A program made the position numbers and the translations under genes. The notes beneath the pieces were generated by a model that had not been told where the DNA came from, did no database searches, and worked only from the letters and a program-made list of their open reading frames with translations. DNA of 64,000 bases from Niabella yanshanensis. Its GTDB lineage: Bacteria > Bacteroidota > Bacteroidia > Chitinophagales > Chitinophagaceae. This document shows positions 1 through 64,000 of the stretch, piece after piece (the first letter of the stretch is position 1; each line of letters starts with the position of its first letter). The DNA lies in NCBI RefSeq assembly GCF_034424215.1, contig NZ_CP139960.1, forward strand, positions 2,232,001 through 2,296,000, in the 5' to 3' direction.

Positions 1-706
1 CGCGGGGCATTACCGCAATACTTGATGACGACATTACCCACTTTAAATTGGTAGCCACATCAAACCCTTCCAGACTAAGCACAAATTTGTATTGAAGCTG
101 TTCGGGTATCGACATGTAGGGTTTTACCCATTCATCATACCCGCCCCTGGGACACACATGCCCTAAATCACACAGCGGATGTTCAAAATACATCTTATAA
201 AAAGCGGCCCGGTGGGGTTGTTCCACTGCTCCCCTGCTGATTAGTATATTTTTTTTATTCCCGAAAGGAATTTCATCTTCCACAAACCTGTAATGCCGGG
301 TCCTGTCCAGTTTTAATACGACAGAGTTCTCGTTCGCCTTAACCGGCCTGCTTTTGATGATCGAAGGGGAATCCGGTACATAAGTGATATCGCCAAATAC
401 GTAATTCAACCTCAACTCCGGCTTATAATAAATCAGGTATTCTAAACTATCATGATGATAAGTTGAAAATTTATCGGGCTTCTCCAGCCTCTTAAATGTT
501 TCTATCGCAGGAGCGTCATTGCCTATTGGCGTTATAGTTTCTAATTTGTTGTAATAGTTAACCCGGTCTTTCAAATATTCAATATCGAACTGCGAAATAT
601 CTTTTAATACCGCATTAATATTCTTTCTGCCCCCCAATAACAACCTGGTGTGATTGGAATAGGCATTGAAATAATAAACCGGCTTAAAAGTTTTTTTTAT
701 TCGCAT
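1..706 (-). CDS. Glycosyltransferase family 90 (CAP10-like), 3'-truncated by window edge
   Basis: The minus-strand frame opens with ATG at 706 and runs off the left edge, so about 235 N-terminal residues are visible. The last visible part reads KFVLSLEGFDVATNLKW followed by a Ser-rich turn and IAVMPR, which matches the core of GT90/CAP10 enzymes (LpsA-like sugar transferases acting on LPS or capsule). An upstream segment with NKKNILISRGA and RAAFYKMYF fits the same family. There is no signal peptide, so it is probably cytoplasmic. The start lies 10 bp after the sdhA stop, so it is likely co-transcribed with sdhCA although unrelated in function. Family call from memory of the motif; the sugar donor and acceptor are unknown. 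Confidence 0.8.
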   Translation of the reverse strand, partial: MRIKKTFKPVYYFNAYSNHTRLLLGGRKNINAVLKDISQFDIEYLKDRVNYYNKLETITPIGNDAPAIETFKRLEKPDKFSTYHHDSLEYLIYYKPELRLNYVFGDITYVPDSPSIIKSRPVKANENSVVLKLDRTRHYRFVEDEIPFGNKKNILISRGAVEQPHRAAFYKMYFEHPLCDLGHVCPRGGYDEWVKPYMSIPEQLQYKFVLSLEGFDVATNLKWVMSSSSIAVMPR

Positions 707-716
707 GAACAGGCTA

Positions 717-2693
717 TTACTTATAGTTTCTCTGAGACGGCTTGATCACCTCGTAATCAAGCGGCTCTTTCACCAGCTCCCAGTTACTTTCGCCGTTGTA
801 TTTCCACGCAGCCACGTGCATGAATGCTTCGTCATTACGCAATGCTTCTCCATCTTCTGTCTGGCTCTCTTCGCGGAAGTGACCACCACAACTTTCTTTA
901 CGCTCTAATGCATCTTTGCACATTAATTCTCCCAATTCAATAAAATCGGCTACACGATTGGCCTTATCGAGTTCAGGATTCATTTCGTGGATGCCACCAG
1001 GTATGCGCACATTGCTCCAGAATTCTTTCTTAAGCGCCTGTATCTCTGCAATAGCTTCCGTTAATCCCTGCTCGTTACGCGCCATTCCACATTTCTCCCA
1101 CATGATCTTACCCAAACGTTTGTGGAAACTTTCAACAGACTGCGTCCCTTTGATATTCATCAGCTGGGTGATGCGTGCATTCACCGCGGCCTCCGCTTCA
1201 ACAAAAGCCTTATCTGTAGTAGGTATGGGCTTCACCGCAATTTCATCAGCCAGGTAATTTCCAATTGTATAAGGCAGAACGAAGTAACCGTCGGCCAGTC
1301 CCTGCATCAGTGCAGAAGCGCCTAAACGGTTGGCGCCGTGATCACTGAAGTTGGCCTCACCCAGGCAATACAAACCTTTTACCGAAGTCATCAGTTCATA
1401 ATCTACCCAAACACCTCCCATAGTATAGTGCACCGCCGGGTAAATACGCATTGGGACTTCGTAGGGGTTTTCACCGGTAATTTTTTCGTACATATCGAAA
1501 AGGTTACCATACTCTTCCTTCACCACTTCTTTACCTAATCGTACCAGGGTTTCCTGGTCGGGATTTTGGATACCCTGTTTATTGGCTTCTGTTCTTCCGT
1601 ATTTATTGACCAGGTTATACTTAAAATCAAGGTAAACCGCCTGTTTAGTAGTACCTACACCATAACCCGCATCACATCTTTCTTTAGCCGCACGCGAAGC
1701 CACATCACGAGGTACCAGGTTACCGAAGGCCGGGTATCTCCGCTCCAGGAAATAATCTCTTTCTTCTTCAGGTATATCGTTGGCTTTGCGGTTATCATTT
1801 TGCTTTTTAGGCACCCAGATACGACCATCATTTCTCAGTGACTCTGACATCAGTGTCAGCTTACTTTGGTGATCGCCCGAAACAGGGATACAGGTGGGAT
1901 GAATTTGTGTAAAGCAAGGGTTCGCAAAATGCGCACCTTTTTTATGGGCTTTCCATGCTGCGGTTACGTTACTACCCATTGCGTTGGTAGAAAGATAAAA
2001 AACGTTCCCGTATCCACCGGAAGCCAGTATTACTGCATGTCCGAAATACCTTTCCAACTGACCTGTGATCAGGTTGCGAACAATGATACCACGGGCTTTA
2101 CCGTCAATCATTACGATATCCAGCATTTCGTGGCGGGTATACTGCTGCACATTACCTAAAGCCACTTGCCTTTCCAAAGCCTGGTAAGCGCCTATCAATA
2201 ATTGCTGACCGGTTTGACCGGCAGCATAAAAAGTTCGTTTTACCTGTGTACCGCCAAAAGAGCGGTTATTTAACAAACCACCATACTCACGGGCAAAAGG
2301 TACACCCTGCGCCACACACTGGTCAATAATGTTTACACTCACTTCGGCCAGGCGATGAACATTAGCCTCACGCGCGCGGTAATCACCGCCTTTGATGGTA
2401 TCATAAAATAAACGGAAAACAGAATCCCCGTCGTTCTGATAGTTTTTAGCCGCATTGATACCACCCTGCGCAGCAATAGAGTGCGCCCTGCGCGGAGAGT
2501 CCTGGAAACAGAAAGCCTTTACCCTGTAGCCCAACTCACCTAAAGAAGCGGCTGCAGATGCCCCGGCCAAACCGGTTCCCACCACGATGATCTCTAACTT
2601 TCTTTTGTTAGCAGGGTTTACCAGCTTACAATGACCTTTATAATCATTCCATTTGTCTTCCAACTTACCCTCGGGTATTCTTGAATCAAGCAT
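717..2693 (-). CDS. sdhA: Succinate dehydrogenase / fumarate reductase flavoprotein subunit
   Basis: The 658-residue protein oxidises succinate to fumarate in the TCA cycle and respiratory complex II (or the reverse reaction). The N-terminal Rossmann motif [20 protein letters not shown] binds FAD. The [12 protein letters not shown] segment holds the His expected to carry covalent FAD. The capping and substrate region includes HPTCIP, and [17 protein letters not shown] is the conserved C-terminal active-site block. The length is typical of the Bacteroidota/B. subtilis type rather than the 588-residue E. coli form. It lies 90 bp downstream of sdhC in the same orientation. Unusually, no iron-sulfur subunit gene follows. 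Confidence 0.97.
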
Positions 2694-2783
2694 AATTCAA
2701 TTTATGATTTGAGTTTTATAATTTGAGTTTTACCTCAAATACCACTTTCTTTTTTCAGAACTGTAATACTACCAGGCCTTATA

Positions 2784-3509
2784 TTAACTGATCCAGCCGG
2801 CCAGGAAGCTGATAGGCATTAAAATAAACGCACCACAAACGATGATAGCAAAGCTCCAGCCTACCACGGTCAATATATTGATGTATTTGTGATTAGTTAC
2901 TCCAAACGTACGAAATGCGCTCTGGATACCATGCACCAGGTGCCAGAACAAAGCAATAACACCTAAAATGTATACAACAGAAATCCAGGGGTAACTGGTA
3001 AACTTGTATAACATTTCTCCATACAAATCATGAAATTCTTTAGCGCCCGGAGTGCCCGCGTCAACGATCTGGTGGGTTGACATATCAATATACATCTGCC
3101 CCAAACCGCCGAAACGTGATGGAATCCAGAAATCGATCAGGTGTATTACCAGAAAAATAAGGATGATAGAACCTAAAATACCCATGGCGCGGCTATACCA
3201 TTTGCTTCCCCGGTTACCCATCGGAATAGCATATCCAACCTTACGTTTGCTGCGATTTTGTATCTCTAACGCCAAACCCTGGATAATATGCAATAAGAAA
3301 AACACAAACAAACCGATCTCTAATACCCGGGGCACTACATTGGCACCCATGAAATGTGCTGCTACATTAAACATTACACCTCCGTCGTTTGCCCAGATAC
3401 AAGCATTCAAACCGGCATGAACCAGTAAAAAAGCTACCAGGAAAAGACCGGAGAGCGCCATCGTTATTTTCTTTCCTACACTCGACGTAAATAGTTGAGA
3501 CCAGTTCAT
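2784..3509 (-). CDS. sdhC: Succinate dehydrogenase cytochrome b subunit, membrane anchor
   Basis: The 241-residue protein has about five hydrophobic segments, as expected for the single-polypeptide di-haem cytochrome b of Bacteroidota/Wolinella-type complex II. It anchors SdhA and SdhB to the inner membrane and exchanges electrons with menaquinone. Conserved membrane His residues are visible in LLVHAGLNA, FLLHIIQGLALE, LVIHLIDFW and FWHLVHGIQSAFRTFG, all candidate haem ligands. It starts the sdhC-sdhA unit and has a good -7 box just upstream. Confidence 0.95.
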   Translation of the reverse strand: MNWSQLFTSSVGKKITMALSGLFLVAFLLVHAGLNACIWANDGGVMFNVAAHFMGANVVPRVLEIGLFVFFLLHIIQGLALEIQNRSKRKVGYAIPMGNRGSKWYSRAMGILGSIILIFLVIHLIDFWIPSRFGGLGQMYIDMSTHQIVDAGTPGAKEFHDLYGEMLYKFTSYPWISVVYILGVIALFWHLVHGIQSAFRTFGVTNHKYINILTVVGWSFAIIVCGAFILMPISFLAGWIS

Positions 3510-3537
3510 ATAAGCTAAATCTAATTAGTGAATGGCG

Positions 3538-3572
3538 CAAAAGTAACGCAGAATTATCAATTCCATGACAAA
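3538..3572 (-). promoter_or_regulatory. Bacteroidota-type promoter of sdhCA
   Basis: On the minus strand TACTTTTG (3538-3545) matches the -7 consensus TAnnTTTG exactly, and a TTTG (3569-3572) lies 23 bp upstream as a -33 element, slightly long spacing. It ends about 28 bp before the sdhC ATG. Confidence 0.6.
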
Positions 3573-3684
3573 AAAATGACGGAAACGATTGCGCTGTGGA
3601 ATTTCGATGGTAATGGACACTCCTTCTATTTCACATGCGGAGATGAGGTTATAGTATGCATCCCTGCTATTGAGCAGCACTGCG

Positions 3685-4248
3685 TTACAATAATCTTTTA
3701 CTGATTTGCTCATCTATTTTCTTAAACAGATGATAAGGCTTGTAAGTTCGCCAATTATCCAGGTTCATCAATTCAATAAACTGGTTGAGCCTGGCGTGTT
3801 TAAAATCATACTGGGTTTGCTCCGGCATATTCAGGCATACAATCCATCCATCTTCATCTGAAAGCTCCTCATGCAGCTCTTCGTAATATTCTTTATCGCT
3901 GCTGTGAAAGTTGAGCACATTTTCTGCAATTAATATGAGCTTATGTATACCCTCATGCATGAACACTTCCAGGACATCCCTTTTAAAGGTCATGATATCA
4001 TTTTCTACGGCATCATTCCACTCTCCTATCAATTCAATAACGGCATAGCCCTCTTCATAATCAGCCATCAACACTTTTAAGTAAAGTGTACGGCTGCCAA
4101 AATATTCCCATTGGGGATGGATATAATAATTGTAGATGGTATCTGTATACTCAAACTGGGAGTGCTCTGCACCAAAAAAAGGAGAACGTTCATCCTCCTC
4201 ACTTACGTAAATATGTTGCCAGTTGTAAAAAGGTTCCAGCTCATGCAT
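3685..4248 (-). CDS. Conserved hypothetical acidic protein
   Basis: The 187-residue protein has no signal peptide or membrane segment. It is acidic and rich in aromatic residues. The middle (YAVIELIGEWNDAVENDI, then KLILIAENVLNF) has the alternating strand/helix look of a SpoIIAA/STAS-like fold, but that is only an impression. I do not recognise the family. It starts 150 bp after the GntR gene stop, with a perfect palindrome in the gap, and precedes sdhC by 175 bp, so it may have its own promoter. Confidence 0.6.
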   Translation of the reverse strand: MHELEPFYNWQHIYVSEEDERSPFFGAEHSQFEYTDTIYNYYIHPQWEYFGSRTLYLKVLMADYEEGYAVIELIGEWNDAVENDIMTFKRDVLEVFMHEGIHKLILIAENVLNFHSSDKEYYEELHEELSDEDGWIVCLNMPEQTQYDFKHARLNQFIELMNLDNWRTYKPYHLFKKIDEQISKRLL

Positions 4249-4279
4249 GTCTTGCGATTTTAGCTCCTGATATATTCTA

Positions 4280-4298
4280 TATACAAAGGGTTTGTATA
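4280..4298. promoter_or_regulatory. Perfect 8-bp palindrome, candidate operator
   Basis: TATACAAA-GGG-TTTGTATA is a perfect inverted repeat with a 3-bp centre, 31 bp upstream of the start of the 187-residue hypothetical gene and just downstream of the GntR gene. The position and symmetry suit a dimeric winged-helix regulator, the neighbouring GntR protein being the obvious candidate. No T-run follows, so a terminator is less likely. Confidence 0.35.
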
Positions 4299-4398
4299 CA
4301 TTGTTTAAATCAGTTGCCCGAAAGGTAAAATGATTTACCTGAATCGCAAAGACAGGTCAGCAATCTGCAGGTTTTTAGCCCGCTGTTAACAGTCTGCA

Positions 4399-4695
4399 TT
4401 AATTCATACCTACTCTTTCAGAGACAAAATACCCGTCGCCCTTTCTTTTTTCAACAATACCTTCACGCCTCAGGTCGCGGTAAGCCCGCTCTACCGTTGC
4501 CAGGGAAACCACATTGGTTTTACCAATTTCACGGGCGGAGGGGAGGCGTATGCCCTTTTCTATTTGTCCGCTGACAATAGCTTGTTTGATTACCTGTTTT
4601 ACCTGCAAATACAGGAATAGTTTGGATGAGGTGTCGACGTCAATATCCAATTGAACATCAAATGTCATTCTTCCGTTTTTAAAAATCGTATTCAT
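4399..4695 (-). CDS. Short GntR-family transcriptional regulator
   Basis: The 98-residue protein consists almost entirely of the GntR winged-helix domain: SKLFLYLQVKQVIKQAI, GIRLPSAREIGK, VSLATVERAYRDLRREGIVE and the wing KGDGYFVS. It has no effector-binding or aminotransferase domain, which is shorter than the usual YtrA subtype (about 120 residues). It probably represses a nearby promoter. It starts 28 bp after the stop of the SGNH esterase gene, so they may share a transcript. Alternative starts are unlikely because the domain begins near residue 20. Confidence 0.85.
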   Translation of the reverse strand: MNTIFKNGRMTFDVQLDIDVDTSSKLFLYLQVKQVIKQAIVSGQIEKGIRLPSAREIGKTNVVSLATVERAYRDLRREGIVEKRKGDGYFVSERVGMN

Positions 4696-4723
4696 ATATG
4701 CATCGCTTTAATTAAGTACTGAT

Positions 4724-6043
4724 TTAATTACCGTCAGGTTTGGTAGCATCTCTTCCCGGACTTTCAGGCCAGTAGAAGCTGTCATAAGCATCCGGTTGGG
4801 TAGGATCGAATAATGGCTCGGTGGCTTTAATTTCTTCGGCCAGATCCAGTTTGGCGTCTCTGACACCTTTCAGGATCAATTTGGCTACTTCATAGGCTCC
4901 AAAAGGTCTGAAATGTGTGTTGTCGGCTATGGCTTCGGCCCTGCCGGGAAAGGCTCCGGCCGGAAAATGGGCAAAGGCTAGTAAAGAAGGCTGCTCTCCC
5001 ATCGATTCGAAAAGTATTTTACTCATCGCATTCAGATCGATCAGCGGAACATTTTGTTCCAGAGCCGTTTGCCTTACAGCGGCAGGATAATCACCCAGGG
5101 TTTCTACAATCCTTCCCTGTTCAAATCGCCGGCGTTGTACAGAAGTCACCAAAACCGGGTGACCGCCTTTCTTTTTAACTTCACTTATAAAATATTCCAG
5201 ATCTTTTTTATAGGTAGTAAATGCTCCTACTCCTGCTCCTTTTTGTTTTTGATCGTTATGCCCAAATTCCACCAATGCATAGTCTCCAGGCTTCATCAGG
5301 CTCAACATTTTGGCAAACCGGCGTGCCGCAATAAAACCGCTCAGGGTTTCCCCCGACTCTGCGAGATTGACGATCGCCACTTTGCCGGGTTTAAAAAAGT
5401 AAGGGAACATCTGCCCCCAGGCCGAAAAAGGCTCGCCGGCTCCATCTACTACCGTTGAATTACCAGCCAGGAAAACAGACACTGCTTTTTTATTGGGCGT
5501 AATTTCTATGGCGTTGATCCTGGGTTGCGTGCTGTTAAATTCCAGCGTAAGCTTATTGTCCCAATGCAGGTACCCATATTCTCTTGATTTCAGGCGTACT
5601 TTATTCCTGCTGCCGGCAATCAGGCTATCGCGGATATTTACAGTAAATTCTACCAGCTGGTGTTTTCCTTTTCCGGTTTGCAGGCGATTGACAAACATGC
5701 GCCTGTTTTCGGCGCGAATCGCCACATCAGAAACACCCTGGTCGTCTCCAACCCATACTTTCACATTGTAGTTACCTTCGGGTAGCTTTACAGAGAAATA
5801 AAACGGCTGATTGCTGGTGAGAAATCCGTCGGTAAGCGCTGCTTTTCCAACGGATTGATTGGCCACTACTTTTGTCCCCAAATCGATCCCGTATCCCAAT
5901 TCCTGGCTGAACACAGTTTCAGGCAGCACTTTTAAAAAACCCTTTTCAGCTTTTCCTTTTCCAAAATCAAACCTGAGGCTTTGGGCATGGCTAACAAACA
6001 GGCCCGCCCATATCAACATCGTTATTACAATCGTTCGTTTCAT
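4724..6043 (-). CDS. Secreted SGNH/GDSL esterase, rhamnogalacturonan acetylesterase type
   Basis: The 439-residue protein begins with a signal peptide (MKRTIVITMLIWAGLFVSHA). Residues about 20-180 form a beta-rich accessory domain starting RFDFG, typical of Bacteroidota CE12-like enzymes. The SGNH domain follows: block I GNSTVV with nucleophile Ser196, the Gly block NLAESGETLSG, the Asn block EFGHNDQ and the Asp374-x-x-His377 block (DNTHF). Such enzymes remove acetyl groups from pectic rhamnogalacturonan or related glycans in the periplasm or outside the cell. It lies downstream of a hybrid two-component regulator, which may control it. The exact substrate is not readable from sequence. Confidence 0.85.
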   Translation of the reverse strand: MKRTIVITMLIWAGLFVSHAQSLRFDFGKGKAEKGFLKVLPETVFSQELGYGIDLGTKVVANQSVGKAALTDGFLTSNQPFYFSVKLPEGNYNVKVWVGDDQGVSDVAIRAENRRMFVNRLQTGKGKHQLVEFTVNIRDSLIAGSRNKVRLKSREYGYLHWDNKLTLEFNSTQPRINAIEITPNKKAVSVFLAGNSTVVDGAGEPFSAWGQMFPYFFKPGKVAIVNLAESGETLSGFIAARRFAKMLSLMKPGDYALVEFGHNDQKQKGAGVGAFTTYKKDLEYFISEVKKKGGHPVLVTSVQRRRFEQGRIVETLGDYPAAVRQTALEQNVPLIDLNAMSKILFESMGEQPSLLAFAHFPAGAFPGRAEAIADNTHFRPFGAYEVAKLILKGVRDAKLDLAEEIKATEPLFDPTQPDAYDSFYWPESPGRDATKPDGN

Positions 6044-6174
6044 ATTTTCTGACTTCCGGCAAACCCTCTCACCTGGTATGGTTCTTTTTGATGGAAAAAG
6101 TCACTCGGATTTACAAGCAATTTTTATTGATTATTTCCTTACCGAAGCTAGTTTACAAAACAGTTTTGGGGCAC

Positions 6175-6232
6175 TTGTATCGTACCAAAAAATCGGCATT
6201 TTGATACAACCGATACTTGAATCGTATTGATA
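6175..6232. promoter_or_regulatory. Cluster of GTATCG/GATAC repeats upstream of the esterase gene
   Basis: The 278-bp gap between the esterase and the upstream regulator gene (6044-6321) contains TTGTATC (6175-6181) facing GATACAA (6203-6209), then CGATAC and a further ATCGTATTGAT within 25 bp. The repeats lie 130-190 bp before the esterase start. They may be binding sites for the adjacent AraC-type output domain. The rest of the gap shows no gene. Confidence 0.3.
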
Positions 6233-6321
6233 ATCAATAAATAATACAAAAACAGTAAAAAGTAAGGGAACGACCTGAAATAAGAGATCTGGAACTTGCC
6301 CCGGAGAATAACAGGTAAGAA

Positions 6322-9300
6322 TTAATCCGTTTTAGAGCTTTGGCTGTACTTTTTTGGGGTGGTACCGTATTGCTTTTGGAACATCCGGGTAAAACTGGTA
6401 GCATCAGCATATCCTACCGTATAAGCAATTTCCGTCACCGAATGCTGCCCCTGCAACAGCATTTCGGCGGCTTTACTCAAGCGAATGCCGGTGACAAACT
6501 CGTGTACCGACTGATTGGTAACTGCCTTTATTTTGCGGTATAGCTGGGTACGGCTCATGAACAGTTGGCCCCCCAGCCATTCTACGTTCACCTCGGCTTC
6601 GGACATATGCTCTTCCACCAGCCGTGTGGCTTTGGCCAGGAATGACTTATCAGCAGCAGTTAGCCCTACCGGGTTAGCATATGACTCGGGAGATTGGGCA
6701 AATAATTGTCGCAATTGCGCGCGGCTGGCGATCAGGTTTCGTACCCGCACCTGTAGCAGCGGCATACTGAATGGTTTTACGATATAGGCATCGGCTCCTG
6801 TTTCATAACCTTCAGCCTCATATTGGTCAGATTGCCGGGCAGTTAGCAATATTACCGGGATATGGCTTGTTTTTTCGTCAGATTTTAACTGCCTACACAT
6901 TTCCAAACCATTCATGCCCGGCATCATAATATCACTGATAACCAGGTCAGGAATATCAGATATTGCTTTGCCTAAACCTTCAATGCCATTCGATGCTTCC
7001 AAAATCGTGTACTCACCTGCCAGATTTTGCCGGATATAATTGCGGATATCGTCATTATCTTCAACTACCAGTACGATAGAACGCTCTGCAGCTGTTGCCG
7101 GCTCAGCAATAGGTTGCTCTTCTAAGGGGCTCAATTCTTCATGAAAAGGAGTGTTAGAAAGAGTCGACACATTTGCATCTGTCTCCAGGTTAGTTAACAG
7201 CAAGGTAAAAATTGTTCCGGTGCCGGTAGTACTGCTCACGCTGATCGTTCCTTTATGCAAGGCTACCAGTTCCCTGGTAAGAGACAACCCCACCCCGGTT
7301 CCGGCATGTTGCTGCGCACTCTCCACCTGAAAAAAAGGATCGAATATCTTATCCAGTTTATCTGCCGGAATACCCAGGCCGGTATCGGTCACTGTTATTT
7401 CAACCAATTCCGGTGCCTCGCTGTTGGCTGCCACATTCACAGAAATAGTTCCACCGGCCGGGGTGAATTTAAACGCGTTAGATATCAGGTTATAAAGGAT
7501 CTTGCCGGTAACATCCTGATCAAACCCTAGTTGAATAACCGAAGGTTCTGCAATCACTTCAAACTGTATATTTTGGTCCTCAGCCTTAAAACTAAATGCA
7601 GCCGCAGTGTTTTTTACAAATGCGACCAGATCCTGTCGCACCGGTTGCAGTCTCATTTTTCCCGACTCTATTTTACGAAAATCGAGGAACTGGTTGATCA
7701 AAGCCAACAAACGCTGCGCATTACGATACATTACATTATAATGTGCCATTTCCTTTTCAGACGCATCCTGGCGGGTTAACAAAGATCTAAGCGGGTCAAC
7801 GATCAACGTAAGAGGAGTGCGAAACTCATGTGATACATTGGTAAAAAAACTTGACTTCAGCTGGTCCAGCTCCTCCGCCTTTTCTGCTTTTAAACGCTCG
7901 GTAAGGATTTGCCGATGGTACTGCTGCCTCACCTGTACAATCCGGACAATGATGTAGATGCCCAACAACGATAACAATGTGTAAATGCTATAGGCCCACC
8001 CCGTTTTCCACCAGGGAGGCAGCACGATGATCTCCAGCGTAGCAGGCACCCGGTTCCAGACCCCATCGCTGTTGGAGGCCATTACTTTTAGCAGGTATTT
8101 GCCTGCTGACAGGTTTGAATAGCCAGCCACCCTTCGGGACGCATCAATGTACACCCAGTCTTTATCCTGGCCTTCAAGCATATAGGCGTATTGATTCCTC
8201 GCAGGGTTGGAAAAATGTAAGGCCGAAAATTCAACCGAAAAGCTTTTATCCTCGTGGGTGAGCGTAATTGTTTTGGCCAAATGTAAAGGGGTGGAAAGAA
8301 TTACCCGGCCGTTAATGGTATCACCCACCTTTACCGTTTTATTCAGCACCTGTAAATTAGTAAAGGTGGTGACGGGCAAAAAAGGGTTATCTATAATTTC
8401 ATCCGGATCGAAATGAACAAATCCCTGTGTAGTGCCATAGTACATTTGCCCTGACTCAAGATCGAAAAATCCCGAGCCGTCCATGAACTCATATTCCTGC
8501 CCGGGTTTCTTGACCGCATAGTTTTGTATATGGCCGGTTTTTATATTAAACTTAGACAGGCCATTCTTATGCGCAAACCACACAAACCCTGGGTCCTGGG
8601 CCATTACCTGTGTTATATAGTGATCGACCAACCCGTCTTTGATCGTGTAGGTTTTTGATGCCCTAGTGTGGGGATTAATGCGGGTCAGCCCATTAGCAGC
8701 GCCCACCCAGATCGTACCTTCGGAGTCTTCTGTTATCGCGTATACCCTTTCATCCGGCGAACGGGAATCGGAAGCCATCGTGGTATACAAAACCGTATCG
8801 ACCCAGGTATTACCAGAAGCATTTCTCTTTATCTGAATTACTCCTGAATATTCTGTGCCAATCCAGAGATTATTTTTTGAGTCGAAAAAAAGGCAACCGG
8901 CTCCCGAACGGCCATATGCAGCAAGTGGCTGCTCTTTTAAAGCCTTTGTCCGGTAATCATATTTAATAACACCATGATAGTAAGAGAACAATAAATCATG
9001 GGTAATCGGATCTTCAGCGATAGCATAAAAGCGACTCTTGCTTTGCTCTACAGAAGATTTGAAATAAGAGGTAACTTGTTTTGTTTTGGGATCGTACTTA
9101 TCCAAACCACTTCTTTTGCCAATCCAGATATGTCCGTTGTTGTCTTTAAGCAGCGCCTTGATGTTTTCATTGGCAAGTTGAGGAGATACATACTGATAAG
9201 CTCCCGTTAGCTTATCCATATAAATAAGGCCGTTGTAATCAGACCCCAGCCAGACGCCCTCTTTATCCACCCACATAGAGCGGATGGCCGTACCCACATT

Positions 9301-9987
9301 AGCCCGCCCCGGTTCATGGATAATTTCACTTTCGAACTTATTGGCATTCAGGTCTGCCTTATTAACACCACCAGCCCGGGTTCCTACCCAAAGTATCCCC
9401 TCGTTATCCCGGTAAACGGAATTGACATTATTATCGTTCAGGCTCCCATGCCCGTCAACGGGTGTTTCGAAATAAATACTCTCTTTACTCTCAGAAAGAT
9501 GGAAAGGACCAATAACATTCCGGATAAAGTCTTTAGAGTGGGTGAATATATCGAGGCTTCTCAATCGGTTGACCGAATCCCTGAAGGGCATGGGGAGCGA
9601 AGAAAGTTTGAAACGGGTGAAATTGTCTGTGGCATAGTTATACCGGCATACTACCTGATTGAAAACCGACACCCATATATCGCCGTTCTCATCTTTATAT
9701 AAATAGTGAATCCGGCTGCTGGAGAGGGAAGTTGTATCGCCGGGTATCGTACGATAGATTTTAAGTGAATAGCCATCATAACGACAAAGACCATTCCAGG
9801 TACCAAACCACATAAAACCGTACTTGTCTTTCACAATCCCCAGCACAGTACTTTGCGGCAGACCATTCTTCGCGGTGATATATTCAAAAGTTACGGGCTG
9901 GCTTTTAGCGGTGGTGATGCAAAACACCATCAAAAGTCCTGTTAATATGCCCCGATAAACAGCCATGGGCGATGAATATACGAACAT
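6322..9987 (-). CDS. Hybrid two-component system sensor/regulator (HTCS)
   Basis: The 1221-residue one-protein phosphorelay has, in order, a signal peptide, two-component propeller repeats (IWVGTRAGG, FVWFAHKNGLSKF and similar) to about residue 560, a Y_Y_Y domain, a membrane segment near 660-690, HisKA with SHEFRTPLTL (phospho-acceptor His720), an HATPase_c domain, a receiver domain with phospho-acceptor Asp1019 in ISDIMMPGMNG, and a C-terminal AraC helix-turn-helix. In Bacteroidota such proteins sense an oligosaccharide in the periplasm and activate a polysaccharide utilisation locus. The downstream esterase suggests a pectin-derived ligand. An internal Met eight codons in also gives a good signal peptide and may be the true start. 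Confidence 0.95.
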   Translation of the reverse strand: MFVYSSPMAVYRGILTGLLMVFCITTAKSQPVTFEYITAKNGLPQSTVLGIVKDKYGFMWFGTWNGLCRYDGYSLKIYRTIPGDTTSLSSSRIHYLYKDENGDIWVSVFNQVVCRYNYATDNFTRFKLSSLPMPFRDSVNRLRSLDIFTHSKDFIRNVIGPFHLSESKESIYFETPVDGHGSLNDNNVNSVYRDNEGILWVGTRAGGVNKADLNANKFESEIIHEPGRANVGTAIRSMWVDKEGVWLGSDYNGLIYMDKLTGAYQYVSPQLANENIKALLKDNNGHIWIGKRSGLDKYDPKTKQVTSYFKSSVEQSKSRFYAIAEDPITHDLLFSYYHGVIKYDYRTKALKEQPLAAYGRSGAGCLFFDSKNNLWIGTEYSGVIQIKRNASGNTWVDTVLYTTMASDSRSPDERVYAITEDSEGTIWVGAANGLTRINPHTRASKTYTIKDGLVDHYITQVMAQDPGFVWFAHKNGLSKFNIKTGHIQNYAVKKPGQEYEFMDGSGFFDLESGQMYYGTTQGFVHFDPDEIIDNPFLPVTTFTNLQVLNKTVKVGDTINGRVILSTPLHLAKTITLTHEDKSFSVEFSALHFSNPARNQYAYMLEGQDKDWVYIDASRRVAGYSNLSAGKYLLKVMASNSDGVWNRVPATLEIIVLPPWWKTGWAYSIYTLLSLLGIYIIVRIVQVRQQYHRQILTERLKAEKAEELDQLKSSFFTNVSHEFRTPLTLIVDPLRSLLTRQDASEKEMAHYNVMYRNAQRLLALINQFLDFRKIESGKMRLQPVRQDLVAFVKNTAAAFSFKAEDQNIQFEVIAEPSVIQLGFDQDVTGKILYNLISNAFKFTPAGGTISVNVAANSEAPELVEITVTDTGLGIPADKLDKIFDPFFQVESAQQHAGTGVGLSLTRELVALHKGTISVSSTTGTGTIFTLLLTNLETDANVSTLSNTPFHEELSPLEEQPIAEPATAAERSIVLVVEDNDDIRNYIRQNLAGEYTILEASNGIEGLGKAISDIPDLVISDIMMPGMNGLEMCRQLKSDEKTSHIPVILLTARQSDQYEAEGYETGADAYIVKPFSMPLLQVRVRNLIASRAQLRQLFAQSPESYANPVGLTAADKSFLAKATRLVEEHMSEAEVNVEWLGGQLFMSRTQLYRKIKAVTNQSVHEFVTGIRLSKAAEMLLQGQHSVTEIAYTVGYADATSFTRMFQKQYGTTPKKYSQSSKTD

Positions 9988-10024
9988 CCTGTTACCGAAC
10001 CTTGGTTCTAAGCGGCCCGGGGAT

Positions 10025-11323
10025 TTATTCTCCCTGCAAAAACGATTTTAATGCATCAAAGGAAGCATTAATTTCTATAGACACTTTGTTTTGCGTCATC
10101 ATTTCTTCCAAAACGGCTGGTACGGCTACCTTTTCTCCAGTGGCAGCTTCTACCGCTTCCGGGAATTTTACGGGGTGTGCCGTTTCCAATATGAAGCCCC
10201 TTTCACCAGGATGCTGATCCAGGTATTTTTCCAGCGCAAGGTAAGCGACTGCGCCATGCGGATCTAAAGTGTAACCCGATTCATTATATACTTTCGTAAT
10301 GGTTGCAACGGTATCGGCATCGCTAATGGTATCTGCAGATAAACTGGTTTTAAGATCGGGAAATTGCTGACGAAACAATTCGATGATCCTTACAAAGTTG
10401 CTGGGATTACCTACGTCCATTGCATTGGATAAAGTAGCTGTAGCTTCTTTGGGCTTTAGTTCCTGTGTTTGTAAATAATGTGATACGATATCGTTCACAT
10501 TACAAGCAGCTATAAAATGCCCGAGCGGCAGGCCCGTTACTTTTGCCAGCAATCCTGCGCAGATATTTCCAAAGTTGCCGCTGGGTACGCATACTACCGG
10601 ATTTTGTTCTTTTTGTTTCCATTGTTTGTAAGCCAGAAAATAATAGACCTGTTGCGGTAACCACCGTGCCACATTAATGGAATTGGCTGAAGTAAGGAAT
10701 TTCTGTTGATTGATATCCGCATCCGCAAATGCTTGTTTTACCATTTTCTGGCAATCGTCAAATGTGCCGTCCACCTCCAACGCTGTAATATTTTTTCCTA
10801 AAGTGGTCAGTTGTTTTTCCTGTACCGGACTTACTCTGCCCTTGGGGTACAGGATCACAACGTTTACATTTTTTACGCCATAAAAGCCATTCGCCACAGC
10901 GCCACCGGTATCGCCCGATGTGGCAACCAGCACCGTTACTTCTCTGTCTTCATTCTTTAAAAAATGCCCCAGGCAACGACTCATAAAACGAGCCCCTACG
11001 TCTTTAAACGCCAGTGTAGGGCCATGAAACAATTCAAGTGAAGAGATACTCCCCGCAACAGGTTGTAATGGTATCGGGAAATTAACGGTTTCTTCTACGA
11101 TGCTATATAGTTCTTCGTCATTTAAAGAACCGGCAACGTATGGTTTCAGCACTTCAAAAGCAATATCAATATCTGTCATAGACTCTATACCATCTAGTAA
11201 TTGACGGTCGACTACAGGCAAATATTCGGGATAATACAAGCCTTTGTCCGGTGCCTGTCCTAATATAGTGGCTTCCTTGAAAGATACTTTTGGAGATTGA
11301 TGATTAAGACTATAGTAATTCAT
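10025..11323 (-). CDS. thrC: Threonine synthase
   Basis: The 432-residue PLP enzyme converts O-phospho-L-homoserine to threonine. FHGPTLAFKDVGARF contains the PLP-binding Lys. SGDTGGAVANGF is the phosphate-binding loop, and VPSGNFGNICAG is a second conserved block. The length matches the E. coli-type enzyme (428 aa). It is the last gene of the threonine operon but is separated from thrB by an IS3-family element, so its expression may depend on readthrough from the IS or on a promoter in the repeat-rich leader. Confidence 0.96.
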   Translation of the reverse strand: MNYYSLNHQSPKVSFKEATILGQAPDKGLYYPEYLPVVDRQLLDGIESMTDIDIAFEVLKPYVAGSLNDEELYSIVEETVNFPIPLQPVAGSISSLELFHGPTLAFKDVGARFMSRCLGHFLKNEDREVTVLVATSGDTGGAVANGFYGVKNVNVVILYPKGRVSPVQEKQLTTLGKNITALEVDGTFDDCQKMVKQAFADADINQQKFLTSANSINVARWLPQQVYYFLAYKQWKQKEQNPVVCVPSGNFGNICAGLLAKVTGLPLGHFIAACNVNDIVSHYLQTQELKPKEATATLSNAMDVGNPSNFVRIIELFRQQFPDLKTSLSADTISDADTVATITKVYNESGYTLDPHGAVAYLALEKYLDQHPGERGFILETAHPVKFPEAVEAATGEKVAVPAVLEEMMTQNKVSIEINASFDALKSFLQGE

Positions 11324-11431
11324 GATGCTGGATAATAGATATTGGATGTTTTGATGCTAGATGCCTGATACTGGATGCTTGTTTTTTGATATTGGATTTG
11401 ATGCAGGATAATTCATCTTCCCTACTTCCTA
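11324..11431. repeat. Degenerate tandem GATGCTGGAT/GATATTGGAT repeats upstream of thrC
   Basis: About 90 bp between the thrC start and the IS consist of imperfect copies of a 10-12 bp unit (gatgctggat, agatattggat, gatgctagat, gatactggat, gatattggat, gatgcaggat). On the other side of the IS a similar low-complexity tract of ctattcact repeats (12810-12840) leads into thrB. The two tracts were one continuous spacer before the insertion. Confidence 0.6.
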
Positions 11432-11558
11432 TGTCATGTCCTGAAAAAAGTGGACATTTTTCTTGTTAATAATATTGTTTCAAATTTCATTATTTAATAA
11501 AAGTTAACCTTAGAATTACACCGCCCGCGCGGCGAGCGCATCTTCCTGGTTTGACATA

Positions 11559-12395
11559 CTATGCTGCATTGTGTAACTGTATAGGTATTCTTAAATTTAA
11601 AGACCAATGGGGACGGCGGTAATTATAAGTATATATGGCCTCTTTCACTGCTTTAAATGCTTCCTGCTTATCGGCAAATACACTATCTAAAAGAAATTCC
11701 TGTTTCAATATCCCATTTACCCTTTCTGCCTGTGCATTCTCGTAACAATGATTTTCTTCAGTCATGCTAATTTCCATTCCGGCCTCCTGTAGTGCTGACA
11801 CATAAGCATCACAACAATACTGGATGCCCCGATCGGAATGGTGGATCGTTCCCAGCGTCGAAGGATACTGCCGGATACTCATCTCAAGAGCTTTTAGTGC
11901 TCCAGCAATACCCAAACTCTCACTCAAATGCCAGCCGGTGATCTTTCGAGACCAGGCATCTGTTTGCAAAAACAGGTATACAAACCCGCTCGACGTCCTC
12001 AAATAAGTAATATCACTTACAATTACCTGGCCGGGTCCTGTAAGTAATTGATCTTTAACCTTATTGTTATACTTGCGAAAGCGATGATAAGAATCCGTTG
12101 TAGTAACATACCTCCTTCTTCTTTTTATCAGCAACTTCTGCTTGCGTAGTATATCAAAGAACTTATCGCGACCAACTCTACTGCCCGGTTTTGCCAAATC
12201 AGCTTTTAATAACGAATACAGTTTTTTACCTCCTATCATCGGCTGATAACGCCGAACCGAACCTACTAAATCTACCACTACAGCCTCTGTTAAATCCGAT
12301 TGAATAATTGTTCTCAGCGATTTATAATAACCCGAACGGCTGTAACCAAAGTACAAACACAGCCGATTTACTTTTTGCCCTTTCTCCCCACACAT
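11559..12395 (-). CDS. IS3-family transposase OrfB (DDE integrase core)
   Basis: The 278-residue protein carries an rve integrase domain with the DDE triad in SDITYLRT, HSDRGIQY and ENAQAERVNGILKQE. The N-terminal helices (FGYSRSGYYK) match the HTH_21 domain. The ATG at 12395 lies inside orfA. The same frame is open back to the A9 run at 12417-12425, consistent with production of an OrfAB fusion by -1 frameshifting rather than independent initiation. The overlap with orfA is 28 bp. Confidence 0.93.
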   Translation of the reverse strand: MCGEKGQKVNRLCLYFGYSRSGYYKSLRTIIQSDLTEAVVVDLVGSVRRYQPMIGGKKLYSLLKADLAKPGSRVGRDKFFDILRKQKLLIKRRRRYVTTTDSYHRFRKYNNKVKDQLLTGPGQVIVSDITYLRTSSGFVYLFLQTDAWSRKITGWHLSESLGIAGALKALEMSIRQYPSTLGTIHHSDRGIQYCCDAYVSALQEAGMEISMTEENHCYENAQAERVNGILKQEFLLDSVFADKQEAFKAVKEAIYTYNYRRPHWSLNLRIPIQLHNAA

Positions 12396-12760
12396 GCGGA
12401 TGACTGCTGTGCGAAATTTTTTTTTACATCTGTATCATAATGCTCATCCACTATGTCGATTAGTGTCTCCAAAGCTTGCTTCTCCAACATGCTGTCTGCC
12501 AAGGCCAGCTTCAGCTTTTTTACTTCAGCTTCCAATTCTTTTAAACGGTCTTTTTCTTCAAGCGTCTCCACTCTTAACACTTTACTTAATAAATGATGTT
12601 TACCAAATTGTCTGATCCAATTTTGAATAGTACTGCCCCCGCCGATATTATACCGCCTGCGAACAGACTCTACTGATAACCCTTTCTCCACTTCTCTGAC
12701 AACTTTTTGCTTAAAGCTAATACTATACCGAACCTGTTCTCTAATGGATATCTTCGTCAT
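12368..12760 (-). CDS. IS3-family transposase OrfA (helix-turn-helix, leucine zipper)
   Basis: The 130-residue protein starts with a helix-turn-helix (SISFKQKVVREVEKG, SVESVRRRYNIGGGSTIQNW). A heptad-rich coiled coil follows (LEEKDRLKELEAEVKKLKLA), used by IS3 OrfA for dimerisation. The C-terminal AAA AAA AAT stretch supplies the slippery A-run that leads into OrfB. It starts 49 bp inside the right end of the element. Confidence 0.93.
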   Translation of the reverse strand: MTKISIREQVRYSISFKQKVVREVEKGLSVESVRRRYNIGGGSTIQNWIRQFGKHHLLSKVLRVETLEEKDRLKELEAEVKKLKLALADSMLEKQALETLIDIVDEHYDTDVKKNFAQQSSACVGRKGKK

Positions 12761-12830
12761 CTGTCAGTTTTTTAATATAAAAACTGTCAACCTATACCAG
12801 GACAAGACACTATTCACTATTCCTTATTCA

Positions 12831-13751
12831 CTATTCACTCACCCGCTCTACCCCGTTCTTGGCAATAGTAGTAACATATACGTAGTTTTCAATACCGATA
12901 CTGTCGTATACCTTTTTCATAATGTCGCCGACCATCTGAGCCGTAGCTTCATTTTCACTCAACATAAAAATAGAAGGACCCGAACCGGAGATCCCTCCAC
13001 CGAGCGCACCCGCTTCTTTGCATTTGGCTTTTACTTCATCGAAAGCAGGAATCAGAATACTCCGAACGGGCTCTATAATTACATCCTCCAGGGAACGCCC
13101 GATTAGTCCCCGGTCATTGGTCATAAAACCCGCCACCAGGCCGGCAATATTTCCCCACTGTTTAATGGCATCTTTTAAATATACCTGCTTGCGTAATATT
13201 TGTCTTGCATCAGCCGTGCGCACTTCTATCTGCGGATGCACTACTGTTACAAATAAATCAGGACTTGCAATAGGTACTATATCCAGGGGATGTATGGAAC
13301 GGATTAATGTAATGCCTCCTAATATGCAAGGGGTAATATTATCTGCGTGTTTTACACCGGTTGCCAGTTTTTCCCCGATCATCGCAAGTTGTACCAGGTC
13401 GTCGGTCGAAAAAATGTCGCCTAACAAAATGTTAGCGCCAACTGCAGCACCCGCCGCACTTGCCGCGCTAGACCCCAGACCACTACCGGGTTTGATATGC
13501 TTTTCAATAGTAACCCTGATCCCCTTGTTAAAACCGGCCTTTTCTATTGCTGCCAATAACACTACACCCGCTACGTTCTTTTCTGGTTCGGTGGGCAGGT
13601 TAAAGGCATCACGGTTTTCTATTACTACACCCGGTTGATCTATTATTTCAAACTCCATGATATCATAAGGTGCTTTTAAAGCAAGACCCAATATATCAAA
13701 ACCACATACCAGGTTGGCAACGGTTCCCGGAGATTTTATTTTTACTTTCAT
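12831..13751 (-). CDS. thrB: Homoserine kinase
   Basis: The 306-residue GHMP kinase phosphorylates homoserine to O-phosphohomoserine. The ATP-binding loop GSGLGSSAASAAGAAVGAN is clear near residue 90, and the C-terminal GHMP motif GALGGGISGSGPSIF is present. It starts 17 bp after the thrA stop, so the two are translated from one message. Its stop lies 22 bp from the IS end. Confidence 0.96.
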   Translation of the reverse strand: MKVKIKSPGTVANLVCGFDILGLALKAPYDIMEFEIIDQPGVVIENRDAFNLPTEPEKNVAGVVLLAAIEKAGFNKGIRVTIEKHIKPGSGLGSSAASAAGAAVGANILLGDIFSTDDLVQLAMIGEKLATGVKHADNITPCILGGITLIRSIHPLDIVPIASPDLFVTVVHPQIEVRTADARQILRKQVYLKDAIKQWGNIAGLVAGFMTNDRGLIGRSLEDVIIEPVRSILIPAFDEVKAKCKEAGALGGGISGSGPSIFMLSENEATAQMVGDIMKKVYDSIGIENYVYVTTIAKNGVERVSE

Positions 13752-13768
13752 AATATACGCTTGATCTT

Positions 13769-16225
13769 TTAAATGCTGGCAGCTCTTACAATATCGGCAA
13801 ACACGCCGCTGGCGGTTACATCAGCACCCGCTCCGGCCCCCTTTACTACCAGTGGTTGTGAAGGATAACGTAGTGTATAGAACAATACTACATTATCTTT
13901 CCCGTACAAATGATAAAGGTCGTTTTCAGGAGCGATATGTTGCAGTCCTACAGAAGCCTTACCCTCGTTAAAAGTAGCTACAAATTTTAATTTACAGTTT
14001 TGAGCATCGGCTTTGTCCAGCAGCTGCTTAAAATGAGCTTCATGCCGGTGCATACAGGCATAAAAGGCTTCTACATCCCCTTCCATGCATTCTTGGGGTA
14101 AAAATCCGTTATTACCGATATCTTCCATCTGCATTTCATGACCGGCTTCACGCGCAAGAATCAATATCTTTCTCATTACGTCGGTACCGCTTAAATCCAG
14201 CCTGGGATCCGGCTCGGTATATCCCTCTTCCTGCGCCTGCCTGACCACATCCGAAAACGGCCGGCTTCCATCGTAATTATTGAATACGAAATTCAATGTC
14301 CCGCTTAATACAGCTTCCAGCTTCAGCACCTCATCGCCGCTGTACACCAGGTCATTTAAAGTGCCTATAACCGGCAATCCGGCGCCCACATTGGTTTCAA
14401 ATAAAAACTTGCAGTTAAACTCACGGGCCAGGTCTTTTAATCGCTTATAGTTCGCGTAATCAGAAGACGCTGCAATTTTATTACAAGCCACGACCGATAT
14501 GCTTTTTTGTAATAAACGGTCGTAGATAGCGGCCACATCCGGGTTAGCCGTGATATCTACAAAAACGGAATTCCGTAAGTTTTTATTAATAACATGCTCA
14601 ACAAATAAAGGCAGGGACGCTTTTTCCCCCTGTTTTAGTTCCCCTTCCCAATTGTCCAGCGCAATTCCTTTTTCATTCAACACCATGGTACGGCTGTTGC
14701 TGATACCTATTACGTTGATCTTAATTTTCAGGTGCTGTTGCAAGGAAACCAGCTGCTTTTCTATTTGTTGCAGCAATTTGGAACCAACATTACCTACTCC
14801 GGCAATAAATAAGTGCACCTGTTTAAAAGTAGTTTCGAAAAAGTCTTCGTGTAAAACATTAATTGCCTTGCGCACATCTATGGTAGAAATAACGGCGCTG
14901 ATATTTTTTTCTGAAGATCCCTGCGCAATAGCGCGTACATTGATACCATTGCGGCCCAATGCACTAAACATCTTACCGCTTACACCCGGGTGACTTCTCA
15001 TCTGCTCCCCTACCAGGGCTACAATTGAAAGATCGGTTTCAACTTTTAAAGGCTCCACTTTCTGTAATGCCAGTTCATTGGCAAAAGCCTCGTCTATAGC
15101 TTGCTTTGCGGCATCTGCTTTTCCCGCATCAATAGCCACGCATATGGAATGCTCTGAAGAGCTTTGTGTAATCAAAATAACGTTGATCTGCTCATTACTT
15201 AAGGCTTCAAATAATCTCTTGGAAAATCCCGGAATACCTATCATACCGCTTCCCTCCAGGCTTAATAAAGCCAGGCTATTGATGCTGGAAATACCACGGA
15301 TAATATTGCCGTCTGATTGAGCCGCAGAGCGCTCATTATTGAGTACCAGCGTGCCGGCATCCTCCGGGGCAAAAGTATTTTTAATCCATACAGGTATATT
15401 CCTGGTCATCACCGGTTGCAAAGTTGGAGGATAAATCACTTTGGCGCCGAAATGCGATAATTCCATTGCCTCGCCATAAGATATCTTCTCAATCACCTTG
15501 GCATTAGCCGCCAGGCGTGGGTCCGCAGTCATCATACCGCTTACATCTGTCCAGATCTCCAAAATCTCTGCATTTAATGCAGCTGCAATAATCGCAGCAG
15601 TATAATCAGATCCGCCACGACCAATTGTAGTCGTAATACCGTCTGCATTGCTGGCAATAAAACCCGGTACAATACAAAGTGATTGTTGCAGGCTGTTAAA
15701 ATAATCAACAATGTTAGCCTGTGTTGCTTCAAAATTTACCTGGGCCTGCGTATAATTGCTATTGGTAGTAATCAACTGACGGGCATCCTTCCATTGTACA
15801 TCTACCTGGTCAAAGCGAAGCTTCTCTGCAATAATTTGCGAAGACAACCACTCTCCATAACTCGCCAAACGGTCTTTGGTACGCGGTGTTATTTCGCTTA
15901 AAAGAAAAATACCATTACAGATATCTTCTATTTCGTTAATGGATGTTTTAACGAGGCTTAATAACTGGCTTTGATGCGCTACCGGTATGAGACTTTTTAC
16001 CGCATCAAAATGACGTTTCTCTATTTCAGTAATAGCCTGCTTGTAATCTTCGCTTCCCCTGGCTGCGTTATTCGCGGCCTGCAATAACATATCTGTTACG
16101 CCACCAAGCGCCGATACCACCACAACCGTTTTGTTTTTACTTACTGCCTTTTTTACGATCGCAGCTACTTTGTTTATATTCTCAGCATTGGCTACAGAAG
16201 TACCGCCAAATTTTAAAACCTGCAT
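13769..16225 (-). CDS. thrA: Bifunctional aspartokinase / homoserine dehydrogenase
   Basis: The 818-residue protein equals E. coli ThrA in length and architecture. It has an aspartokinase domain starting KFGGTSVANAENI, two central ACT domains (VALVGEQMRSHPGVSGKMF and nearby), and a C-terminal homoserine dehydrogenase with an NAD(P) fold (FIAGVGNVGSKLL) and catalytic block (EAVLSGTLNFVFN). It catalyses the first and third steps from aspartate to threonine and is expected to be threonine-sensitive through the ACT domains. It is the first gene of the thr operon, preceded by a Thr-rich leader peptide. Confidence 0.97.
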   Translation of the reverse strand: MQVLKFGGTSVANAENINKVAAIVKKAVSKNKTVVVVSALGGVTDMLLQAANNAARGSEDYKQAITEIEKRHFDAVKSLIPVAHQSQLLSLVKTSINEIEDICNGIFLLSEITPRTKDRLASYGEWLSSQIIAEKLRFDQVDVQWKDARQLITTNSNYTQAQVNFEATQANIVDYFNSLQQSLCIVPGFIASNADGITTTIGRGGSDYTAAIIAAALNAEILEIWTDVSGMMTADPRLAANAKVIEKISYGEAMELSHFGAKVIYPPTLQPVMTRNIPVWIKNTFAPEDAGTLVLNNERSAAQSDGNIIRGISSINSLALLSLEGSGMIGIPGFSKRLFEALSNEQINVILITQSSSEHSICVAIDAGKADAAKQAIDEAFANELALQKVEPLKVETDLSIVALVGEQMRSHPGVSGKMFSALGRNGINVRAIAQGSSEKNISAVISTIDVRKAINVLHEDFFETTFKQVHLFIAGVGNVGSKLLQQIEKQLVSLQQHLKIKINVIGISNSRTMVLNEKGIALDNWEGELKQGEKASLPLFVEHVINKNLRNSVFVDITANPDVAAIYDRLLQKSISVVACNKIAASSDYANYKRLKDLAREFNCKFLFETNVGAGLPVIGTLNDLVYSGDEVLKLEAVLSGTLNFVFNNYDGSRPFSDVVRQAQEEGYTEPDPRLDLSGTDVMRKILILAREAGHEMQMEDIGNNGFLPQECMEGDVEAFYACMHRHEAHFKQLLDKADAQNCKLKFVATFNEGKASVGLQHIAPENDLYHLYGKDNVVLFYTLRYPSQPLVVKGAGAGADVTASGVFADIVRAASI

Positions 16226-16300
16226 GGTTTATAACAATTAAAATATTAAGGATGATTTATCAGGAACGGCCTCATTGGCCCAGGTGGTGATATGACGAAG

Positions 16301-16353
16301 TACAACCCTTAACGGGTTGTGGTAATAGTTGTAGAGGTAGCAGTTGCTACAAC
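16301..16353 (-). promoter_or_regulatory. Threonine attenuator: mutually exclusive hairpins
   Basis: Three pairings compete. Stem A joins 16347-16353 to 16328-16334 (GTTGTAG with CTACAAC, 7 bp). Stem B joins 16314-16320 to 16302-16308 (ACAACCC with GGGTTGT, 7 bp) with the leader stop codon in its loop. An alternative joins 16328-16333 to 16301-16306 (TACAAC with GTTGTA). Stem A and the alternative cannot coexist, nor can stem B and the alternative. A ribosome stalled on the Thr codons would cover stem A. No U-run follows stem B, so termination may be Rho-dependent or the control may act at another level. A further GGCC-AATGA-GGCC hairpin lies nearer thrA. Confidence 0.65.
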
Positions 16354-16389
16354 GTAAACCTGACTGATATGTGTATAGTTGTTATACAT
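16309..16389 (-). CDS. thrL: Threonine operon leader peptide (26 residues)
   Basis: A short minus-strand frame begins ATG at 16389 and ends TAA at 16309, 83 bp before thrA. Its last 12 residues are ATATSTTITTTR: of the last 11 codons before the final Arg, 7 are Thr and 1 Ile. This closely parallels E. coli thrL, whose core is also a Thr/Ile run. The ribosome-binding region is a weak AGG four bases before ATG. The Thr codons overlap the arms of hairpins described separately. It is seen directly in sequence; attenuation is inferred. Confidence 0.85.
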   Translation of the reverse strand: MYNNYTHISQVYVVATATSTTITTTR

Positions 16390-16456
16390 GAACCTGCACA
16401 AGATAAGACAGGATTAAAATACAAACAAATATTTTTTGGTAAAGGCTTATTCCCGT

Positions 16457-17887
16457 TTAATATTTCCGGGTGCTGATCACGTTATCCGGAAGGCTGAGGT
16501 GGTTCCAGTCTTTATGAAGAGCCATTGCCGCCCCCATGGCTGTAGCCTGTGACACGGACGCTGCAAAAACTTCTGTTCGCGGATAAGCTTCAGCCAATAG
16601 CTGCATATAGGTTTCATTTTTTGCGAAGCCGCCATCAACAAATATCTTTTTCACTTTGTCATTATATACAAGATCGGTGGAGCGTTTTTGTGCAATGATC
16701 ACCTGCCTGATGAAATTAATATATGCAGCTTCGTAACTCACATAATTGGCAACATCAAAATCATTGAGATCGTTTAAAGCCGGTTCATCTTTCAACAGGC
16801 TTTTATCATAAGCTATCTTCTCAAAGTAATTAGGAACTTCAACAAAATATTCCGATAATTTTTTAATGATCTGCTCATGGGCATACCCTGCAAACAGACG
16901 CGAAGATTTCACTGTATTTCCTTCGTAAGTCATATAACAAAGGCAATCTTTTTCCAATTCCTGTTTCGTAAGCGGTGTATCATTAAAAGCATTCATACTG
17001 ATACACCAGGTCCCGGTAGAGATTAACAAAAATGGCTCATTTACATTTTGAATGTAAGGAATAAATGCTGCAGAGCTATCGTGAAGGCCAATGCCACATT
17101 TAAGCGCTTTCCCGTTGTAAATGATATCTATCGCTTTAGCTGAAGAAAATACCGGGGCCAGCTTTTTATCAATACCCTCTTTTACTACCCAATCATGATA
17201 GCCATGTTTACGGTAATCCCATAGGGCAGTATGACAACCGATGCTGGTGATATCAGAGTACTTCTCACCACTAATTAAATAGCTCAGGTATTGCGGAAAA
17301 TGCAGGGAAGTCAGAGTTTTATCAAACAGCTTTGTCTTATCGTATTTTAAGGAGTAAAGCTGCAAGCCTGAGTTCAGATTCCCCAAAGCAGGCGATGCGG
17401 TAGCAATAGCCACATCTTCTTTGGTTCCATAAGTAGCGTAAAACTGCTCTTCCGTCTTAGCGGGGTAAGGCTTAAGATAATTATATAAAGGTGTTACAGG
17501 TACATCCCTTTCATCGAGGTGGACAAAACTGGCGCCGTACGACGAAAAGTTAATGGCCCTTATATCATAAGTATTGCTATCAATATACTTGTTTAATGTA
17601 TCGAGCACCCATCTGCGCAAGGCTCTTATGTCCTCACAGGCAAATCCATCCTCATCTTCAATCTCTGCAAAGTTTACAGATACTTCTTCTACAATTTTAT
17701 AGTCTTCGTTAAACAGGAAAAACTTTTTGTTAGTTTTTCCAATATCGAATATTGCAATAACAGGAATCAAAACAATGTACAATTTAAGATTGAAGCATAT
17801 CTGAACGAACCACTCAATCAAATTTTTAAAGCTAAACAACAAATAAAACGATATTCCCCCTTTGCAGGGAAAATATCGTTTGTACAA
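16457..17887 (-). CDS. rhaB: FGGY-family carbohydrate kinase, L-rhamnulokinase
   Basis: The kinase phosphorylates L-rhamnulose in the cytosol. FDIGKTNKKFFLF is the N-terminal ATP phosphate loop, GLHDSSAAFIPY and ISTGTWCISM form the second ATPase motif, and VDGGFAKN ends the fold. The ATG at 17887 gives 476 residues, but the first 40 (hydrophobic, MYKRYFPCKG...) are not family-like and their codons form a terminator hairpin. The homologous part begins near a TTG at 17770 (IPVIAIFDIG), which would give 437 residues. I favour the later start. It is the last gene of the rha operon. Confidence 0.88.
   Translation of the reverse strand: MYKRYFPCKGGISFYLLFSFKNLIEWFVQICFNLKLYIVLIPVIAIFDIGKTNKKFFLFNEDYKIVEEVSVNFAEIEDEDGFACEDIRALRRWVLDTLNKYIDSNTYDIRAINFSSYGASFVHLDERDVPVTPLYNYLKPYPAKTEEQFYATYGTKEDVAIATASPALGNLNSGLQLYSLKYDKTKLFDKTLTSLHFPQYLSYLISGEKYSDITSIGCHTALWDYRKHGYHDWVVKEGIDKKLAPVFSSAKAIDIIYNGKALKCGIGLHDSSAAFIPYIQNVNEPFLLISTGTWCISMNAFNDTPLTKQELEKDCLCYMTYEGNTVKSSRLFAGYAHEQIIKKLSEYFVEVPNYFEKIAYDKSLLKDEPALNDLNDFDVANYVSYEAAYINFIRQVIIAQKRSTDLVYNDKVKKIFVDGGFAKNETYMQLLAEAYPRTEVFAASVSQATAMGAAMALHKDWNHLSLPDNVISTRKY
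17841..17878 (-). terminator. Hairpin with T-rich tail between rhaI and rhaB
   Basis: A 12-bp stem (17849-17860 with 17867-17878, two G-U pairs, 6-nt loop) is followed on the minus strand by TTTTATTT. It begins 11 bp after the rhaI stop. It could terminate or attenuate transcription before rhaB, or protect the 3' end of the upstream message. Confidence 0.7.
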
Positions 17888-17888
17888 T

Positions 17889-19160
17889 TTATAATCCGGT
17901 TGCTACCGTTTTTTCACCTCTTTTGCCAATCAGTTGTTGCCTGATTTTCTGTTCTCTGAACAGTCCTAACGGACTTAAGGCCGCTCCTTCCCTCAGTCTG
18001 GCTTCAGCCAGTACCGGGCGCAGGTCAGTGCGATAAGCATCCTGTAAGATTTCCTGGGCTCCTGCTACATCATTATTCAACTGGGCTTCATTTAATGCTT
18101 TGCTATCTACCAACAGAGCTTGAGCATAGGCCAGGTTAATGGCTTCCACACTTTGCAGAAGATCTTCCAGCGGATCTTTGATATTGTGACTGGCGTCGAT
18201 CATCCATCCCAGGTCAGTAGCATGGTTCAATCCACGGGCATCCATACCTTCTACCAGTTCTTTAAATATTAAGAACAATTGGTATGGCTTAATGCTTCCC
18301 ACTGTCAGGTCATCATCGCCATATTTACTATCATTAAAATGGAATCCGCCGAGCTTTCTCTCATTCAGTAATAAAGAAACAATTTGCTCTATGTTTGCGT
18401 TGGGCAAATGGTGCCCCAGGTCTACAAGCGTATACGCTTTTTCACCCAGCTTATTAGCATATAATAATGATTGTCCCCAATCACCTACTGTTGTTGAATA
18501 AAAATTCGGTTCGAATGCTTTGTATTCAACAAATATTTTCCAATCGTCGGGCAAAGCGCTGTATATACTTTGCAAACTCTCTAATGTATTATTAAATGCG
18601 TTTCTGAAATTCAGTTGTCCGGGAAAGCTGGAACCATCCGCTAACCAAACGGTTAAAGAATTTGATCCCAATTCCTGGCCATATTTGATCACCTCAATAT
18701 TATGGTCAACAGCCTGCTGTCGCACTCCTTTATCTACATGCTGCATTGAGCCAAATTTATAACTCAGTTTCTGGTCTTTCTGATCCTGGAAGGTGTTGGA
18801 GTTCATCGCATCAAATTTCAGGTCGAAATCAGCTGCCAGACTTTTAATAGCTTTGGCATCAGTAGGAATATCCCAGGGAATATGCAAAGAAACCGCTCCA
18901 CTGCTGCGGTTGAGCTGATGCAGCAATCCGATATCTTCCATTTTTTCTTCCAGGGTAGAAGGCTCGCCTCCTCCGCTGAAACGGCCAAATCTGGTGCCCC
19001 CGCTTCCCAGTGCCCATGATGGAATAGCTACCTGAAAATCTGTTAGCTTCTTAATAATGCCTTCCGCATCAGGAATGATTCCGGATACATAATCAAAGCC
19101 TTTTTTATGCTTTGCCAACCCTTTCTCGTTATGTGCATCTATCTGCGATTTATTAAGCAT
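17889..19160 (-). CDS. rhaI: L-rhamnose isomerase, RhaI type
   Basis: The 423-residue TIM-barrel isomerase converts L-rhamnose to L-rhamnulose. The N-terminal block IPSWALGSGGTRFGRF and downstream metal-site blocks (IFVEYKAFEPNFYST, VDLGHHLPNANIEQ, GGFHFNDSKYGDDDL, GWMIDASHN) match the Pseudomonas stutzeri-type enzyme (about 430 aa) rather than E. coli RhaA. It lies between rhaEW and rhaB on one strand, completing the pathway. Confidence 0.93.
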   Translation of the reverse strand: MLNKSQIDAHNEKGLAKHKKGFDYVSGIIPDAEGIIKKLTDFQVAIPSWALGSGGTRFGRFSGGGEPSTLEEKMEDIGLLHQLNRSSGAVSLHIPWDIPTDAKAIKSLAADFDLKFDAMNSNTFQDQKDQKLSYKFGSMQHVDKGVRQQAVDHNIEVIKYGQELGSNSLTVWLADGSSFPGQLNFRNAFNNTLESLQSIYSALPDDWKIFVEYKAFEPNFYSTTVGDWGQSLLYANKLGEKAYTLVDLGHHLPNANIEQIVSLLLNERKLGGFHFNDSKYGDDDLTVGSIKPYQLFLIFKELVEGMDARGLNHATDLGWMIDASHNIKDPLEDLLQSVEAINLAYAQALLVDSKALNEAQLNNDVAGAQEILQDAYRTDLRPVLAEARLREGAALSPLGLFREQKIRQQLIGKRGEKTVATGL

Positions 19161-19279
19161 CTTGAATCAAAATATTTTTTGATGATTATGTAATGTTTTT
19201 TATAACAACCATTGCGCCTGTTGGGTTGTATTACCTGAGGTATTTTTACCTTTCTAGGTCCCGAATCTTATAAAGCATT

Positions 19280-19317
19280 AAAAAAAACGGGTCAGCCGAC
19301 TGGAAAATCACCAACCC
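19280..19317 (-). terminator. Possible weak terminator after rhaEW
   Basis: In the 196-bp gap between rhaEW and rhaI, GGGTTGG (minus strand, 19317-19311) can pair with CTGACCC (19295-19289) using two G-U pairs, followed at once by GTTTTTTTT (19288-19280). The stem is weak but the T8 tract is clear. It may reduce readthrough into rhaI. The rest of the gap shows no gene. Confidence 0.4.
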
Positions 19318-19356
19318 TTGTTGCTTTGCTATATGAAGATTCTTAATTCCTTTATT

Positions 19357-21477
19357 TTATCTTACGAATGCCTGTGCCACACCACCATCTACATTCAGGA
19401 TATTACCTGTTGATTTGTTCAGCAATCCGCTTACAAATACAAAACATGCATTAGCAATATCATCTGGAAGAATGATCTCGTTCATTAATGTACGCTTTGC
19501 ATAATAAGCAGGCAGTTCTGCCACTGTAATACCATAGGCTTTGGCCCGACCTTCGGCCCAACCGCCTGCCCAGATATTGGAGTCGGAGATTACCGCATCA
19601 GGGTTCACAGTGTTTACGCGGATCTTATCACCACCCAGTTCGGCGGACAATAGGCGGGAAAGATGTGCCTGTGCTGCTTTTGCAGAACCATAGCCGGCAT
19701 TATTAGGACCCGCTACTATTGAATTTTTAGAAACGATATTGATAATGTCGCCACCAATATCCTGCTTACGCATGATCTTAACGGCTTCTTTCGATACCAT
19801 GAACTGGCCTTTCACTAAAATATCATACAAACGATCCCACTCTTCGATGGAATGTTCAGTAATGCTTTTAGAAATACTGATACCTGCGTTGTTCACGATA
19901 ATATCTACACCACCAAAAGCCAATGCCGTATTGGCCAGTGCCGCTTCGATAGATGGCGCATCGGTCACATTTAATGTTACAGCTGCTGTAGAGTCTTTAC
20001 CAAAAGCTTCCTGGAACTCTTCAGTGGTCGCCTCTATTCTTTCCTGGTTAATATCGTTGATAATTACACAAGCACCTTCCGCTGCAAATTTCTTGGCAAT
20101 TGCTTTACCAATACCGCCACCGCTACCGGTGATCAGCGCAATACGGCCGCTCAAAGGCTTTGGTTTTGGCATACGTTGCAGCTTCGCTTCTTCCAGCAAC
20201 CAGTATTCGATGTTAAACGCTTCCTGTCTTGGTAAAGAAGTGTATTCGGAAATAGCTTCGGCACCACGCATCACATTAATTGCATTCGTGTAAAATTCCG
20301 CAGCTACCCTTGCTGTTTGTTTATCTTTTGCAAAAGCAAACATACCTACACCAGGATAGATGATGATCACCGGATTGGCATCGCGGATAGCCGGACTATT
20401 CGGATGTTTACAAGTGCTATAGTACTCCTCGTACATTTTACGGTAATCCGCAAATAAAGGAGCGATCTTTTCTTTTACTGCAGCTACATCATCCAGGTTC
20501 TCATCCGTTCCCAGGTTCAATACCAACGGGCTGATTTTTGTACGCAGGAAGTGATCTGGACAGGAAGTTCCCAAAGGAGCTAATCTTTCCAGGTCGTTAG
20601 AGTTGATATATTGTAACACACGATCATCATCAGTAAAATGACCGATCATTTTTACATTAGACGAGCAGAAACCACGAAGCACAGGGGCTAAAGATGCGGC
20701 TTTGCTCAAACGCTCCTCCTTAGGAAGCGACTGGATTTTCTCGCCACCGAAAACAGGCCCCTTTTTACCAAGGTTTTGTTCAATATATTCTGCACATTTT
20801 TCAATCACCTCCAATGTATTGAGATAGCTTTCATAAGCCGTATCACCCCAGGTAAATAGGCCATGCGAACCTAACATAATGCCACGGATACCAGGATTTT
20901 CATCCAGGCACTGTTTCAGCATCAGTCCGAGTTCGAAGCCTGGTTTTTGCCAGGGCACCCAACCAATAGTACCTCCAAATAATTCTTCCGTTATTTTTTT
21001 ACCATCTTTTGCAGCAGCAATTGCAATAGCAGCATCCGGATGTAAATGATCGATATGTTTGAAAGGCAAAAACCCGTGTAAAGGTGTATCGATAGATGGC
21101 GCTTTGGAGTTCAGATCATAAATACAATGATTGAATAACTCTACCATTTCATCTTCATGTTCCAAACCACGGTATACATTCTTAAGGCTACGTAATTTGT
21201 CTACATATAAAGCAGCCAGCCCACTTCTTTTCAAAGTACCCAGGTCGCCCCCGCTTCCTTTTACCCACATTACTTCTGTATCCTCGCCCGTAAGCGGATC
21301 CTTCGCTGTTGCTTTGCAGGATGTATTACCTCCGCCATAGTTGGTAAGACGCAGATCTGCACCTAATAAATTGGAACGATAAATCAGCAAGGCCACCTCG
21401 TCGCCTGCCAGCTCAGCAGCTTTTGCTTCATCCCATAAATAACTTACATGTTTGAAAGTTGTTGTGTCTGTTGCCAT
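19357..21477 (-). CDS. rhaEW: Bifunctional rhamnulose-1-phosphate aldolase / L-lactaldehyde dehydrogenase
   Basis: The 706-residue fusion has an N-terminal class II aldolase domain (LRLTNYGGGNTSCK; DTPLHGFLPF; MLGSHGLFTWGD, the latter two with probable metal-binding His). From about residue 430 a short-chain dehydrogenase follows, with the nucleotide motif ALITGSGGGIGKAIAKKF, NNAGIS and catalytic YGSAK. It splits rhamnulose-1-phosphate to DHAP and L-lactaldehyde and oxidises the latter to lactate. This is the RhaEW architecture known from Bacillus and Bacteroidota. It is located between rhaT and rhaI. Confidence 0.94.
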   Translation of the reverse strand: MATDTTTFKHVSYLWDEAKAAELAGDEVALLIYRSNLLGADLRLTNYGGGNTSCKATAKDPLTGEDTEVMWVKGSGGDLGTLKRSGLAALYVDKLRSLKNVYRGLEHEDEMVELFNHCIYDLNSKAPSIDTPLHGFLPFKHIDHLHPDAAIAIAAAKDGKKITEELFGGTIGWVPWQKPGFELGLMLKQCLDENPGIRGIMLGSHGLFTWGDTAYESYLNTLEVIEKCAEYIEQNLGKKGPVFGGEKIQSLPKEERLSKAASLAPVLRGFCSSNVKMIGHFTDDDRVLQYINSNDLERLAPLGTSCPDHFLRTKISPLVLNLGTDENLDDVAAVKEKIAPLFADYRKMYEEYYSTCKHPNSPAIRDANPVIIIYPGVGMFAFAKDKQTARVAAEFYTNAINVMRGAEAISEYTSLPRQEAFNIEYWLLEEAKLQRMPKPKPLSGRIALITGSGGGIGKAIAKKFAAEGACVIINDINQERIEATTEEFQEAFGKDSTAAVTLNVTDAPSIEAALANTALAFGGVDIIVNNAGISISKSITEHSIEEWDRLYDILVKGQFMVSKEAVKIMRKQDIGGDIINIVSKNSIVAGPNNAGYGSAKAAQAHLSRLLSAELGGDKIRVNTVNPDAVISDSNIWAGGWAEGRAKAYGITVAELPAYYAKRTLMNEIILPDDIANACFVFVSGLLNKSTGNILNVDGGVAQAFVR

Positions 21478-21534
21478 AACGATCTTGTTTGTTTGCTCTT
21501 TTAAGAGACTATATTTTTTATCCTTTTTACTTAA

Positions 21535-22659
21535 TTACCTCATTGAATTGCCCCATCCTACCAATAGTACGGAAAGAAGAATAACTATAATACCCAGAAT
21601 TATGGTACTTAAGGTTTTCTTACCAACGCCTTTCCATTCTTTCAGAATCAATCCCCATACATTGGCTATTAAAATAATAAACGCCATGTGGAGTATCCAG
21701 GAGCTGGGGCCATTACCCATTTTGCTTTCGCCCATACCATAGAAGAAGAACTGTAAAAACCAGGTAGTACCGGCCAGCGCACAAAAAATGATATTTTTAA
21801 GAATGGGCACTTTCTTATTGGTATAATCACTGAAAGTTTTGTTACGCGCATTCAGCAATAAGCACCAGATTAAATTGGTGCTGAGCCCACCCCAAAGGAT
21901 AACGATATAAGAAACGTTATTCTGGTACAAAAATTCTCCCTGGCCGGGGTTAGCAGCTTTCCATAATTCATTCGCAGTATCAGCCATTGGTTTGGCAGCC
22001 TCTATACCGAAATTAAAGCAGGCACTCAACACACCCGAAATGATAGCCACGGTTATACCAAGGCCGAACTTGTATTCATCTTTTCCCGAAAGATGGGCTT
22101 CTGTATCAGCACTACCAACAGCATGAGGGTCTGCTGCTTTTACATTGCTTCCTGCCAGCTCCTTCTCCTTCATAGTACCGGCCTTACCACATATAATAAT
22201 ACCAATAATACACACCAGTAAACCAGCCAAAACGGTAATTCCCCAGTTGGTACCGGTTAACAATCCAATAGTATCTTTCCCTTCAGTAGGTGTAAACTGA
22301 TAATAAATAGCCGGAAGTAAGGCTCCTAAAACCATCGATAACCCCAATATAATACTGCTTCCCAGTGATACCCCCAGGTACCTGACACCCAAACCATAAG
22401 TAAGACCACCAATACCCCAAAGTAAACCGAAGAAATATGCATACCCCAGTGTACTGCCGTTAGCAGTAGTAATAATTTCCCAGAAGTTGGGAATAGTCAG
22501 CCAGGCCGCCAATGGTGGAACAATCAGCCACGAAAAAAGGCCGCCAACGATCCAGTACGATTCCCAGGCCCAGCCTTTCACCTTTTTATAGGGAATATAA
22601 AAACTTCCTGAAGCAAAGCCACCTATGAAATGAAAAATAACACCAAGTAAAGCGTTCAT
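21535..22659 (-). CDS. rhaT: L-rhamnose/proton symporter
   Basis: The 374-residue protein has about ten membrane segments. It matches the RhaT family: FHFIGGFASGSFYIPYKKVKGWAWESYW at the N terminus (quoted in parts), the glycine-rich LWGIGGLTYGLGVRYLGVSLG, and the C-terminal WFLQFFFYGMG. It imports L-rhamnose across the inner membrane. It is the first gene of the rhamnose operon and starts 57 bp before rhaEW. A central 40-residue loop (residues about 175-210) is longer than in E. coli RhaT (344 aa). Confidence 0.93.
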   Translation of the reverse strand: MNALLGVIFHFIGGFASGSFYIPYKKVKGWAWESYWIVGGLFSWLIVPPLAAWLTIPNFWEIITTANGSTLGYAYFFGLLWGIGGLTYGLGVRYLGVSLGSSIILGLSMVLGALLPAIYYQFTPTEGKDTIGLLTGTNWGITVLAGLLVCIIGIIICGKAGTMKEKELAGSNVKAADPHAVGSADTEAHLSGKDEYKFGLGITVAIISGVLSACFNFGIEAAKPMADTANELWKAANPGQGEFLYQNNVSYIVILWGGLSTNLIWCLLLNARNKTFSDYTNKKVPILKNIIFCALAGTTWFLQFFFYGMGESKMGNGPSSWILHMAFIILIANVWGLILKEWKGVGKKTLSTIILGIIVILLSVLLVGWGNSMR

Positions 22660-22702
22660 GAATAATAATATTTTCTATGCAGTAAGCAAAATCATTAGAA
22701 GC

Positions 22703-22747
22703 CGAAAGTAAATCAATCAAAAAGGTCAACTGTCATGCACTGTCATG
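22703..22747 (-). promoter_or_regulatory. Probable rha operon promoter with tandem activator-like repeats
   Basis: TACTTTCG (22703-22710, minus) is one base from the -7 consensus, and TTG (22727-22729) lies 16 bp upstream. Immediately before it, and just touching the TTG, are two direct copies of CATGACAGT (22729-22737 and 22739-22747) with a 10-bp period. Direct repeats abutting the -33 region suit an activator such as an AraC-type rhamnose regulator. No regulator gene is adjacent. Confidence 0.45.
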
Positions 22748-22830
22748 AATTATTGTAGTTTTTACAAAAATTAAGAAAATAAAAACCTTTATGGTTATTT
22801 TGATATATTGCCATTATAACTCATTATGCA

Positions 22831-23787
22831 TTGCTTTACCGGTTTCTAAAAATATATGTACGTCTGACTATCCGCTTGTTCTGCCATTCTATTGAGGTTG
22901 ACAAAAGCTCATTGCTTCACACAAAGGGCCCCTTGTTAATTGCAAGCAATCACCCTAATTCATTCCTGGACGCAATTATTTTTGATATCCTTTTTGACAC
23001 CCCCATTACCTCCCTGGCGCGGGGCGATGCCTTCAAGAACAAACGAATTTTCAGGATCTTACGGTTGCTGAAAATGCTACCGGTTTACCGGATCAGGGAA
23101 GGTGCTGAAAACCTGAACACCAACTACGATACATTTGACTCCTGTATAGAGCTTTTCAGGCAAAATGAAGGCGTATTGATATTCAGCGAAGGGCTTTGCG
23201 TGAATGAGTGGTTTTTACGCCCGCTTAAAAAGGGCACAGCTAGGTTAGCTTTCCGGGCCTGGCATACAGCAATTCCGTTAAAAGTGCTTCCGGCGGGCAT
23301 CAATTACAGCTCTTTTCGCAAATATGGAAAAAAGGTGATCATACATTTGGGAGACGTTTTAGAAGCGGACAATTTTGAAGGTATTTTCACAGACGGCGAA
23401 AGAAATGTAAAGTTTAATAAAATATTAAAGGAAAAATTACAGCCGCTTGTTTACGAAATTGAGCCGGGTGATAAAAAGGAGCTGAATAAAAAGTTTGGTT
23501 CCACTCCTCCAATAAAAAAGTATCTCTTAGCAATACCAGCATTGGTGGGTGCGCTGCTACATATGCCCATTTACTGGTTCGCCAAAGCGATCTTTCATCT
23601 GTTTTTTAGCGATACAGATCATCACGACTCGGTGATGTTAGGAATTTTGCTTCTTACCTACCCTTTTTATGTCCTGCTCCTTTCCTGCCTGTGTTATGGG
23701 GTTTATATGCCATGGGGCATATTGGCATTGATCCTGCTTCCCTTTTCAGCATGGGCTTATGTAAATTATGAAGTAAGAAAAGGATAA
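22831..23787 (+). CDS. 1-acyl-sn-glycerol-3-phosphate acyltransferase family protein
   Basis: The 318-residue protein has the PlsC-type catalytic block NHPNSFLDAI and the second block FSEGLC (FPEG-like), followed by an FRAWHTAIPLKVLPAGINYSSF segment. The C-terminal third contains two hydrophobic segments, so it is membrane-bound. It probably acylates lysophosphatidic acid or a related lipid. The frame opens with TTG; no ATG is available in frame near the N terminus. It is transcribed divergently from the rhamnose operon and stands alone. Confidence 0.85.
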   Translation: MLYRFLKIYVRLTIRLFCHSIEVDKSSLLHTKGPLLIASNHPNSFLDAIIFDILFDTPITSLARGDAFKNKRIFRILRLLKMLPVYRIREGAENLNTNYDTFDSCIELFRQNEGVLIFSEGLCVNEWFLRPLKKGTARLAFRAWHTAIPLKVLPAGINYSSFRKYGKKVIIHLGDVLEADNFEGIFTDGERNVKFNKILKEKLQPLVYEIEPGDKKELNKKFGSTPPIKKYLLAIPALVGALLHMPIYWFAKAIFHLFFSDTDHHDSVMLGILLLTYPFYVLLLSCLCYGVYMPWGILALILLPFSAWAYVNYEVRKG

Positions 23788-24190
23788 GCACGGTCCCTCC
23801 ATATTTCATTTATAGTTAAAAAGTTAAGCCAGCTCCGATCTGGAGTATGATACCTGGAATCCTCGGAGCAAATAGCTCACCTGTTTAGTAATTTTTTAAG
23901 CGACGAAAAAGGAAACATCCTTCTTTTCATTGAATGTCTCTTTCTAAACCAATTCACCACTAAGGGTAAAGTATTATTTTTGCCAAATGCAAGAAAGTTA
24001 CTATTCTTCAAAAGTCCCCACAAGCAGGAATGAACTTTTCGCGTGTGGTCACTAAAAATCAAATGCTTATTAAAAAAACGCTTATGTCAAATTTCCTGTC
24101 TGCTGACAGGCGGGATTTATTCAAACAGGATAATGAAATTTACTATTCATGATAAGTACCACTCGGCTAAAATTAATAAAGCATCTATAA
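23788..24190. other. Intergenic region with a REP-like palindrome and a possible gene remnant
   Basis: This 403-bp stretch holds no intact gene. CCTGTC-TGCT-GACAGG (24095-24110) is a perfect hairpin resembling palindromes scattered in Bacteroidota genomes. On the minus strand 23816-23884 reads TGELFAPRIPGIILQIG then AGLTF and stop, which resembles the last strand of an outer-membrane barrel, but the frame is closed by a stop just upstream. It may be a decayed remnant or chance. Confidence 0.35.
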
Positions 24191-25321
24191 ATGAAAACAT
24201 TACTTTTTCCTGTTTGGTGCATAGTATGTCTGTCCAGTAATGTAAGTTTGAAGGGGCAAGATTTACTCCCAGATAATTTTACAATTGGCGACTTTGCCGA
24301 AATATATGCGGGAGACAGCATTAAACTTTTTTTTAACTGTTTTGGCGGTATTGTCAATAAAAGGTGCGCCGATTATTACAGAATCGGGAAAATGGATACT
24401 GAATTTGTTAATGTAAAGGGTCCGTTTCGCGACTACTACCTTAATGGAAAGTTGTATCTGGAAGCTTCTATCACCAATGGAAATCTCGAAGGAAGTGCTG
24501 TTTATTATTACCGCAATGGCCGGGTAAGAGAAAAAGGACAGTATAAAAATCATCGAAGAGACGGGCAATGGAGTTTTTATTATCCAAACGGTCAACTGCA
24601 AAAAGTATATCAATATGAAAACGACTTTCCATTAGTACAGGAGGCCTTCACTTTAACTGGTAAACAAACGGTAGCAAATGGCAACGGATATTTAAAAACT
24701 GAATTCAGTGAAATGAATGAATGTTCAAAATTTGAAGTTTCCGGAACCATTCTCAATGGTAAAAAATATGGAACATGGACCTTGTCAAATATAAACGCCC
24801 TTCAGCCTCTCTCAAAAGAAGTATACGATTCTACCGGAAACTATATTAGATCAGAAGATGACAACGGAACATATCTAAGCAAATCACGCTCCGGTCTTTC
24901 TGTTTTTTATGGCAACGAAAACCTCCTTCTAACGGCCAGTTCAAACATCTGTCCTGGTGATCGTGGCAGTAGTAGCAAAATACCTTTTACACTCGAATCA
25001 TCTTCTTTTATCACTGACCTCCAGAAGCAATTAGACACATTATCTTCATCGTTTAAAAATCAGTGGTTGATTACGGGAATTACCATTGGCAAAAAAAACG
25101 ACCTGATCAATTTAAATATAGCTTCTTCCATCAACGATACAGCTTTGGAACGCTACATTTACGACCGTATCAGAGACACAAAAAAATGGGAAACCTCTTA
25201 TTTAAATGACAAAAAAGTCGTCTCAAGCTTTCTTTTCACCATTCTTGTCGACGATAATAAAATATTAATTCCTACACACTTTCATTTCCTTTCGTTTAAA
25301 CAAGATTTCTTTTTGAAATAA
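24191..25321 (+). CDS. Secreted protein with MORN/YwqK-like repeats
   Basis: The 376-residue protein begins with a signal peptide (MKTLLFPVWCIVCLSSNVSL). Residues about 80-150 carry MORN-like repeats of the toxin-antitoxin YwqK type: GPFRDYYLNGKLYLEAS, GSAVYYYRNGRVREKGQY, DGQWSFYYPNGQLQKVY. A later copy reads GKKYGTWTLSN. The C-terminal third (about 260-376) is a separate domain I do not recognise. It is probably exported. No functional partner is evident nearby. Confidence 0.75.
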   Translation: MKTLLFPVWCIVCLSSNVSLKGQDLLPDNFTIGDFAEIYAGDSIKLFFNCFGGIVNKRCADYYRIGKMDTEFVNVKGPFRDYYLNGKLYLEASITNGNLEGSAVYYYRNGRVREKGQYKNHRRDGQWSFYYPNGQLQKVYQYENDFPLVQEAFTLTGKQTVANGNGYLKTEFSEMNECSKFEVSGTILNGKKYGTWTLSNINALQPLSKEVYDSTGNYIRSEDDNGTYLSKSRSGLSVFYGNENLLLTASSNICPGDRGSSSKIPFTLESSSFITDLQKQLDTLSSSFKNQWLITGITIGKKNDLINLNIASSINDTALERYIYDRIRDTKKWETSYLNDKKVVSSFLFTILVDDNKILIPTHFHFLSFKQDFFLK

Positions 25322-25382
25322 CAATTACGTGTTGCGCCTACTGGTTCACAAAAGTTATCGAAAAAAAAGCGTCCAGACTAAC

Positions 25383-25406
25383 AAAAACCCCGGCTCATCG
25401 CCGGGG
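25383..25406 (-). terminator. Rho-independent terminator of fusA
   Basis: CCCCGGC (25388-25394) pairs with GCCGGGG (25400-25406) around a 5-nt loop. On the minus strand it is followed by TTTTT (25387-25383). It lies 68 bp after the fusA stop and may also stop transcription from the MORN gene side. Confidence 0.9.
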
Positions 25407-25473
25407 TCTAACTATTATCAGGAAACTACCTATTCACTCCCGAACCATCGGGACCCTACTCACGACTCACTAA

Positions 25474-27624
25474 TTAAGCAGTTACTTTACCTTTTGATTT
25501 TGAAATCACTTCTTCAGCGATGTTATTAGGCGCCGGAGAATAGTGAGAGAACTCCATGGTAGAAGAGGCACGACCAGAGCTTAAAGAACGCAACTGAGTT
25601 ACATAACCAAACATTTCGCTCAACGGAACTTTTGCTTTGATTACCTGCACACCGGCACGGGTATCCATACCTTCCATCATACCACGACGGCGGTTCAAGT
25701 CACCTGTTACATCACCCATGTATTGTTCAGGCGTTAATACCTCAACTTTCATGATAGGCTCTAAAAGGATTGGTTTTGCTTTTCTGCCAGCCTCACGGAA
25801 ACCTTGTTTAGCACAAAGTTCGAAAGACATTGCATCAGAATCCACCGCATGGAAGCTACCATCAAATACACGGATCTTCAGGTTATCTACCGGGTAGTTA
25901 GCTAAAACGCCGCTTGTCATTGAAGTTTCAAAGCCTTTCTGAATAGCAGGGATAAATTCACGGGGAATTGATCCACCAAAAATATCGTTTACAAACTGGA
26001 AATTCTTATCCGGGTTTTCTTTTTGCCATTCTTCATCAACAGGACCCAGGCTAAACTGAATATCGGCAAATTTACCACGACCACCGGTTTGTTTTTTCAA
26101 CGTTTCACGGTGTTCAACAGTTGTATTGAATGCTTCTTTATAAGCCACCTGAGGAGCACCCTGGTTCACTTCTACTTTAAACTCACGACGCATACGGTCG
26201 ATGATGATCTCTAAGTGAAGCTCACCCATACCGCTAAGGATGGTTTGGCCGGTATCTTCGTCAGTTTTTACACGTAATGTAGGATCTTCTTCTACCAGTT
26301 TAGCGATAGCCATACCCATTTTATCAACGTCAGCCTGAGTTTTAGGCTCAACGGCTACAGAGATTACGGGCTCAGGAATGAACATGTTCTCTAATGTAAT
26401 CGGATGGTTTTCGTCGCAAAGGGTATCACCGGTTTTGATCTCTTTAAAACCTACTGCTGCACCAATATCACCAGCTTCGATAAAATCGATCGGGTTTTGC
26501 TTATTGGCGAACATTTTCATGATACGGCTGATACGCTCTTTCTTACCACTTCTTACGTTTAATACATAAGAACCTGCATCTAAGTGACCGCTATAACAAC
26601 GGAAGAACGCCAGACGACCAACAAACGGGTCAGTCATGATTTTGAAAGCCAATGCTGCAAAAGGTTCTTTTGCATCAGGTTTACGAACCAGTTTCTTTTC
26701 CGGATCGTTAGGGTCTGTACCTTCAATCGCCTCGATATCAACAGGAGAAGGCAGGTAACGGCAAACAGCATCTAAAGCGGTTTGCACACCTTTATTTTTG
26801 AAAGAAGAACCGCACATCATAGGAACGATGCTCAGGTCGATAGTAGCTTTACGGATCGCTTCGTGAATTTCATCTTCAGAGATAGAATTAGGATCTTCGA
26901 AGAATTTCTCCATCAAAGTGTCGTCATATTCAGCAACTGCTTCAACCAGTGCAGCACGCCATTCTTCAGCTTCAGTAACCATATCAGCAGGAATATCGAC
27001 CTCGTCAAAGGTCATTCCTTCTGTTTCCACGTGCCAGATAATACCTTTCATACGGATCAGATCCACCACACCCTGGAAATTATCTTCAGCACCAATTGGT
27101 AACTGTAAAGGGACTGCCTTAGAGCCTAACATTTCACGAACCTGTTTTACCACGTTCAAAAAGTCAGCACCCTGGCGGTCCATTTTATTTACGAAACCGA
27201 TACGTGGAACCCTGTAACGGTTAGCCTGGCGCCATACAGTTTCAGATTGAGGTTCTACACCATCAACCGCAGAAAATAAAGCGATCAGACCATCCAGTAC
27301 ACGCATAGAACGCTCTACCTCTACAGTAAAGTCAACGTGACCCGGAGTATCAATAATATTAAAAGAAAAATCTTTAGTAGTACCGGCAATAGCTTTTCCT
27401 TTATCAGTAGGGAATTGCCATTTACAGCTTACCGCAGCAGATGTAATAGTAATACCGCGCTCTTTTTCCTGCTCCATCCAGTCGGTAGTAGCACCACCAT
27501 CGTGTACTTCACCAATACGGTGAATCATACCTGTGTAACGTAAAATACGTTCAGTTGTAGTGGTTTTACCGGCGTCAATGTGGGCGGCAATACCAAAGTT
27601 CCTTTGAAATTTTAAATCTGCCAT
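25474..27624 (-). CDS. fusA: Translation elongation factor G
   Basis: The 716-residue GTPase drives ribosomal translocation. The P-loop [15 protein letters not shown], switch [11 protein letters not shown] and the base-recognition NKMDRQGAD are intact, followed by domains II-V with [16 protein letters not shown] and the C-terminal [19 protein letters not shown]. It stands alone, not beside rpsL/rpsG, with its own promoter and terminator. Bacteroidota often carry more than one EF-G gene, so this may be a second copy. Confidence 0.97.
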
Positions 27625-27721
27625 GATTATTCTTAATTGAATTATAAACTTTCTTATTTCTTAAATAACTCATTTTCAATAAGGTAAAAAATAATTACCC
27701 TAAGTAAGAAATTTAAGGCTG

Positions 27722-27729
27722 CAAAGGTA
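27722..27729 (-). promoter_or_regulatory. -7 box of the fusA promoter
   Basis: TACCTTTG on the minus strand matches TAnnTTTG exactly, about 100 bp before the fusA start. The -33 element is poorly defined. The 100-nt leader is AT-rich without a clear fold. Confidence 0.55.
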
Positions 27730-27730
27730 A

Positions 27731-27937
27731 GGAAAATACGAGATTTCAGATTCCAAATTTAAGTTTACCTATATTGATAATAAATTTTTAACGGTGCAGG
27801 CGCTGGTATCGGGACTCACACCTGTTAAGCTCCCTTATTTACAGAACTCACTCTCTTTTCAAGAGTATAAACAAACGCATCAGCAGGTGGTAAAATGGTA
27901 TGCTAAGGAGTATTCCCCAACGGACTACTTTCTTTAA
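27731..27937 (+). pseudogene. Open coding-like fragment without a proper start
   Basis: A 68-codon stretch is open from the stop at 27728-27730 to TAA at 27937. It has protein-like composition, for example FTYIDNKFLTVQALVSG, PYLQNSLSFQEYKQTHQQVV and KWYAKEYSPTDYFL. There is no ATG; an in-frame GTG would give about 47 residues. I do not recognise the family. It looks like the 3' end of a lost gene or a small gene with an unusual start. The rest of the 27625-28052 gap has the fusA promoter and no other gene. Confidence 0.35.
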
Positions 27938-28052
27938 TAATTCCGGCAGGGAAACGATAACTTTTCGAATAAGACGGCTATAGCCTCCGAATAACAACAG
28001 TTCCTTAATCAACAAAAAATATTTAGTATCTATATTTACGCAAAATATTATT

Positions 28053-28733
28053 ATGCAATTCACCTACTTTGGCCAGTCCTCTTTTCTGGTAACTATAAGC
28101 GGTAAAAAACTATTATTCGATCCCTTTATAAGTGGCAATCCTCTGGCACAACATATTGATATTGGAAAAATTGAGGCGGATTTTATCTTAGTTTCACATG
28201 GCCATGGAGATCATATTGCCGATGTAGTACCAATTGCTAAAAGAACCGGCGCCAAAATAATAACGTCCCCTGAAGTAGCCGGCTGGTTGGGTAAGCAAGG
28301 GCTTGAGAATATACACGAGCTCAATCACGGAGGCCCTGTAACTTTTGAGTTCGGGAAAGTGCGAGCTGTGAATGCCATACATTCATCAGGTTTGCCGGAT
28401 GGCTCCTACGGCGGCAATCCATTGGGATTTGTTATTACTTCGGAAGAGATCAATTTTTACTTTGCAGGAGATACGGCATTAACGATGGATATGCAATTGA
28501 TACCTATGTTTACTCATTTGAACTTTGCAGTACTACCTATTGGCGGGAACTATACAATGGACGCGGCTGATGCCATTATAGCTTCTGACTTTATTAAATG
28601 CGACGAGATCATCGGCGTGCATTACAACACCTTTGACCTTATAAAGATTGACACAAACGCAGCAGTAGCCGCTTTCACTGAAGCAGGTAAGAATTTATTA
28701 TTACCCCAGGTTGGTGAAACGATAGAATTTTAA
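28053..28733 (+). CDS. Metal-dependent hydrolase, UPF0173 family (metallo-beta-lactamase fold)
   Basis: The 226-residue protein carries the metal-binding SHGHGDHIAD motif near residue 50, further His residues (NAIHSSG, IGVHYNTF) and the Asp in FAGDTALTMD, all typical of UPF0173/YtkL-type hydrolases. It is cytoplasmic. The family's substrate is unknown. It stands alone between fusA and a lipoprotein gene. Confidence 0.92.
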   Translation: MQFTYFGQSSFLVTISGKKLLFDPFISGNPLAQHIDIGKIEADFILVSHGHGDHIADVVPIAKRTGAKIITSPEVAGWLGKQGLENIHELNHGGPVTFEFGKVRAVNAIHSSGLPDGSYGGNPLGFVITSEEINFYFAGDTALTMDMQLIPMFTHLNFAVLPIGGNYTMDAADAIIASDFIKCDEIIGVHYNTFDLIKIDTNAAVAAFTEAGKNLLLPQVGETIEF

Positions 28734-28755
28734 AAAGAAAGATAGTCAGGAAGGA

Positions 28756-29574
28756 TCATAATATTTCTGTTGCCAACAACAGCAATACGTTATCCTTGTC
28801 AAATAATTTCAAACTGTTACCGACAACCTGGTATTTGTTAACCAGCGGTAACAGTTTGGAAAAAACTGATTCATTAGCAGCTGCATCCTTACAATACATT
28901 TCGGTTGTGGCAGCGTCACCCAAAGCCATATGATAGGTATGGTCAGCAGTTACTTTAAAAGAAAACCTGTTACACCCTACTCCGGCCTGAGCTCTGGCCA
29001 GATCGGTAAGGTCTAAAAAACTTTTACCTTTTGTCAGTTGCTCATTATTGGCATTGATCATTTCCTGTATCAACCATTTTCTGCTTATAGAATTCCCCTC
29101 ATCGTCTGACGCCCTTTCTGCAGAGAAAACAATATGTCCATCTTTAGCCAGCAAGCGAAGTAGTTTGTCGGTTACAGAAAATGAGTATACAGACTCCAGG
29201 CTCAATTTTAATGTCTGATCTGCCAGATTATCCGTGCAGGATAATAAATGTGTACTGATATTGGCAATCTGCATTCTGTTGTTATGGCCGAACTTAGGTG
29301 TGAACGAAAAATACCGGCAACCGGCTGTTGCTCCGGAATGACGTATATCCCTTAGATCAATATATACATCTCCACCCGCTGGCATACCATCAGCACTCTT
29401 CACTTTCCATTTATGATGCAGTCCTTCCGTTTGCATCGAACTAACCAGGGGCGCTCCTTTTCTGCTACAGGCAACAATTGATAATCCAACCAAAATAATA
29501 TATAGTAACCTGTAAGAACGATTCATAACCATAAGTTTTTTCCTCTTTGCTAATGTACAGAGTTTTGCGCCCAA
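28756..29574 (-). CDS. Lipoprotein with two META (HslJ-like) domains
   Basis: The 272-residue frame probably starts at an internal Met (MNRSYRLL), 16 codons in, giving a lipoprotein signal ending LSIVAC. Two META-type repeats follow: HHKWKVKSADG...AGCRYFSFTPKFG (about 50-145) and SRKWLIQEMINANN...GVGCNRFSFKVT (about 160-270). META domains such as HslJ are linked to novobiocin and heat-shock phenotypes, but their biochemical role is unclear. It is probably a periplasmic or outer-membrane lipoprotein. Confidence 0.8.
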   Translation of the reverse strand: MGAKLCTLAKRKKLMVMNRSYRLLYIILVGLSIVACSRKGAPLVSSMQTEGLHHKWKVKSADGMPAGGDVYIDLRDIRHSGATAGCRYFSFTPKFGHNNRMQIANISTHLLSCTDNLADQTLKLSLESVYSFSVTDKLLRLLAKDGHIVFSAERASDDEGNSISRKWLIQEMINANNEQLTKGKSFLDLTDLARAQAGVGCNRFSFKVTADHTYHMALGDAATTEMYCKDAAANESVFSKLLPLVNKYQVVGNSLKLFDKDNVLLLLATEIL

Positions 29575-29664
29575 TTCAATATCTCACTTTTCACCTATTT
29601 CAATAATAAGGCCAGTTATTTATGAAAAACAGGTAGCTGCTGCATCTAAGAAGAAACAGATTCT

Positions 29665-29883
29665 ATGAGATTTCTTGTCTTGTTAATTTCTACAATAGTT
29701 TGCACCTATGGCTACGCTCAAATGCCAACATTAAAGGTGAATGGGGAAAAAGATAATCCGGTTATCCTGGAGCAAATGGATATCAATGTAGTCATTACCG
29801 GTAATATTGCTACCACCACCATGCAGCTGAGTTTTAAAAACAATGGTAGCCGGGTTTTGGAAGGCGAACTCACCTTTCAGTAA
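29665..29883 (+). pseudogene. Truncated N terminus of a VIT-domain secreted protein
   Basis: The 72-residue frame has a signal peptide (MRFLVLLISTIVCTYGYAQ) and the beginning of a VIT (vault/inter-alpha-trypsin) domain: ILEQMDINVVITGNIATT and TMQLSFKNNGSRVLEGELTF. Intact relatives continue directly with a PLP-containing strand and extend for several hundred to about a thousand residues. Here a TAA comes immediately after ELTFQ, and the following 170 bp do not restore the domain in any frame I could read. It is most likely a 3'-deleted remnant. Confidence 0.7.
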
Positions 29884-30274
29884 GCAGGTATGGGAAAATG
29901 AGCGAAGCCGTGCCAGTGTCAAGAGCGCGGGCTAACCGCCAGGTCCATAGTGTTGAAGACGCGGGTGTACTTGCTATTTCAGATTGTATGGAGTGTAGGC
30001 GATAGTAAATATGTAAAGCTCACCAACTAATCTCATATTTTTCATATTATTTAAACAGCTATAAGACCGAAATCTTATAGCTGTTTTGCTTTAAGCAAAC
30101 ATTTACTCCGTTTAATAGCCACTATTGATAGGTCTAAACGTGGTTATCTCTTTTTAGTGACTTATTGACCCCACAAAGCGACAATTTTGATATTATACTC
30201 AAGTTATCCCTGTTTTTTTTCTTTTTGAGCATAGAAAACGCTATTTTCCGCAGGTTTTAAAACTAATTATAAAT
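29884..30274. other. Intergenic region between VIT remnant and SusC gene
   Basis: These 391 bp show no gene. They include a strong terminator (listed separately) that probably belonged to the lost VIT gene, and the presumed promoter region of the SusC operon. I could not find an exact TAnnTTTG box there. Confidence 0.5.
30053..30086. terminator. Perfect 14-bp hairpin, bidirectional terminator
   Basis: AAACAGCTATAAGA (30053-30066) pairs perfectly with TCTTATAGCTGTTT (30073-30086) around CCGAAA, and TTTT at the end gives a plus-strand terminator. It separates the VIT remnant from the SusC operon. Confidence 0.85.
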
Positions 30275-33200
30275 ATGACATTAATTGTTTATGAGAAAAA
30301 AGGCAGTTTGCTGCCCTTTTTACGAAGCATGTCGAAAACAGGAGCAATCGCTTGTTTTTCACTGCTTCTTGTATTTCAGGCGAAAGCTGAAATAAATTTG
30401 AAGAATGACTTTGATTTAAAGACAAACATCTCTTACACAAAAAAGGCTTTTAAGACGGTTACCGGTCAGGTTATTAATGCAGACGGCAGTCCTGTTGAGA
30501 GTGCGGTGGTAAGCGTCAAAGGCCGTAACACTGTCACTACGACCGCTAATGATGGTAGTTTTTCTATAGAAGCCAATGAAGGAGACGAACTGATCATCTC
30601 TCATGCTTCCTATATTACACAAACCATTATAGTGGGGTCAACCAGTGCTATTACTGTCACCCTCCGGCAGAACATAGGTAATTTAGACCAGATTGTAGTG
30701 ACTGGTTATACCGAATACGCGAAACGCAACAGCCCCAGTGCTTCCACCCAGGTAAGCGCTGCAGATATCAATAAGGTTCCGATGAGCACCCTTGACCAGA
30801 TACTGCAGGGAAGGGTACCGGGTATGAGCGTTATATCAAGCTCGGGGCAACCAGGTCAGAGTGCTTCTGTAGTAATCAGGGGTATGGGATCTATAACCGG
30901 CACCACTACTCCTTTATATATTATGGATGGTATTCCTATAGAAAGTGGGTACTTCCAAACCATTAACCCGGAGGACATCGAATCAGTTACCGTATTGAAA
31001 GACGCCTCCGCCAAAGCATTGTATGGCTCCAGAGGCTCCAACGGTGTAATTGTGGTTACCACCAAAAAAGGCAAGAAAGGCAGGCTGAATATAGGCTACA
31101 GTTCGCAATATGGTTTCTCAACATTGACACAGCCGGGTTTTGAAATGATGGACACCCGTGAGCGCCTGCGATTTGAAGAAGAAGTAGGACTGGAAACCGG
31201 CCGTGATATTGGTCCGGGCTGGACGCTATCTTCTAAAAACCCGGATTATGCTACGCTGTCTCCTATTGAGCAACAACAAAGAAATAGTATCCTGGATAGC
31301 CTGGGACGGATCAATACCGATTGGAGGGATCTTTTCTTTCAGAACGCCAGCTTTATGCAGCAGCAACTGAGCCTGAGCGGTGGCAACGAAAATGTTCAGA
31401 CCTACAACGCAATAGGCCTGTGGCGAGAGCAGGGTATTGTAAAGGAAACCGGGCTGGACAGGTTTTCACTGCGCAGCAATACCAATATGAACTATGGCAA
31501 GTTTACCGCCGGCTTCAATATCAACCTCGGTTACTCCAGCTCCCGGTTCACTTATAATGAAGGAGGAACCAGCGTAGGGTCACCTATGGCATCAGTATAT
31601 TATGCACTACCTTACGAATACCCTTACACTCCCGACGGTGTATTTCATGCTACTGATGATGGGTTAGGCTTTTATGATACCCGCGAGGGAAGCAGGGGTA
31701 TCGACGTCTTATACGGTGCTTCGGACAAGACGGAACAATTTAAAACCATCCTTGGAGTTAACCTTGCTTATGAAATCATCAAAGGATTAAAAATCAGTAC
31801 CCGTAATGGCATTGACTATAGGAATTCAGTAGACCAGGTATTTATCAACCCCTTGTCTTATATTGGCAGCAGGCAGCCGGGCGAAAAGGGCGCTTTTGGA
31901 GAAGGATTCAGAAGATATTTTAACCTCGTATCGACCTCCGGTATTACTTATAAGAAAAGAGCCGGCATACACGATTTTGAAGCATCCGGATTCGTGGAAT
32001 ATGTGTACAACAATACCAGATCTTTTAGTTACCGAGGGTATGGCGTGGATGACCGGTTACCCGAAACGCCTGCCGGCATCACGGTTAGTACCGATTTCCT
32101 GCCAGATATATCTGGCACCCGTAGAAACAGTGCATTGTTTTCCTATATGGGCTTGGGCCGGTATACATTGAACAATAAATATACTTTAACCGCCAGCTAC
32201 CGATACGATGGCGCTTCTGTGTCGTCGGTACCACTTAAAAACCGCTGGCACGGCTTTTACTCTTTCGGCGCTAACTGGGATGTTAAGCAGGAAGATTTCT
32301 TAGCCACAACTGATATCATTACAGCCCTGAACTTAAGAGCCAGCTACGGCCAAACTGCCAGTTCTTTTGATAAATATTTTGAATACCTGCCGCTCTATGG
32401 CGTAGGAACTACCTATGGCGGCCAACAGGCCATTGTTCCCACTTTTATCGGGAACCCCGACTATGACTGGGAATACGTAGATGAACTCAATATAGGATTT
32501 GACATTTCACTTTTTAAAACACAAAGAGTAAAATTAACCGCTGACTGGTATAATAAGATCACCAGGAACATGTTTATAGATCTGAGACCTTCCGCCACTG
32601 CAGGAGCGGGGACCGATGGAGATATACCTTTAAGTTCGGCAAGAATGGCTAATAAGGGAATTGAATGGAGCCTGAGTGGCGATGTGATCCAAAAGCCAGA
32701 TTTTAACTGGAACATAGGCGTAAATGGAGCTTATAATAAAAACGAAATTTTACGGGTAAGTGATGTTACGGATTTTATACAGGAAGGCGATACCCGATGG
32801 ATTGAAGTAGGGCGTCCTTATGGCACTTACTATGCACCCAGGTGGGCCGGGGTAGACCCTGCAAATGGTGATGCGCTTTATTACAATCGGGATGGCTCTG
32901 TTACCAACGTGTATAGCGCGGAAGCACAATCAGTACCACTTTCTGCCAATATGTTCCCCAAATTAACCGGCGGTATTACTACTGCAGTGCGTTGGAAAAG
33001 TATAACAGTGAGTGCCTTGCTCGCGTTTGTATCAGACGTACAGCGCTGGAACAATATCGACTTTTACAATGAAAACGAGACCTACATGGGCAGCAACCAA
33101 AGCAGAAGAATGTTATATGATCGCTGGAAAAAACCAGGCGATAATACCACTCTGCAACGCATAGATGTACCAAGAAATTTTACTTCGAAAGATATACAGG

Positions 33201-33427
33201 ACGCCTCCTTTATGCGTTTAAGAAACCTGCAACTCAATTACAGCATTCCCGCTACCCTGTTGCAATCTACCAGGATTTTAAAATCTGTAGATGTTTTCGT
33301 ACAAGGGCAAAACCTGTTTACCTGGACCAACTGGCGCGGACTGGATCCTGAAAACAACCGCCAGTACGGCCGGTTTGAGTATCCGAATGCCCGGAAATAC
33401 ACCGCAGGTATAAATGTTAATTTTTAA
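30275..33427 (+). CDS. SusC/RagA-family TonB-dependent outer-membrane transporter
   Basis: The 1050-residue protein has an N-terminal signal, a carboxypeptidase-regulatory-like domain (TVTGQVINADGSPVESAVVS), a TonB box region, a plug domain with the SusC hallmarks (VIRGMGSITGTTTPLYIMDG and VTVLKDASAKALYGSRG) and a 22-strand barrel ending in an aromatic residue (GINVNF). It imports large oligomers across the outer membrane together with the SusD partner that follows 10 bp later. Its neighbours encode cyanophycinases and an isoaspartyl peptidase instead of glycan enzymes, so the cargo is inferred to be cyanophycin or its beta-Asp-Arg products. Confidence 0.96.
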   Translation: MTLIVYEKKGSLLPFLRSMSKTGAIACFSLLLVFQAKAEINLKNDFDLKTNISYTKKAFKTVTGQVINADGSPVESAVVSVKGRNTVTTTANDGSFSIEANEGDELIISHASYITQTIIVGSTSAITVTLRQNIGNLDQIVVTGYTEYAKRNSPSASTQVSAADINKVPMSTLDQILQGRVPGMSVISSSGQPGQSASVVIRGMGSITGTTTPLYIMDGIPIESGYFQTINPEDIESVTVLKDASAKALYGSRGSNGVIVVTTKKGKKGRLNIGYSSQYGFSTLTQPGFEMMDTRERLRFEEEVGLETGRDIGPGWTLSSKNPDYATLSPIEQQQRNSILDSLGRINTDWRDLFFQNASFMQQQLSLSGGNENVQTYNAIGLWREQGIVKETGLDRFSLRSNTNMNYGKFTAGFNINLGYSSSRFTYNEGGTSVGSPMASVYYALPYEYPYTPDGVFHATDDGLGFYDTREGSRGIDVLYGASDKTEQFKTILGVNLAYEIIKGLKISTRNGIDYRNSVDQVFINPLSYIGSRQPGEKGAFGEGFRRYFNLVSTSGITYKKRAGIHDFEASGFVEYVYNNTRSFSYRGYGVDDRLPETPAGITVSTDFLPDISGTRRNSALFSYMGLGRYTLNNKYTLTASYRYDGASVSSVPLKNRWHGFYSFGANWDVKQEDFLATTDIITALNLRASYGQTASSFDKYFEYLPLYGVGTTYGGQQAIVPTFIGNPDYDWEYVDELNIGFDISLFKTQRVKLTADWYNKITRNMFIDLRPSATAGAGTDGDIPLSSARMANKGIEWSLSGDVIQKPDFNWNIGVNGAYNKNEILRVSDVTDFIQEGDTRWIEVGRPYGTYYAPRWAGVDPANGDALYYNRDGSVTNVYSAEAQSVPLSANMFPKLTGGITTAVRWKSITVSALLAFVSDVQRWNNIDFYNENETYMGSNQSRRMLYDRWKKPGDNTTLQRIDVPRNFTSKDIQDASFMRLRNLQLNYSIPATLLQSTRILKSVDVFVQGQNLFTWTNWRGLDPENNRQYGRFEYPNARKYTAGINVNF

Positions 33428-33437
33428 TCTGATCATC

Positions 33438-34850
33438 ATGAACACAAGAAAAATAGTTGCTTTTGCATTATTGACAGGACTTACATTCCAGTCCTGCTCC
33501 AAACTGGATTCGCCGCCCACCGATTTTATTGATCCCACCAAAGCCTTTCGAAATTTAGATGATCTGAATATGGGGGTGTTAGGTACTTATGCTGTGCTAA
33601 CTTCTACGCTTATTGAGGCTAGTGCCATAGTGTCGGACGAAGTAATGTACCCTACAGAAAATACCGTATCCAATAACACGGCGCACAGGTGGTTATATAA
33701 TTCCACATCAGGATCTGTCACATCGGCCTTTTACGAATACTATGAAGTTATTGATCGCGCTAACCGGGTACTGGAGGCTATTTCCGTGATTAAAGTGGGG
33801 GCCGCCGGTCAAAGCCGCCTGGATCAATACCACGCTGAAATGCTCGCCGTTAAAGCTTATTCTCATTTCGAACTGCTAAAGGCCTACGCTTCTTCCTATG
33901 AGCCTGATGGAATGGGCGTGCCTTATATGAAAGAGCGCAAAGTAGGTTACCCGGCAAGAGAATCAGTGAAATCAAATTTCGACAATATCAATGCAGATCT
34001 CAAAGCCGCCAAAGAACTGATGTCTCCAGGTTTTAACGACAATACACGTATTACCAGATCCGGTATAGCTGCTATACAGGCAAGAGTTGCTTTATACGAA
34101 AAAAAATGGAGCGACGCTGTTACCTATGCGTCCGAAGTGATCGCTGCAGAGCCTTTGGCTCCGAAAAGCGATTTCAGCAAAATATGGGATGACAATAGCC
34201 AGTCAGAAGTGATCTGGAAACTGGCCAGAGTGATCGGGGATTCACGCCTGGGAGCTGCATTTTTTCGCGAAACGGGCGAAATTGTGCTGTATGCCCCTTC
34301 GTTCAAATTGATCGATCAGTTTGGTACGGTAGCTCAACGAGCAGACGATGTTCGCTTCGACAGTTATATTCAATATGCTCCTGCCCGGCCAGCTGGTAAA
34401 TCGCAATACCTGGTTAATAAATATGTCGGTGGTGATGCTGCTTATCGCGGGCTTACTGCCGTTAAGCTGTTTCGCGCTGGAGAAATGTATTTAATAAAAG
34501 CAGAAGCTGAATTGGAAAATACAAATGGTACAGCAGCCATTGCTGCGGCAGCCAAAGATCTGAATGATTTGAGAAGAGCCCGGATCTACAATTATATTGA
34601 CCAGAATTTTACTGATAAGCAAAGTCTCTTAAATGCTATCTACAACGAACGTTTTAAAGAGCTGGCGTTTGAAGGCCACCGCTTTTTTGATCTGAAACGC
34701 AGGAATCTACCGGTAGAGCGTACCACACAGGATGCCATCAATACATCAGGAGCGGTGAGGTTAGATCCAACAGCGGCTCAATATTGTTTCCCCATTGCAG
34801 CAAATGAAATGTCTGTTAATAAAAATATGATCCAAAACCCGAATTATTAA
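33438..34850 (+). CDS. SusD/RagB-family surface lipoprotein
   Basis: I chose the ATG at 33438, which gives a good lipoprotein signal (MNTRKIVAFALLTGLTFQSC, lipidated Cys20) and a 10-bp gap after SusC; a start at 33414 would overlap SusC. The 470-residue body has the SusD helical TPR-like fold with YHAEMLAVKAYSHFELLKAY, and the C-terminal RagB block NERFKELAFEGHRFFDLKR. The C terminus ends NMIQNPNY. It forms the lid that delivers substrate to SusC. Confidence 0.95.
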   Translation: MNTRKIVAFALLTGLTFQSCSKLDSPPTDFIDPTKAFRNLDDLNMGVLGTYAVLTSTLIEASAIVSDEVMYPTENTVSNNTAHRWLYNSTSGSVTSAFYEYYEVIDRANRVLEAISVIKVGAAGQSRLDQYHAEMLAVKAYSHFELLKAYASSYEPDGMGVPYMKERKVGYPARESVKSNFDNINADLKAAKELMSPGFNDNTRITRSGIAAIQARVALYEKKWSDAVTYASEVIAAEPLAPKSDFSKIWDDNSQSEVIWKLARVIGDSRLGAAFFRETGEIVLYAPSFKLIDQFGTVAQRADDVRFDSYIQYAPARPAGKSQYLVNKYVGGDAAYRGLTAVKLFRAGEMYLIKAEAELENTNGTAAIAAAAKDLNDLRRARIYNYIDQNFTDKQSLLNAIYNERFKELAFEGHRFFDLKRRNLPVERTTQDAINTSGAVRLDPTAAQYCFPIAANEMSVNKNMIQNPNY

Positions 34851-34868
34851 CCCCTGAGATTATTAGTA

Positions 34869-35930
34869 ATGAAAAAATTATATATCCTATTGGTTGCGGC
34901 AGTGTTGCTGACGAGCTGCGAAAAAAAGTGGGACCCCAATGATCCTTTCAGACCTGATGCTCCCCAACCTGCTGAGCCGGAGATCCGGTCAGCTTCTATT
35001 GGTATCGTTGGTGATGTAGCCGATGTACAAACCACCACCAAAAGTGGAATTGTGATCATGGGCGGAGGCGCGGACGTATCAGCAGCCTTTCAATGGATGA
35101 TAGCCCGGAGCGGTGGTGGCGATGTGGTGATCATCAGGGCAACAGGCACCGATGCTTATAACCCTTATATAAAAGGATTAGGAACCGTAAATTCGGTTGA
35201 AACATTGAAGATTGACTCCCGTAAGCTGGCAGATGATGAGGGCGTAGCTAAAATCATCCGCGATGCAGAAATGCTGTTTATTGCCGGGGGTGATCAATCT
35301 GATTATACCGGGTATTGGAAAGGCACTAAGGTAATGGCTGCGATCAATTATTTACTGACTGAGAAAAAAGTACCTGTAGGCGGTACCAGCGCCGGTGCAG
35401 CCATTCTTAGCAATTATTATTTTAGTGGAGAAAGAGGTACTTTGGAGTCTGCCGAAGCATTGGCTAATCCATACGCTCAAAAAGTAACCCTTGGCCGGGA
35501 GGATTTCCTGAAAGCACCATTCCTTCAAAATGTAATAACCGACCAGCATTTTAGTCAACGTAACCGCCAGGGGCGTTCTATCACATTCCTGGGCAGGATC
35601 ATGAAAGACTGGAGTAAAACGCCTAATGGCATTGCCGTTGATGAAGCCACGGCAGTGTGTATCGATGAAACCGGTATAGCACAGGTAGTAGGTTCAAACA
35701 AAGCTTATTTTCTAAAAACAAATGCCGCCAAAGCTCCCGAAACCTTCACTTCGGGAAGCCCGGTTACCTGGAACAACAGTGGCCAGGCGATACAGGTATC
35801 AACTATTTCAGCAGCCGCAACCGCCAATAAATTTAATATGACCAGTTTTGAACCGGAAACCACAGCCGGCCTGGAAAAGTTCTGGTGGTCGGTGATAGGT
35901 GGAAATTGGGTTCAGTCCCCTCGTCCTTAA
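34869..35930 (+). CDS. Lipoprotein cyanophycinase (peptidase family S51)
   Basis: The 353-residue protein has a lipoprotein signal (MKKLYILLVAAVLLTSC, Cys17). The S51 fold follows: GIVIMGGGADVSAAF, FIAGGDQ (Gln143), the nucleophile elbow GGTSAGAA (Ser174), TDQHFSQRNRQGR (Asp225, Gln226, His227, Arg231, Arg233, Arg236) and GIAVDEATAV. The GGDQ and DQHFxxRxRxxR residues are those I recall as lining the beta-Asp-Arg pocket of Synechocystis CphB, so real cyanophycin specificity is plausible. Being a lipoprotein beside SusCD it may sit on the cell surface and cut polymer before import. A C-terminal extension of about 70 residues is unassigned. Confidence 0.88.
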   Translation: MKKLYILLVAAVLLTSCEKKWDPNDPFRPDAPQPAEPEIRSASIGIVGDVADVQTTTKSGIVIMGGGADVSAAFQWMIARSGGGDVVIIRATGTDAYNPYIKGLGTVNSVETLKIDSRKLADDEGVAKIIRDAEMLFIAGGDQSDYTGYWKGTKVMAAINYLLTEKKVPVGGTSAGAAILSNYYFSGERGTLESAEALANPYAQKVTLGREDFLKAPFLQNVITDQHFSQRNRQGRSITFLGRIMKDWSKTPNGIAVDEATAVCIDETGIAQVVGSNKAYFLKTNAAKAPETFTSGSPVTWNNSGQAIQVSTISAAATANKFNMTSFEPETTAGLEKFWWSVIGGNWVQSPRP

Positions 35931-35961
35931 TGACTCACAGAAAAATAAAATACATTTAAAA

Positions 35962-37014
35962 ATGAGCACTATTCTAAAAACTTTTTTTTCAGTTCTGGCT
36001 TGTAGCATCATCATGCTATCCTGCAGCGATAAACCAGCAAACACTGATAACTCCAGATATGTGATGGTTATTCATGGCGGTGCAGGTACCATTGAAAAAA
36101 AATTCATGACGCCGGAAAAAGAAAAGTCCTACACGGCTGCGCTTACAGAAGCATTGCAGCATGGATATAACTTATTGAAGGAAGGGAAAACCTCGGTAGA
36201 AGCAGTGCAGGCAGCTATTAATGTAATGGAAAACTCTCCGTTGTTTAATGCAGGGAAAGGTGCCGTATTCACAAATGATGGCAAAAATGAACTGGATGCT
36301 TCCATCATGGATGGGCAAACCCTGAAAGCCGGCGCGGTAGCGGGTGTCACCAATATCAAAAATCCCATAAATGCGGCGATAGCCGTAATGAACCAATCAG
36401 AGCATGTAATGATGGTAGGCAGGGGTGCCGAGCAGTTTGCTGCGGCCAACGGCTGTGATACCGTCCCCCCTTCTTACTTTTTTACACAAGAGCGTTGGGA
36501 TCAGTTGCAAAGAACCATAAAGGAAGAAGAACAGGGTCGCGCAGCATATAACGATATTGATCCCCGAAAAAGTGAGATCTATGGCATTTCTGATAAAGAC
36601 AAAAAATTTGGAACGGTTGGAGCCGTGGCATTAGATAATAAAGGCAACCTGGCTGCCGGCACTTCTACTGGAGGAATGACTAATAAAAGATACGGTCGTG
36701 TAGGCGACTCCCCTATCATTGGTGCAGGTACTTATTGCAATAATGCCACTGCCGGTATTTCCTGTACGGGTTGGGGCGAATACTATATACGGGAAGTTGC
36801 GGCTAACCGTATGTCGGCGCTTATAGAACTGAAGAAGCTTCCTGTTAACGAAGCGGCCAAACAGGTTATTGAGGAGATCGGAAAAATGGGCGGCGACGGT
36901 GGTATCATTGGCCTCGATAAAGAAGGAAAAATCGCCATGGAATTTAATACATCAGGCATGTACCGCGGTACAGTTGATAAAAATGGTAAAATATCAGTAT
37001 ACATCTACAAATAA
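35962..37014 (+). CDS. Isoaspartyl peptidase / L-asparaginase (Ntn hydrolase), lipoprotein
   Basis: The ATG at 35962 gives 350 residues with a lipoprotein signal (STILKTFFSVLACSIIMLSC, Cys21); an upstream start would spoil it. The plant-type asparaginase fold is clear: VIHGGAGTI, NAGKGAVFTNDGKNELDASIMDG, the self-cleavage site KKFGTVGAVA with nucleophile Thr218, and RYGRVGDSPIIGAGTY. The enzyme cuts isoaspartyl (beta-Asp-X) dipeptides. In this operon it would split beta-Asp-Arg from cyanophycinase into aspartate and arginine. It begins 31 bp after the first cyanophycinase gene. Confidence 0.93.
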   Translation: MSTILKTFFSVLACSIIMLSCSDKPANTDNSRYVMVIHGGAGTIEKKFMTPEKEKSYTAALTEALQHGYNLLKEGKTSVEAVQAAINVMENSPLFNAGKGAVFTNDGKNELDASIMDGQTLKAGAVAGVTNIKNPINAAIAVMNQSEHVMMVGRGAEQFAAANGCDTVPPSYFFTQERWDQLQRTIKEEEQGRAAYNDIDPRKSEIYGISDKDKKFGTVGAVALDNKGNLAAGTSTGGMTNKRYGRVGDSPIIGAGTYCNNATAGISCTGWGEYYIREVAANRMSALIELKKLPVNEAAKQVIEEIGKMGGDGGIIGLDKEGKIAMEFNTSGMYRGTVDKNGKISVYIYK

Positions 37015-37856
37015 TGAAAACATATTTGAATAAAAAGAGCGCATTGCTCACCGCATTGTTATTTGCTACAATGTTTTCCTTCGCCCAGAATAAAGGAACC
37101 CTGTTTATTATTGGCGGTGGAGACAGGTCTCCTGCATTTGTAAAACAAATGGTGGAAACAGCCAAAATGAAACCCAGCGACTACATTGTTGTATTACCCA
37201 TGGCTACCAGCATTCCTGAAGAGTCGGTGGCTTATATCAGCGGTCAGTTATCAGTTGCATGTAATAATAAAATCACCAGCTTTAATTTCACCAAAGCCCA
37301 GGCCGACAACCAACAGAGCTGGATTGATTCGGTTAAAAATGCACGCTTTATTTTCATCACCGGCGGTGATCAGAATAAATTTATGGCGGTAGTGCGAGGC
37401 ACCAAACTATACGAAGCGCTTCACCAGGCCTTTCGCAATGGCTCCACTATTGCTGGCACCAGCGCTGGCGCCGCAGTAATGTCCCAGATCATGATCACCG
37501 GTGAAGAAAAAGGAAAGAGTGACAGAGACAGCTTCAGGGAAATTAAAAGCAACAGTGTTATTACCTCTTCCGGGATGGGCTTTTTAACCGCTGCGATCAT
37601 TGATCAGCATTTCATCATCCGCAGCAGGTATAACCGGCTTTTAAGCACTTTGGCAGACCACCCCGATAAAATGCTGATCGGGATTGATGAAGCTACAGCC
37701 ATTATCGTTACAGGGAAGAAAGCTACCGTAGCCGGAGAAAGCCAGGTAGTGGTGGTTTCAAAACCTAAAAGGGTAAAAACAACACAAGGCAAAGCCACTT
37801 TTAAAAATGCAACCATTTCTCTTTTTTCCGCCGGAGAAAGTTTTGAACTAAAATAA
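37014..37856 (+). CDS. cphB: Exported cyanophycinase (peptidase family S51)
   Basis: The 280-residue protein has a cleavable signal peptide (MKTYLNKKSALLTALLFATM, then FSFAQ) and no lipobox, so it is probably periplasmic. Motifs: LFIIGGGDRSPAF, FITGGDQ (Gln120), AGTSAGAAVMS (Ser150), IIDQHFIIRSRYNRLL (Asp197, Gln198, His199, Arg203, Arg205, Arg208) and GIDEATAIIV. All pocket residues expected for cyanophycinase are present, and the length matches CphB (about 270 aa). Its ATG overlaps the last base of the isoaspartyl peptidase stop, implying translational coupling. Confidence 0.93.
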   Translation: MKTYLNKKSALLTALLFATMFSFAQNKGTLFIIGGGDRSPAFVKQMVETAKMKPSDYIVVLPMATSIPEESVAYISGQLSVACNNKITSFNFTKAQADNQQSWIDSVKNARFIFITGGDQNKFMAVVRGTKLYEALHQAFRNGSTIAGTSAGAAVMSQIMITGEEKGKSDRDSFREIKSNSVITSSGMGFLTAAIIDQHFIIRSRYNRLLSTLADHPDKMLIGIDEATAIIVTGKKATVAGESQVVVVSKPKRVKTTQGKATFKNATISLFSAGESFELK

Positions 37857-37921
37857 TATCTAAGCCAGTCCTAGGGAAATATAAAACCGGGGCGGGGCCG
37901 ACAAAACTTAAATACGTTAAC

Positions 37922-39055
37922 ATGACGATCTTACTAAAAAAACTGTTTCCCGCTTTTTTGCTGATAGCAATAGTAGCGTTGGCGGGCTGTAAAAAGACCA
38001 CCTACAATTTTGATGATTTACCGCCTACGGTGAAAAGCTTCTTTTCAATCGGTAATACCGAATTGAAGATGAACGAACCTATTCAATTCAAAAATGAATC
38101 TGAAAATGCTGAATCTTACAGCTGGGACTTTGGCGATGAGACAAAATCCACAGAAAGTAATCCCACCAAGACTTATACCCAACCAGGTATTTACACCGTT
38201 AAGCTAAAAGTAGTGGGCGCCGGTGGTACAGGTAATTACACCAGGGATCTCACCATCATCGATCCTGATGCCAATACAGGAAGCGATAAAGAGCTTTTCT
38301 TTATTGAATACGGTACCAAGCTGATACGTAAAATTTCGCTCGTTCCTGGCTCTGCGGCTGAGACAGTGATAAATATGACAGGCAAAGAAGCGCATGGAAT
38401 GGCTTATGACTCTATCAATAAAAAAATATACTATTGCGACTTTCAAACTTCCAATTCTGGTAAGATATTAAGGATGGATGCTGATGGTACTAATATTGTA
38501 GAACTGCTTTCAGGCCTCGCAGCGCCATACGGAGTGGCTATTAACCTGGCTGAAGGCAAAATGTACATAGCAGATGGCCCCAATGTATCAAGAGCCAATT
38601 TGGATGGAAGCGGGTATGAGAAAACTTTCATTACGGTAACTGATGGCGCCATGAGAGCAGTAGGGTTTAACCGTAAAACTAATATCATTTATTACTATGA
38701 AGTCAACGATGAGAATATGCACGCTGCAAAATCTGACGGAACAGGAGCAGGAATAGTTATTGAGGGAGCTTATGGCTATGGCTTGTTGATAGATGAAGTA
38801 CACAATAAAATTTATTATGACGATCGCAACAAAACGGGACTTATGCAGGCGAACCTGGATGGTACCGGCATTATTAAACTGGCTAATTTTACAGGTAGCA
38901 GGGGTAGTTCGGGCATAACCATTGATTATAGCGCCAATAAACTTTATTGGGCTGAAACAAATAACAACCTTATCAAACGCGCCAACCTGGACGGAACAGC
39001 AGCCGAAACTTTTGTATCAGGCGTTAATAACCCCAGAGGCATGTTTATCAAATAA
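37922..39055 (+). CDS. Lipoprotein with PKD domain and YWTD-like beta-propeller
   Basis: The 377-residue protein starts with a lipoprotein signal ending IVALAGC (Cys23). Residues about 35-110 form a PKD domain (ESYSWDFGDETKSTESNP, TYTQPGIYTVKLKV). The rest has about five propeller repeats of the LDL-receptor YWTD type: KKIYYCDF...ILRMDADGTNIVEL, KMYIADG...VSRANLDGSG, NKIYYDDRN...MQANLDGTGI, NKLYWAET...IKRANLDGTA. It lacks any catalytic motif I can see. In glycan loci a non-catalytic surface lipoprotein in this slot binds substrate, so it may be a cyanophycin-binding protein. Confidence 0.85.
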   Translation: MTILLKKLFPAFLLIAIVALAGCKKTTYNFDDLPPTVKSFFSIGNTELKMNEPIQFKNESENAESYSWDFGDETKSTESNPTKTYTQPGIYTVKLKVVGAGGTGNYTRDLTIIDPDANTGSDKELFFIEYGTKLIRKISLVPGSAAETVINMTGKEAHGMAYDSINKKIYYCDFQTSNSGKILRMDADGTNIVELLSGLAAPYGVAINLAEGKMYIADGPNVSRANLDGSGYEKTFITVTDGAMRAVGFNRKTNIIYYYEVNDENMHAAKSDGTGAGIVIEGAYGYGLLIDEVHNKIYYDDRNKTGLMQANLDGTGIIKLANFTGSRGSSGITIDYSANKLYWAETNNNLIKRANLDGTAAETFVSGVNNPRGMFIK

Positions 39056-39075
39056 GATTATAAACAAATTTCAAT

Positions 39076-39109
39076 AAAAAAGCAGGAAGAGCTCTATTCC
39101 TGCTTTTTT
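39076..39109 (+). terminator. Strong terminator closing the cyanophycin operon
   Basis: AAAAAAGCAGGAA (39076-39088) pairs perfectly with TTCCTGCTTTTTT (39097-39109) around an 8-nt loop, 20 bp after the last gene's stop. Confidence 0.92.
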
Positions 39110-39238
39110 CATGCCTGTCATTGGGGTGCAATTCAAATTTTCGCCTATGCTATATTTCCTTTTGTAGATCCTTTTGAGCCTGTCGGGAAATCTCCAGGGC
39201 GATCGCATCAATTCCTCTTTGTTTGAAACAGAATATCA

Positions 39239-39396
39239 CTGCTACGCAGCTCAGATAACTAACGAATTATTATGGCAGCTATTAATACGATGCCGCTATG
39301 CGGCAGTGATCACAATAATAAAAGCAGCATAGCTGCGATATATTAATAAAGAACAATCACAAAGGAGGTAGAGCTGCATCGCAGCGATATATTAAT
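39239..39396. repeat. Array of four small GC hairpins with TATATTAAT tails
   Basis: In the 556-bp gap 39056-39612, four short hairpins with 3-nt loops occur: CTGC-TAC-GCAG (39239), GCCGC-TAT-GCGGC (39292), GCAGC-ATA-GCTGC (39324) and GCTGC-ATC-GCAGC (39373). The last two are each followed directly by GATATATTAAT, 49 bp apart. A larger GC palindrome lies at about 39448-39471 (GCCCGTCTG facing CAGGCGGGC). This resembles REP-type intergenic repeats. No gene is credible in the gap. Confidence 0.65.
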
Positions 39397-39560
39397 GATT
39401 CATGCATCCGCCCGGGGAGATCTCTACTATTTCCGAGACGCCTCCCCGTCCCTGCCCGTCTGGTCAGGCGGGCGTACCGGCACGGGCGGGCACTTCGGAC
39501 GGCATGACTTAGCGAAAATTTGAAATACACCCCGTCATTGTCACGTATATCCACTACACA

Positions 39561-39591
39561 AAAAAGCTGCGATCTTGACGGACCGCAGCTT
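39561..39591 (-). terminator. Terminator of the arginine decarboxylase gene
   Basis: On the minus strand AAGCTGCG (39591-39584) pairs with CGCAGCTT (39571-39564), followed by more T residues and GTGTAG. It lies 22 bp after the speA stop. Confidence 0.85.
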
Positions 39592-39612
39592 ATATATGAA
39601 TTCATTAAAACC

Positions 39613-41097
39613 CTACCTCAAATACCCCAGTATCTTCAGCATGCTTTGTGCCGACTGCTCTTTGGCATATACCCACTCTTCCAGTTCGCCATTCTTATCA
39701 TACTCAATAATAACGTGTTTGGGAGAAGGGATCAGGCAATGTTTAATACCTCCGTAACCGCTGATCTGGTCCTGATAAGCGCCCGTATGGAAAAAACCTA
39801 CATATAAAGGTTCATCATCACTTTCCTGGCTTTGCTTCTTCTCCAGGTCTACTGCATCTACTGGTCGCACCCGGGAGTTGCCTACACCATTATCATTCTT
39901 TATCTTAGGCAGGAACACCTCGTTGATATGCTCTTCACTGTCATAATAATCATGACCATCACAGGTAATACCGCCTAATACTACCCGTTGGTATTCGTTA
40001 TCCCATTTGTTAATAGGTAACATCAGGAATTTCTCCCCGATGCCCCAGGTATCAGGTAAGGTAGTGATAAAAGAAGAGTCGATCATATACCAGGTTTCCC
40101 GGTCGTTCTGACGCTTCTCTCCTATTACACTGTAAATATGCGCCATGCTCTCACCCACTGTGTAGCTGCCAAATTCAGTATAAATATTCGGAACAGGTAC
40201 TTTGGCCTTCTTACAGGCAGATTTAATATTGCTGATGATCTCGTTGATCATAAACTGGTAATCATACTCAAACGCCAGGCTATGCTTAATAGGAAAACCG
40301 CCACCGATATTCAATGAATCCAGCTCGGGACAAATCTTTTTTAACTGGCAATAAAGGTTAATGCTTTTACGCAATTCACTCCAGTAATAGATATCGTCTT
40401 TAATACCTTTATTCAGGAAGATATGCAGCATTTTTAACTGGAATTTATCCTCGTTACCTTCTATTTCATCTACATAAAATTCCAATACATCTTTAGAGCG
40501 AATACCTAGTCTTGATGTATAAAAGGGAAAAGAAGGTTCTTCTTCAGCGGCCACACGTATACCAATCTTAAAAGGCTCTTTACTTTTTACACTGCGTTTA
40601 TACATATTGAGCTCCTCTTTGTTATCCAAAACAGGAATCACATTTTTGAAGCCGCTATTAATAAGCTTGGCAATACGGGAAGTATAATTTCTTTGCTTGA
40701 ATCCGTTGCAAACAATATTGATGTCCTTATTGATCTTACGGCGCTTATACAACTGGTTGATAATATCAATATCATAAGCAAAAGAAGTCTCCAGGTGTAT
40801 ATTGTGCTTAAGAGCTTCTCCTACCACGAATGAGAAGTGAGAGCTTTTGGTGCAATAAGTATAAAAGTATTTTCCTTCATACTTATACTTCTTCATAGCG
40901 TTGGCAAAATACTGCTTGGCCTTGTTGATATTAATACCAATTTTGGGCAGGTAGCTTACCTTTAATGGCGTACCATACTTTTCAACTAACCTCTTATAAT
41001 CAATGCCGTTAAAAATAAGGTCGCCCTTTTTAACTTCAATATTTTCCTGCGGAAAATTAAAGGTCTGTTCAACCAGGCCTAAGTATGAATTGTTCAT
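39613..41097 (-). CDS. speA: Arginine decarboxylase, fold III PLP type
   Basis: The frame is open from 41124, but the ATG at 41097 (MNNSYLGLVEQTF) fits the family better and gives 494 residues. The alanine-racemase-type barrel has the PLP-Lys region FYTYCTKSSHFSFVVGEAL, the Gly-rich LNIGGGFPIKHS and a C-terminal domain with GGITCDGHDYY (the Cys/Asp active-site block) and GFFHTGAYQDQ. It is the compact Bacteroidota form rather than the 650-residue E. coli SpeA. It makes agmatine from arginine for polyamine synthesis. It is convergent with the cyanophycin operon, which would supply arginine; the link is positional only. Confidence 0.88.
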   Translation of the reverse strand: MNNSYLGLVEQTFNFPQENIEVKKGDLIFNGIDYKRLVEKYGTPLKVSYLPKIGININKAKQYFANAMKKYKYEGKYFYTYCTKSSHFSFVVGEALKHNIHLETSFAYDIDIINQLYKRRKINKDINIVCNGFKQRNYTSRIAKLINSGFKNVIPVLDNKEELNMYKRSVKSKEPFKIGIRVAAEEEPSFPFYTSRLGIRSKDVLEFYVDEIEGNEDKFQLKMLHIFLNKGIKDDIYYWSELRKSINLYCQLKKICPELDSLNIGGGFPIKHSLAFEYDYQFMINEIISNIKSACKKAKVPVPNIYTEFGSYTVGESMAHIYSVIGEKRQNDRETWYMIDSSFITTLPDTWGIGEKFLMLPINKWDNEYQRVVLGGITCDGHDYYDSEEHINEVFLPKIKNDNGVGNSRVRPVDAVDLEKKQSQESDDEPLYVGFFHTGAYQDQISGYGGIKHCLIPSPKHVIIEYDKNGELEEWVYAKEQSAQSMLKILGYLR

Positions 41098-41257
41098 TTG
41101 CCATAACGCCGGCTGCACCGGCACTTATTGGTTTAAAAATTGAGCGCTAAATTAGGAAAAATACAAATGTGCAGACATTAAATTGTCTGACTGGAATTCT
41201 GCTAATAAAAAAGGCGATGCATAATGCATCACCTTTAAATTTTTTTGCTATAAGCAA

Positions 41258-41602
41258 TTACTTCACAGAAGCTACCAAAGCTTTGAAAGACTCGGGATTG
41301 TTCATAGCTAAGTCAGCTAATACTTTCCTGTCCAACTCAATACCTTTTGTTTGTAATTTATTGATGAATTGAGAGTAAGTCAACCCTTCTTCACGAACTG
41401 CAGCGTTAATACGAGCGATCCATAAAGTACGATATTCTCTTTTCTTTAATTTACGACCTACATACATGTAAGTCATACCTTTTTCTACAACGTTCTTAGC
41501 AACGGTGTATACGTTTTTACGTTTACCGTAAAAACCTTTGGCTTGTTTTAATATTTTTTTCCTGCGGGCTTTAGAAGCAACTGCATTTACTGAACGTGGC
41601 AT
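41258..41602 (-). CDS. rplT: Ribosomal protein L20
   Basis: The 114-residue basic protein has the family N terminus [20 protein letters not shown], then [15 protein letters not shown] and a helical C terminus. It binds 23S rRNA early in 50S assembly and, in other bacteria, represses its own operon by binding the mRNA leader. It lies 74 bp after rpmI. No infC gene precedes the pair, unlike the usual infC-rpmI-rplT order. Confidence 0.98.
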
Positions 41603-41676
41603 ATCTTAATATTTTAGATTTCAGATATAAAATTTAAAAAAATCTTTCCCTGAAATATTTTTAAAATGTTTACTAA

Positions 41677-41874
41677 TTATTTTAATCTCAACAAACGTTT
41701 TACGAAATGTACATGAGATGGTGCTACTGTACCATCGATGCGCATACCGCGCTTACGCTTAGTAGATTTTTTAGTTAAGATGTGACGTTTGAAACTCTTT
41801 TGGTGAGTGATCTTGCCAGTAGCTGTTACTTTAAAACGCTTTTTTGCGCTTGAATTTGTTTTTACCTTAGGCAT
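41677..41874 (-). CDS. rpmI: Ribosomal protein L35
   Basis: The 65-residue protein is strongly basic: [21 protein letters not shown], then [17 protein letters not shown]. It is the first gene of the rpmI-rplT unit and has its own promoter and a structured leader. Confidence 0.97.
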
Positions 41875-41904
41875 GGTAAATTTTAAATTTAATTGTTAAC
41901 CTTT

Positions 41905-41942
41905 GAGGCGTCTCCACACCGGTGGAGCCCTTTACGGGCCTC
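41905..41942 (-). promoter_or_regulatory. Structured rpmI-rplT leader (three-way junction), candidate r-protein autoregulatory RNA
   Basis: In the roughly 95-nt 5' UTR, an outer stem GAGGC (41942-41938) / GCCTC (41909-41905) encloses a short CC-GTAAA-GG hairpin (41937-41929) and a perfect CTCCAC-CGGT-GTGGAG hairpin (41927-41912). The fold lies 31 bp before the rpmI ATG. Position and shape suit binding by L20 or L35. No T-run follows, so control would be translational. Confidence 0.6.
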
Positions 41943-41976
41943 TTCAGGAAATATCCACTTTTCTCAAAATGGAGTG

Positions 41977-41984
41977 CAAAGGTA
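41977..41984 (-). promoter_or_regulatory. -7 box of the rpmI-rplT promoter
   Basis: TACCTTTG on the minus strand is an exact TAnnTTTG match, identical with the fusA box and followed by the same GCA. It places the transcript start near 41970. Confidence 0.6.
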
Positions 41985-42262
41985 CAACAAAATTGCAATT
42001 GATAGTTTCTTATCCGCTATTTATTATTTTATAGCTAATAATCAATAAGTTGCGCACAAAGCTCTCTTCTTTTTTCCTCTACGTAAGCAATAATCTCAAA
42101 AAAATATTATATTTCGCCCAAAGCCAAACATTTTAATTGACTATTTACTTTGCTGAAGATACATATTGTGAAGCGGAGCTGTGTGCATTGAGTAATGGCC
42201 TCAACGCATCAGGATGACGGGAGTATACCGGGAACAGCCGGTACGGACACAATTATAAATTT
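41985..42262. other. Intergenic region between rpmI promoter and kefB-like gene
   Basis: The total gap is 388 bp from 41875. Besides the rpmI leader and promoter it contains a small hairpin TACCGG-GAACAG-CCGGTA (42225-42242) 20 bp before the antiporter start. No gene or tRNA is visible. infC is not here. Confidence 0.5.
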
Positions 42263-44506
42263 ATGAATCATTTACCACATTTGATAACAGATCTGGCGCT
42301 GATACTGGGCGTAGCCGCTGTTATCACCCTTATTTTCAAAAGACTGCAACTTCCTTTAATATTAGGCTACCTGGTATCAGGCATTTTAATCAGCCCCAAT
42401 TTTAAAATATTCCCTCCCAAAGTTTACGAAATAACCGATGTGCAAACTTGGGGCGAGATTGGCGTTATATTTCTATTATTTAGTCTGGGACTCGAATTTA
42501 GTTTTAAAAAGCTGGCTAAAATGGGCGGATCGGCCACTACAGCAGCCGGTTTTGAGGCCATTGGTATGGCTGTAATTGGATTCGGTCTTGGAAAATTGTT
42601 GCATTGGTCCTTTATGGATTGTATTTTTCTGGGGGCCTGCCTTACCATTTCATCTTCCTCCGTGATCGTAAAAAGCTTTGCCGACCTCGGATTGAAGCAA
42701 CGGAACTTTGCTCAACTGGTATATGGCATATTGGTAGTTGAGGATTTGATAGCCGTGGTGCTCCTGGTGTTGTTAGGCACATTTGTAGCCAGCCATAGTT
42801 TTGATGCCGGGCAAATTAGTATGTCCATTTTAAAATTAGGTTTCTTTCTTATTGTATGGTTTGTGGGAGGAATTCTTTTCATTCCCTCCCTGCTAAAAAG
42901 AGCCAAAAATTTTTTAACTGATGAAATACTATTAATTGTAGCCGTTGCCATGTGCTTCCTGATGGTATATCTTTCTTCGCAGGCCGGCTTTTCCGCAGCA
43001 TTGGGAGCCTTTATTATGGGGTCTCTTTTAGCGGAAACTACCAAGGCCGAAAGAATAGAACACCTGGTTATCCCGGTACGGGATCTGTTTGGTGCCATAT
43101 TTTTCGTTTCTGTAGGTATGTTGATCGACCTGAATGTAATTAAAGACCATTGGTTGCCGATTTTATTGATCACAGCAGCTGTAATCATAGGTAAAAGCAT
43201 TGTGATCACCTTAGGGGCATTTATTTCGGGAAACAGCCTCCGGACATCCATCCAAACCGGCATGAGCCTCGCGTTGATTGGTGAGTTCTCATTCATCATT
43301 GCTTCAATGGGCGTAAAGCAAAAAGTGGTGAGCCAGGAGCTCTATCCTATTATTATTACCGTTTCTGCCTTAACTATTTTTATAGCGCCTTCCTTAACGC
43401 TTTCCAGCACCCGCATTTATAATTGGATTGCGAACAAGCTTTCTCCCAAATGGGAAGCACGTTTAAACAGGTATAGCTCTGAAGCCACTGCCTTAAGAGC
43501 CGTAAGCGACTGGAACCATGTATTGAAATTTTTCCTGATCAATACCATTGTCTTTTCAGCAATCGTAATTGCATTGATCATTTTGAACGACAGTTTTGTT
43601 TTACCCTGGCTACGGGAAGTGGCAAGGGGATTCGGACGCGCCACATCTGCAGTGCTGGCGTTATTGGCCATGGCCCCTTTCTTATGGGCATTGATTGTAA
43701 GAAACGAAAAAACAGAGCCTTTTGCCAGGATCTATACCCAACAGAAATATCATGGCCCTATCTGGATCATGCGCATCATCAAAGTGTCCCTGGCCCTCCT
43801 GTTTATTATCGGGCTTTTAAGAAGTATCTATTCGCTCGATTTTGCACTGATGGTAGGTATTGCATTATTGGTGCTATTATTAATTTTCAGGAAAAGACTG
43901 CAACGCACTTACGACAACATCGAGGACCGCTTTGTAAAAAATCTCAATAACCGGGAAATTGAAGAACAGCGCCTTTTGGCCGAACAGGCAGCAGAGAAAA
44001 AGAATCAGAACCTGGCTCCCTGGGATGCCCACCTTACTACTTTTGAAGTAGCGCCGGAGGCCGTAAATATTATTGGTAAAACACTGATGGAATTACAATG
44101 GCGGGAACGGGTAGGTGTAAATGTGGCTATGATCAAACGGGGAGCCACCTCTATTATTCCACCCGACCGCGATGAAAAAATCTACCCCTTTGACAAGCTT
44201 TTTATTATTTGTACCGATAGCCAGGAGAGAAGAATGAATGCCATTTTACGACCTGATAAAAAAATCATAGAAAGCGCCCGCGAGGTGGAAATGAAACTGG
44301 ATCAGTTAACCATTGACGCTGACTCCCCATTGATTCATAAATCTATCAGGGAGAGTGATATTAAAAATCTGGCCCACGGATTGGTAGTAGGCATTGAGCG
44401 AAATGGCGAACGCCATTTGAACCCCGAATCTACCTGGGTTTTTGAAGAGGGAGATCTTTTATGGATTGTGGGCGAGAAGAAACTGATCAATACAATAGCA
44501 GAGTAA
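42263..44506 (+). CDS. CPA2-family monovalent cation:proton antiporter (KefB/YbaL-like) with TrkA-C domain
   Basis: The 747-residue protein has an N-terminal Na+/H+ exchanger domain of about 12 membrane segments (LPLILGYLVSGILISP, IGVIFLLFSLGLEFSF, ISSSSVIVKSF, GFSAALGAFIMGSLLAET, FFVSVGMLIDL). Additional membrane segments occupy about residues 415-555. A soluble C-terminal TrkA-C domain follows (about 595-747: VNIIGKTLMELQWRERVGVNVAMIKR quoted in part). There is no Rossmann TrkA-N domain between them. It probably exchanges K+ or Na+ for protons at the inner membrane. It stands alone. Confidence 0.88.
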   Translation: MNHLPHLITDLALILGVAAVITLIFKRLQLPLILGYLVSGILISPNFKIFPPKVYEITDVQTWGEIGVIFLLFSLGLEFSFKKLAKMGGSATTAAGFEAIGMAVIGFGLGKLLHWSFMDCIFLGACLTISSSSVIVKSFADLGLKQRNFAQLVYGILVVEDLIAVVLLVLLGTFVASHSFDAGQISMSILKLGFFLIVWFVGGILFIPSLLKRAKNFLTDEILLIVAVAMCFLMVYLSSQAGFSAALGAFIMGSLLAETTKAERIEHLVIPVRDLFGAIFFVSVGMLIDLNVIKDHWLPILLITAAVIIGKSIVITLGAFISGNSLRTSIQTGMSLALIGEFSFIIASMGVKQKVVSQELYPIIITVSALTIFIAPSLTLSSTRIYNWIANKLSPKWEARLNRYSSEATALRAVSDWNHVLKFFLINTIVFSAIVIALIILNDSFVLPWLREVARGFGRATSAVLALLAMAPFLWALIVRNEKTEPFARIYTQQKYHGPIWIMRIIKVSLALLFIIGLLRSIYSLDFALMVGIALLVLLLIFRKRLQRTYDNIEDRFVKNLNNREIEEQRLLAEQAAEKKNQNLAPWDAHLTTFEVAPEAVNIIGKTLMELQWRERVGVNVAMIKRGATSIIPPDRDEKIYPFDKLFIICTDSQERRMNAILRPDKKIIESAREVEMKLDQLTIDADSPLIHKSIRESDIKNLAHGLVVGIERNGERHLNPESTWVFEEGDLLWIVGEKKLINTIAE

Positions 44507-44527
44507 CGGACAACATTCTTTAGTTTA

Positions 44528-45178
44528 TTAACGCAACTTGTAAGTTTCTCCGGGTTGGGAGCTCTCTACTTTTTGCTGGTTACCACTAGCTGATGTATTA
44601 CATCCTTTCTGACTAAAGAACCAGGCAGCAGCTATTAACGCAATACCCAGTACCACCCACATTAAAGTAGTACCACTACGTCTTTTTTCATCCGGAAGCA
44701 ATAACTGTTCACGCATTTCTGCAGTAGTGGTCTCCTTATCTCCTACCAAAGTCTGATGACTGGTATTTTCCCTTGATATTTTTTTGGCTGTAACATCAGT
44801 AAACGGAGATATTTGAGCTGCCGTTGGCTGAAATACTACCTGTCCGTCCCTTTGTTCTAATATGCCCAGTCCAGGCCAGTTAACAGTTTCCCCGTTACTC
44901 AGCCGGGATTGCAAATCGGTAATAAACTGCTCCAGATGCCTCCCTGCCTCATCCATAGATATATTTCTGTTACCCGCCAACCAGCTTACCAGTCTGCTTT
45001 TTTCATCCATATTAACATCTGGGCTATAAGGCCTGAAACCAACTATCCAGGTTGGAGCTGCAATCGTAGAATCGGCAAGATTAGCATTAGCAACTTTATT
45101 CTCTAATTCAAATCCTCCAATTGTTGGCAACGATAATCTTTTAAATTCAAACAGATATTGTAGAAGAATATCAAACAT
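44528..45178 (-). CDS. CCDC81-type HU-domain protein with a C-terminal membrane anchor
   Basis: The 216-residue protein begins with tandem CCDC81-like prokaryotic HU domains (LLQYLFEFKRLSLPTIGGFEL and ERHLEQFITDLQSRLSNGETV-like segments, with VNWPGLGILEQRDGQVVF). A linker follows, then one membrane segment (TTLMWVVLGIALIAAAWFF, about 170-190). Relatives often end in a periplasmic SPOR domain; here only 28 polar residues remain. The family is typical of Bacteroidota and may tie DNA or cell division to the envelope. The function is unproven. Confidence 0.75.
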   Translation of the reverse strand: MFDILLQYLFEFKRLSLPTIGGFELENKVANANLADSTIAAPTWIVGFRPYSPDVNMDEKSRLVSWLAGNRNISMDEAGRHLEQFITDLQSRLSNGETVNWPGLGILEQRDGQVVFQPTAAQISPFTDVTAKKISRENTSHQTLVGDKETTTAEMREQLLLPDEKRRSGTTLMWVVLGIALIAAAWFFSQKGCNTSASGNQQKVESSQPGETYKLR

Positions 45179-45308
45179 GGTGACCTAATTTTAAACGAAT
45201 ATAGCAAATATGGCCATTGCGATCACAGCAGCGAGACTGCCGGAACCAGATTTTGTTCTGCTCCTTAACTCTGCCTGCTCTTCACCGTCTCACTATTAAT
45301 TATTTCGC

Positions 45309-45316
45309 TATGTTTG
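45309..45316 (+). promoter_or_regulatory. -7 box upstream of the DoxX gene
   Basis: TATGTTTG matches TAnnTTTG exactly and ends 26 bp before the DoxX ATG. The -33 element is unclear. Confidence 0.45.
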
Positions 45317-45342
45317 TTGAATATAAAAACAAATGATCTGAT

Positions 45343-45753
45343 ATGAAATTGATGACCTCAAAATATGCCGAACCATCCGTTAGTATTGCACTGTTGCTAC
45401 TACGTGTAGTTGCGGGTTCTTCGATGTTGATGAATCACGGACTTAAGAAACTCAGCAACTTCAATGCTATATTATCCAAGGGCTTTGCCGATCCATTTCA
45501 CATAGGCACCAAAGCTTCCCTTTCATTGACCATTTTCGCAGAGGTATTTTGCGCAGGCTTGCTAATTATTGGCTTACTAACCAGGCTCGCATCTTTACCT
45601 CTTATTATTGCTATGGTAGTTGCTTTGTTTTTTGCACATGGCGGACAACTCTTTGGCGAAGGTGAAAGCGCAGGCCTGTTCCTTACTATGTTCATTGTCA
45701 TATTTTTAATGGGACCGGGCAAATTCAGCCTGGACAAAAAAATAGGTAAGTAA
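45343..45753 (+). CDS. DoxX-family membrane protein
   Basis: The 136-residue protein has four membrane segments and the DoxX hallmarks LLLRVVAGSSMLMNHGLKKL, FAEVFCAGLLIIGLLTRLA and FFAHGG. DoxX proteins are small inner-membrane subunits linked to redox and thiosulfate metabolism; the role here is unknown. The next gene starts 2 bp after its stop, so they are co-transcribed. Confidence 0.88.
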   Translation: MKLMTSKYAEPSVSIALLLLRVVAGSSMLMNHGLKKLSNFNAILSKGFADPFHIGTKASLSLTIFAEVFCAGLLIIGLLTRLASLPLIIAMVVALFFAHGGQLFGEGESAGLFLTMFIVIFLMGPGKFSLDKKIGK

Positions 45754-45755
45754 CC

Positions 45756-46178
45756 ATGTATGTGGCTGAAACAAATATAAGAGTGCGCTATGCAGAGACC
45801 GATCAAATGGGTGTAGTATACCATAGCCATTATTTTCAATATTTTGAAGTAGCCAGGGCCGAATGCATCAGGCACCTGGGCTTCACTTATGCAGACATGG
45901 AAAAAACCGGCGTCATCATGCCGGTAGTGGAAGTTAATTGTAAATATTTGAGGCCGGCCTTATACGACGATTTGCTCACTATTAAAACAATATTAAAGCA
46001 GCTTCCGGAAGACCATAAAATCCTGTTTCACCAGGAAGTGTATAATGAAAAAAAAGATCTATTGGCAACCGGAAATGTACTGCTCTTTTTTATGAATGCA
46101 GCCACGCGTCAAAGGACTAAGATGCCCGATACACTCTATCAGAAAATCAAACCTTCTTTTGATGCAGGTGGAGACTAA
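45756..46178 (+). CDS. Acyl-CoA thioesterase, YbgC/4HBT hot-dog family
   Basis: The 140-residue protein has the classic catalytic block RVRYAETDQMGVVYHSHYFQYF (quoted in full in the genome at residues 8-29; key residues Asp15, Gln16, Met17, Gly18 and Tyr21) and the LGFTYADME segment. It hydrolyses acyl-CoA or acyl-ACP thioesters in the cytosol. It follows doxX by 2 bp and overlaps the start of the protease gene downstream. Confidence 0.9.
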   Translation: MYVAETNIRVRYAETDQMGVVYHSHYFQYFEVARAECIRHLGFTYADMEKTGVIMPVVEVNCKYLRPALYDDLLTIKTILKQLPEDHKILFHQEVYNEKKDLLATGNVLLFFMNAATRQRTKMPDTLYQKIKPSFDAGGD

Positions 46179-47154
46179 TAATATTGCAGGCTCCGGCAAT
46201 ACAGCTAACCCGATGCTACCGAAGTATCCTTTATCCGAACCGGTTGCATCTAACGCTTTGACCAATGCTTTGAAAAGCCTGGTTTTATATGTAGGCTTTG
46301 GCTACCTGTTACTTCGACGCTGGGATTTATTGCTGGTAATATTTGGTATCTTACTACTACATGAAGCGGGCCATTTTATTGCGATGAAGTATTACCGTTA
46401 TGCTGATGTACAAGTGCTTTTTCTACCCTTTATAGGCGCATTGGTAAAAGGTTCTAAAAACGAAGTCAGCCAGCATCAAAGCATTTTCATTTTGCTGGCT
46501 GGTCCGGTACCGGGTGTATTACTGGGAGTAGCTGCATATTTTATTGACATAGGTTACGGTGGAATAAATATTGGAGATATCCCACTTCAATTGATTGCGC
46601 AGCTGCTCATTTGGGCGAACCTGCTAAATCTGCTACCCGTTTATCCCTTGGATGGGGGTCAATTGCTGAATCGCGTTTACTTCGAGGACGAAGGCGTCCT
46701 CAGCGATATTTATTTCTATTTGTCAATGGCTGTGATAGCCCTTACCATCTTCTTCTTAAAATTCTACATCCTGCTGGTGGTACCTGCGCTCCTGATTTAC
46801 CGGCATATTAAAAGTCGCCGCCTCACCAAATTGGATAAGGAATTAGAACATGCAGGTATTGACGTATATACCAGCTATGATGAGTTGTCCGACGAAGATT
46901 ATTGGAGGATAAGAAGGATTGTACTTCAACAAATACCAGCTTTCAAAAATATCGATCCCGGTCCACCCTACAAGTATCACACTTATGAAGATAAAATTGC
47001 CAGTGAAGTAGATGCGGTACTATCACCCAGGCTATTGTTATTGGATGTATCCCGAACAACAAAAATAATACTCGCTTTGTGCTGGTGCCTGATGATAGGA
47101 TTACCCTGGATATTAAAAATCGATTTTTCATTGTTCCAATATCTGGCCCGATAA
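46162..47154 (+). CDS. Site-2 protease-like M50 metallopeptidase
   Basis: The ATG at 46162 (MQVETNNIAGSG) gives 330 residues and a 17-bp overlap with the thioesterase gene; a start at 46096 would overlap more and adds a non-family stretch. The zinc motif HEAGHF lies in a membrane segment, and the second motif LLPVYPLDGGQLLNR contains the third ligand Asp. Membrane segments surround both. The C-terminal 60 residues are cytosolic and acidic and end in a further membrane helix. It cleaves membrane-embedded substrates; the target is unknown. Confidence 0.87.
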   Translation: MQVETNNIAGSGNTANPMLPKYPLSEPVASNALTNALKSLVLYVGFGYLLLRRWDLLLVIFGILLLHEAGHFIAMKYYRYADVQVLFLPFIGALVKGSKNEVSQHQSIFILLAGPVPGVLLGVAAYFIDIGYGGINIGDIPLQLIAQLLIWANLLNLLPVYPLDGGQLLNRVYFEDEGVLSDIYFYLSMAVIALTIFFLKFYILLVVPALLIYRHIKSRRLTKLDKELEHAGIDVYTSYDELSDEDYWRIRRIVLQQIPAFKNIDPGPPYKYHTYEDKIASEVDAVLSPRLLLLDVSRTTKIILALCWCLMIGLPWILKIDFSLFQYLAR

Positions 47155-47199
47155 TACTATCTTACAGTCTTTAGATCTGTAACAATAAAAATACGTACG

Positions 47200-47577
47200 A
47201 TGAAAATACCTAACGGACATCAACCTTTAATGCCTTACCTGATCCTTAAAAATGCAGAAGGTTTTATAGCGTTCACCAAAACAGTATTTGGAGCCAGAGA
47301 GATTTTCAAAAGCTATCGCGACAATGATAACAAGATCATTATGCATGCCGAAGTACAAATAAACGGATGCAATATCATGTTTGCTGATATGAACGAATTT
47401 TATGGCGTGGCTAATTCCAATTTATTCATTTATGTAGAAAATGCGGATCATACTGTGGCGCTCGCTGTAGAAAATGGTGCTGTCATCGTTAACGAACTCG
47501 CCGACCAGGACTATGGACGCAGCGGTGGCATCGAAGATCCTTTCGGGAATGTTTGGTGGGTTACGAGTATAAAATGA
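47200..47577 (+). CDS. VOC/glyoxalase-fold protein (PhnB-like)
   Basis: The 125-residue protein shows the two beta-alpha-beta-beta-beta modules of the vicinal oxygen chelate fold: LMPYLILKNAEGFIAFTKTVFGARE, HAEVQINGCNIMFADM and GRSGGIEDPFGNVWWVTS. It matches the PhnB-like subgroup, which includes small-molecule binding proteins. It stops 1 bp from the convergent DoxX-like gene. Confidence 0.85.
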   Translation: MKIPNGHQPLMPYLILKNAEGFIAFTKTVFGAREIFKSYRDNDNKIIMHAEVQINGCNIMFADMNEFYGVANSNLFIYVENADHTVALAVENGAVIVNELADQDYGRSGGIEDPFGNVWWVTSIK

Positions 47578-48837
47578 TCAACGTTTCCGCCCATTGTTTG
47601 GATACTCATTGATCCAGGTAAACTTTGTTTTCAGAAGCCTGTAATCTTCTTTCCCTTTTCTTGTGGTTTTTATATGTACCAGGTTGTCATTAATTTTTCC
47701 GGAAAAAACAATGGTGTCTTTGGCCTGTTGATACTTCGTTTCAATAAAAACCTTATGATCAGCATTGTAAAGCGTCATCCCGGTACTTTGCCACCCAATA
47801 CCGGTATTCAAAGCTATTAAATCATCATTTTTAAATCTTACGGTTGCTTCCCCAACGTGTTCAATATATATATTGCTCCAGGAAGCCGAGTCAGGAAGGT
47901 TGTTAAGTAATGTAGAATCAGGGGATCGAACTTCAAAAGAGTGAACAACATAAGCACCTTCCAACGGCACACGAGGCTTATCAAGTGTTGCCCATAATGG
48001 CGGTATCGCCGAATAAAATATGAGCCCGATCACTACAAATTTAGCGGCTCGCAATACATAATACATCCACTTTTTTCGCAGCCAAAAATGACTAAACGCG
48101 AGTGCTGTGGTCTTATGGAGAATGAAGAAATCGAACAAAGCTCTCCACTCATAGGTTAAGATGAATACGCAAAACAATACGATGTGGGTTGAAAACAACT
48201 TTACCGGAACATCATACATATAATTGAGTAGTACCACATTGATCATTACCGTCATGCTAAATAATGCGCCAAAAGTTTTCGTCCTCCGAAATAAAAGTAG
48301 CAGGCCTCCTATCAATTCCAATAAGCCGGAAACAAAGGTATAAGGTCTGGAAACCCCCATCATTGTCCATACGATACCCATGGGGGTAATATCCCCAATC
48401 CTTGTATCCAGTCGCTGATAACTGTTTGCTGGAAACTGTCCGTCAAAAACTTTAGCGAGCCCATATACGATCAATGCATAACCGACAAAATATCTTGCGA
48501 GCACAATGGTAAAAAGATAAAACTGGCGATAATTCCTCCGCCTTTGGTCGATGAACAGTGTTATTGCCCCTGCTCCGTAAGAAAACAAAACACAAACGAA
48601 TACTAATACGTAATGATAAGTAGTATCTCCGCTACCGGTAAGTTTTATTTTCTGTAGATGTTGAATGTGCAAAAACTTTGTCCCAAACCAAATAACAAAT
48701 TCTTCGAGCCATACTGCAGAACGCCCAAATTGAGATGTTGCAACGTACACATATACATAAAAAATTATCCAAAGGCTGAAGAATTTCCGGAGTTGAGAAT
48801 GTTGTGCTTCGGTGGTTGGCAGATGGGGTAACTTCAT
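47578..48837 (-). CDS. DoxX-like polytopic membrane protein
   Basis: The 419-residue protein has about eight membrane segments, including DoxX-type ARYFVGYALIVYGLAKVFDGQF and FVSGLLELIGGLLLLFRR. A soluble C-terminal domain of about 120 residues (from VVHSFEVRSPDS) resembles a small beta-barrel and may face the periplasm. It lies 16 bp after a DCC-family thiol oxidoreductase gene, a recurrent pairing. A redox function at the inner membrane is likely but unproven. Confidence 0.75.
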   Translation of the reverse strand: MKLPHLPTTEAQHSQLRKFFSLWIIFYVYVYVATSQFGRSAVWLEEFVIWFGTKFLHIQHLQKIKLTGSGDTTYHYVLVFVCVLFSYGAGAITLFIDQRRRNYRQFYLFTIVLARYFVGYALIVYGLAKVFDGQFPANSYQRLDTRIGDITPMGIVWTMMGVSRPYTFVSGLLELIGGLLLLFRRTKTFGALFSMTVMINVVLLNYMYDVPVKLFSTHIVLFCVFILTYEWRALFDFFILHKTTALAFSHFWLRKKWMYYVLRAAKFVVIGLIFYSAIPPLWATLDKPRVPLEGAYVVHSFEVRSPDSTLLNNLPDSASWSNIYIEHVGEATVRFKNDDLIALNTGIGWQSTGMTLYNADHKVFIETKYQQAKDTIVFSGKINDNLVHIKTTRKGKEDYRLLKTKFTWINEYPNNGRKR

Positions 48838-48853
48838 AGTACGCAGTTTTATA

Positions 48854-49261
48854 TCAGGATAAAAATTGATCTCGTAAACCAGGGTCAGGGATCATACATG
48901 CTTCCCGCTTACCAAACAGCCGATACCGGTTCCTGGCAATCAGCTCATAGACTGCATCTCTTATGAATTTTGGCAATACGATAAATGCATACAGCCATTT
49001 TACCGCCCCCTTCAACTGCCGGGCAACTTTTAGGGCGGCATCTGACCTGGTATATATAGCATTATTGTTTATATACACAAAGGACTTTAGATGATCTTTC
49101 GGCAAACCGCTTTTGGCAAGCAGCTTTTGCCCCAGGTCTGACTGTAGCGACGCGAATTTAAACTGTCTCTTCCTATCCCTTTTAATAACGTACTGTACTG
49201 CGCCGTTGCATAGATTACAAACGCCGTCAAACAGAATAATATGACCATTACTGGTTTCCAT
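48854..49261 (-). CDS. DCC-family thiol-disulfide oxidoreductase
   Basis: The 135-residue protein carries the family signature FDGVCNLCNGAVQYV, with the CxxC redox pair Cys15 and Cys18, and KFASLQSDLGQKLLAK. It is cytoplasmic or membrane-associated. It starts 3 bp after the stop of the lipoprotein gene upstream and precedes the DoxX-like gene by 16 bp, so all three form one unit. Confidence 0.9.
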   Translation of the reverse strand: METSNGHIILFDGVCNLCNGAVQYVIKRDRKRQFKFASLQSDLGQKLLAKSGLPKDHLKSFVYINNNAIYTRSDAALKVARQLKGAVKWLYAFIVLPKFIRDAVYELIARNRYRLFGKREACMIPDPGLRDQFLS

Positions 49262-49264
49262 ATT

Positions 49265-49693
49265 TTATTTCGAGGGTTCTAAACTGATATATGCACGTTG
49301 TATCGGCTTCTCCAGCGTTTTGGTCGGATCTGGTGTAATACTATCCAGCCTGAAAAGATATTTCTGATCTTCTAACGACAAAGTGTAAGCAGCATTAAGC
49401 GATCTCCTTTCACAATCGGGCCCTGTACAAAGCTGTACATTTCTTTCCGTTTTACCATCCACCACAACGTTTAAAACAGCTACAGCCTCTCCCGCTCTTA
49501 TGCACCGGGCATTCATCGGGCAGCGGCTCTCGTTAATTTCCTTCAGCGTGATTACTACATTTTGATAAGTCGCTTTTTCATTTACCTGCAGCGATATAGC
49601 GTGTGGCGGTGTTACAACAGATTTAGAACCTGTGCAGGCATTTAAAAATAATGCAATAACAAAGAGTACAAAATAAGGTTTCATATCGTACAA
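49265..49693 (-). CDS. Hypothetical lipoprotein with conserved cysteines
   Basis: The 142-residue protein has a lipoprotein signal ending LFLNAC (Cys20). The mature part has four more Cys (SRCPMNARCIRAG and LCTGPDC), suggesting disulfides, and beta-strand-rich composition. I do not recognise the family. It is followed by DCC and DoxX-like genes, and disulfides in an exported protein fit that thiol-redox context. Confidence 0.7.
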   Translation of the reverse strand: MYDMKPYFVLFVIALFLNACTGSKSVVTPPHAISLQVNEKATYQNVVITLKEINESRCPMNARCIRAGEAVAVLNVVVDGKTERNVQLCTGPDCERRSLNAAYTLSLEDQKYLFRLDSITPDPTKTLEKPIQRAYISLEPSK

Positions 49694-49695
49694 AG

Positions 49696-50996
49696 TTACA
49701 CAATTGGCAACTTCCAGCCATTATGGTATACAGGCTTTACCAATCGGGTTGCCTTCTCCACATTAAATTTACTCTTTGCTTCATCCCAGTAGATCTTCTC
49801 TCCTGCTCTCAACGCTACATTGCCAAAATGACTGGCAATGGCCACTTTTGCGCCCGCCTCAAACGGACAATTTAGATCATTCATCTTACGGGATTTTACC
49901 ACATCTATAAAATTAGCAGCATGTTTATCCAGGCCGCTGTCTACAGATTTTGACCAGGGCAGGGCCTCCAGCTTATCTTTTTCAGGCTTCACCTCCCATC
50001 CCTGCCGGTTTAATAATAATGTGCCGTTTTCACCAATAAAAGCAATCCCGTGCTGCATCCCATATAACCCCACTCCTGTGGCCATATTATGCTCCCAGGT
50101 CATTTGAAAATTGCCGAAATCATATAAAGCAGTTTGAATATCCGGCGTTTCCCTGGCATCTGACGGGAACACATATTTACCACCTGTAGCCATTACTGAT
50201 TTAGGTGTTCCAGCCTTCATACCCATCAATACCATATCGATCAGGTGTACCCCCCAGTCGGTCATTAACCCGCCTGCATAATCCCAAAACCAACGAAACT
50301 CGTAATGAAAGCGGTTCTTATTGAAAGGGTGTTTTTTTGCGGGTCCCAGCCACATATCATAATTAACACCAACAGGCACCGGCGTGTTAGAGACTACAGG
50401 TAATGCTTTAGAGCCACCACGATACATCCAGGCCTTGGTAGAAGACACTTTGCCCAGTTTGCCAGAATGTACGAAAGCGATAGCATCCCGGAAATGTTGC
50501 TGGCTGCGCTGCCATTGCGCTACCTGTACCACTTTACCATAGCGCTCTACAGCCTTGTTCATTAGCTGTGCTTCATATATAGAATTGGCTACAGGTTTTT
50601 CACAAAACACATCTTTCTCCGCAGCACAGGCATCTATCAATTGCAGGCAATGCCAATGATCAGGAGTAGCCACCACCACAATATCTACATTCTTATCCGC
50701 AAGCAACCTGCGATAATCACCGTATAATTTGGGCTTAATATTGAGTTTAACCAGGTCAGCCTTACGTTGGTTGAGTATATTTTCATCTATATCACAAAGC
50801 GCCACGCACTCTACTTCAGGCACTTTTAAAAGGGCTGTCAGGTTTGCCATCCCTGGCCTTTACAACCAATCACACCAAGGCCTATTTTATCGTTAGCAGA
50901 AACACCGGAGCGAATGGCTGCCAAAAGATCGGCTGAAAGTAAAGTACCGGTGCTTAGCGCCGCAGCAGTTTTCAAAAAATGACGTCGATTATTCAT
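49696..50996 (-). pseudogene. Gfo/Idh/MocA oxidoreductase with Tat signal, broken by a 1-base frameshift
   Basis: An ATG at 50996 opens a frame with a Tat signal (NNRRHFLKTAAALSTG) and the start of the Rossmann domain (DKIGLGVIGCKGQGW), then stops at once. The rest continues in another frame from 50850 (MANLTALLKVPEVECVALCD) for 384 residues. It includes the EKP motif (FCEKPVANS) and the C-terminal domain (FWDYAGGLMTDWGVHLIDM). Inserting one G in GGATGGCAAA would restore GQGWANL. So the gene is disrupted, or the read has an error. The downstream part alone lacks the nucleotide-binding glycine loop. Confidence 0.85.
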
Positions 50997-51144
50997 ATGG
51001 CAATAGAAGACGGGTCCGTCTATTTGAGATTAGATATTTAATTTAACCTTTTAAAAATATCTAAAATCGGGCAAAGCCCGGCTATAAAAAATAGTACAAC
51101 GTTTGAATAAAATGATGATATACACAAACGGGGTGCCGGTTGTT

Positions 51145-51300
51145 TTAACATTTCTTTTCCAATGTAGATTTTTCAGGTATCTCATTGTTGCCTCGCGCCA
51201 GAGGTACAGGTAACATGAATGTACCGCCACCTAAGTAAAATAGACCTGAACAAGTTCGCTGGTTACAATACTGCTTATCATTTGTGGAGCTGTTCAGCAT
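51145..51300 (-). CDS. Possible small Cys-containing protein, 51 residues
   Basis: The frame begins ATG at 51300 and ends TAA at 51145. It reads SSTNDKQYCNQRTCSGLF, then YLGGGTFMLPVPLARGNNE, and ends in Cys, giving three Cys in all. It lies between two terminator-like hairpins. There is no clear ribosome site. I recognise no family; it could be a small gene, the remnant of a longer one, or chance. Confidence 0.3.
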   Translation of the reverse strand: MLNSSTNDKQYCNQRTCSGLFYLGGGTFMLPVPLARGNNEIPEKSTLEKKC

Positions 51301-51307
51301 CTAAACA

Positions 51308-51334
51308 AAAAGCCCGGCAGCATGCCAGGCTTTT
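51308..51334 (-). terminator. Terminator after the lipocalin-like gene
   Basis: AAAAGCC/GGCTTTT plus GGCA/TGCC, with one mismatch between them, form a hairpin around GCA. On the minus strand it ends GGGCTTTTTG. It lies 25 bp after the gene stop. Confidence 0.8.
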
Positions 51335-51358
51335 GAATATACATAAATACATAGCAGA

Positions 51359-52102
51359 TCAATTGCCATTAAACCTACCCCATACTTCGTAAATTGGATC
51401 ACCCTTAGAACTCTTACCGGAATGGACCCAATTGTCATCTTCAAGTTTACCATCAAAACTCAGGGACATGCCCACACGCGAGCTATCTCTTGAAAAGAAT
51501 TCAATATATTCCGTATATTTCCCATCCTTAAAAGTATAGTTGCCACCACCTGTTCCGGAGAACTCCCCGGTTTCAACATTAATAGCCGCCCATTGAAAAC
51601 GGGTTGCAGTTAACAGTTTCAATGTCCTCCTGGGCCTTAACGGGATATCGGCCATTTCTTCCCCCTGTTTTCTTTTAATGATGCGCCAGTTACCAGCAAG
51701 GTTCTTCCCCCCCGGATCCACGCGTTTCCATTTAAGTTCGAAGCCATCCAACGTAGTTGTCAACTCGTTCCCAGACAACTTATAACCATACTCCTGAATT
51801 TTACCCACTGCCGATTTATCTGCACTATTAAACTCTGTTTTGATCCTGATCTTATTATTCTCAATAACAAAAGGACCACCCGCAGTAAGCCCGAATTTCT
51901 TTTCTTTCAAATTGTACTGAGTAAACATGCAATACCCATCTTCAAAAAGAATCGAAAAGTCCTGTCCGCCATAACTCAGACTCCATGCACCTTCCAGAGA
52001 ATCTGCCTGGGCGATCTGCTGCTTTTGATTCATGGCCAGAAAGCCGATGGAACATATTAAAAGAATTGCCGGCAACCATTTCCTGATAATCATATCATAC
52101 AT
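51359..52102 (-). CDS. Hypothetical exported protein, two lipocalin-like domains
   Basis: The 247-residue protein has an N-terminal signal or anchor (WLPAILLICSIGFLAM). Two beta-rich repeats follow, SLEGAWSLSYGGQDFSILF (about 35-125) and NLAGNWRIIKRKQGEEM (about 130-245), each starting with the LxGxW pattern of lipocalin-like domains. No catalytic motif is seen. It starts 15 bp after the stop of the aldo/keto reductase gene, so the two are likely co-transcribed. Confidence 0.65.
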   Translation of the reverse strand: MYDMIIRKWLPAILLICSIGFLAMNQKQQIAQADSLEGAWSLSYGGQDFSILFEDGYCMFTQYNLKEKKFGLTAGGPFVIENNKIRIKTEFNSADKSAVGKIQEYGYKLSGNELTTTLDGFELKWKRVDPGGKNLAGNWRIIKRKQGEEMADIPLRPRRTLKLLTATRFQWAAINVETGEFSGTGGGNYTFKDGKYTEYIEFFSRDSSRVGMSLSFDGKLEDDNWVHSGKSSKGDPIYEVWGRFNGN

Positions 52103-52117
52103 TTAGAGGTTAAAAAT

Positions 52118-53104
52118 TTACGACTTAAGAATACCTTCTATTCCATTCAGCTCGATTTTATCAAAACTAGTATTGTTCAAGCATTTCAGAGAATCCAGCA
52201 ACTGCGCTGCACTACTGGCGCCAACCAATACAGAGGTCACTCTTTTATCTTTCAGCAACCATGCCAGGGCCATCTGGGCAAGACTCTGCCCCCTGTCACT
52301 TGCAATTTCGTTCAATTTTTTTAATTGGTCAACACGTTCTTCTGTAATCGCTTCTTTTTGTAAGAACCCATGAGATTTGGCGGCTCTCGAATTACGCGGA
52401 ATTCCTTTTAGATACTTGTTAGTCAACAAACCCTGCGCCAATGGCGAAAAAGGTATACAGCCTACCCCTTCTTTTCCAAGCAGATCCAGCAAGCCGTCTT
52501 CTACCCAGCGCTCATACATAGAATACTTGGGTTGGTGAATAAGGCATGGCGTACCCATTTTCTTCAGCATATGAATGGCTTTCTTTGCTTCAGGTGCTTT
52601 ATAATTAGAAATACCTACATACAGGGCTTTACCTTGCCGCACAATCAGATCTAATGCCGACATCGTTTCTTCCAGCGGCGTACCCGGATCGGGGCGGTGA
52701 TGGTAAAAAATATCGACATAATCCAGCTTCATTCGCTTCAGGCTTTGGTCCAGGCTGCTCACCAGGTATTTTTTGCTGCCCCAATCTCCGTAAGGCCCAT
52801 CCCACATAGTGTAGCCGGCTTTGGATGAAATGATCAGCTCATCCCGATGATCTTTAAAATCGGTATGTAATATTTTGCCGAAATTTGTTTCAGCGCTTCC
52901 CGGAGGAGGCCCGTAATTGTTAGCCAGATCGAAATGCGTAATGCCATTATCAAAGGCCGTATGCAATGTTTTACGATATACTTTAGGGTCATCCACATCC
53001 CCAAAGTTGTGCCATAAGCCTAACGATATTGCAGGCAATAAAATACCCGATTCGCCACAACGGCGATATTGCATTTGGGTATACCGGTCAGAAGAAAATT
53101 TCAT
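52118..53104 (-). CDS. Aldo/keto reductase, YghZ/Kv-beta-like subgroup
   Basis: The 328-residue barrel has the catalytic tetrad: Asp and Tyr in FDLANNYGPP, Lys in SSKAGY and His in FYHHRPDP. The NADPH-binding end IPFSPLAQGLLTNKYL and SVLVGASS is present. It matches the L-glyceraldehyde-3-phosphate reductase (YghZ) subgroup, which reduces aldehydes in the cytosol. It starts 45 bp after the flavin oxidoreductase gene stop. Confidence 0.9.
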   Translation of the reverse strand: MKFSSDRYTQMQYRRCGESGILLPAISLGLWHNFGDVDDPKVYRKTLHTAFDNGITHFDLANNYGPPPGSAETNFGKILHTDFKDHRDELIISSKAGYTMWDGPYGDWGSKKYLVSSLDQSLKRMKLDYVDIFYHHRPDPGTPLEETMSALDLIVRQGKALYVGISNYKAPEAKKAIHMLKKMGTPCLIHQPKYSMYERWVEDGLLDLLGKEGVGCIPFSPLAQGLLTNKYLKGIPRNSRAAKSHGFLQKEAITEERVDQLKKLNEIASDRGQSLAQMALAWLLKDKRVTSVLVGASSAAQLLDSLKCLNNTSFDKIELNGIEGILKS

Positions 53105-53149
53105 TTTATATTCTGTTTGATTATGATAGGATTTATTTTTATAACGAGG

Positions 53150-54469
53150 TCAGGGCTTAAGCTCCGGCAATGTCCACCACACCGCCTGATTAGGTTTTCT
53201 GCGAAGATCGGCTACAGCTCCGTTCAATATAGCTGAAATCATAACACCGGGAGACGCCCAGTTTTTAGGGGAAATATTCCTGGTTGCCAGCAAGCCAAAC
53301 CGTTCCCGGTACTTTTTATTGGTGAGCACCCAACGCAACAATCCATTGGCCAGTTTCGGTGAAGGACACGTAAACATTTCTCTTTTTAGGCGATCAAGTG
53401 TAGACCTGAACATAGGATGCAGCGCATCATATACTTCACGGTTGTAAGCCTGCATGGCTGCGCCCCAGTCTTTTTTACCTTCCTTCCAATCTATAAGCTG
53501 CAATGCCAGTATTTTAGCACCCAGTAAAGCATCATAGATACCCTGAGCATCGTAAGAGTCTTTTTGATGATAGGCATCACCAACCAATGTCCAACCATTG
53601 CCAGCGGCCTGCCGGAAAAGATTGCTGACATTTTTCATACCACTTAATGGAGTTACCTGATGGGCATTTTTCAATCTCTGTGCTACTCTTGGGAAAGACG
53701 CGATGGTGCTATGATACCATTCATCTGCGCCGGCAGGTGCGTTGAAATAATCATGTCTGCATTGGGCCAGAACGCCTGTAAGTCCCCTGCTCGCCGGTAT
53801 TACTACTGCACTAAAGCCATTACACCCCGAATGTATTTGTATCCATTCTTTGTCCTGCGCCTTGTAAGGCGCAACACCCTCCCAGTAAGCATAATATACG
53901 GCTGTATTATACTGCTTTACTTCTTCAGTGATGGAGGCATTAGCCTTTCTGGCAACCACACTATGTCTGCCATCTGCACCAATTACCGCCCCAGCCGAAA
54001 AAGTTTTAGATTCACCTCCTTTGTACATGCCTGTAACACCAGAGACCTTTCCATCTTCGTCAACCAATAATTCCCTTACCGAAAAGTTTTCCAGTTGAGT
54101 TACAGAAGGAAAACGTTCCAGGTTTCTCCATATTGCTTCATCCAGAATCTGCCGGTCTATTCCATATAAGAAATGACGACCATGCACATCCGGTATTTCT
54201 ACAAAAGTCCTGAAGTACTCGCTCATTTCTAATGCTACGCCTGCAAAACGGGTATTATCGGGTGCATATAAAGATTCGTCAATGCCGATTTCATCCAGCA
54301 GCTGCATACCGCTGCTTAACAGCAACGGACAGGACACCACTGTACGGCCGGGCATCATATCTTTTTCCAATATCAACACTTTTAATCCGGCAGCACCCAG
54401 CCTTGCAGCCAGGGAGGCTCCTGCTATCCGGCCACCAACGATAATCACATCATATAATTCGTCATTCAT
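53150..54469 (-). CDS. FAD-dependent oxidoreductase, PHBH/geranylgeranyl reductase-like
   Basis: The 439-residue flavoprotein has the dinucleotide motif DVIIVGGRIAGASLAARL, a DG motif GAVIGADGRHSVVA and the third FAD block GNGWTLVGDAYHQKDSYDAQG. This is the group A monooxygenase architecture, as in aromatic hydroxylases and halogenase-like enzymes. The substrate is unknown; no biosynthetic cluster is nearby. It starts 22 bp after the DacB-type gene stop. Confidence 0.85.
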   Translation of the reverse strand: MNDELYDVIIVGGRIAGASLAARLGAAGLKVLILEKDMMPGRTVVSCPLLLSSGMQLLDEIGIDESLYAPDNTRFAGVALEMSEYFRTFVEIPDVHGRHFLYGIDRQILDEAIWRNLERFPSVTQLENFSVRELLVDEDGKVSGVTGMYKGGESKTFSAGAVIGADGRHSVVARKANASITEEVKQYNTAVYYAYWEGVAPYKAQDKEWIQIHSGCNGFSAVVIPASRGLTGVLAQCRHDYFNAPAGADEWYHSTIASFPRVAQRLKNAHQVTPLSGMKNVSNLFRQAAGNGWTLVGDAYHQKDSYDAQGIYDALLGAKILALQLIDWKEGKKDWGAAMQAYNREVYDALHPMFRSTLDRLKREMFTCPSPKLANGLLRWVLTNKKYRERFGLLATRNISPKNWASPGVMISAILNGAVADLRRKPNQAVWWTLPELKP

Positions 54470-54491
54470 AAGGAAATTTTTGACATAGCTG

Positions 54492-55868
54492 CTATTTTAA
54501 TTGATCCAAAACCTGATACATTTTCCTGATTAAAGAAAGCTGGCTGCCGTTGTAATTATTAACAATCATAGAAAAAATATACTCTTTGCCCACCTTCGAC
54601 TTGTGATAGCCCGTAAAACCTTTCACGCGATTAATCGTTCCGCTTTTCATTTTCATGTCATTGTAAAGAGGTATACCATCATAAAAGTCGGGGTACCAGG
54701 ACTGCGCTTTTGCATACTTTAAAACAGCTACCTCTGCGTGTGGTGTAATCCTGTTTTGAGGAGACAATCCTGATCCGTCATACAAATGCATTTCCTCAGG
54801 GTCTATACCCCTGGTTTTCCAATACTCCTGTACCGCCTCTACTCCTTTTTCAGTAGTGGCTTCCCCTTTCGTCTTTAGTGCTATTGTTCTTATTAGCGCT
54901 TCGCCATAAAGATTTACACTTTTTCGTAAGAACCAGTAAACTATTTTAGCCATTGTTGGCGAAGTATGTGTATAAAGCCAATCTATATTATCATAACGCT
55001 TACCCGTTAACTGTATATTTTCTTTAACTACAACAATACCCTTCAACTCGTTAATGATGGTTTTGGCAAATTGCCGGGAAGGGTCATATATAGAACCGGC
55101 TATTACAAAATCGTTTTTACCGGCAGGTATCGTGCCTTTTAACACACTATAGGCGTTTCCTTTGGATGGATAATACAAACTGGACTCATCTCCGGTCTCT
55201 TTGCCTGCAGCTCTTGCTTCGGATATAATTTTGTAGTTATAAAGAAATGGTTTCGTTCTTAAAACAGTTACCGGATCTCCAATATTAGCGCCCGACTTTA
55301 CGATCAGGTCGAATTGATTCTCGCGCCAGTTCAATCCCTGCGAACCTGCTCCATAATATTGCCCGATATCTTCCCAGGTCCAGCGCGAAGGCAGGCCATC
55401 ATCAGCGATCCAATCTTTGCTGCTGACGATAATGGACTCCAACTGTTTAACGCCTTTTTCTTTTACCGCATTTTTTATGGCCGCCAATATCACTTCTTCT
55501 TTCGTGCTATCCCAACGCCAGCTCCCCAAAGTGGGATCTCCAGACGCCTGTATATAAAGGCTTTTGCCCTTACCAGTATTAACAATACCAAACCTGGTTT
55601 CATAAGTAAAATCTTTTCCCAGAACATCCAGGGCGGTAGCCGCGGTAACTATTTTTTCTGTGGAAGCAGGTGCCAGGCCCGTGTAAGCATTTTGTTCCAA
55701 AACCGGCTCGCCTGTTTGTTCATTAATTACATATAAACCTGCCAGCGCAAACTTTAATTGGGGATCATCATTAAACTCATCCATAGCTTGCTTTAAACCC
55801 TGATGGTCCTGCGCGTAAACACATAAAACGTTCACACAGAATACAAATAGAAAAGCCATTTTTTTCAT
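54492..55868 (-). CDS. dacB: D-alanyl-D-alanine carboxypeptidase/endopeptidase (PBP4, family S13)
   Basis: The 458-residue protein has a signal peptide (MAFLFVFCVNVLCVYAQ) and the penicillin-binding motifs: SxxK in PASTEKIVTAATAL, SxN in KSVNLYGEAL and K[ST]G in MKSGTINRVKGF. A large insert between the first two motifs is typical of S13 enzymes. It trims D-Ala or crosslinks in periplasmic peptidoglycan. Confidence 0.93.
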   Translation of the reverse strand: MKKMAFLFVFCVNVLCVYAQDHQGLKQAMDEFNDDPQLKFALAGLYVINEQTGEPVLEQNAYTGLAPASTEKIVTAATALDVLGKDFTYETRFGIVNTGKGKSLYIQASGDPTLGSWRWDSTKEEVILAAIKNAVKEKGVKQLESIIVSSKDWIADDGLPSRWTWEDIGQYYGAGSQGLNWRENQFDLIVKSGANIGDPVTVLRTKPFLYNYKIISEARAAGKETGDESSLYYPSKGNAYSVLKGTIPAGKNDFVIAGSIYDPSRQFAKTIINELKGIVVVKENIQLTGKRYDNIDWLYTHTSPTMAKIVYWFLRKSVNLYGEALIRTIALKTKGEATTEKGVEAVQEYWKTRGIDPEEMHLYDGSGLSPQNRITPHAEVAVLKYAKAQSWYPDFYDGIPLYNDMKMKSGTINRVKGFTGYHKSKVGKEYIFSMIVNNYNGSQLSLIRKMYQVLDQLK

Positions 55869-56016
55869 TGGGTTAAAGTAATCATTTTACTGCAAAAAGC
55901 CTCAAAATCATTGATATTTTGGCGATAGTAACCAACGGAAGTTTAACGAATGATTAGGCTGTAAAAAAACAGATAAATGTGGATGTTTATTTTACTTTAC
56001 TACAACTTCAATATTT

Positions 56017-56523
56017 ATGAGAAACATACTGGCTGGCACTATTATCGTTTTTTTATCGATCGCAGGCTGTCAAGCATCCCAGCAGGCCACCCAATATGAG
56101 AAAAGAATTGGCGATATAGATTTCGATCCCAAAAGCGATGACAAGAACTTTGAGCTGTGTTATCCCAATACCATCCAACAATACTTTGCATTTACATCAG
56201 ATAAGTGTTTCACTGATTACAAGCCGTATATTGATTCTGTATTTTTTGCTTCGTATCGTTCTATACCACTAAAAGAATCCGGATTAATCAGGATCAGATT
56301 CGTCGTAAACTGTAAAGGACAAACTGATCGGTTCCGATTACTGGCTATGAATATGCGATACGAACCGATGCGCTTTAACAAGCGCATAACCAGCCAACTT
56401 TTATCTATAATAAAAAGCATTAAGGTTTGGCAGGTACAAATGGTAAATGGACAACCGGTCGACTATTATCAGTACCTGATCTTCAAAATCAGAAATGGAC
56501 AACTAATTGAAATACTTCCATGA
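56017..56523 (+). CDS. Hypothetical lipoprotein with TonB C-terminal-like fold
   Basis: The 168-residue protein has a lipoprotein signal ending FLSIAGC (Cys18). The second half (ESGLIRIRFVVNCKGQTDRFRLLAMN through YQYLIFKI, quoted in part) resembles the TonB C-terminal domain seen in many small Bacteroidota proteins. Its stop overlaps the ATG of the TPR gene by 4 bp (ATGA), so the two are translationally coupled. Confidence 0.65.
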   Translation: MRNILAGTIIVFLSIAGCQASQQATQYEKRIGDIDFDPKSDDKNFELCYPNTIQQYFAFTSDKCFTDYKPYIDSVFFASYRSIPLKESGLIRIRFVVNCKGQTDRFRLLAMNMRYEPMRFNKRITSQLLSIIKSIKVWQVQMVNGQPVDYYQYLIFKIRNGQLIEILP

Positions 56524-57299
56524 AAAAGACACTTATAATCCTCTTGTTACTTGCAGGAAAACTTTCCGCACAGCCTGTTTGCAATGCATTTCTTTATATG
56601 AACGATACATTGCAGTACAAGGCGTGTAAGTTGGTAGAAGATATCGATGAAAAGTATTACCAGTTCTCTAAAGAATTTCAAATGCTTTATGATTCTGCCT
56701 TGGTGATATGCCCGTATTTTTCGTGGGGATACAGGGAAAAAAGCGTCGCTTACCTGAAGAGCGGCGATTTCATTACCTGGAAAAAACTAATCGACAAAGC
56801 CGTGCTATACGACACGCTGCTAAACCTGGGTTACAGGGCCTGGTGCCGGTATGAGTTCTTCAGAGACTATGAGGGAGCTATTGCAGACATTGACCTGTTG
56901 GAAACTAAAACGCCGGAAATTGGCTGGGGAATAAATGGCAATTATCATCTCACAGTAACGAAAGCCATCTGCTACAGTGAACTGGGGCAGGGCGCAAAAG
57001 CCATTGACATTTTAAGCACCTACCTTCAGAAGGCACACCCTGTTGGTTTATACGATTACTATCAGTTAGGCGCTATTTATTTCAAAAACAAGGACTATAC
57101 ACGGTCGGCGAGTGCCTTTCGAAAGCAAATAGAGCACCATGAGCTGGCGGAGGCGCACTCCTACTTAAGCCTTATCTATAAAAAATTCCATACGGATAGT
57201 CTGGCCAACCAGGAACTGCAACAGGCCAGGCAGCTGAAGGCCGAAGGTAAAAAGTTACGCATGGTTTACACGCATCACTCTAATACGATATTTTTTTAA
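56520..57299 (+). CDS. TPR-repeat exported protein
   Basis: The 259-residue protein has a short signal peptide (MKKTLIILLLLAGKLSAQ) and several TPR-like repeats, for example PYFSWGYREKSVAYLKSGDF, TKAICYSELGQGAKAIDILS and YYQLGAIYFKNKDYTRSASAF. It is a probable periplasmic scaffold partner of the coupled TonB-like lipoprotein. Confidence 0.75.
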   Translation: MKKTLIILLLLAGKLSAQPVCNAFLYMNDTLQYKACKLVEDIDEKYYQFSKEFQMLYDSALVICPYFSWGYREKSVAYLKSGDFITWKKLIDKAVLYDTLLNLGYRAWCRYEFFRDYEGAIADIDLLETKTPEIGWGINGNYHLTVTKAICYSELGQGAKAIDILSTYLQKAHPVGLYDYYQLGAIYFKNKDYTRSASAFRKQIEHHELAEAHSYLSLIYKKFHTDSLANQELQQARQLKAEGKKLRMVYTHHSNTIFF

Positions 57300-57330
57300 C
57301 TAACAGGTACTCCTCAACCCGCCCTAAATA

Positions 57331-58218
57331 CTATTTTAGTATTCGCACTTTGTACAGCTTTATATCCGGAATACTGATGACCTGGCTGGGATTAATGCTG
57401 TAAATATTAAAAGTCCACCAGCTTTGCTCAGCTTGCGTATATACCAGCCTTTGAGTAGCTTTATTATAATTAGCGGACTTAATATCGTGCTTGCCGGCAA
57501 GAGGTTCAAAAACGGCAAATTGTTGCTTTTTAATATCAAATTTAAAAACATTACGATGCGTACTTACGATCATTTCATTGTCATTTACAGTAGAAAGATC
57601 ATGGCCCCCTTCATCAGGTAGCTTCCAACTCCTCTCTAATACCAGTAATGGTTTTACACTATTCCAGTCCGCCAGCCGATACGATCGCAACTCATCAAAA
57701 CCCAGGGCAAAAAGCCTTTGCAGCTTTCCATTCCAAACTACACCGTGGCCGGAGTAAAGAGAATCTCTGAATAATCGCTGCGCGCTTTTCTTACTATCAT
57801 ACAGTTCTAGGCTGTTACCCATAGCATGAGTTGATAAAGCCACTGCTATCTTCCCGCCGGGTAGCATTTCGGTCGAGTGCGCCATTGGTGCGTTGGCATA
57901 AAACAGCACCTTTTTCGAGGCAACATCTAACAATGCCACCCCGCCACCTGAAGAGGTAATCAACAATTGTTTCCCTCCCTTTACAGGTTTGCACTCATCC
58001 AGCGGCACCATTATTTTCCGATACTCCCCTGGAAGGTCCACTGCATCTCCTACTTTCCAGGTCCAGGTAATATGCGCTTTACCCGGTGTTGACTTCCGGC
58101 TATCGATCATCACTACTTGATCGCCGCCACAGGCCACCAGGTCCGCCTGCGCTCTGATAGTAACTGCTATCAGCGAGGCAATAAGCAACACAAAAGCTAT
58201 TTTAAAATTCTTCTTCAT
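57331..58218 (-). CDS. DUF6528-like exported beta-propeller protein
   Basis: The 295-residue protein has a signal peptide (MKKNFKIAFVLLIASLIAVT). It is built of WD/NHL-like blades (LVACGGDQVVMID, LLITSSGGGVALLDV, HGVVWNGKLQRLFALG, MIVSTHRNVFKFD). The block AHSTEMLPGGKIAVA is typical of the family. There are no catalytic residues I can assign. It stands convergent with the TPR gene. Confidence 0.7.
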   Translation of the reverse strand: MKKNFKIAFVLLIASLIAVTIRAQADLVACGGDQVVMIDSRKSTPGKAHITWTWKVGDAVDLPGEYRKIMVPLDECKPVKGGKQLLITSSGGGVALLDVASKKVLFYANAPMAHSTEMLPGGKIAVALSTHAMGNSLELYDSKKSAQRLFRDSLYSGHGVVWNGKLQRLFALGFDELRSYRLADWNSVKPLLVLERSWKLPDEGGHDLSTVNDNEMIVSTHRNVFKFDIKKQQFAVFEPLAGKHDIKSANYNKATQRLVYTQAEQSWWTFNIYSINPSQVISIPDIKLYKVRILK

Positions 58219-58286
58219 ATAGGAGCCTATAAATTACTTTTATTGTAAGCTTATTTCAAAGATATTTGTTTTTAAATACAAGTTGA

Positions 58287-59573
58287 ATGAGTGAGATCAA
58301 TGCCTCTGTCATCACCATTGGAGATGAATTACTAATAGGACAGACTATAGACACCAATAGCGCTTTTATTGGGCAGGAATTAAACAAAGCCGGAATATGG
58401 GTAAAACGGCGTGTAGCTGTGGGCGACGTATACAGCGATATATGGAATGCATTAGACGAAGAGAAAAAGTACTCCCGGCTGATCATTATAACCGGGGGAC
58501 TGGGACCAACGGCAGACGATATTACCAAACCTTTACTTTGCGACTATTTTAACACCAGACTGGTTCGCAATGAAACGGTATTAGCACATATACACCACCT
58601 GTTTGTGAATGTTTACAAAAGAAAAGTAGCGCTGTCGGAAGCCAATATACGCCAGGCTGACCTGCCGGAAAGCTGTACCGTGTTGCATAACGAGCATGGG
58701 TCTGCTGCAGGGATGTGGTTTGAAACTGAAAACAGAAATGGAGAAAAAGTAATCGTCATTTCAATGCCGGGTGTTCCTTATGAGATGAAAAAAATACTGG
58801 TAAACGAAGCGCTACCAAGAATCACTGCTTATTTTGGTGGCGATATCGTAATTCACAAAGTATTATCAACTTTCGGAATGGGTGAATCGATGGTGGCTGA
58901 AAAACTAGCTACTCTTGAAAGCCAGCTGCCGTCTTATATCAAACTTGCCTATCTCCCTGGCTATGGTATGGTCAAACTAAGATTAACCGGGAGAGGTAAT
59001 GACCGCATTCAGCTGGAAGAAGAAATGAGCCGGTTCTACCAGCAACTGAAAGCTCCTTTAAAGCATATTACCATCGCTGAAAATGACGATACACTGGAGA
59101 TGATCATCGGCCAGCTGTTGCAGAAACAACAAAAAAAAATGGCTACAGCGGAAAGCTGCACAGGCGGTTACATTGCGCATCTGATCACCAGCCTGCCTAA
59201 ATCTTCATCCCATTTTAACGGATCGGCAGTCACCTATAATAACAAGGCCAAAGAAAACATACTGGGCGTCAACCACGAAACCCTGGAAACACAGGGGGCG
59301 GTAAGTGAAGAAACGGCCATTCAAATGGTAGCAGGAGCTCTTGAAAGGTTTGATGCCGATTATGCCCTGGCCACCACCGGCATTATGGGACCTGCCTCCG
59401 ACAACGATGAAAAGCCCGTGGGAACGGTATGGATAGCTGCGGGAAACCGGCAACACATAGTAACCAAACAACTAAACCTGGGTTACGACCGGCAACGCAA
59501 CATCCAAAGTACCGCCCTTCAGGCTTTGAACCTGTTGAGGAAATTTGTTATTGACCAGGGAGGTAAAGAATAA
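58287..59573 (+). CDS. cinA: CinA-like nicotinamide-nucleotide amidase / competence-damage protein
   Basis: The 428-residue two-domain protein has an N-terminal MoCF/COG1058 domain (ASVITIGDELLIGQTIDTNS, IITGGLGPTADDIT) and a C-terminal amidase domain with ATAESCTGGYIAHLIT, GSAVTYNNKAKENILGV and TGIMGPASDN. It recycles NMN formed in pyridine nucleotide turnover. The start is inferred from the first residues of the MoCF domain. Confidence 0.95.
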   Translation: MSEINASVITIGDELLIGQTIDTNSAFIGQELNKAGIWVKRRVAVGDVYSDIWNALDEEKKYSRLIIITGGLGPTADDITKPLLCDYFNTRLVRNETVLAHIHHLFVNVYKRKVALSEANIRQADLPESCTVLHNEHGSAAGMWFETENRNGEKVIVISMPGVPYEMKKILVNEALPRITAYFGGDIVIHKVLSTFGMGESMVAEKLATLESQLPSYIKLAYLPGYGMVKLRLTGRGNDRIQLEEEMSRFYQQLKAPLKHITIAENDDTLEMIIGQLLQKQQKKMATAESCTGGYIAHLITSLPKSSSHFNGSAVTYNNKAKENILGVNHETLETQGAVSEETAIQMVAGALERFDADYALATTGIMGPASDNDEKPVGTVWIAAGNRQHIVTKQLNLGYDRQRNIQSTALQALNLLRKFVIDQGGKE

Positions 59574-59798
59574 CACTTAAAAATCAAGCGGTTAATATTG
59601 AGTACAACAGCATAAAGGGCCTTCAACTAAAAACCAGCCCTAAAATATAAAGGTATACAGTACCCCGGGATCAAGGTTAGAAACTCAACCTGACATTTAC
59701 TGCCGTTTCCCTACTTTTGTGAGGCAACATGAAGCAGAAAATGCAGTTGTACGGGTAGAGGCAGCAAGGTTATAAGAATTATTTAAACTGATATCACG
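59574..59798. promoter_or_regulatory. Leader and promoter region of the E2 gene
   Basis: TACTTTTG (59712-59719) matches TAnnTTTG exactly, 79 bp before the E2 ATG. The rest of this 225-bp gap shows no gene. Confidence 0.5.
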
Positions 59799-61118
59799 AT
59801 GGCAATAGTTGATCTGGTAATGCCTAAACTAGGCGAAAGCATAATGGAAGCAACCATTTTAAAATGGGTTAAAAATGTGGGCGATATCGTAAAAATGGAT
59901 GAAACCATTTTAGAGATTGCCACGGATAAAGTGGACAGCGAAGTGCCCAGTACTGCCGAAGGCGTAATAACAGAGTTATTGTTTAAAGAAAATGACGTTG
60001 TTCCCATAGATGCTGTGATAGCCAGGATAGAGACCTCTGGCCGCGAATCGGCAGCAACTCCTGTTATTATAGAAGCAGCTCAACCGCTGACAGAAAATGT
60101 CATTACTGAAGAAATAAAAGAAACACCTGCAGAAATAGTAGCTACCCAAATAAAAAAAGAGGTAAAATCCCATACAGGAAAGTTTTACTCACCATTAGTA
60201 CTAAACATAGCAGCACAGGAAAGCATTCCTCTCAGTGAACTGGAGCGAATAGAAGGTACCGGTAACGATGGTCGTGTTACTAAAAATGATTTACTGGATT
60301 ATATAGCCAGTCGCAGTAAAAAAGAGGTTTCACTGCCTGTGAAAGCAGTAAGCAATGAAACAACTGCAGGTGCTTCGTCCTCTTACAGCAGCCCGGCTAC
60401 CCAATCAAGCGGAAATCTAGAGATAATCGAAATGGACCGTATGCGCAAGCTTATAGCCGAGCATATGGTACGCAGCGTACAAACCAGCCCGCATGTTACC
60501 AGCTTCAGCGAAGCAGATGTTACCAATATTGTATTGTGGCGCGACTCTGTAAAAAGTAGTTTCCAGCAAAGGGAAGGCACCAAGATCACTTTTATGCCTT
60601 TGTTCATTGAAGCAATTGTAAGATGTATCAAAAAATTTCCGTTAATCAACAGTTCGGTGGATGGAGATAAGATCATTATCAAGAAAGATATCAATATAGG
60701 CATGGCAGCAGCGCTGCCTAACGGTAACCTGATTGTACCCGTTATTAAAAATGCAGACCAGCTAAACCTTGTAGGGTTAACCAAACAGGTAAATCACCTG
60801 GCAGATGCTGCCCGAAACAGTAAACTCAAGCCTGACGATACACAAGGTGCTACTTTCACGCTAACTAATGTAGGCACCTTTGGCAGCCTGATGGGTACGC
60901 CTATTATCAATCAGCCACAGGTAGCCATTATGGCCGTGGGCGCCATTAAAAAGCGCCCTGTAGTAATAGAAACCCCTCATGGAGATAGTATTGCTATTCG
61001 TCATATGATGTATATCAGCATGAGTTACGATCACAGGATTATAGATGGGAGCCTTGGCGCTACTTTTGTTACCGCAGTAGCGAAAGAGCTGGAAAACTTC
61101 CAACCTCCGGCATTATAA
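59799..61118 (+). CDS. 2-oxoacid dehydrogenase complex E2 (dihydrolipoyl acyltransferase)
   Basis: The 439-residue protein has one lipoyl domain (residues 1-80, lipoyl Lys in IATDKVDSEVPS), a peripheral subunit-binding domain (about 128-165: SPLVLNIAAQESIPLSELER, then GTGNDGRVTKND) and a catalytic domain ending in SYDHRIIDG, which holds the active-site His and Asp. Linkers are Thr/Ala/Ser-rich. It could serve a branched-chain or other 2-oxoacid complex; no E1 or E3 gene is adjacent, so the substrate is undecided. Confidence 0.92.
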   Translation: MAIVDLVMPKLGESIMEATILKWVKNVGDIVKMDETILEIATDKVDSEVPSTAEGVITELLFKENDVVPIDAVIARIETSGRESAATPVIIEAAQPLTENVITEEIKETPAEIVATQIKKEVKSHTGKFYSPLVLNIAAQESIPLSELERIEGTGNDGRVTKNDLLDYIASRSKKEVSLPVKAVSNETTAGASSSYSSPATQSSGNLEIIEMDRMRKLIAEHMVRSVQTSPHVTSFSEADVTNIVLWRDSVKSSFQQREGTKITFMPLFIEAIVRCIKKFPLINSSVDGDKIIIKKDINIGMAAALPNGNLIVPVIKNADQLNLVGLTKQVNHLADAARNSKLKPDDTQGATFTLTNVGTFGSLMGTPIINQPQVAIMAVGAIKKRPVVIETPHGDSIAIRHMMYISMSYDHRIIDGSLGATFVTAVAKELENFQPPAL

Positions 61119-61223
61119 CTTTTTAGCCACAATCTTGATTTTGCTCGGCTACAGCCTTACATGCTACACGCATGATAGGTAAAGCCTGCTATGTCTGGCA
61201 TACAGCTATTTTTTTATGAAATT

Positions 61224-61270
61224 TATATTTCGCCAAAACTTCCTTTTTTTACTAATTTTGGCGGAATATA
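61224..61270. repeat. Upstream palindrome flanking the AAA ATPase gene
   Basis: A 15-bp inverted repeat (61224-61238 with 61256-61270, one wobble pair) around a T-rich 17-nt spacer, ending 10 bp before the ATPase ATG. Its core CGCCAAAACT-T-CC followed by T7, and TTTTGGCG on the other side, is nearly identical with the element after the gene. Confidence 0.8.
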
Positions 61271-61280
61271 TTTTTTCATA

Positions 61281-62696
61281 ATGTCTAAATTCATCGGTAG
61301 AAAATACGAGCTGAATATACTTCAGGAATCGCTGGGCAACAGAAATTCTGAGTTAATCGCTATTTACGGCAGAAGACGTGTTGGGAAAACTTTCCTGGTC
61401 AGATAGTTTTTTAAAAAGCATATGGTGTTTGAAATTAGTGGCTTATATAACGGCAATATGAACGACCAGATCAGGAACTTCACCCATGAAATTCATAGAA
61501 GAGACCGGGGCCTTAAATCAGAAAGTCCCTTAGACTGGCTGGCAGCTTTTTCTTTACTGGAAACATACCTGAATAAACTTAAGAAGCCCGGCAAAAAGGT
61601 AATTTTTATCGATGAGTTCCCCTGGATAGCAACCGCAAGGTCAAAGTTCCTGATGGCATTTGAAAACTTCTGGAACCATTATTGCACCAAACGAAAAGAC
61701 CTGATAGTCGTTATCTGTGGTTCAGCAGCGTCTTATATGATACAAAAAATCATAAAAAATAAGGGAGGCTTACATAACAGAATAACACGACAGATCAGGT
61801 TGCTGCCTTTCACGCTGGGAGAAACACAGCAATTTTTAAAAAGCCGGGGTATTGACTATACGTTGTATGATATTACCCAGATTTATATGGCAATGGGCGG
61901 TGTTCCTCACTACCTCGAAAAACTTAGCAAAGGAGCCAGTGTGGCACAGAATATAGATCGCCTTTGCTTTGAAAAGGATGGAACTTTAAGAACCGAATTT
62001 AATCAATTGTATGCCTCCCTTTTTGACGATTCAGAGAAACATCTTACTATAATTAAAACCCTTGCCAACTCCAACAAAGGTATAACAAGGCTGCAACTGG
62101 CCGGGCAAAGTGGTATTGCCAGCGGCGGCGATCTTTCTTTAAAACTTGAAGAACTGATAGAATCGGGGTTTATAAGCGAATACCCTTACTATGGCAATAA
62201 AAAGCAGCTTACTCTTTACCGGCTATCCGATGAGTATTCAAAATTTTATCTGAAGTTTATACAAAACAACCGGAATAGCGGTTCCGGAACCTGGCAGAAA
62301 TTGTACAAAAGTTCTTCCTTTGTTTCATGGGCCGGTTTCAGCTTTGAAACGCTTTGCCTGAAACATATCAGCCAGATAAAAAAAGCATTAAGAATTGACG
62401 CCATTTTCTCTACCAACAGCAGCTGGTTTAATGATGTAGCACAAATAGACCTTTTAATCAACAGGGATGATAATATTATGAACCAGTGTGAGATAAAATT
62501 CTACAACACTCCTTTTACCATTGACAAACGATACTACCTGAACCTGAAGCATAAGACCGCGGCCCTGCAACAGGCTACCCAAACCCGGAAAAACATTTTC
62601 ATTACGATGATTACCACATTCGGACTAAACACAAATAAGTATAGTAATGAATTAGTACAAAATAACATTAAGCTGGAAGACCTCTTTGCAGACTAA
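61281..62696 (+). pseudogene. AAA ATPase with C-terminal DUF234-like domain, interrupted by in-frame TAG
   Basis: From ATG 61281 the frame reads FIGRKYELNILQESL, then the Walker A loop IYGRRRVGKTFLVR, and meets TAG at 61404-61406. The same frame then continues uninterrupted for over 420 codons (FFKKHMVFEISGLYNG) with Walker B VIFIDEFPWIA, the sensor region VVICGSAASYM, a winged-helix segment and the DUF234-type nuclease-like C-terminal part (FETLCLKHISQIKKAL; CEIKFYNTPF). This is the archaeal-type ATPase_2/DUF234 family common in Bacteroidota, of unknown role. A GAG-to-TAG change is the simplest explanation. Initiation at 61422 would give a protein lacking the P-loop. Confidence 0.88.
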
Positions 62697-62701
62697 ATTT
62701 A

Positions 62702-62746
62702 TAACTCGCCAAAACTACCTTTTTTTTGCAGTTTTGGCGAGTTATG
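62702..62746. repeat. Downstream palindrome flanking the AAA ATPase gene
   Basis: ATAACTCGCCAAAACT (62702-62717) and its perfect complement (62731-62746), with a 13-nt T-rich spacer, begin 5 bp after the ATPase stop. They could also act as a terminator. The element shares the core of the upstream palindrome in the same orientation. Confidence 0.85.
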
Positions 62747-62800
62747 ATTTTTACAATGTACCGGTATCCGATACAGGCAAACTATTCCCCGTTTCATACG

Positions 62801-63688
62801 CTATGCAGGCGCTGCCATTCTTTTATTATTTCTTCGCAACAGTATCATATGTAATACCAGTGTGCACATGATTATGGCAGTACCAAAATAAAATCCTTTA
62901 TTCAGAACCTGGTTTTCTTTAAACAACAAAAAGGCCATAAGAATACCGTATACAGGCTCTACACTATAGGAAAGATTTACTGTAAATGCAGATAACTTTT
63001 TTAATGCATTCATTGAAAACTGAAACGCAATAACAGAGCAAACCCAGGCCAATACCAATAACCACAAAAAATCACTCAATGATGGGAGCAGGCTTTCCAC
63101 CGGGAAGGCCTGAAGATAAAACGGCATCACCAGGGAAAGTGTTAGAAAGCCGCCTGTCATTTGCCAGGTAAGCACTGTCTGCATATTGATCCGGCCTAGT
63201 TTTAGCTTTAATAAAATAGGAAAAAGTGCTCCAAAAAATGCGGCCACTAAACCCAGGGCAATCCCTAATTTGTAGGTGGTATCAAAATGAAAGATCAACC
63301 AAATCCCTAATACATTCATCAACCCGAACAGTAATTCTGTCCGGTTGATTCGAACCCTGTTAATCAAAGGTTCTAAAATAGAAGAAAAAAAGCTGATCAC
63401 CGAAAAACAAACCAGGGCTATAGAAACATTTCCATATTTTATAGAAGCATAAAAAAACACCCAATGCAAGGCGCTTATAAAACCAGCTCCGGTTAAATAC
63501 CAGATATCTTTCAATGGTATTTTCTGAATGCGTTTAGTGGCATAAAAAAGCATCCACAAGGTAATGGCTGTAATAAGCAGACGATACCAAACAATAAGTC
63601 CTTCATTAAGTGTAATTAAACGTCCTAAAACTCCTGTAAATCCTGCCAGTAACACAGCTATATGTAATTGAAAAAAAGATTTTCTCAT
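62801..63688 (-). CDS. EamA/DMT-family transporter
   Basis: The 295-residue protein has about ten membrane segments in two EamA repeats: first half with LITAITLWMLFYATKRI and ALHWVFFYASIKYGNVSIALV, second half with SVIAFQFSMNALKKLSAFTVNLSYSVEPVYGILMAFLLFKE (quoted as two adjoining motifs ending PVYGILMAF). It exports or imports small metabolites at the inner membrane; the substrate is unknown. It is divergent from arcA. Confidence 0.9.
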   Translation of the reverse strand: MRKSFFQLHIAVLLAGFTGVLGRLITLNEGLIVWYRLLITAITLWMLFYATKRIQKIPLKDIWYLTGAGFISALHWVFFYASIKYGNVSIALVCFSVISFFSSILEPLINRVRINRTELLFGLMNVLGIWLIFHFDTTYKLGIALGLVAAFFGALFPILLKLKLGRINMQTVLTWQMTGGFLTLSLVMPFYLQAFPVESLLPSLSDFLWLLVLAWVCSVIAFQFSMNALKKLSAFTVNLSYSVEPVYGILMAFLLFKENQVLNKGFYFGTAIIMCTLVLHMILLRRNNKRMAAPA

Positions 63689-63768
63689 GGGGCCGCAAAG
63701 CTAGCTATTTTAAAAATAAGACGAAATAATGACTTTTTAAAGGTTAGCAGTATTAGCGGCCCTTTGCG

Positions 63769-63803
63769 TATTTTTGGGGGAAGCGATCAAACTCATTTGA
63801 TCG
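63769..63803 (+). promoter_or_regulatory. arcA promoter -7 box with a perfect palindrome in the 5' UTR
   Basis: TATTTTTG (63769-63776) is an exact TAnnTTTG match. Eight bases later CGATCAAA-CTCA-TTTGATCG (63784-63803) is a perfect 8-bp inverted repeat that ends 10 bp before the ATG. It could be an operator overlapping the transcript start, or an RNA hairpin near the start codon. Confidence 0.55.
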
Positions 63804-63813
63804 TCCCACCGTT

Positions 63814-64000
63814 ATGCAGGAACAAAAAATAAATGTCAGCTCTGAAACAGGCACATTAAAAAGACTTTTAGTACACAGTCCGGATAGTGGATTAGGCAAG
63901 GTTGTCCCGTCCAAAGCGCAGGACTGGCTTTTTGAGGATATAGTACACCTGGACACGATCAGGCGCAAAGAGTACGACTACTACACCAAGCTATTACTTT
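63814..64000 (+). CDS. arcA: Arginine deiminase family protein, 5' part (cut by window edge)
   Basis: From ATG 63814 the frame is open to the window end (62 residues visible): GTLKRLLVHSPDSGLGKVV, then KAQDWLFEDIVHLDTI. The Lys-Arg-Val-His-type N-terminal strand and the LFEDIV segment, with its acidic pair, match arginine deiminase/amidinotransferase N termini (LLFDDIP in ArcA). It would hydrolyse arginine to citrulline and ammonia. The catalytic His and Cys lie beyond the window, so the call rests on the N terminus only. Confidence 0.75.
   Translation, partial: MQEQKINVSSETGTLKRLLVHSPDSGLGKVVPSKAQDWLFEDIVHLDTIRRKEYDYYTKLLL

Follow-up and report, generated by a model that had tools for sequence, protein, structure and literature searches.

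A SusC/SusD operon with two cyanophycinase-like proteins in Niabella yanshanensis and its probable role in scavenging of cyanophycin

Cyanophycin, a polymer not attacked by ordinary proteases, serves as nitrogen store in microbes other than the bacterium considered here, which is a relative of soil species. A "cyanophycin utilization locus" was described for the Bacteroidetes strain L21-Spi-D4 (Ben Hania et al., 2017, as cited in PMC10206079), where, as far as the available part of the description goes, cyanophycinase genes of a scavenger are clustered with those of an isoaspartyl dipeptidase and a transporter. Co-clustering of cyanophycinase and iaaA in genomes devoid of cphA1 was also read as scavenging (Sharon and Schmeing, 2023; PMC10206079), and for Citromicrobium a TonB-dependent transporter encoded beside cyanophycinase was proposed in 2012, from its gene context, to carry cyanophycin across the outer membrane (PMC3400609). 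SusCD-type complexes are not confined to glycans, RagAB of Porphyromonas gingivalis being described as moving peptides (PMC11817032). Here, we compare with these systems a locus of Niabella yanshanensis in which a SusC/SusD pair precedes genes of cyanophycinase-like and isoaspartyl peptidase-like proteins.

The locus lies in a stretch of 64,000 nucleotides (hereafter the window) and consists of six codirected genes spanning 30275-39055 (Table 1). In agreement with the original prediction, all six are present in the list of open reading frames of the window, with intergenic gaps of no more than 65 nt and slight overlaps at SusC/SusD and IaaA/S51b. The predicted strong terminator is also accepted as real on the basis of its hairpin energy and the shuffle test, in which none of 200 shuffled sequences folded as well, while it is absent from the output of a generic consensus scan. 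The sigma-70 scan gave 16 promoter-like sites versus 20.5 in shuffled sequences, that is fewer than expected, and therefore no promoter is claimed. Neither an ECF/FecR regulator nor an inner-membrane transporter is encoded within the operon, and flanking open reading frames of at least 100 aa correspond to a META lipoprotein, a metallo-beta-lactamase-fold protein, and a decarboxylase, so that the window copy has no adjacent regulator. The last of these neighbors, arginine-decarboxylase-like (39613-41124, minus strand), was considered as an operon partner and dropped, being convergent and adjoining the genus copies L035, L063, and L064 while not seen at other loci.

Table 1. Features of the locus, with positions counted within the window
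Feature	Positions	Strand	Supporting matches and signals
SusC/RagA-type TonB-dependent outer-membrane transporter, 1050 aa, without STN	30275-33427	+	TIGR04056, TIGR04057, Plug
SusD/RagB-type lipoprotein	33414-34850	+	PF07980, PF14322, lipobox FQSC
S51a, cyanophycinase-like lipoprotein (S51 fold and C-terminal extension)	34869-35930	+	PF03575, lipobox LTSC
IaaA, plant-type asparaginase/isoaspartyl aminopeptidase, Ntn hydrolase, lipoprotein	35962 (likely ATG start)-37014	+	PF01112, lipobox MLSC
S51b, cyanophycinase, signal-peptide-like start without lipobox	37014-37856	+	TIGR02069
PKD and beta-propeller (DUF5050-like) lipoprotein	37922-39055	+	PF18911, PF16472, lipobox
Intrinsic terminator	39076-39109	+	hairpin -16.6 kcal/mol, z -3.4

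The first two genes have the arrangement of a SusCD nutrient-uptake locus, SusC (TIGR04056, 672.6 bits, cut-off 368.25) being directly followed by the SusD lipoprotein (PF07980, 93.3 bits, cut-off 23.1; PF14322, 59.4 bits). Pfam and NCBIfam scans of the six proteins returned no glycoside hydrolase, lyase, or sulfatase family, just as had been predicted, so in the strict sense, which demands a carbohydrate-active enzyme in the operon, this is not a polysaccharide utilization locus. The predicted model of SusD (AF2, pLDDT 87.5) found its best Foldseek matches among SusD-superfamily entries, with RagB/RagAB at ranks 12, 13, and 16, and these matches point to no single ligand class. Upstream ECF/FecR genes are a feature of many nutrient-induced SusCD loci, and they are encountered in most relatives of the locus (FecR_C in 31/41, ECF sigma region 4 in 29/40); the STN domain, missing from SusC of the window, is found in 32 of the 41 SusC proteins scanned, the window included. 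The PKD/propeller lipoprotein, whose predicted domains and lipobox were found (the latter also in 9/9 homologues), is encoded at only 9 of the 43 related SusCD-linked loci and is thus not a part of the core; it may be a putative accessory binding protein.

Both S51 proteins, which are the only S51 matches in the genome, bear the motifs GGDQ, GTSAG, DQHFxxRxRxxR, and DExTA, including the catalytic Ser, His, and Glu and the Arg-rich pocket. Ser132 is named in the title of PDB entry 7uqw. All 30 aligned S51a rows share the catalytic Ser, His, and Glu, and the nine motif positions of S51b are likewise invariant in its 20-sequence alignment, window included. The claim of two complete cyanophycinase motifs thus stands as far as the letters go, but S51b exceeds the TIGR02069 cut-off of 126.6 bits (159.6) whereas S51a falls below it (91.7) and is recognized by PF03575 (34.6 bits, cut-off 23.9). 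The motif is not diagnostic either: among PDB sequences, both proteins match best in phmmer the entry 7uqv, which is titled "pseudo-CphB", shows the same letters, and is reportedly inactive, so full motifs do not prove cyanophycinase activity. The AF2 model of S51a (pLDDT 90.9) has 7uqv, 7uqw, and 3en0 as nearest folds in Foldseek. S51b is probably periplasmic, judging from its N-terminus. As for lipidation of S51a, 23 of 35 linked, unfused homologues pass the strict automatic lipobox rule, and nine of the twelve failures, inspected by eye, have Cys in each N-terminus; the rule was too strict, and failures were not counted against lipidation.

IaaA, predicted as Ntn isoaspartyl peptidase, is supported by PF01112 (387.8 bits, cut-off 27) and by the best PDB match 2zak (7.6e-86), with 330 bits against the NCBIfam beta-aspartyl-peptidase model, below its cut-off of 567. 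Thr of its FG-T-VGAV segment aligns with the start of solved beta chains, giving the Asparaginase_2 fold with Thr opening the mature beta chain as in isoaspartyl aminopeptidases, and the Thr motif is kept in 30/30 separate and 9/9 fused relatives. The gene directly follows S51a in 30 SusCD-linked loci and is fused to it in eight, that is in 38/43 altogether; in the remaining five (L073, L078, L080, L085, and L090) it is absent from the gene run. One more fusion occurs at a locus without orthologous SusD, which brings the named loci of this type to nine. The fused chain has no clear lipobox.

The relation between SusCD and S51 genes was followed in an order-wide survey of 396 genomes, with up to four candidates scored per genome and 84 SusD places listed from 61 genomes. 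The best 13 of the 84 listed places (at least 577.5 bits) all lie less than 10 kb from an S51 gene and none of the other 71 does, counts which are not independent because S51-linked members, among them 5 of these 13, served to build the SusD model, candidates were limited to four per genome, and the named loci overlap the surveyed genomes. Among 80 S51a loci kept from the named genomes, orthologous SusD was found in the same gene run at 43, of which 23 have S51b and 20 do not; at 35 of the 80 the orthologous SusCD is clearly missing, nine of them representing one Mucilaginibacter clade. The SusCD label requires 6 changes on the S51a tree versus 26.9 after shuffling, and DQH[FYW]xxRxRxxR is kept in 41/44 linked or fused S51a versus 19/36 unlinked ones. 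S51a tracks one SusD clade and is not randomly associated with the SusCD pair, and in this respect the comparative survey, proposed as a check of the original prediction, did not refute it. Canonical CphB places (over 200 bits) behave differently: of 18 such places none, versus 18 of 31 other S51 places, has one of the 84 listed SusD places within 10 kb, and among scanned neighbors of canonical CphB 5/10 are CphA1, which separates storage S51 genes from scavenging ones. Within the genus, S51 matches occur in 9/17 genomes, or 6/14 of good quality. A sodium/dicarboxylate symporter gene lies downstream in 4 Pedobacter loci of the 11 loci whose downstream genes were scanned.

With 81 SusD matches in a genome of 5.54 Mb, there is a modest probability for any given gene to lie next to a SusCD pair, and the operon might represent just one of many SusCD pairs that came to stand beside S51 and IaaA genes. 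This is barely credible given the same gene order in eleven named genera, with SusD identity of 44-80% to that of the window, and the sharp split between the S51-linked SusD clade and its paralogues, twelve pairs of which were in view with no S51 or IaaA alongside; chance adjacency is thus discarded. Internal storage of cyanophycin was also rejected, since the genome has no cyanophycin synthetase CphA1 (best match 113 bits, cut-off 850). It is rather the combination of clustered cyanophycinase and isoaspartyl peptidase genes with this absence that makes scavenging the likely role. Unlikely, in our estimation, is general import of isoaspartyl-containing or acidic peptides, for instance from aged proteins, with S51a and S51b acting as PepE-like or re-specialized dipeptidases and cyanophycin being at most one of the substrates. 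IaaA enzymes are indeed promiscuous even in cyanophycin clusters (PMC10206079). In the Foldseek search with S51a, cyanophycinases are followed by peptidase E folds, yet these rank far below, and phmmer lists no peptidase E among the matches of either S51 protein. RagAB, titled a peptide transporter and not known to have an S51 or IaaA partner, is among the Foldseek matches of the SusD model. Retention of the pocket motif in linked or fused S51a and in the aligned S51b speaks against this substrate range.

The kinship with pseudo-CphB makes inactive or differently specific S51 proteins conceivable, S51a and perhaps S51b only binding the polymer, which the system would import and other enzymes would cut. 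We consider this quite improbable: S51a is under the family cut-off, but its catalytic residues are invariant and its fusion to Thr-motif IaaA suggests sequential catalysis. Linkage of S51a to one SusD clade, IaaA adjoining or fused, and absence of CphA1 make cyanophycin the best guess for the substrate, and the locus probably serves to scavenge cyanophycin of external origin or a poly-amino acid very like it, with beta-aspartyl linkages. The content and order of genes, the signal-like N-termini, conservation of the catalytic residues, the evolutionary linkage, and the lack of CphA1 were established here; from these we infer substrate, activities, membrane sides, and size of imported pieces as follows. 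The polymer would be bound at the surface by SusD and the PKD/propeller lipoprotein and trimmed there, or within the SusCD complex, by S51a; oligomers would enter through SusC by means of TonB and, once in the periplasm, be degraded by exported S51b to beta-Asp-Arg dipeptides, which IaaA would split into Asp and Arg for uptake by separate inner-membrane carriers. Were S51a purely exo-acting outside the cell, it would yield small dipeptides needing no SusCD, which counts against the proposal, as do the S51a score below the TIGR02069 cut-off, the pseudo-CphB match of both S51 proteins, the S51a loci lacking IaaA, S51b, or the orthologous SusCD, and the occurrence in only 9/17 genomes of the genus. 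The earlier statement that one operon covers every step from the surface to free amino acids was too strong, as the inner-membrane transporter gene is missing from the operon and S51a may face either outward or inward.

Beyond this locus, there is perhaps an even chance that the widespread SusCD family of Bacteroidota (Niabella, Sphingobacterium, Pedobacter, Mucilaginibacter, Chitinophaga, and kin) imports cyanophycin chains or long oligomers across the outer membrane, which would make it, as far as is known, the first importer dedicated to a non-ribosomal poly-amino acid, and that in some members the exported S51a-IaaA chain converts imported polymer in the periplasm directly to free Asp and Arg, so that a nitrogen store is taken up in a "selfish" mode. 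If so, the capture-cut-import logic of glycan utilization also serves a nitrogen-rich storage polymer, and cyanophycin from lysed cells is a contested nutrient, with this locus family marking its scavengers. The fused chain would be a candidate bifunctional enzyme releasing arginine from cyanophycin, and the SusCD pair, having a defined repeating ligand, would be of use for structural work.

Extension of the polysaccharide utilization principle, as originally predicted, would not be entirely new in view of RagAB, the TonB case of 2012, and the locus of 2017. The canonical arrangement is shared as to SusC, SusD, exported hydrolases and, in most relatives, upstream ECF/FecR, while the window copy differs from it in lacking both such an enzyme and an adjacent regulator. 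The locus of strain L21-Spi-D4 contains, in the available description, iadA and an unspecified transporter, in contrast to the IaaA type and SusCD here (Ben Hania et al., 2017, as cited in PMC10206079); the Citromicrobium genome is outside Bacteroidota, and the cyanophycin passages of that report mention no SusD (PMC3400609). For the clusters of Sharon and Schmeing, amino acid transporters are named, TonB and SusD appearing nowhere in the main text (PMC10206079). Thus, gene clusters for cyanophycin are partly known, whereas their conserved SusC/SusD version and the S51a-IaaA fusion in some relatives look new.

The original prediction of six plus-strand genes with short gaps and a strong terminator is borne out (see table), and as a reading of the locus, which is real and conserved, it holds in outline. 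For IaaA, the isoaspartyl peptidase, ATG 35962 is most likely the start rather than the GTG given in the ORF list. SusD, IaaA, the propeller protein and S51a (the cyanophycinase-like lipoprotein) each carry a lipobox, and S51b, the second cyanophycinase, has a plain signal-peptide-like N-terminus. Both S51 genes of the 5.54 Mb single-contig genome, 64 kb of which make up the window, belong to this operon, one further, weaker Asparaginase_2 gene is located elsewhere, and cyanophycin synthetase is absent from the genome. The 72-aa ORF just upstream, combining a signal-like start with the initial third of a VIT domain (PF08487, E 1.1e-4, 22.8 bits, under the 26.5 cut-off), looks like a truncated gene remnant. 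The gap between the terminator and the next gene contains a 22-nt inverted pair (91% alike, 367 nt between its arms) enclosing two 25-nt repeats, 88% alike and ending GATATATTAAT; the segment resembles a mobile or REP-like element of small size. The arginine-decarboxylase-like gene beyond it, convergent with the presumed arginine-releasing operon and adjoining it in the seen genus copies too, is probably housekeeping.

Positions of the operon and of features mentioned in the text (window-relative unless a relative's locus or genome is named)
Feature	Position	Strand	Remark
72-aa ORF	29665-29883	+	5' of operon
SusC, SusD, S51a, IaaA, S51b, PKD/propeller lipoprotein (in order)	30275-39055	+	gaps ≤65 nt
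Hairpin terminator	39076-39109		34 nt, 3' of the six genes
Inverted pair	39123-39144 / 39512-39533		element 39123-39533
Arginine-decarboxylase-like gene	39613-41124	-	
Threonine-synthase-like ORF	L070:3973-5277		Sphingobacterium litopenaei, 5' of SusC
Transposase-like ORF	L063:4889-5164		Niabella MAG, directly upstream of SusC
Transposase-like ORF	L066:3644-4690		Chitinophagaceae MAG, directly upstream of SusC
Extra S51b-like match	G461:C1:5962559-5963125		genus member, 72% complete

Complete cyanophycinase motifs had been claimed for both S51 proteins, and the letters of the CphB active site are indeed there in each (GGDQ Gln, GTSAG Ser, DQH with three spaced Arg, DExTA Glu). S51b scores above the NCBIfam cyanophycinase cut-off and S51a below it; the AF2 model of S51a (pLDDT 90.9) has the cyanophycinases 7uqv, 7uqw and 3en0 as its nearest folds, with peptidase E coming next. 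The top PDB sequence match for S51a and S51b alike is 7uqv, which is titled “pseudo-CphB” and reportedly inactive, yet its motif letters are identical to theirs, so that the motif must be considered necessary but not sufficient. As for the Ntn isoaspartyl peptidase, IaaA matches solved enzymes of this kind, and the Thr of its FG-T-VGAV stretch corresponds to the start of their beta chains.

Scanning named genomes for S51a gave at least 489 relatives, the best 80 of which were used; the closest named ones at the locus, among the matches listed, belong to Niabella (Chitinophagaceae, 79-80% S51a identity). At 43 of these 80 loci, referred to as linked, an orthologous SusD (44-80% identity) is encoded in the same gene run. 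SusC was visible at 42 of the 43; IaaA is a separate gene at 30 (its start invariably less than 400 nt 3' of S51a) and fused to S51a at 8, while S51b occurs at 23, the propeller gene at 9 and the complete six-gene set at 8. If two of the other 37 loci are set aside (L102, with the orthologous SusCD pair two genes off, and L106, which begins at S51a), 35 clear misses of orthologous SusCD are left, nine of them from one Mucilaginibacter clade (L075-L077, L081, L082, L087, L093, L094 and L100), where S51a may have lost the transporter link or found another use. On a tree of 81 S51a proteins the SusCD label requires 6 changes versus 26.9 after shuffling, with none of 500 shuffles as low, the fused L095 protein (without orthologous SusCD) being labeled with the SusCD group and L102 and L106 with the other. 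Within the genus, S51 matches occur in 9 of 17 genomes and in 6 of the 14 at least 90% complete, which implies an accessory locus; one member carries an extra S51b-like match distant from its other two (see table).

The comparative survey suggested along with the original prediction was run over 396 genomes of the order, partly overlapping the named-genome set (L066, L084, L095 and L109 are among the common loci), using a SusD profile built from seven S51-linked proteins (E 1e-60, up to four candidates scored per genome). It matched 61 genomes, with at least 84 places listed, and TIGR02069 found 49 S51 places in 34 of these 61. The association proved not to be random: 13 of the 84 listed SusD places have an S51 gene less than 10 kb away, and these coincide precisely with the 13 top scorers (five had themselves gone into the profile, leaving eight independent ones), versus none of the 71 lower-scoring places within the same distance. 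Among 14 inspected loci of such paralogues (L180 and L183 are interrupted by contig ends), SusC and SusD are both in view in 12; 10 of these pairs stand in tandem with another SusCD pair, and neither S51 nor IaaA accompanies any of the 12 within locus positions 4000-17000. Canonical CphB (above 200 bits by TIGR02069) is within 10 kb of a listed SusD place in 0 of 18 cases and other S51 in 18 of 31; cyanophycin synthetase accounts for 5 of 10 scanned neighbors of canonical CphB, sampled from 30 loci for a long adjacent ORF.

Of the best 80 S51a proteins, the pocket motif DQH[FYW]xxRxRxxR is retained by 34 of the 35 that are linked and unfused, by 7 of the 9 fusions and by 19 of the remaining 36 (L102 and L106 counted here); among S51b proteins, 22 of 23 have it. 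Six S51a homologues without orthologous SusCD (L113, L116, L129, L133, L139 and L142) read D[TS]HY..PxRxGR instead of DQHF..RxRxxR, an alteration that, judged from sequence, suggests a different substrate; at L139 an S51b gene adjoins despite the altered pocket.

The strongest sign that S51a and IaaA act sequentially on one substrate, and one independent of motifs, is their fusion into a single chain of 652-705 aa in nine of the best 80 loci, eight beside orthologous SusD (Chitinophaga sp. CF118 and YR573, Pseudoflavitalea rhizosphaerae, Paraflavitalea pollutisoli and five MAGs). GGDQ, GTSAG, DExTA and the IaaA Thr motif are kept in all nine, DQH in seven, with DMH in two; Pfam scanning of three fused proteins, two of which apparently duplicate the records L109 and L095, detected both domains in each. 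The automatic lipobox rule fails in eight of nine, and no S51b follows the fusion gene within the displayed part of any of these loci. A beta-Asp-Arg dipeptide can, given its small size, go through porins, so TonB-driven SusCD is sensible mainly if larger pieces are imported. SusCD would then take up cyanophycin oligomers whose degradation is completed in the periplasm, as the presence of an S51 lipoprotein alongside an exported S51 and an exported IaaA suggests; we infer this route together with the substrate and an outward-facing S51a.

As for regulation, STN was detected in 32 of 41 SusC proteins scanned; of the immediately upstream genes 31 out of 41 encode FecR_C, and of those one position further 29 out of 40 encode sigma region 4. 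The window SusC has no STN and no adjoining ECF/FecR pair. Among nearer kin with short SusC, neither ECF nor FecR was found in the scanned upstream ORFs of L063, L064, L066, L068, L069, L070 and L078, and L072 has the pair upstream on the opposite strand. The threonine-synthase-like gene of L070 is apparently a housekeeping neighbor in place of a regulator, and the transposase-like ORFs of L063 and L066 (DDE, IS110-type) agree with the locus being mobile and accessory. A sodium/dicarboxylate symporter gene lies 3' of the operon in 4 of 11 loci with scanned downstream ORFs, all Pedobacter, preceded in two of them (selected for an ORF of similar size) by a short opposite-strand ORF. Asp and Glu are the cargo of this family, consistent with Asp being an end product; among the scanned genes none encoded an arginine carrier.

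In the portion of the open-access literature covered, no report was found of either a SusCD cyanophycin operon or an S51-IaaA fusion. Of 52 genomes without cphA1, 45 have cyanophycinase clustered with isoaspartyl dipeptidase genes (PMC10206079), the term “cyanophycin utilization locus” being credited to Ben Hania 2017 (as cited in PMC10206079), and the main text of PMC10206079 mentions neither TonB nor SusD. In Citromicrobium, a TonB-dependent transporter next to cyanophycinase has been predicted to handle cyanophycin (PMC3400609). A Balneolaeota satellite of cyanobacteria has two S51 proteins with homologues, in a different genomic context, in Salinivirga cyanobacteriivorans, and one protein of this set bears a Por secretion domain (PMC6243061); a Dyadobacter carries cyanophycinase, synthase and isoaspartyl aminopeptidase genes (PMC11573002). 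The interest of the operon rises if polymer import and the fused enzyme are proved; it is a new form of the already known cyanophycin-scavenging clusters.
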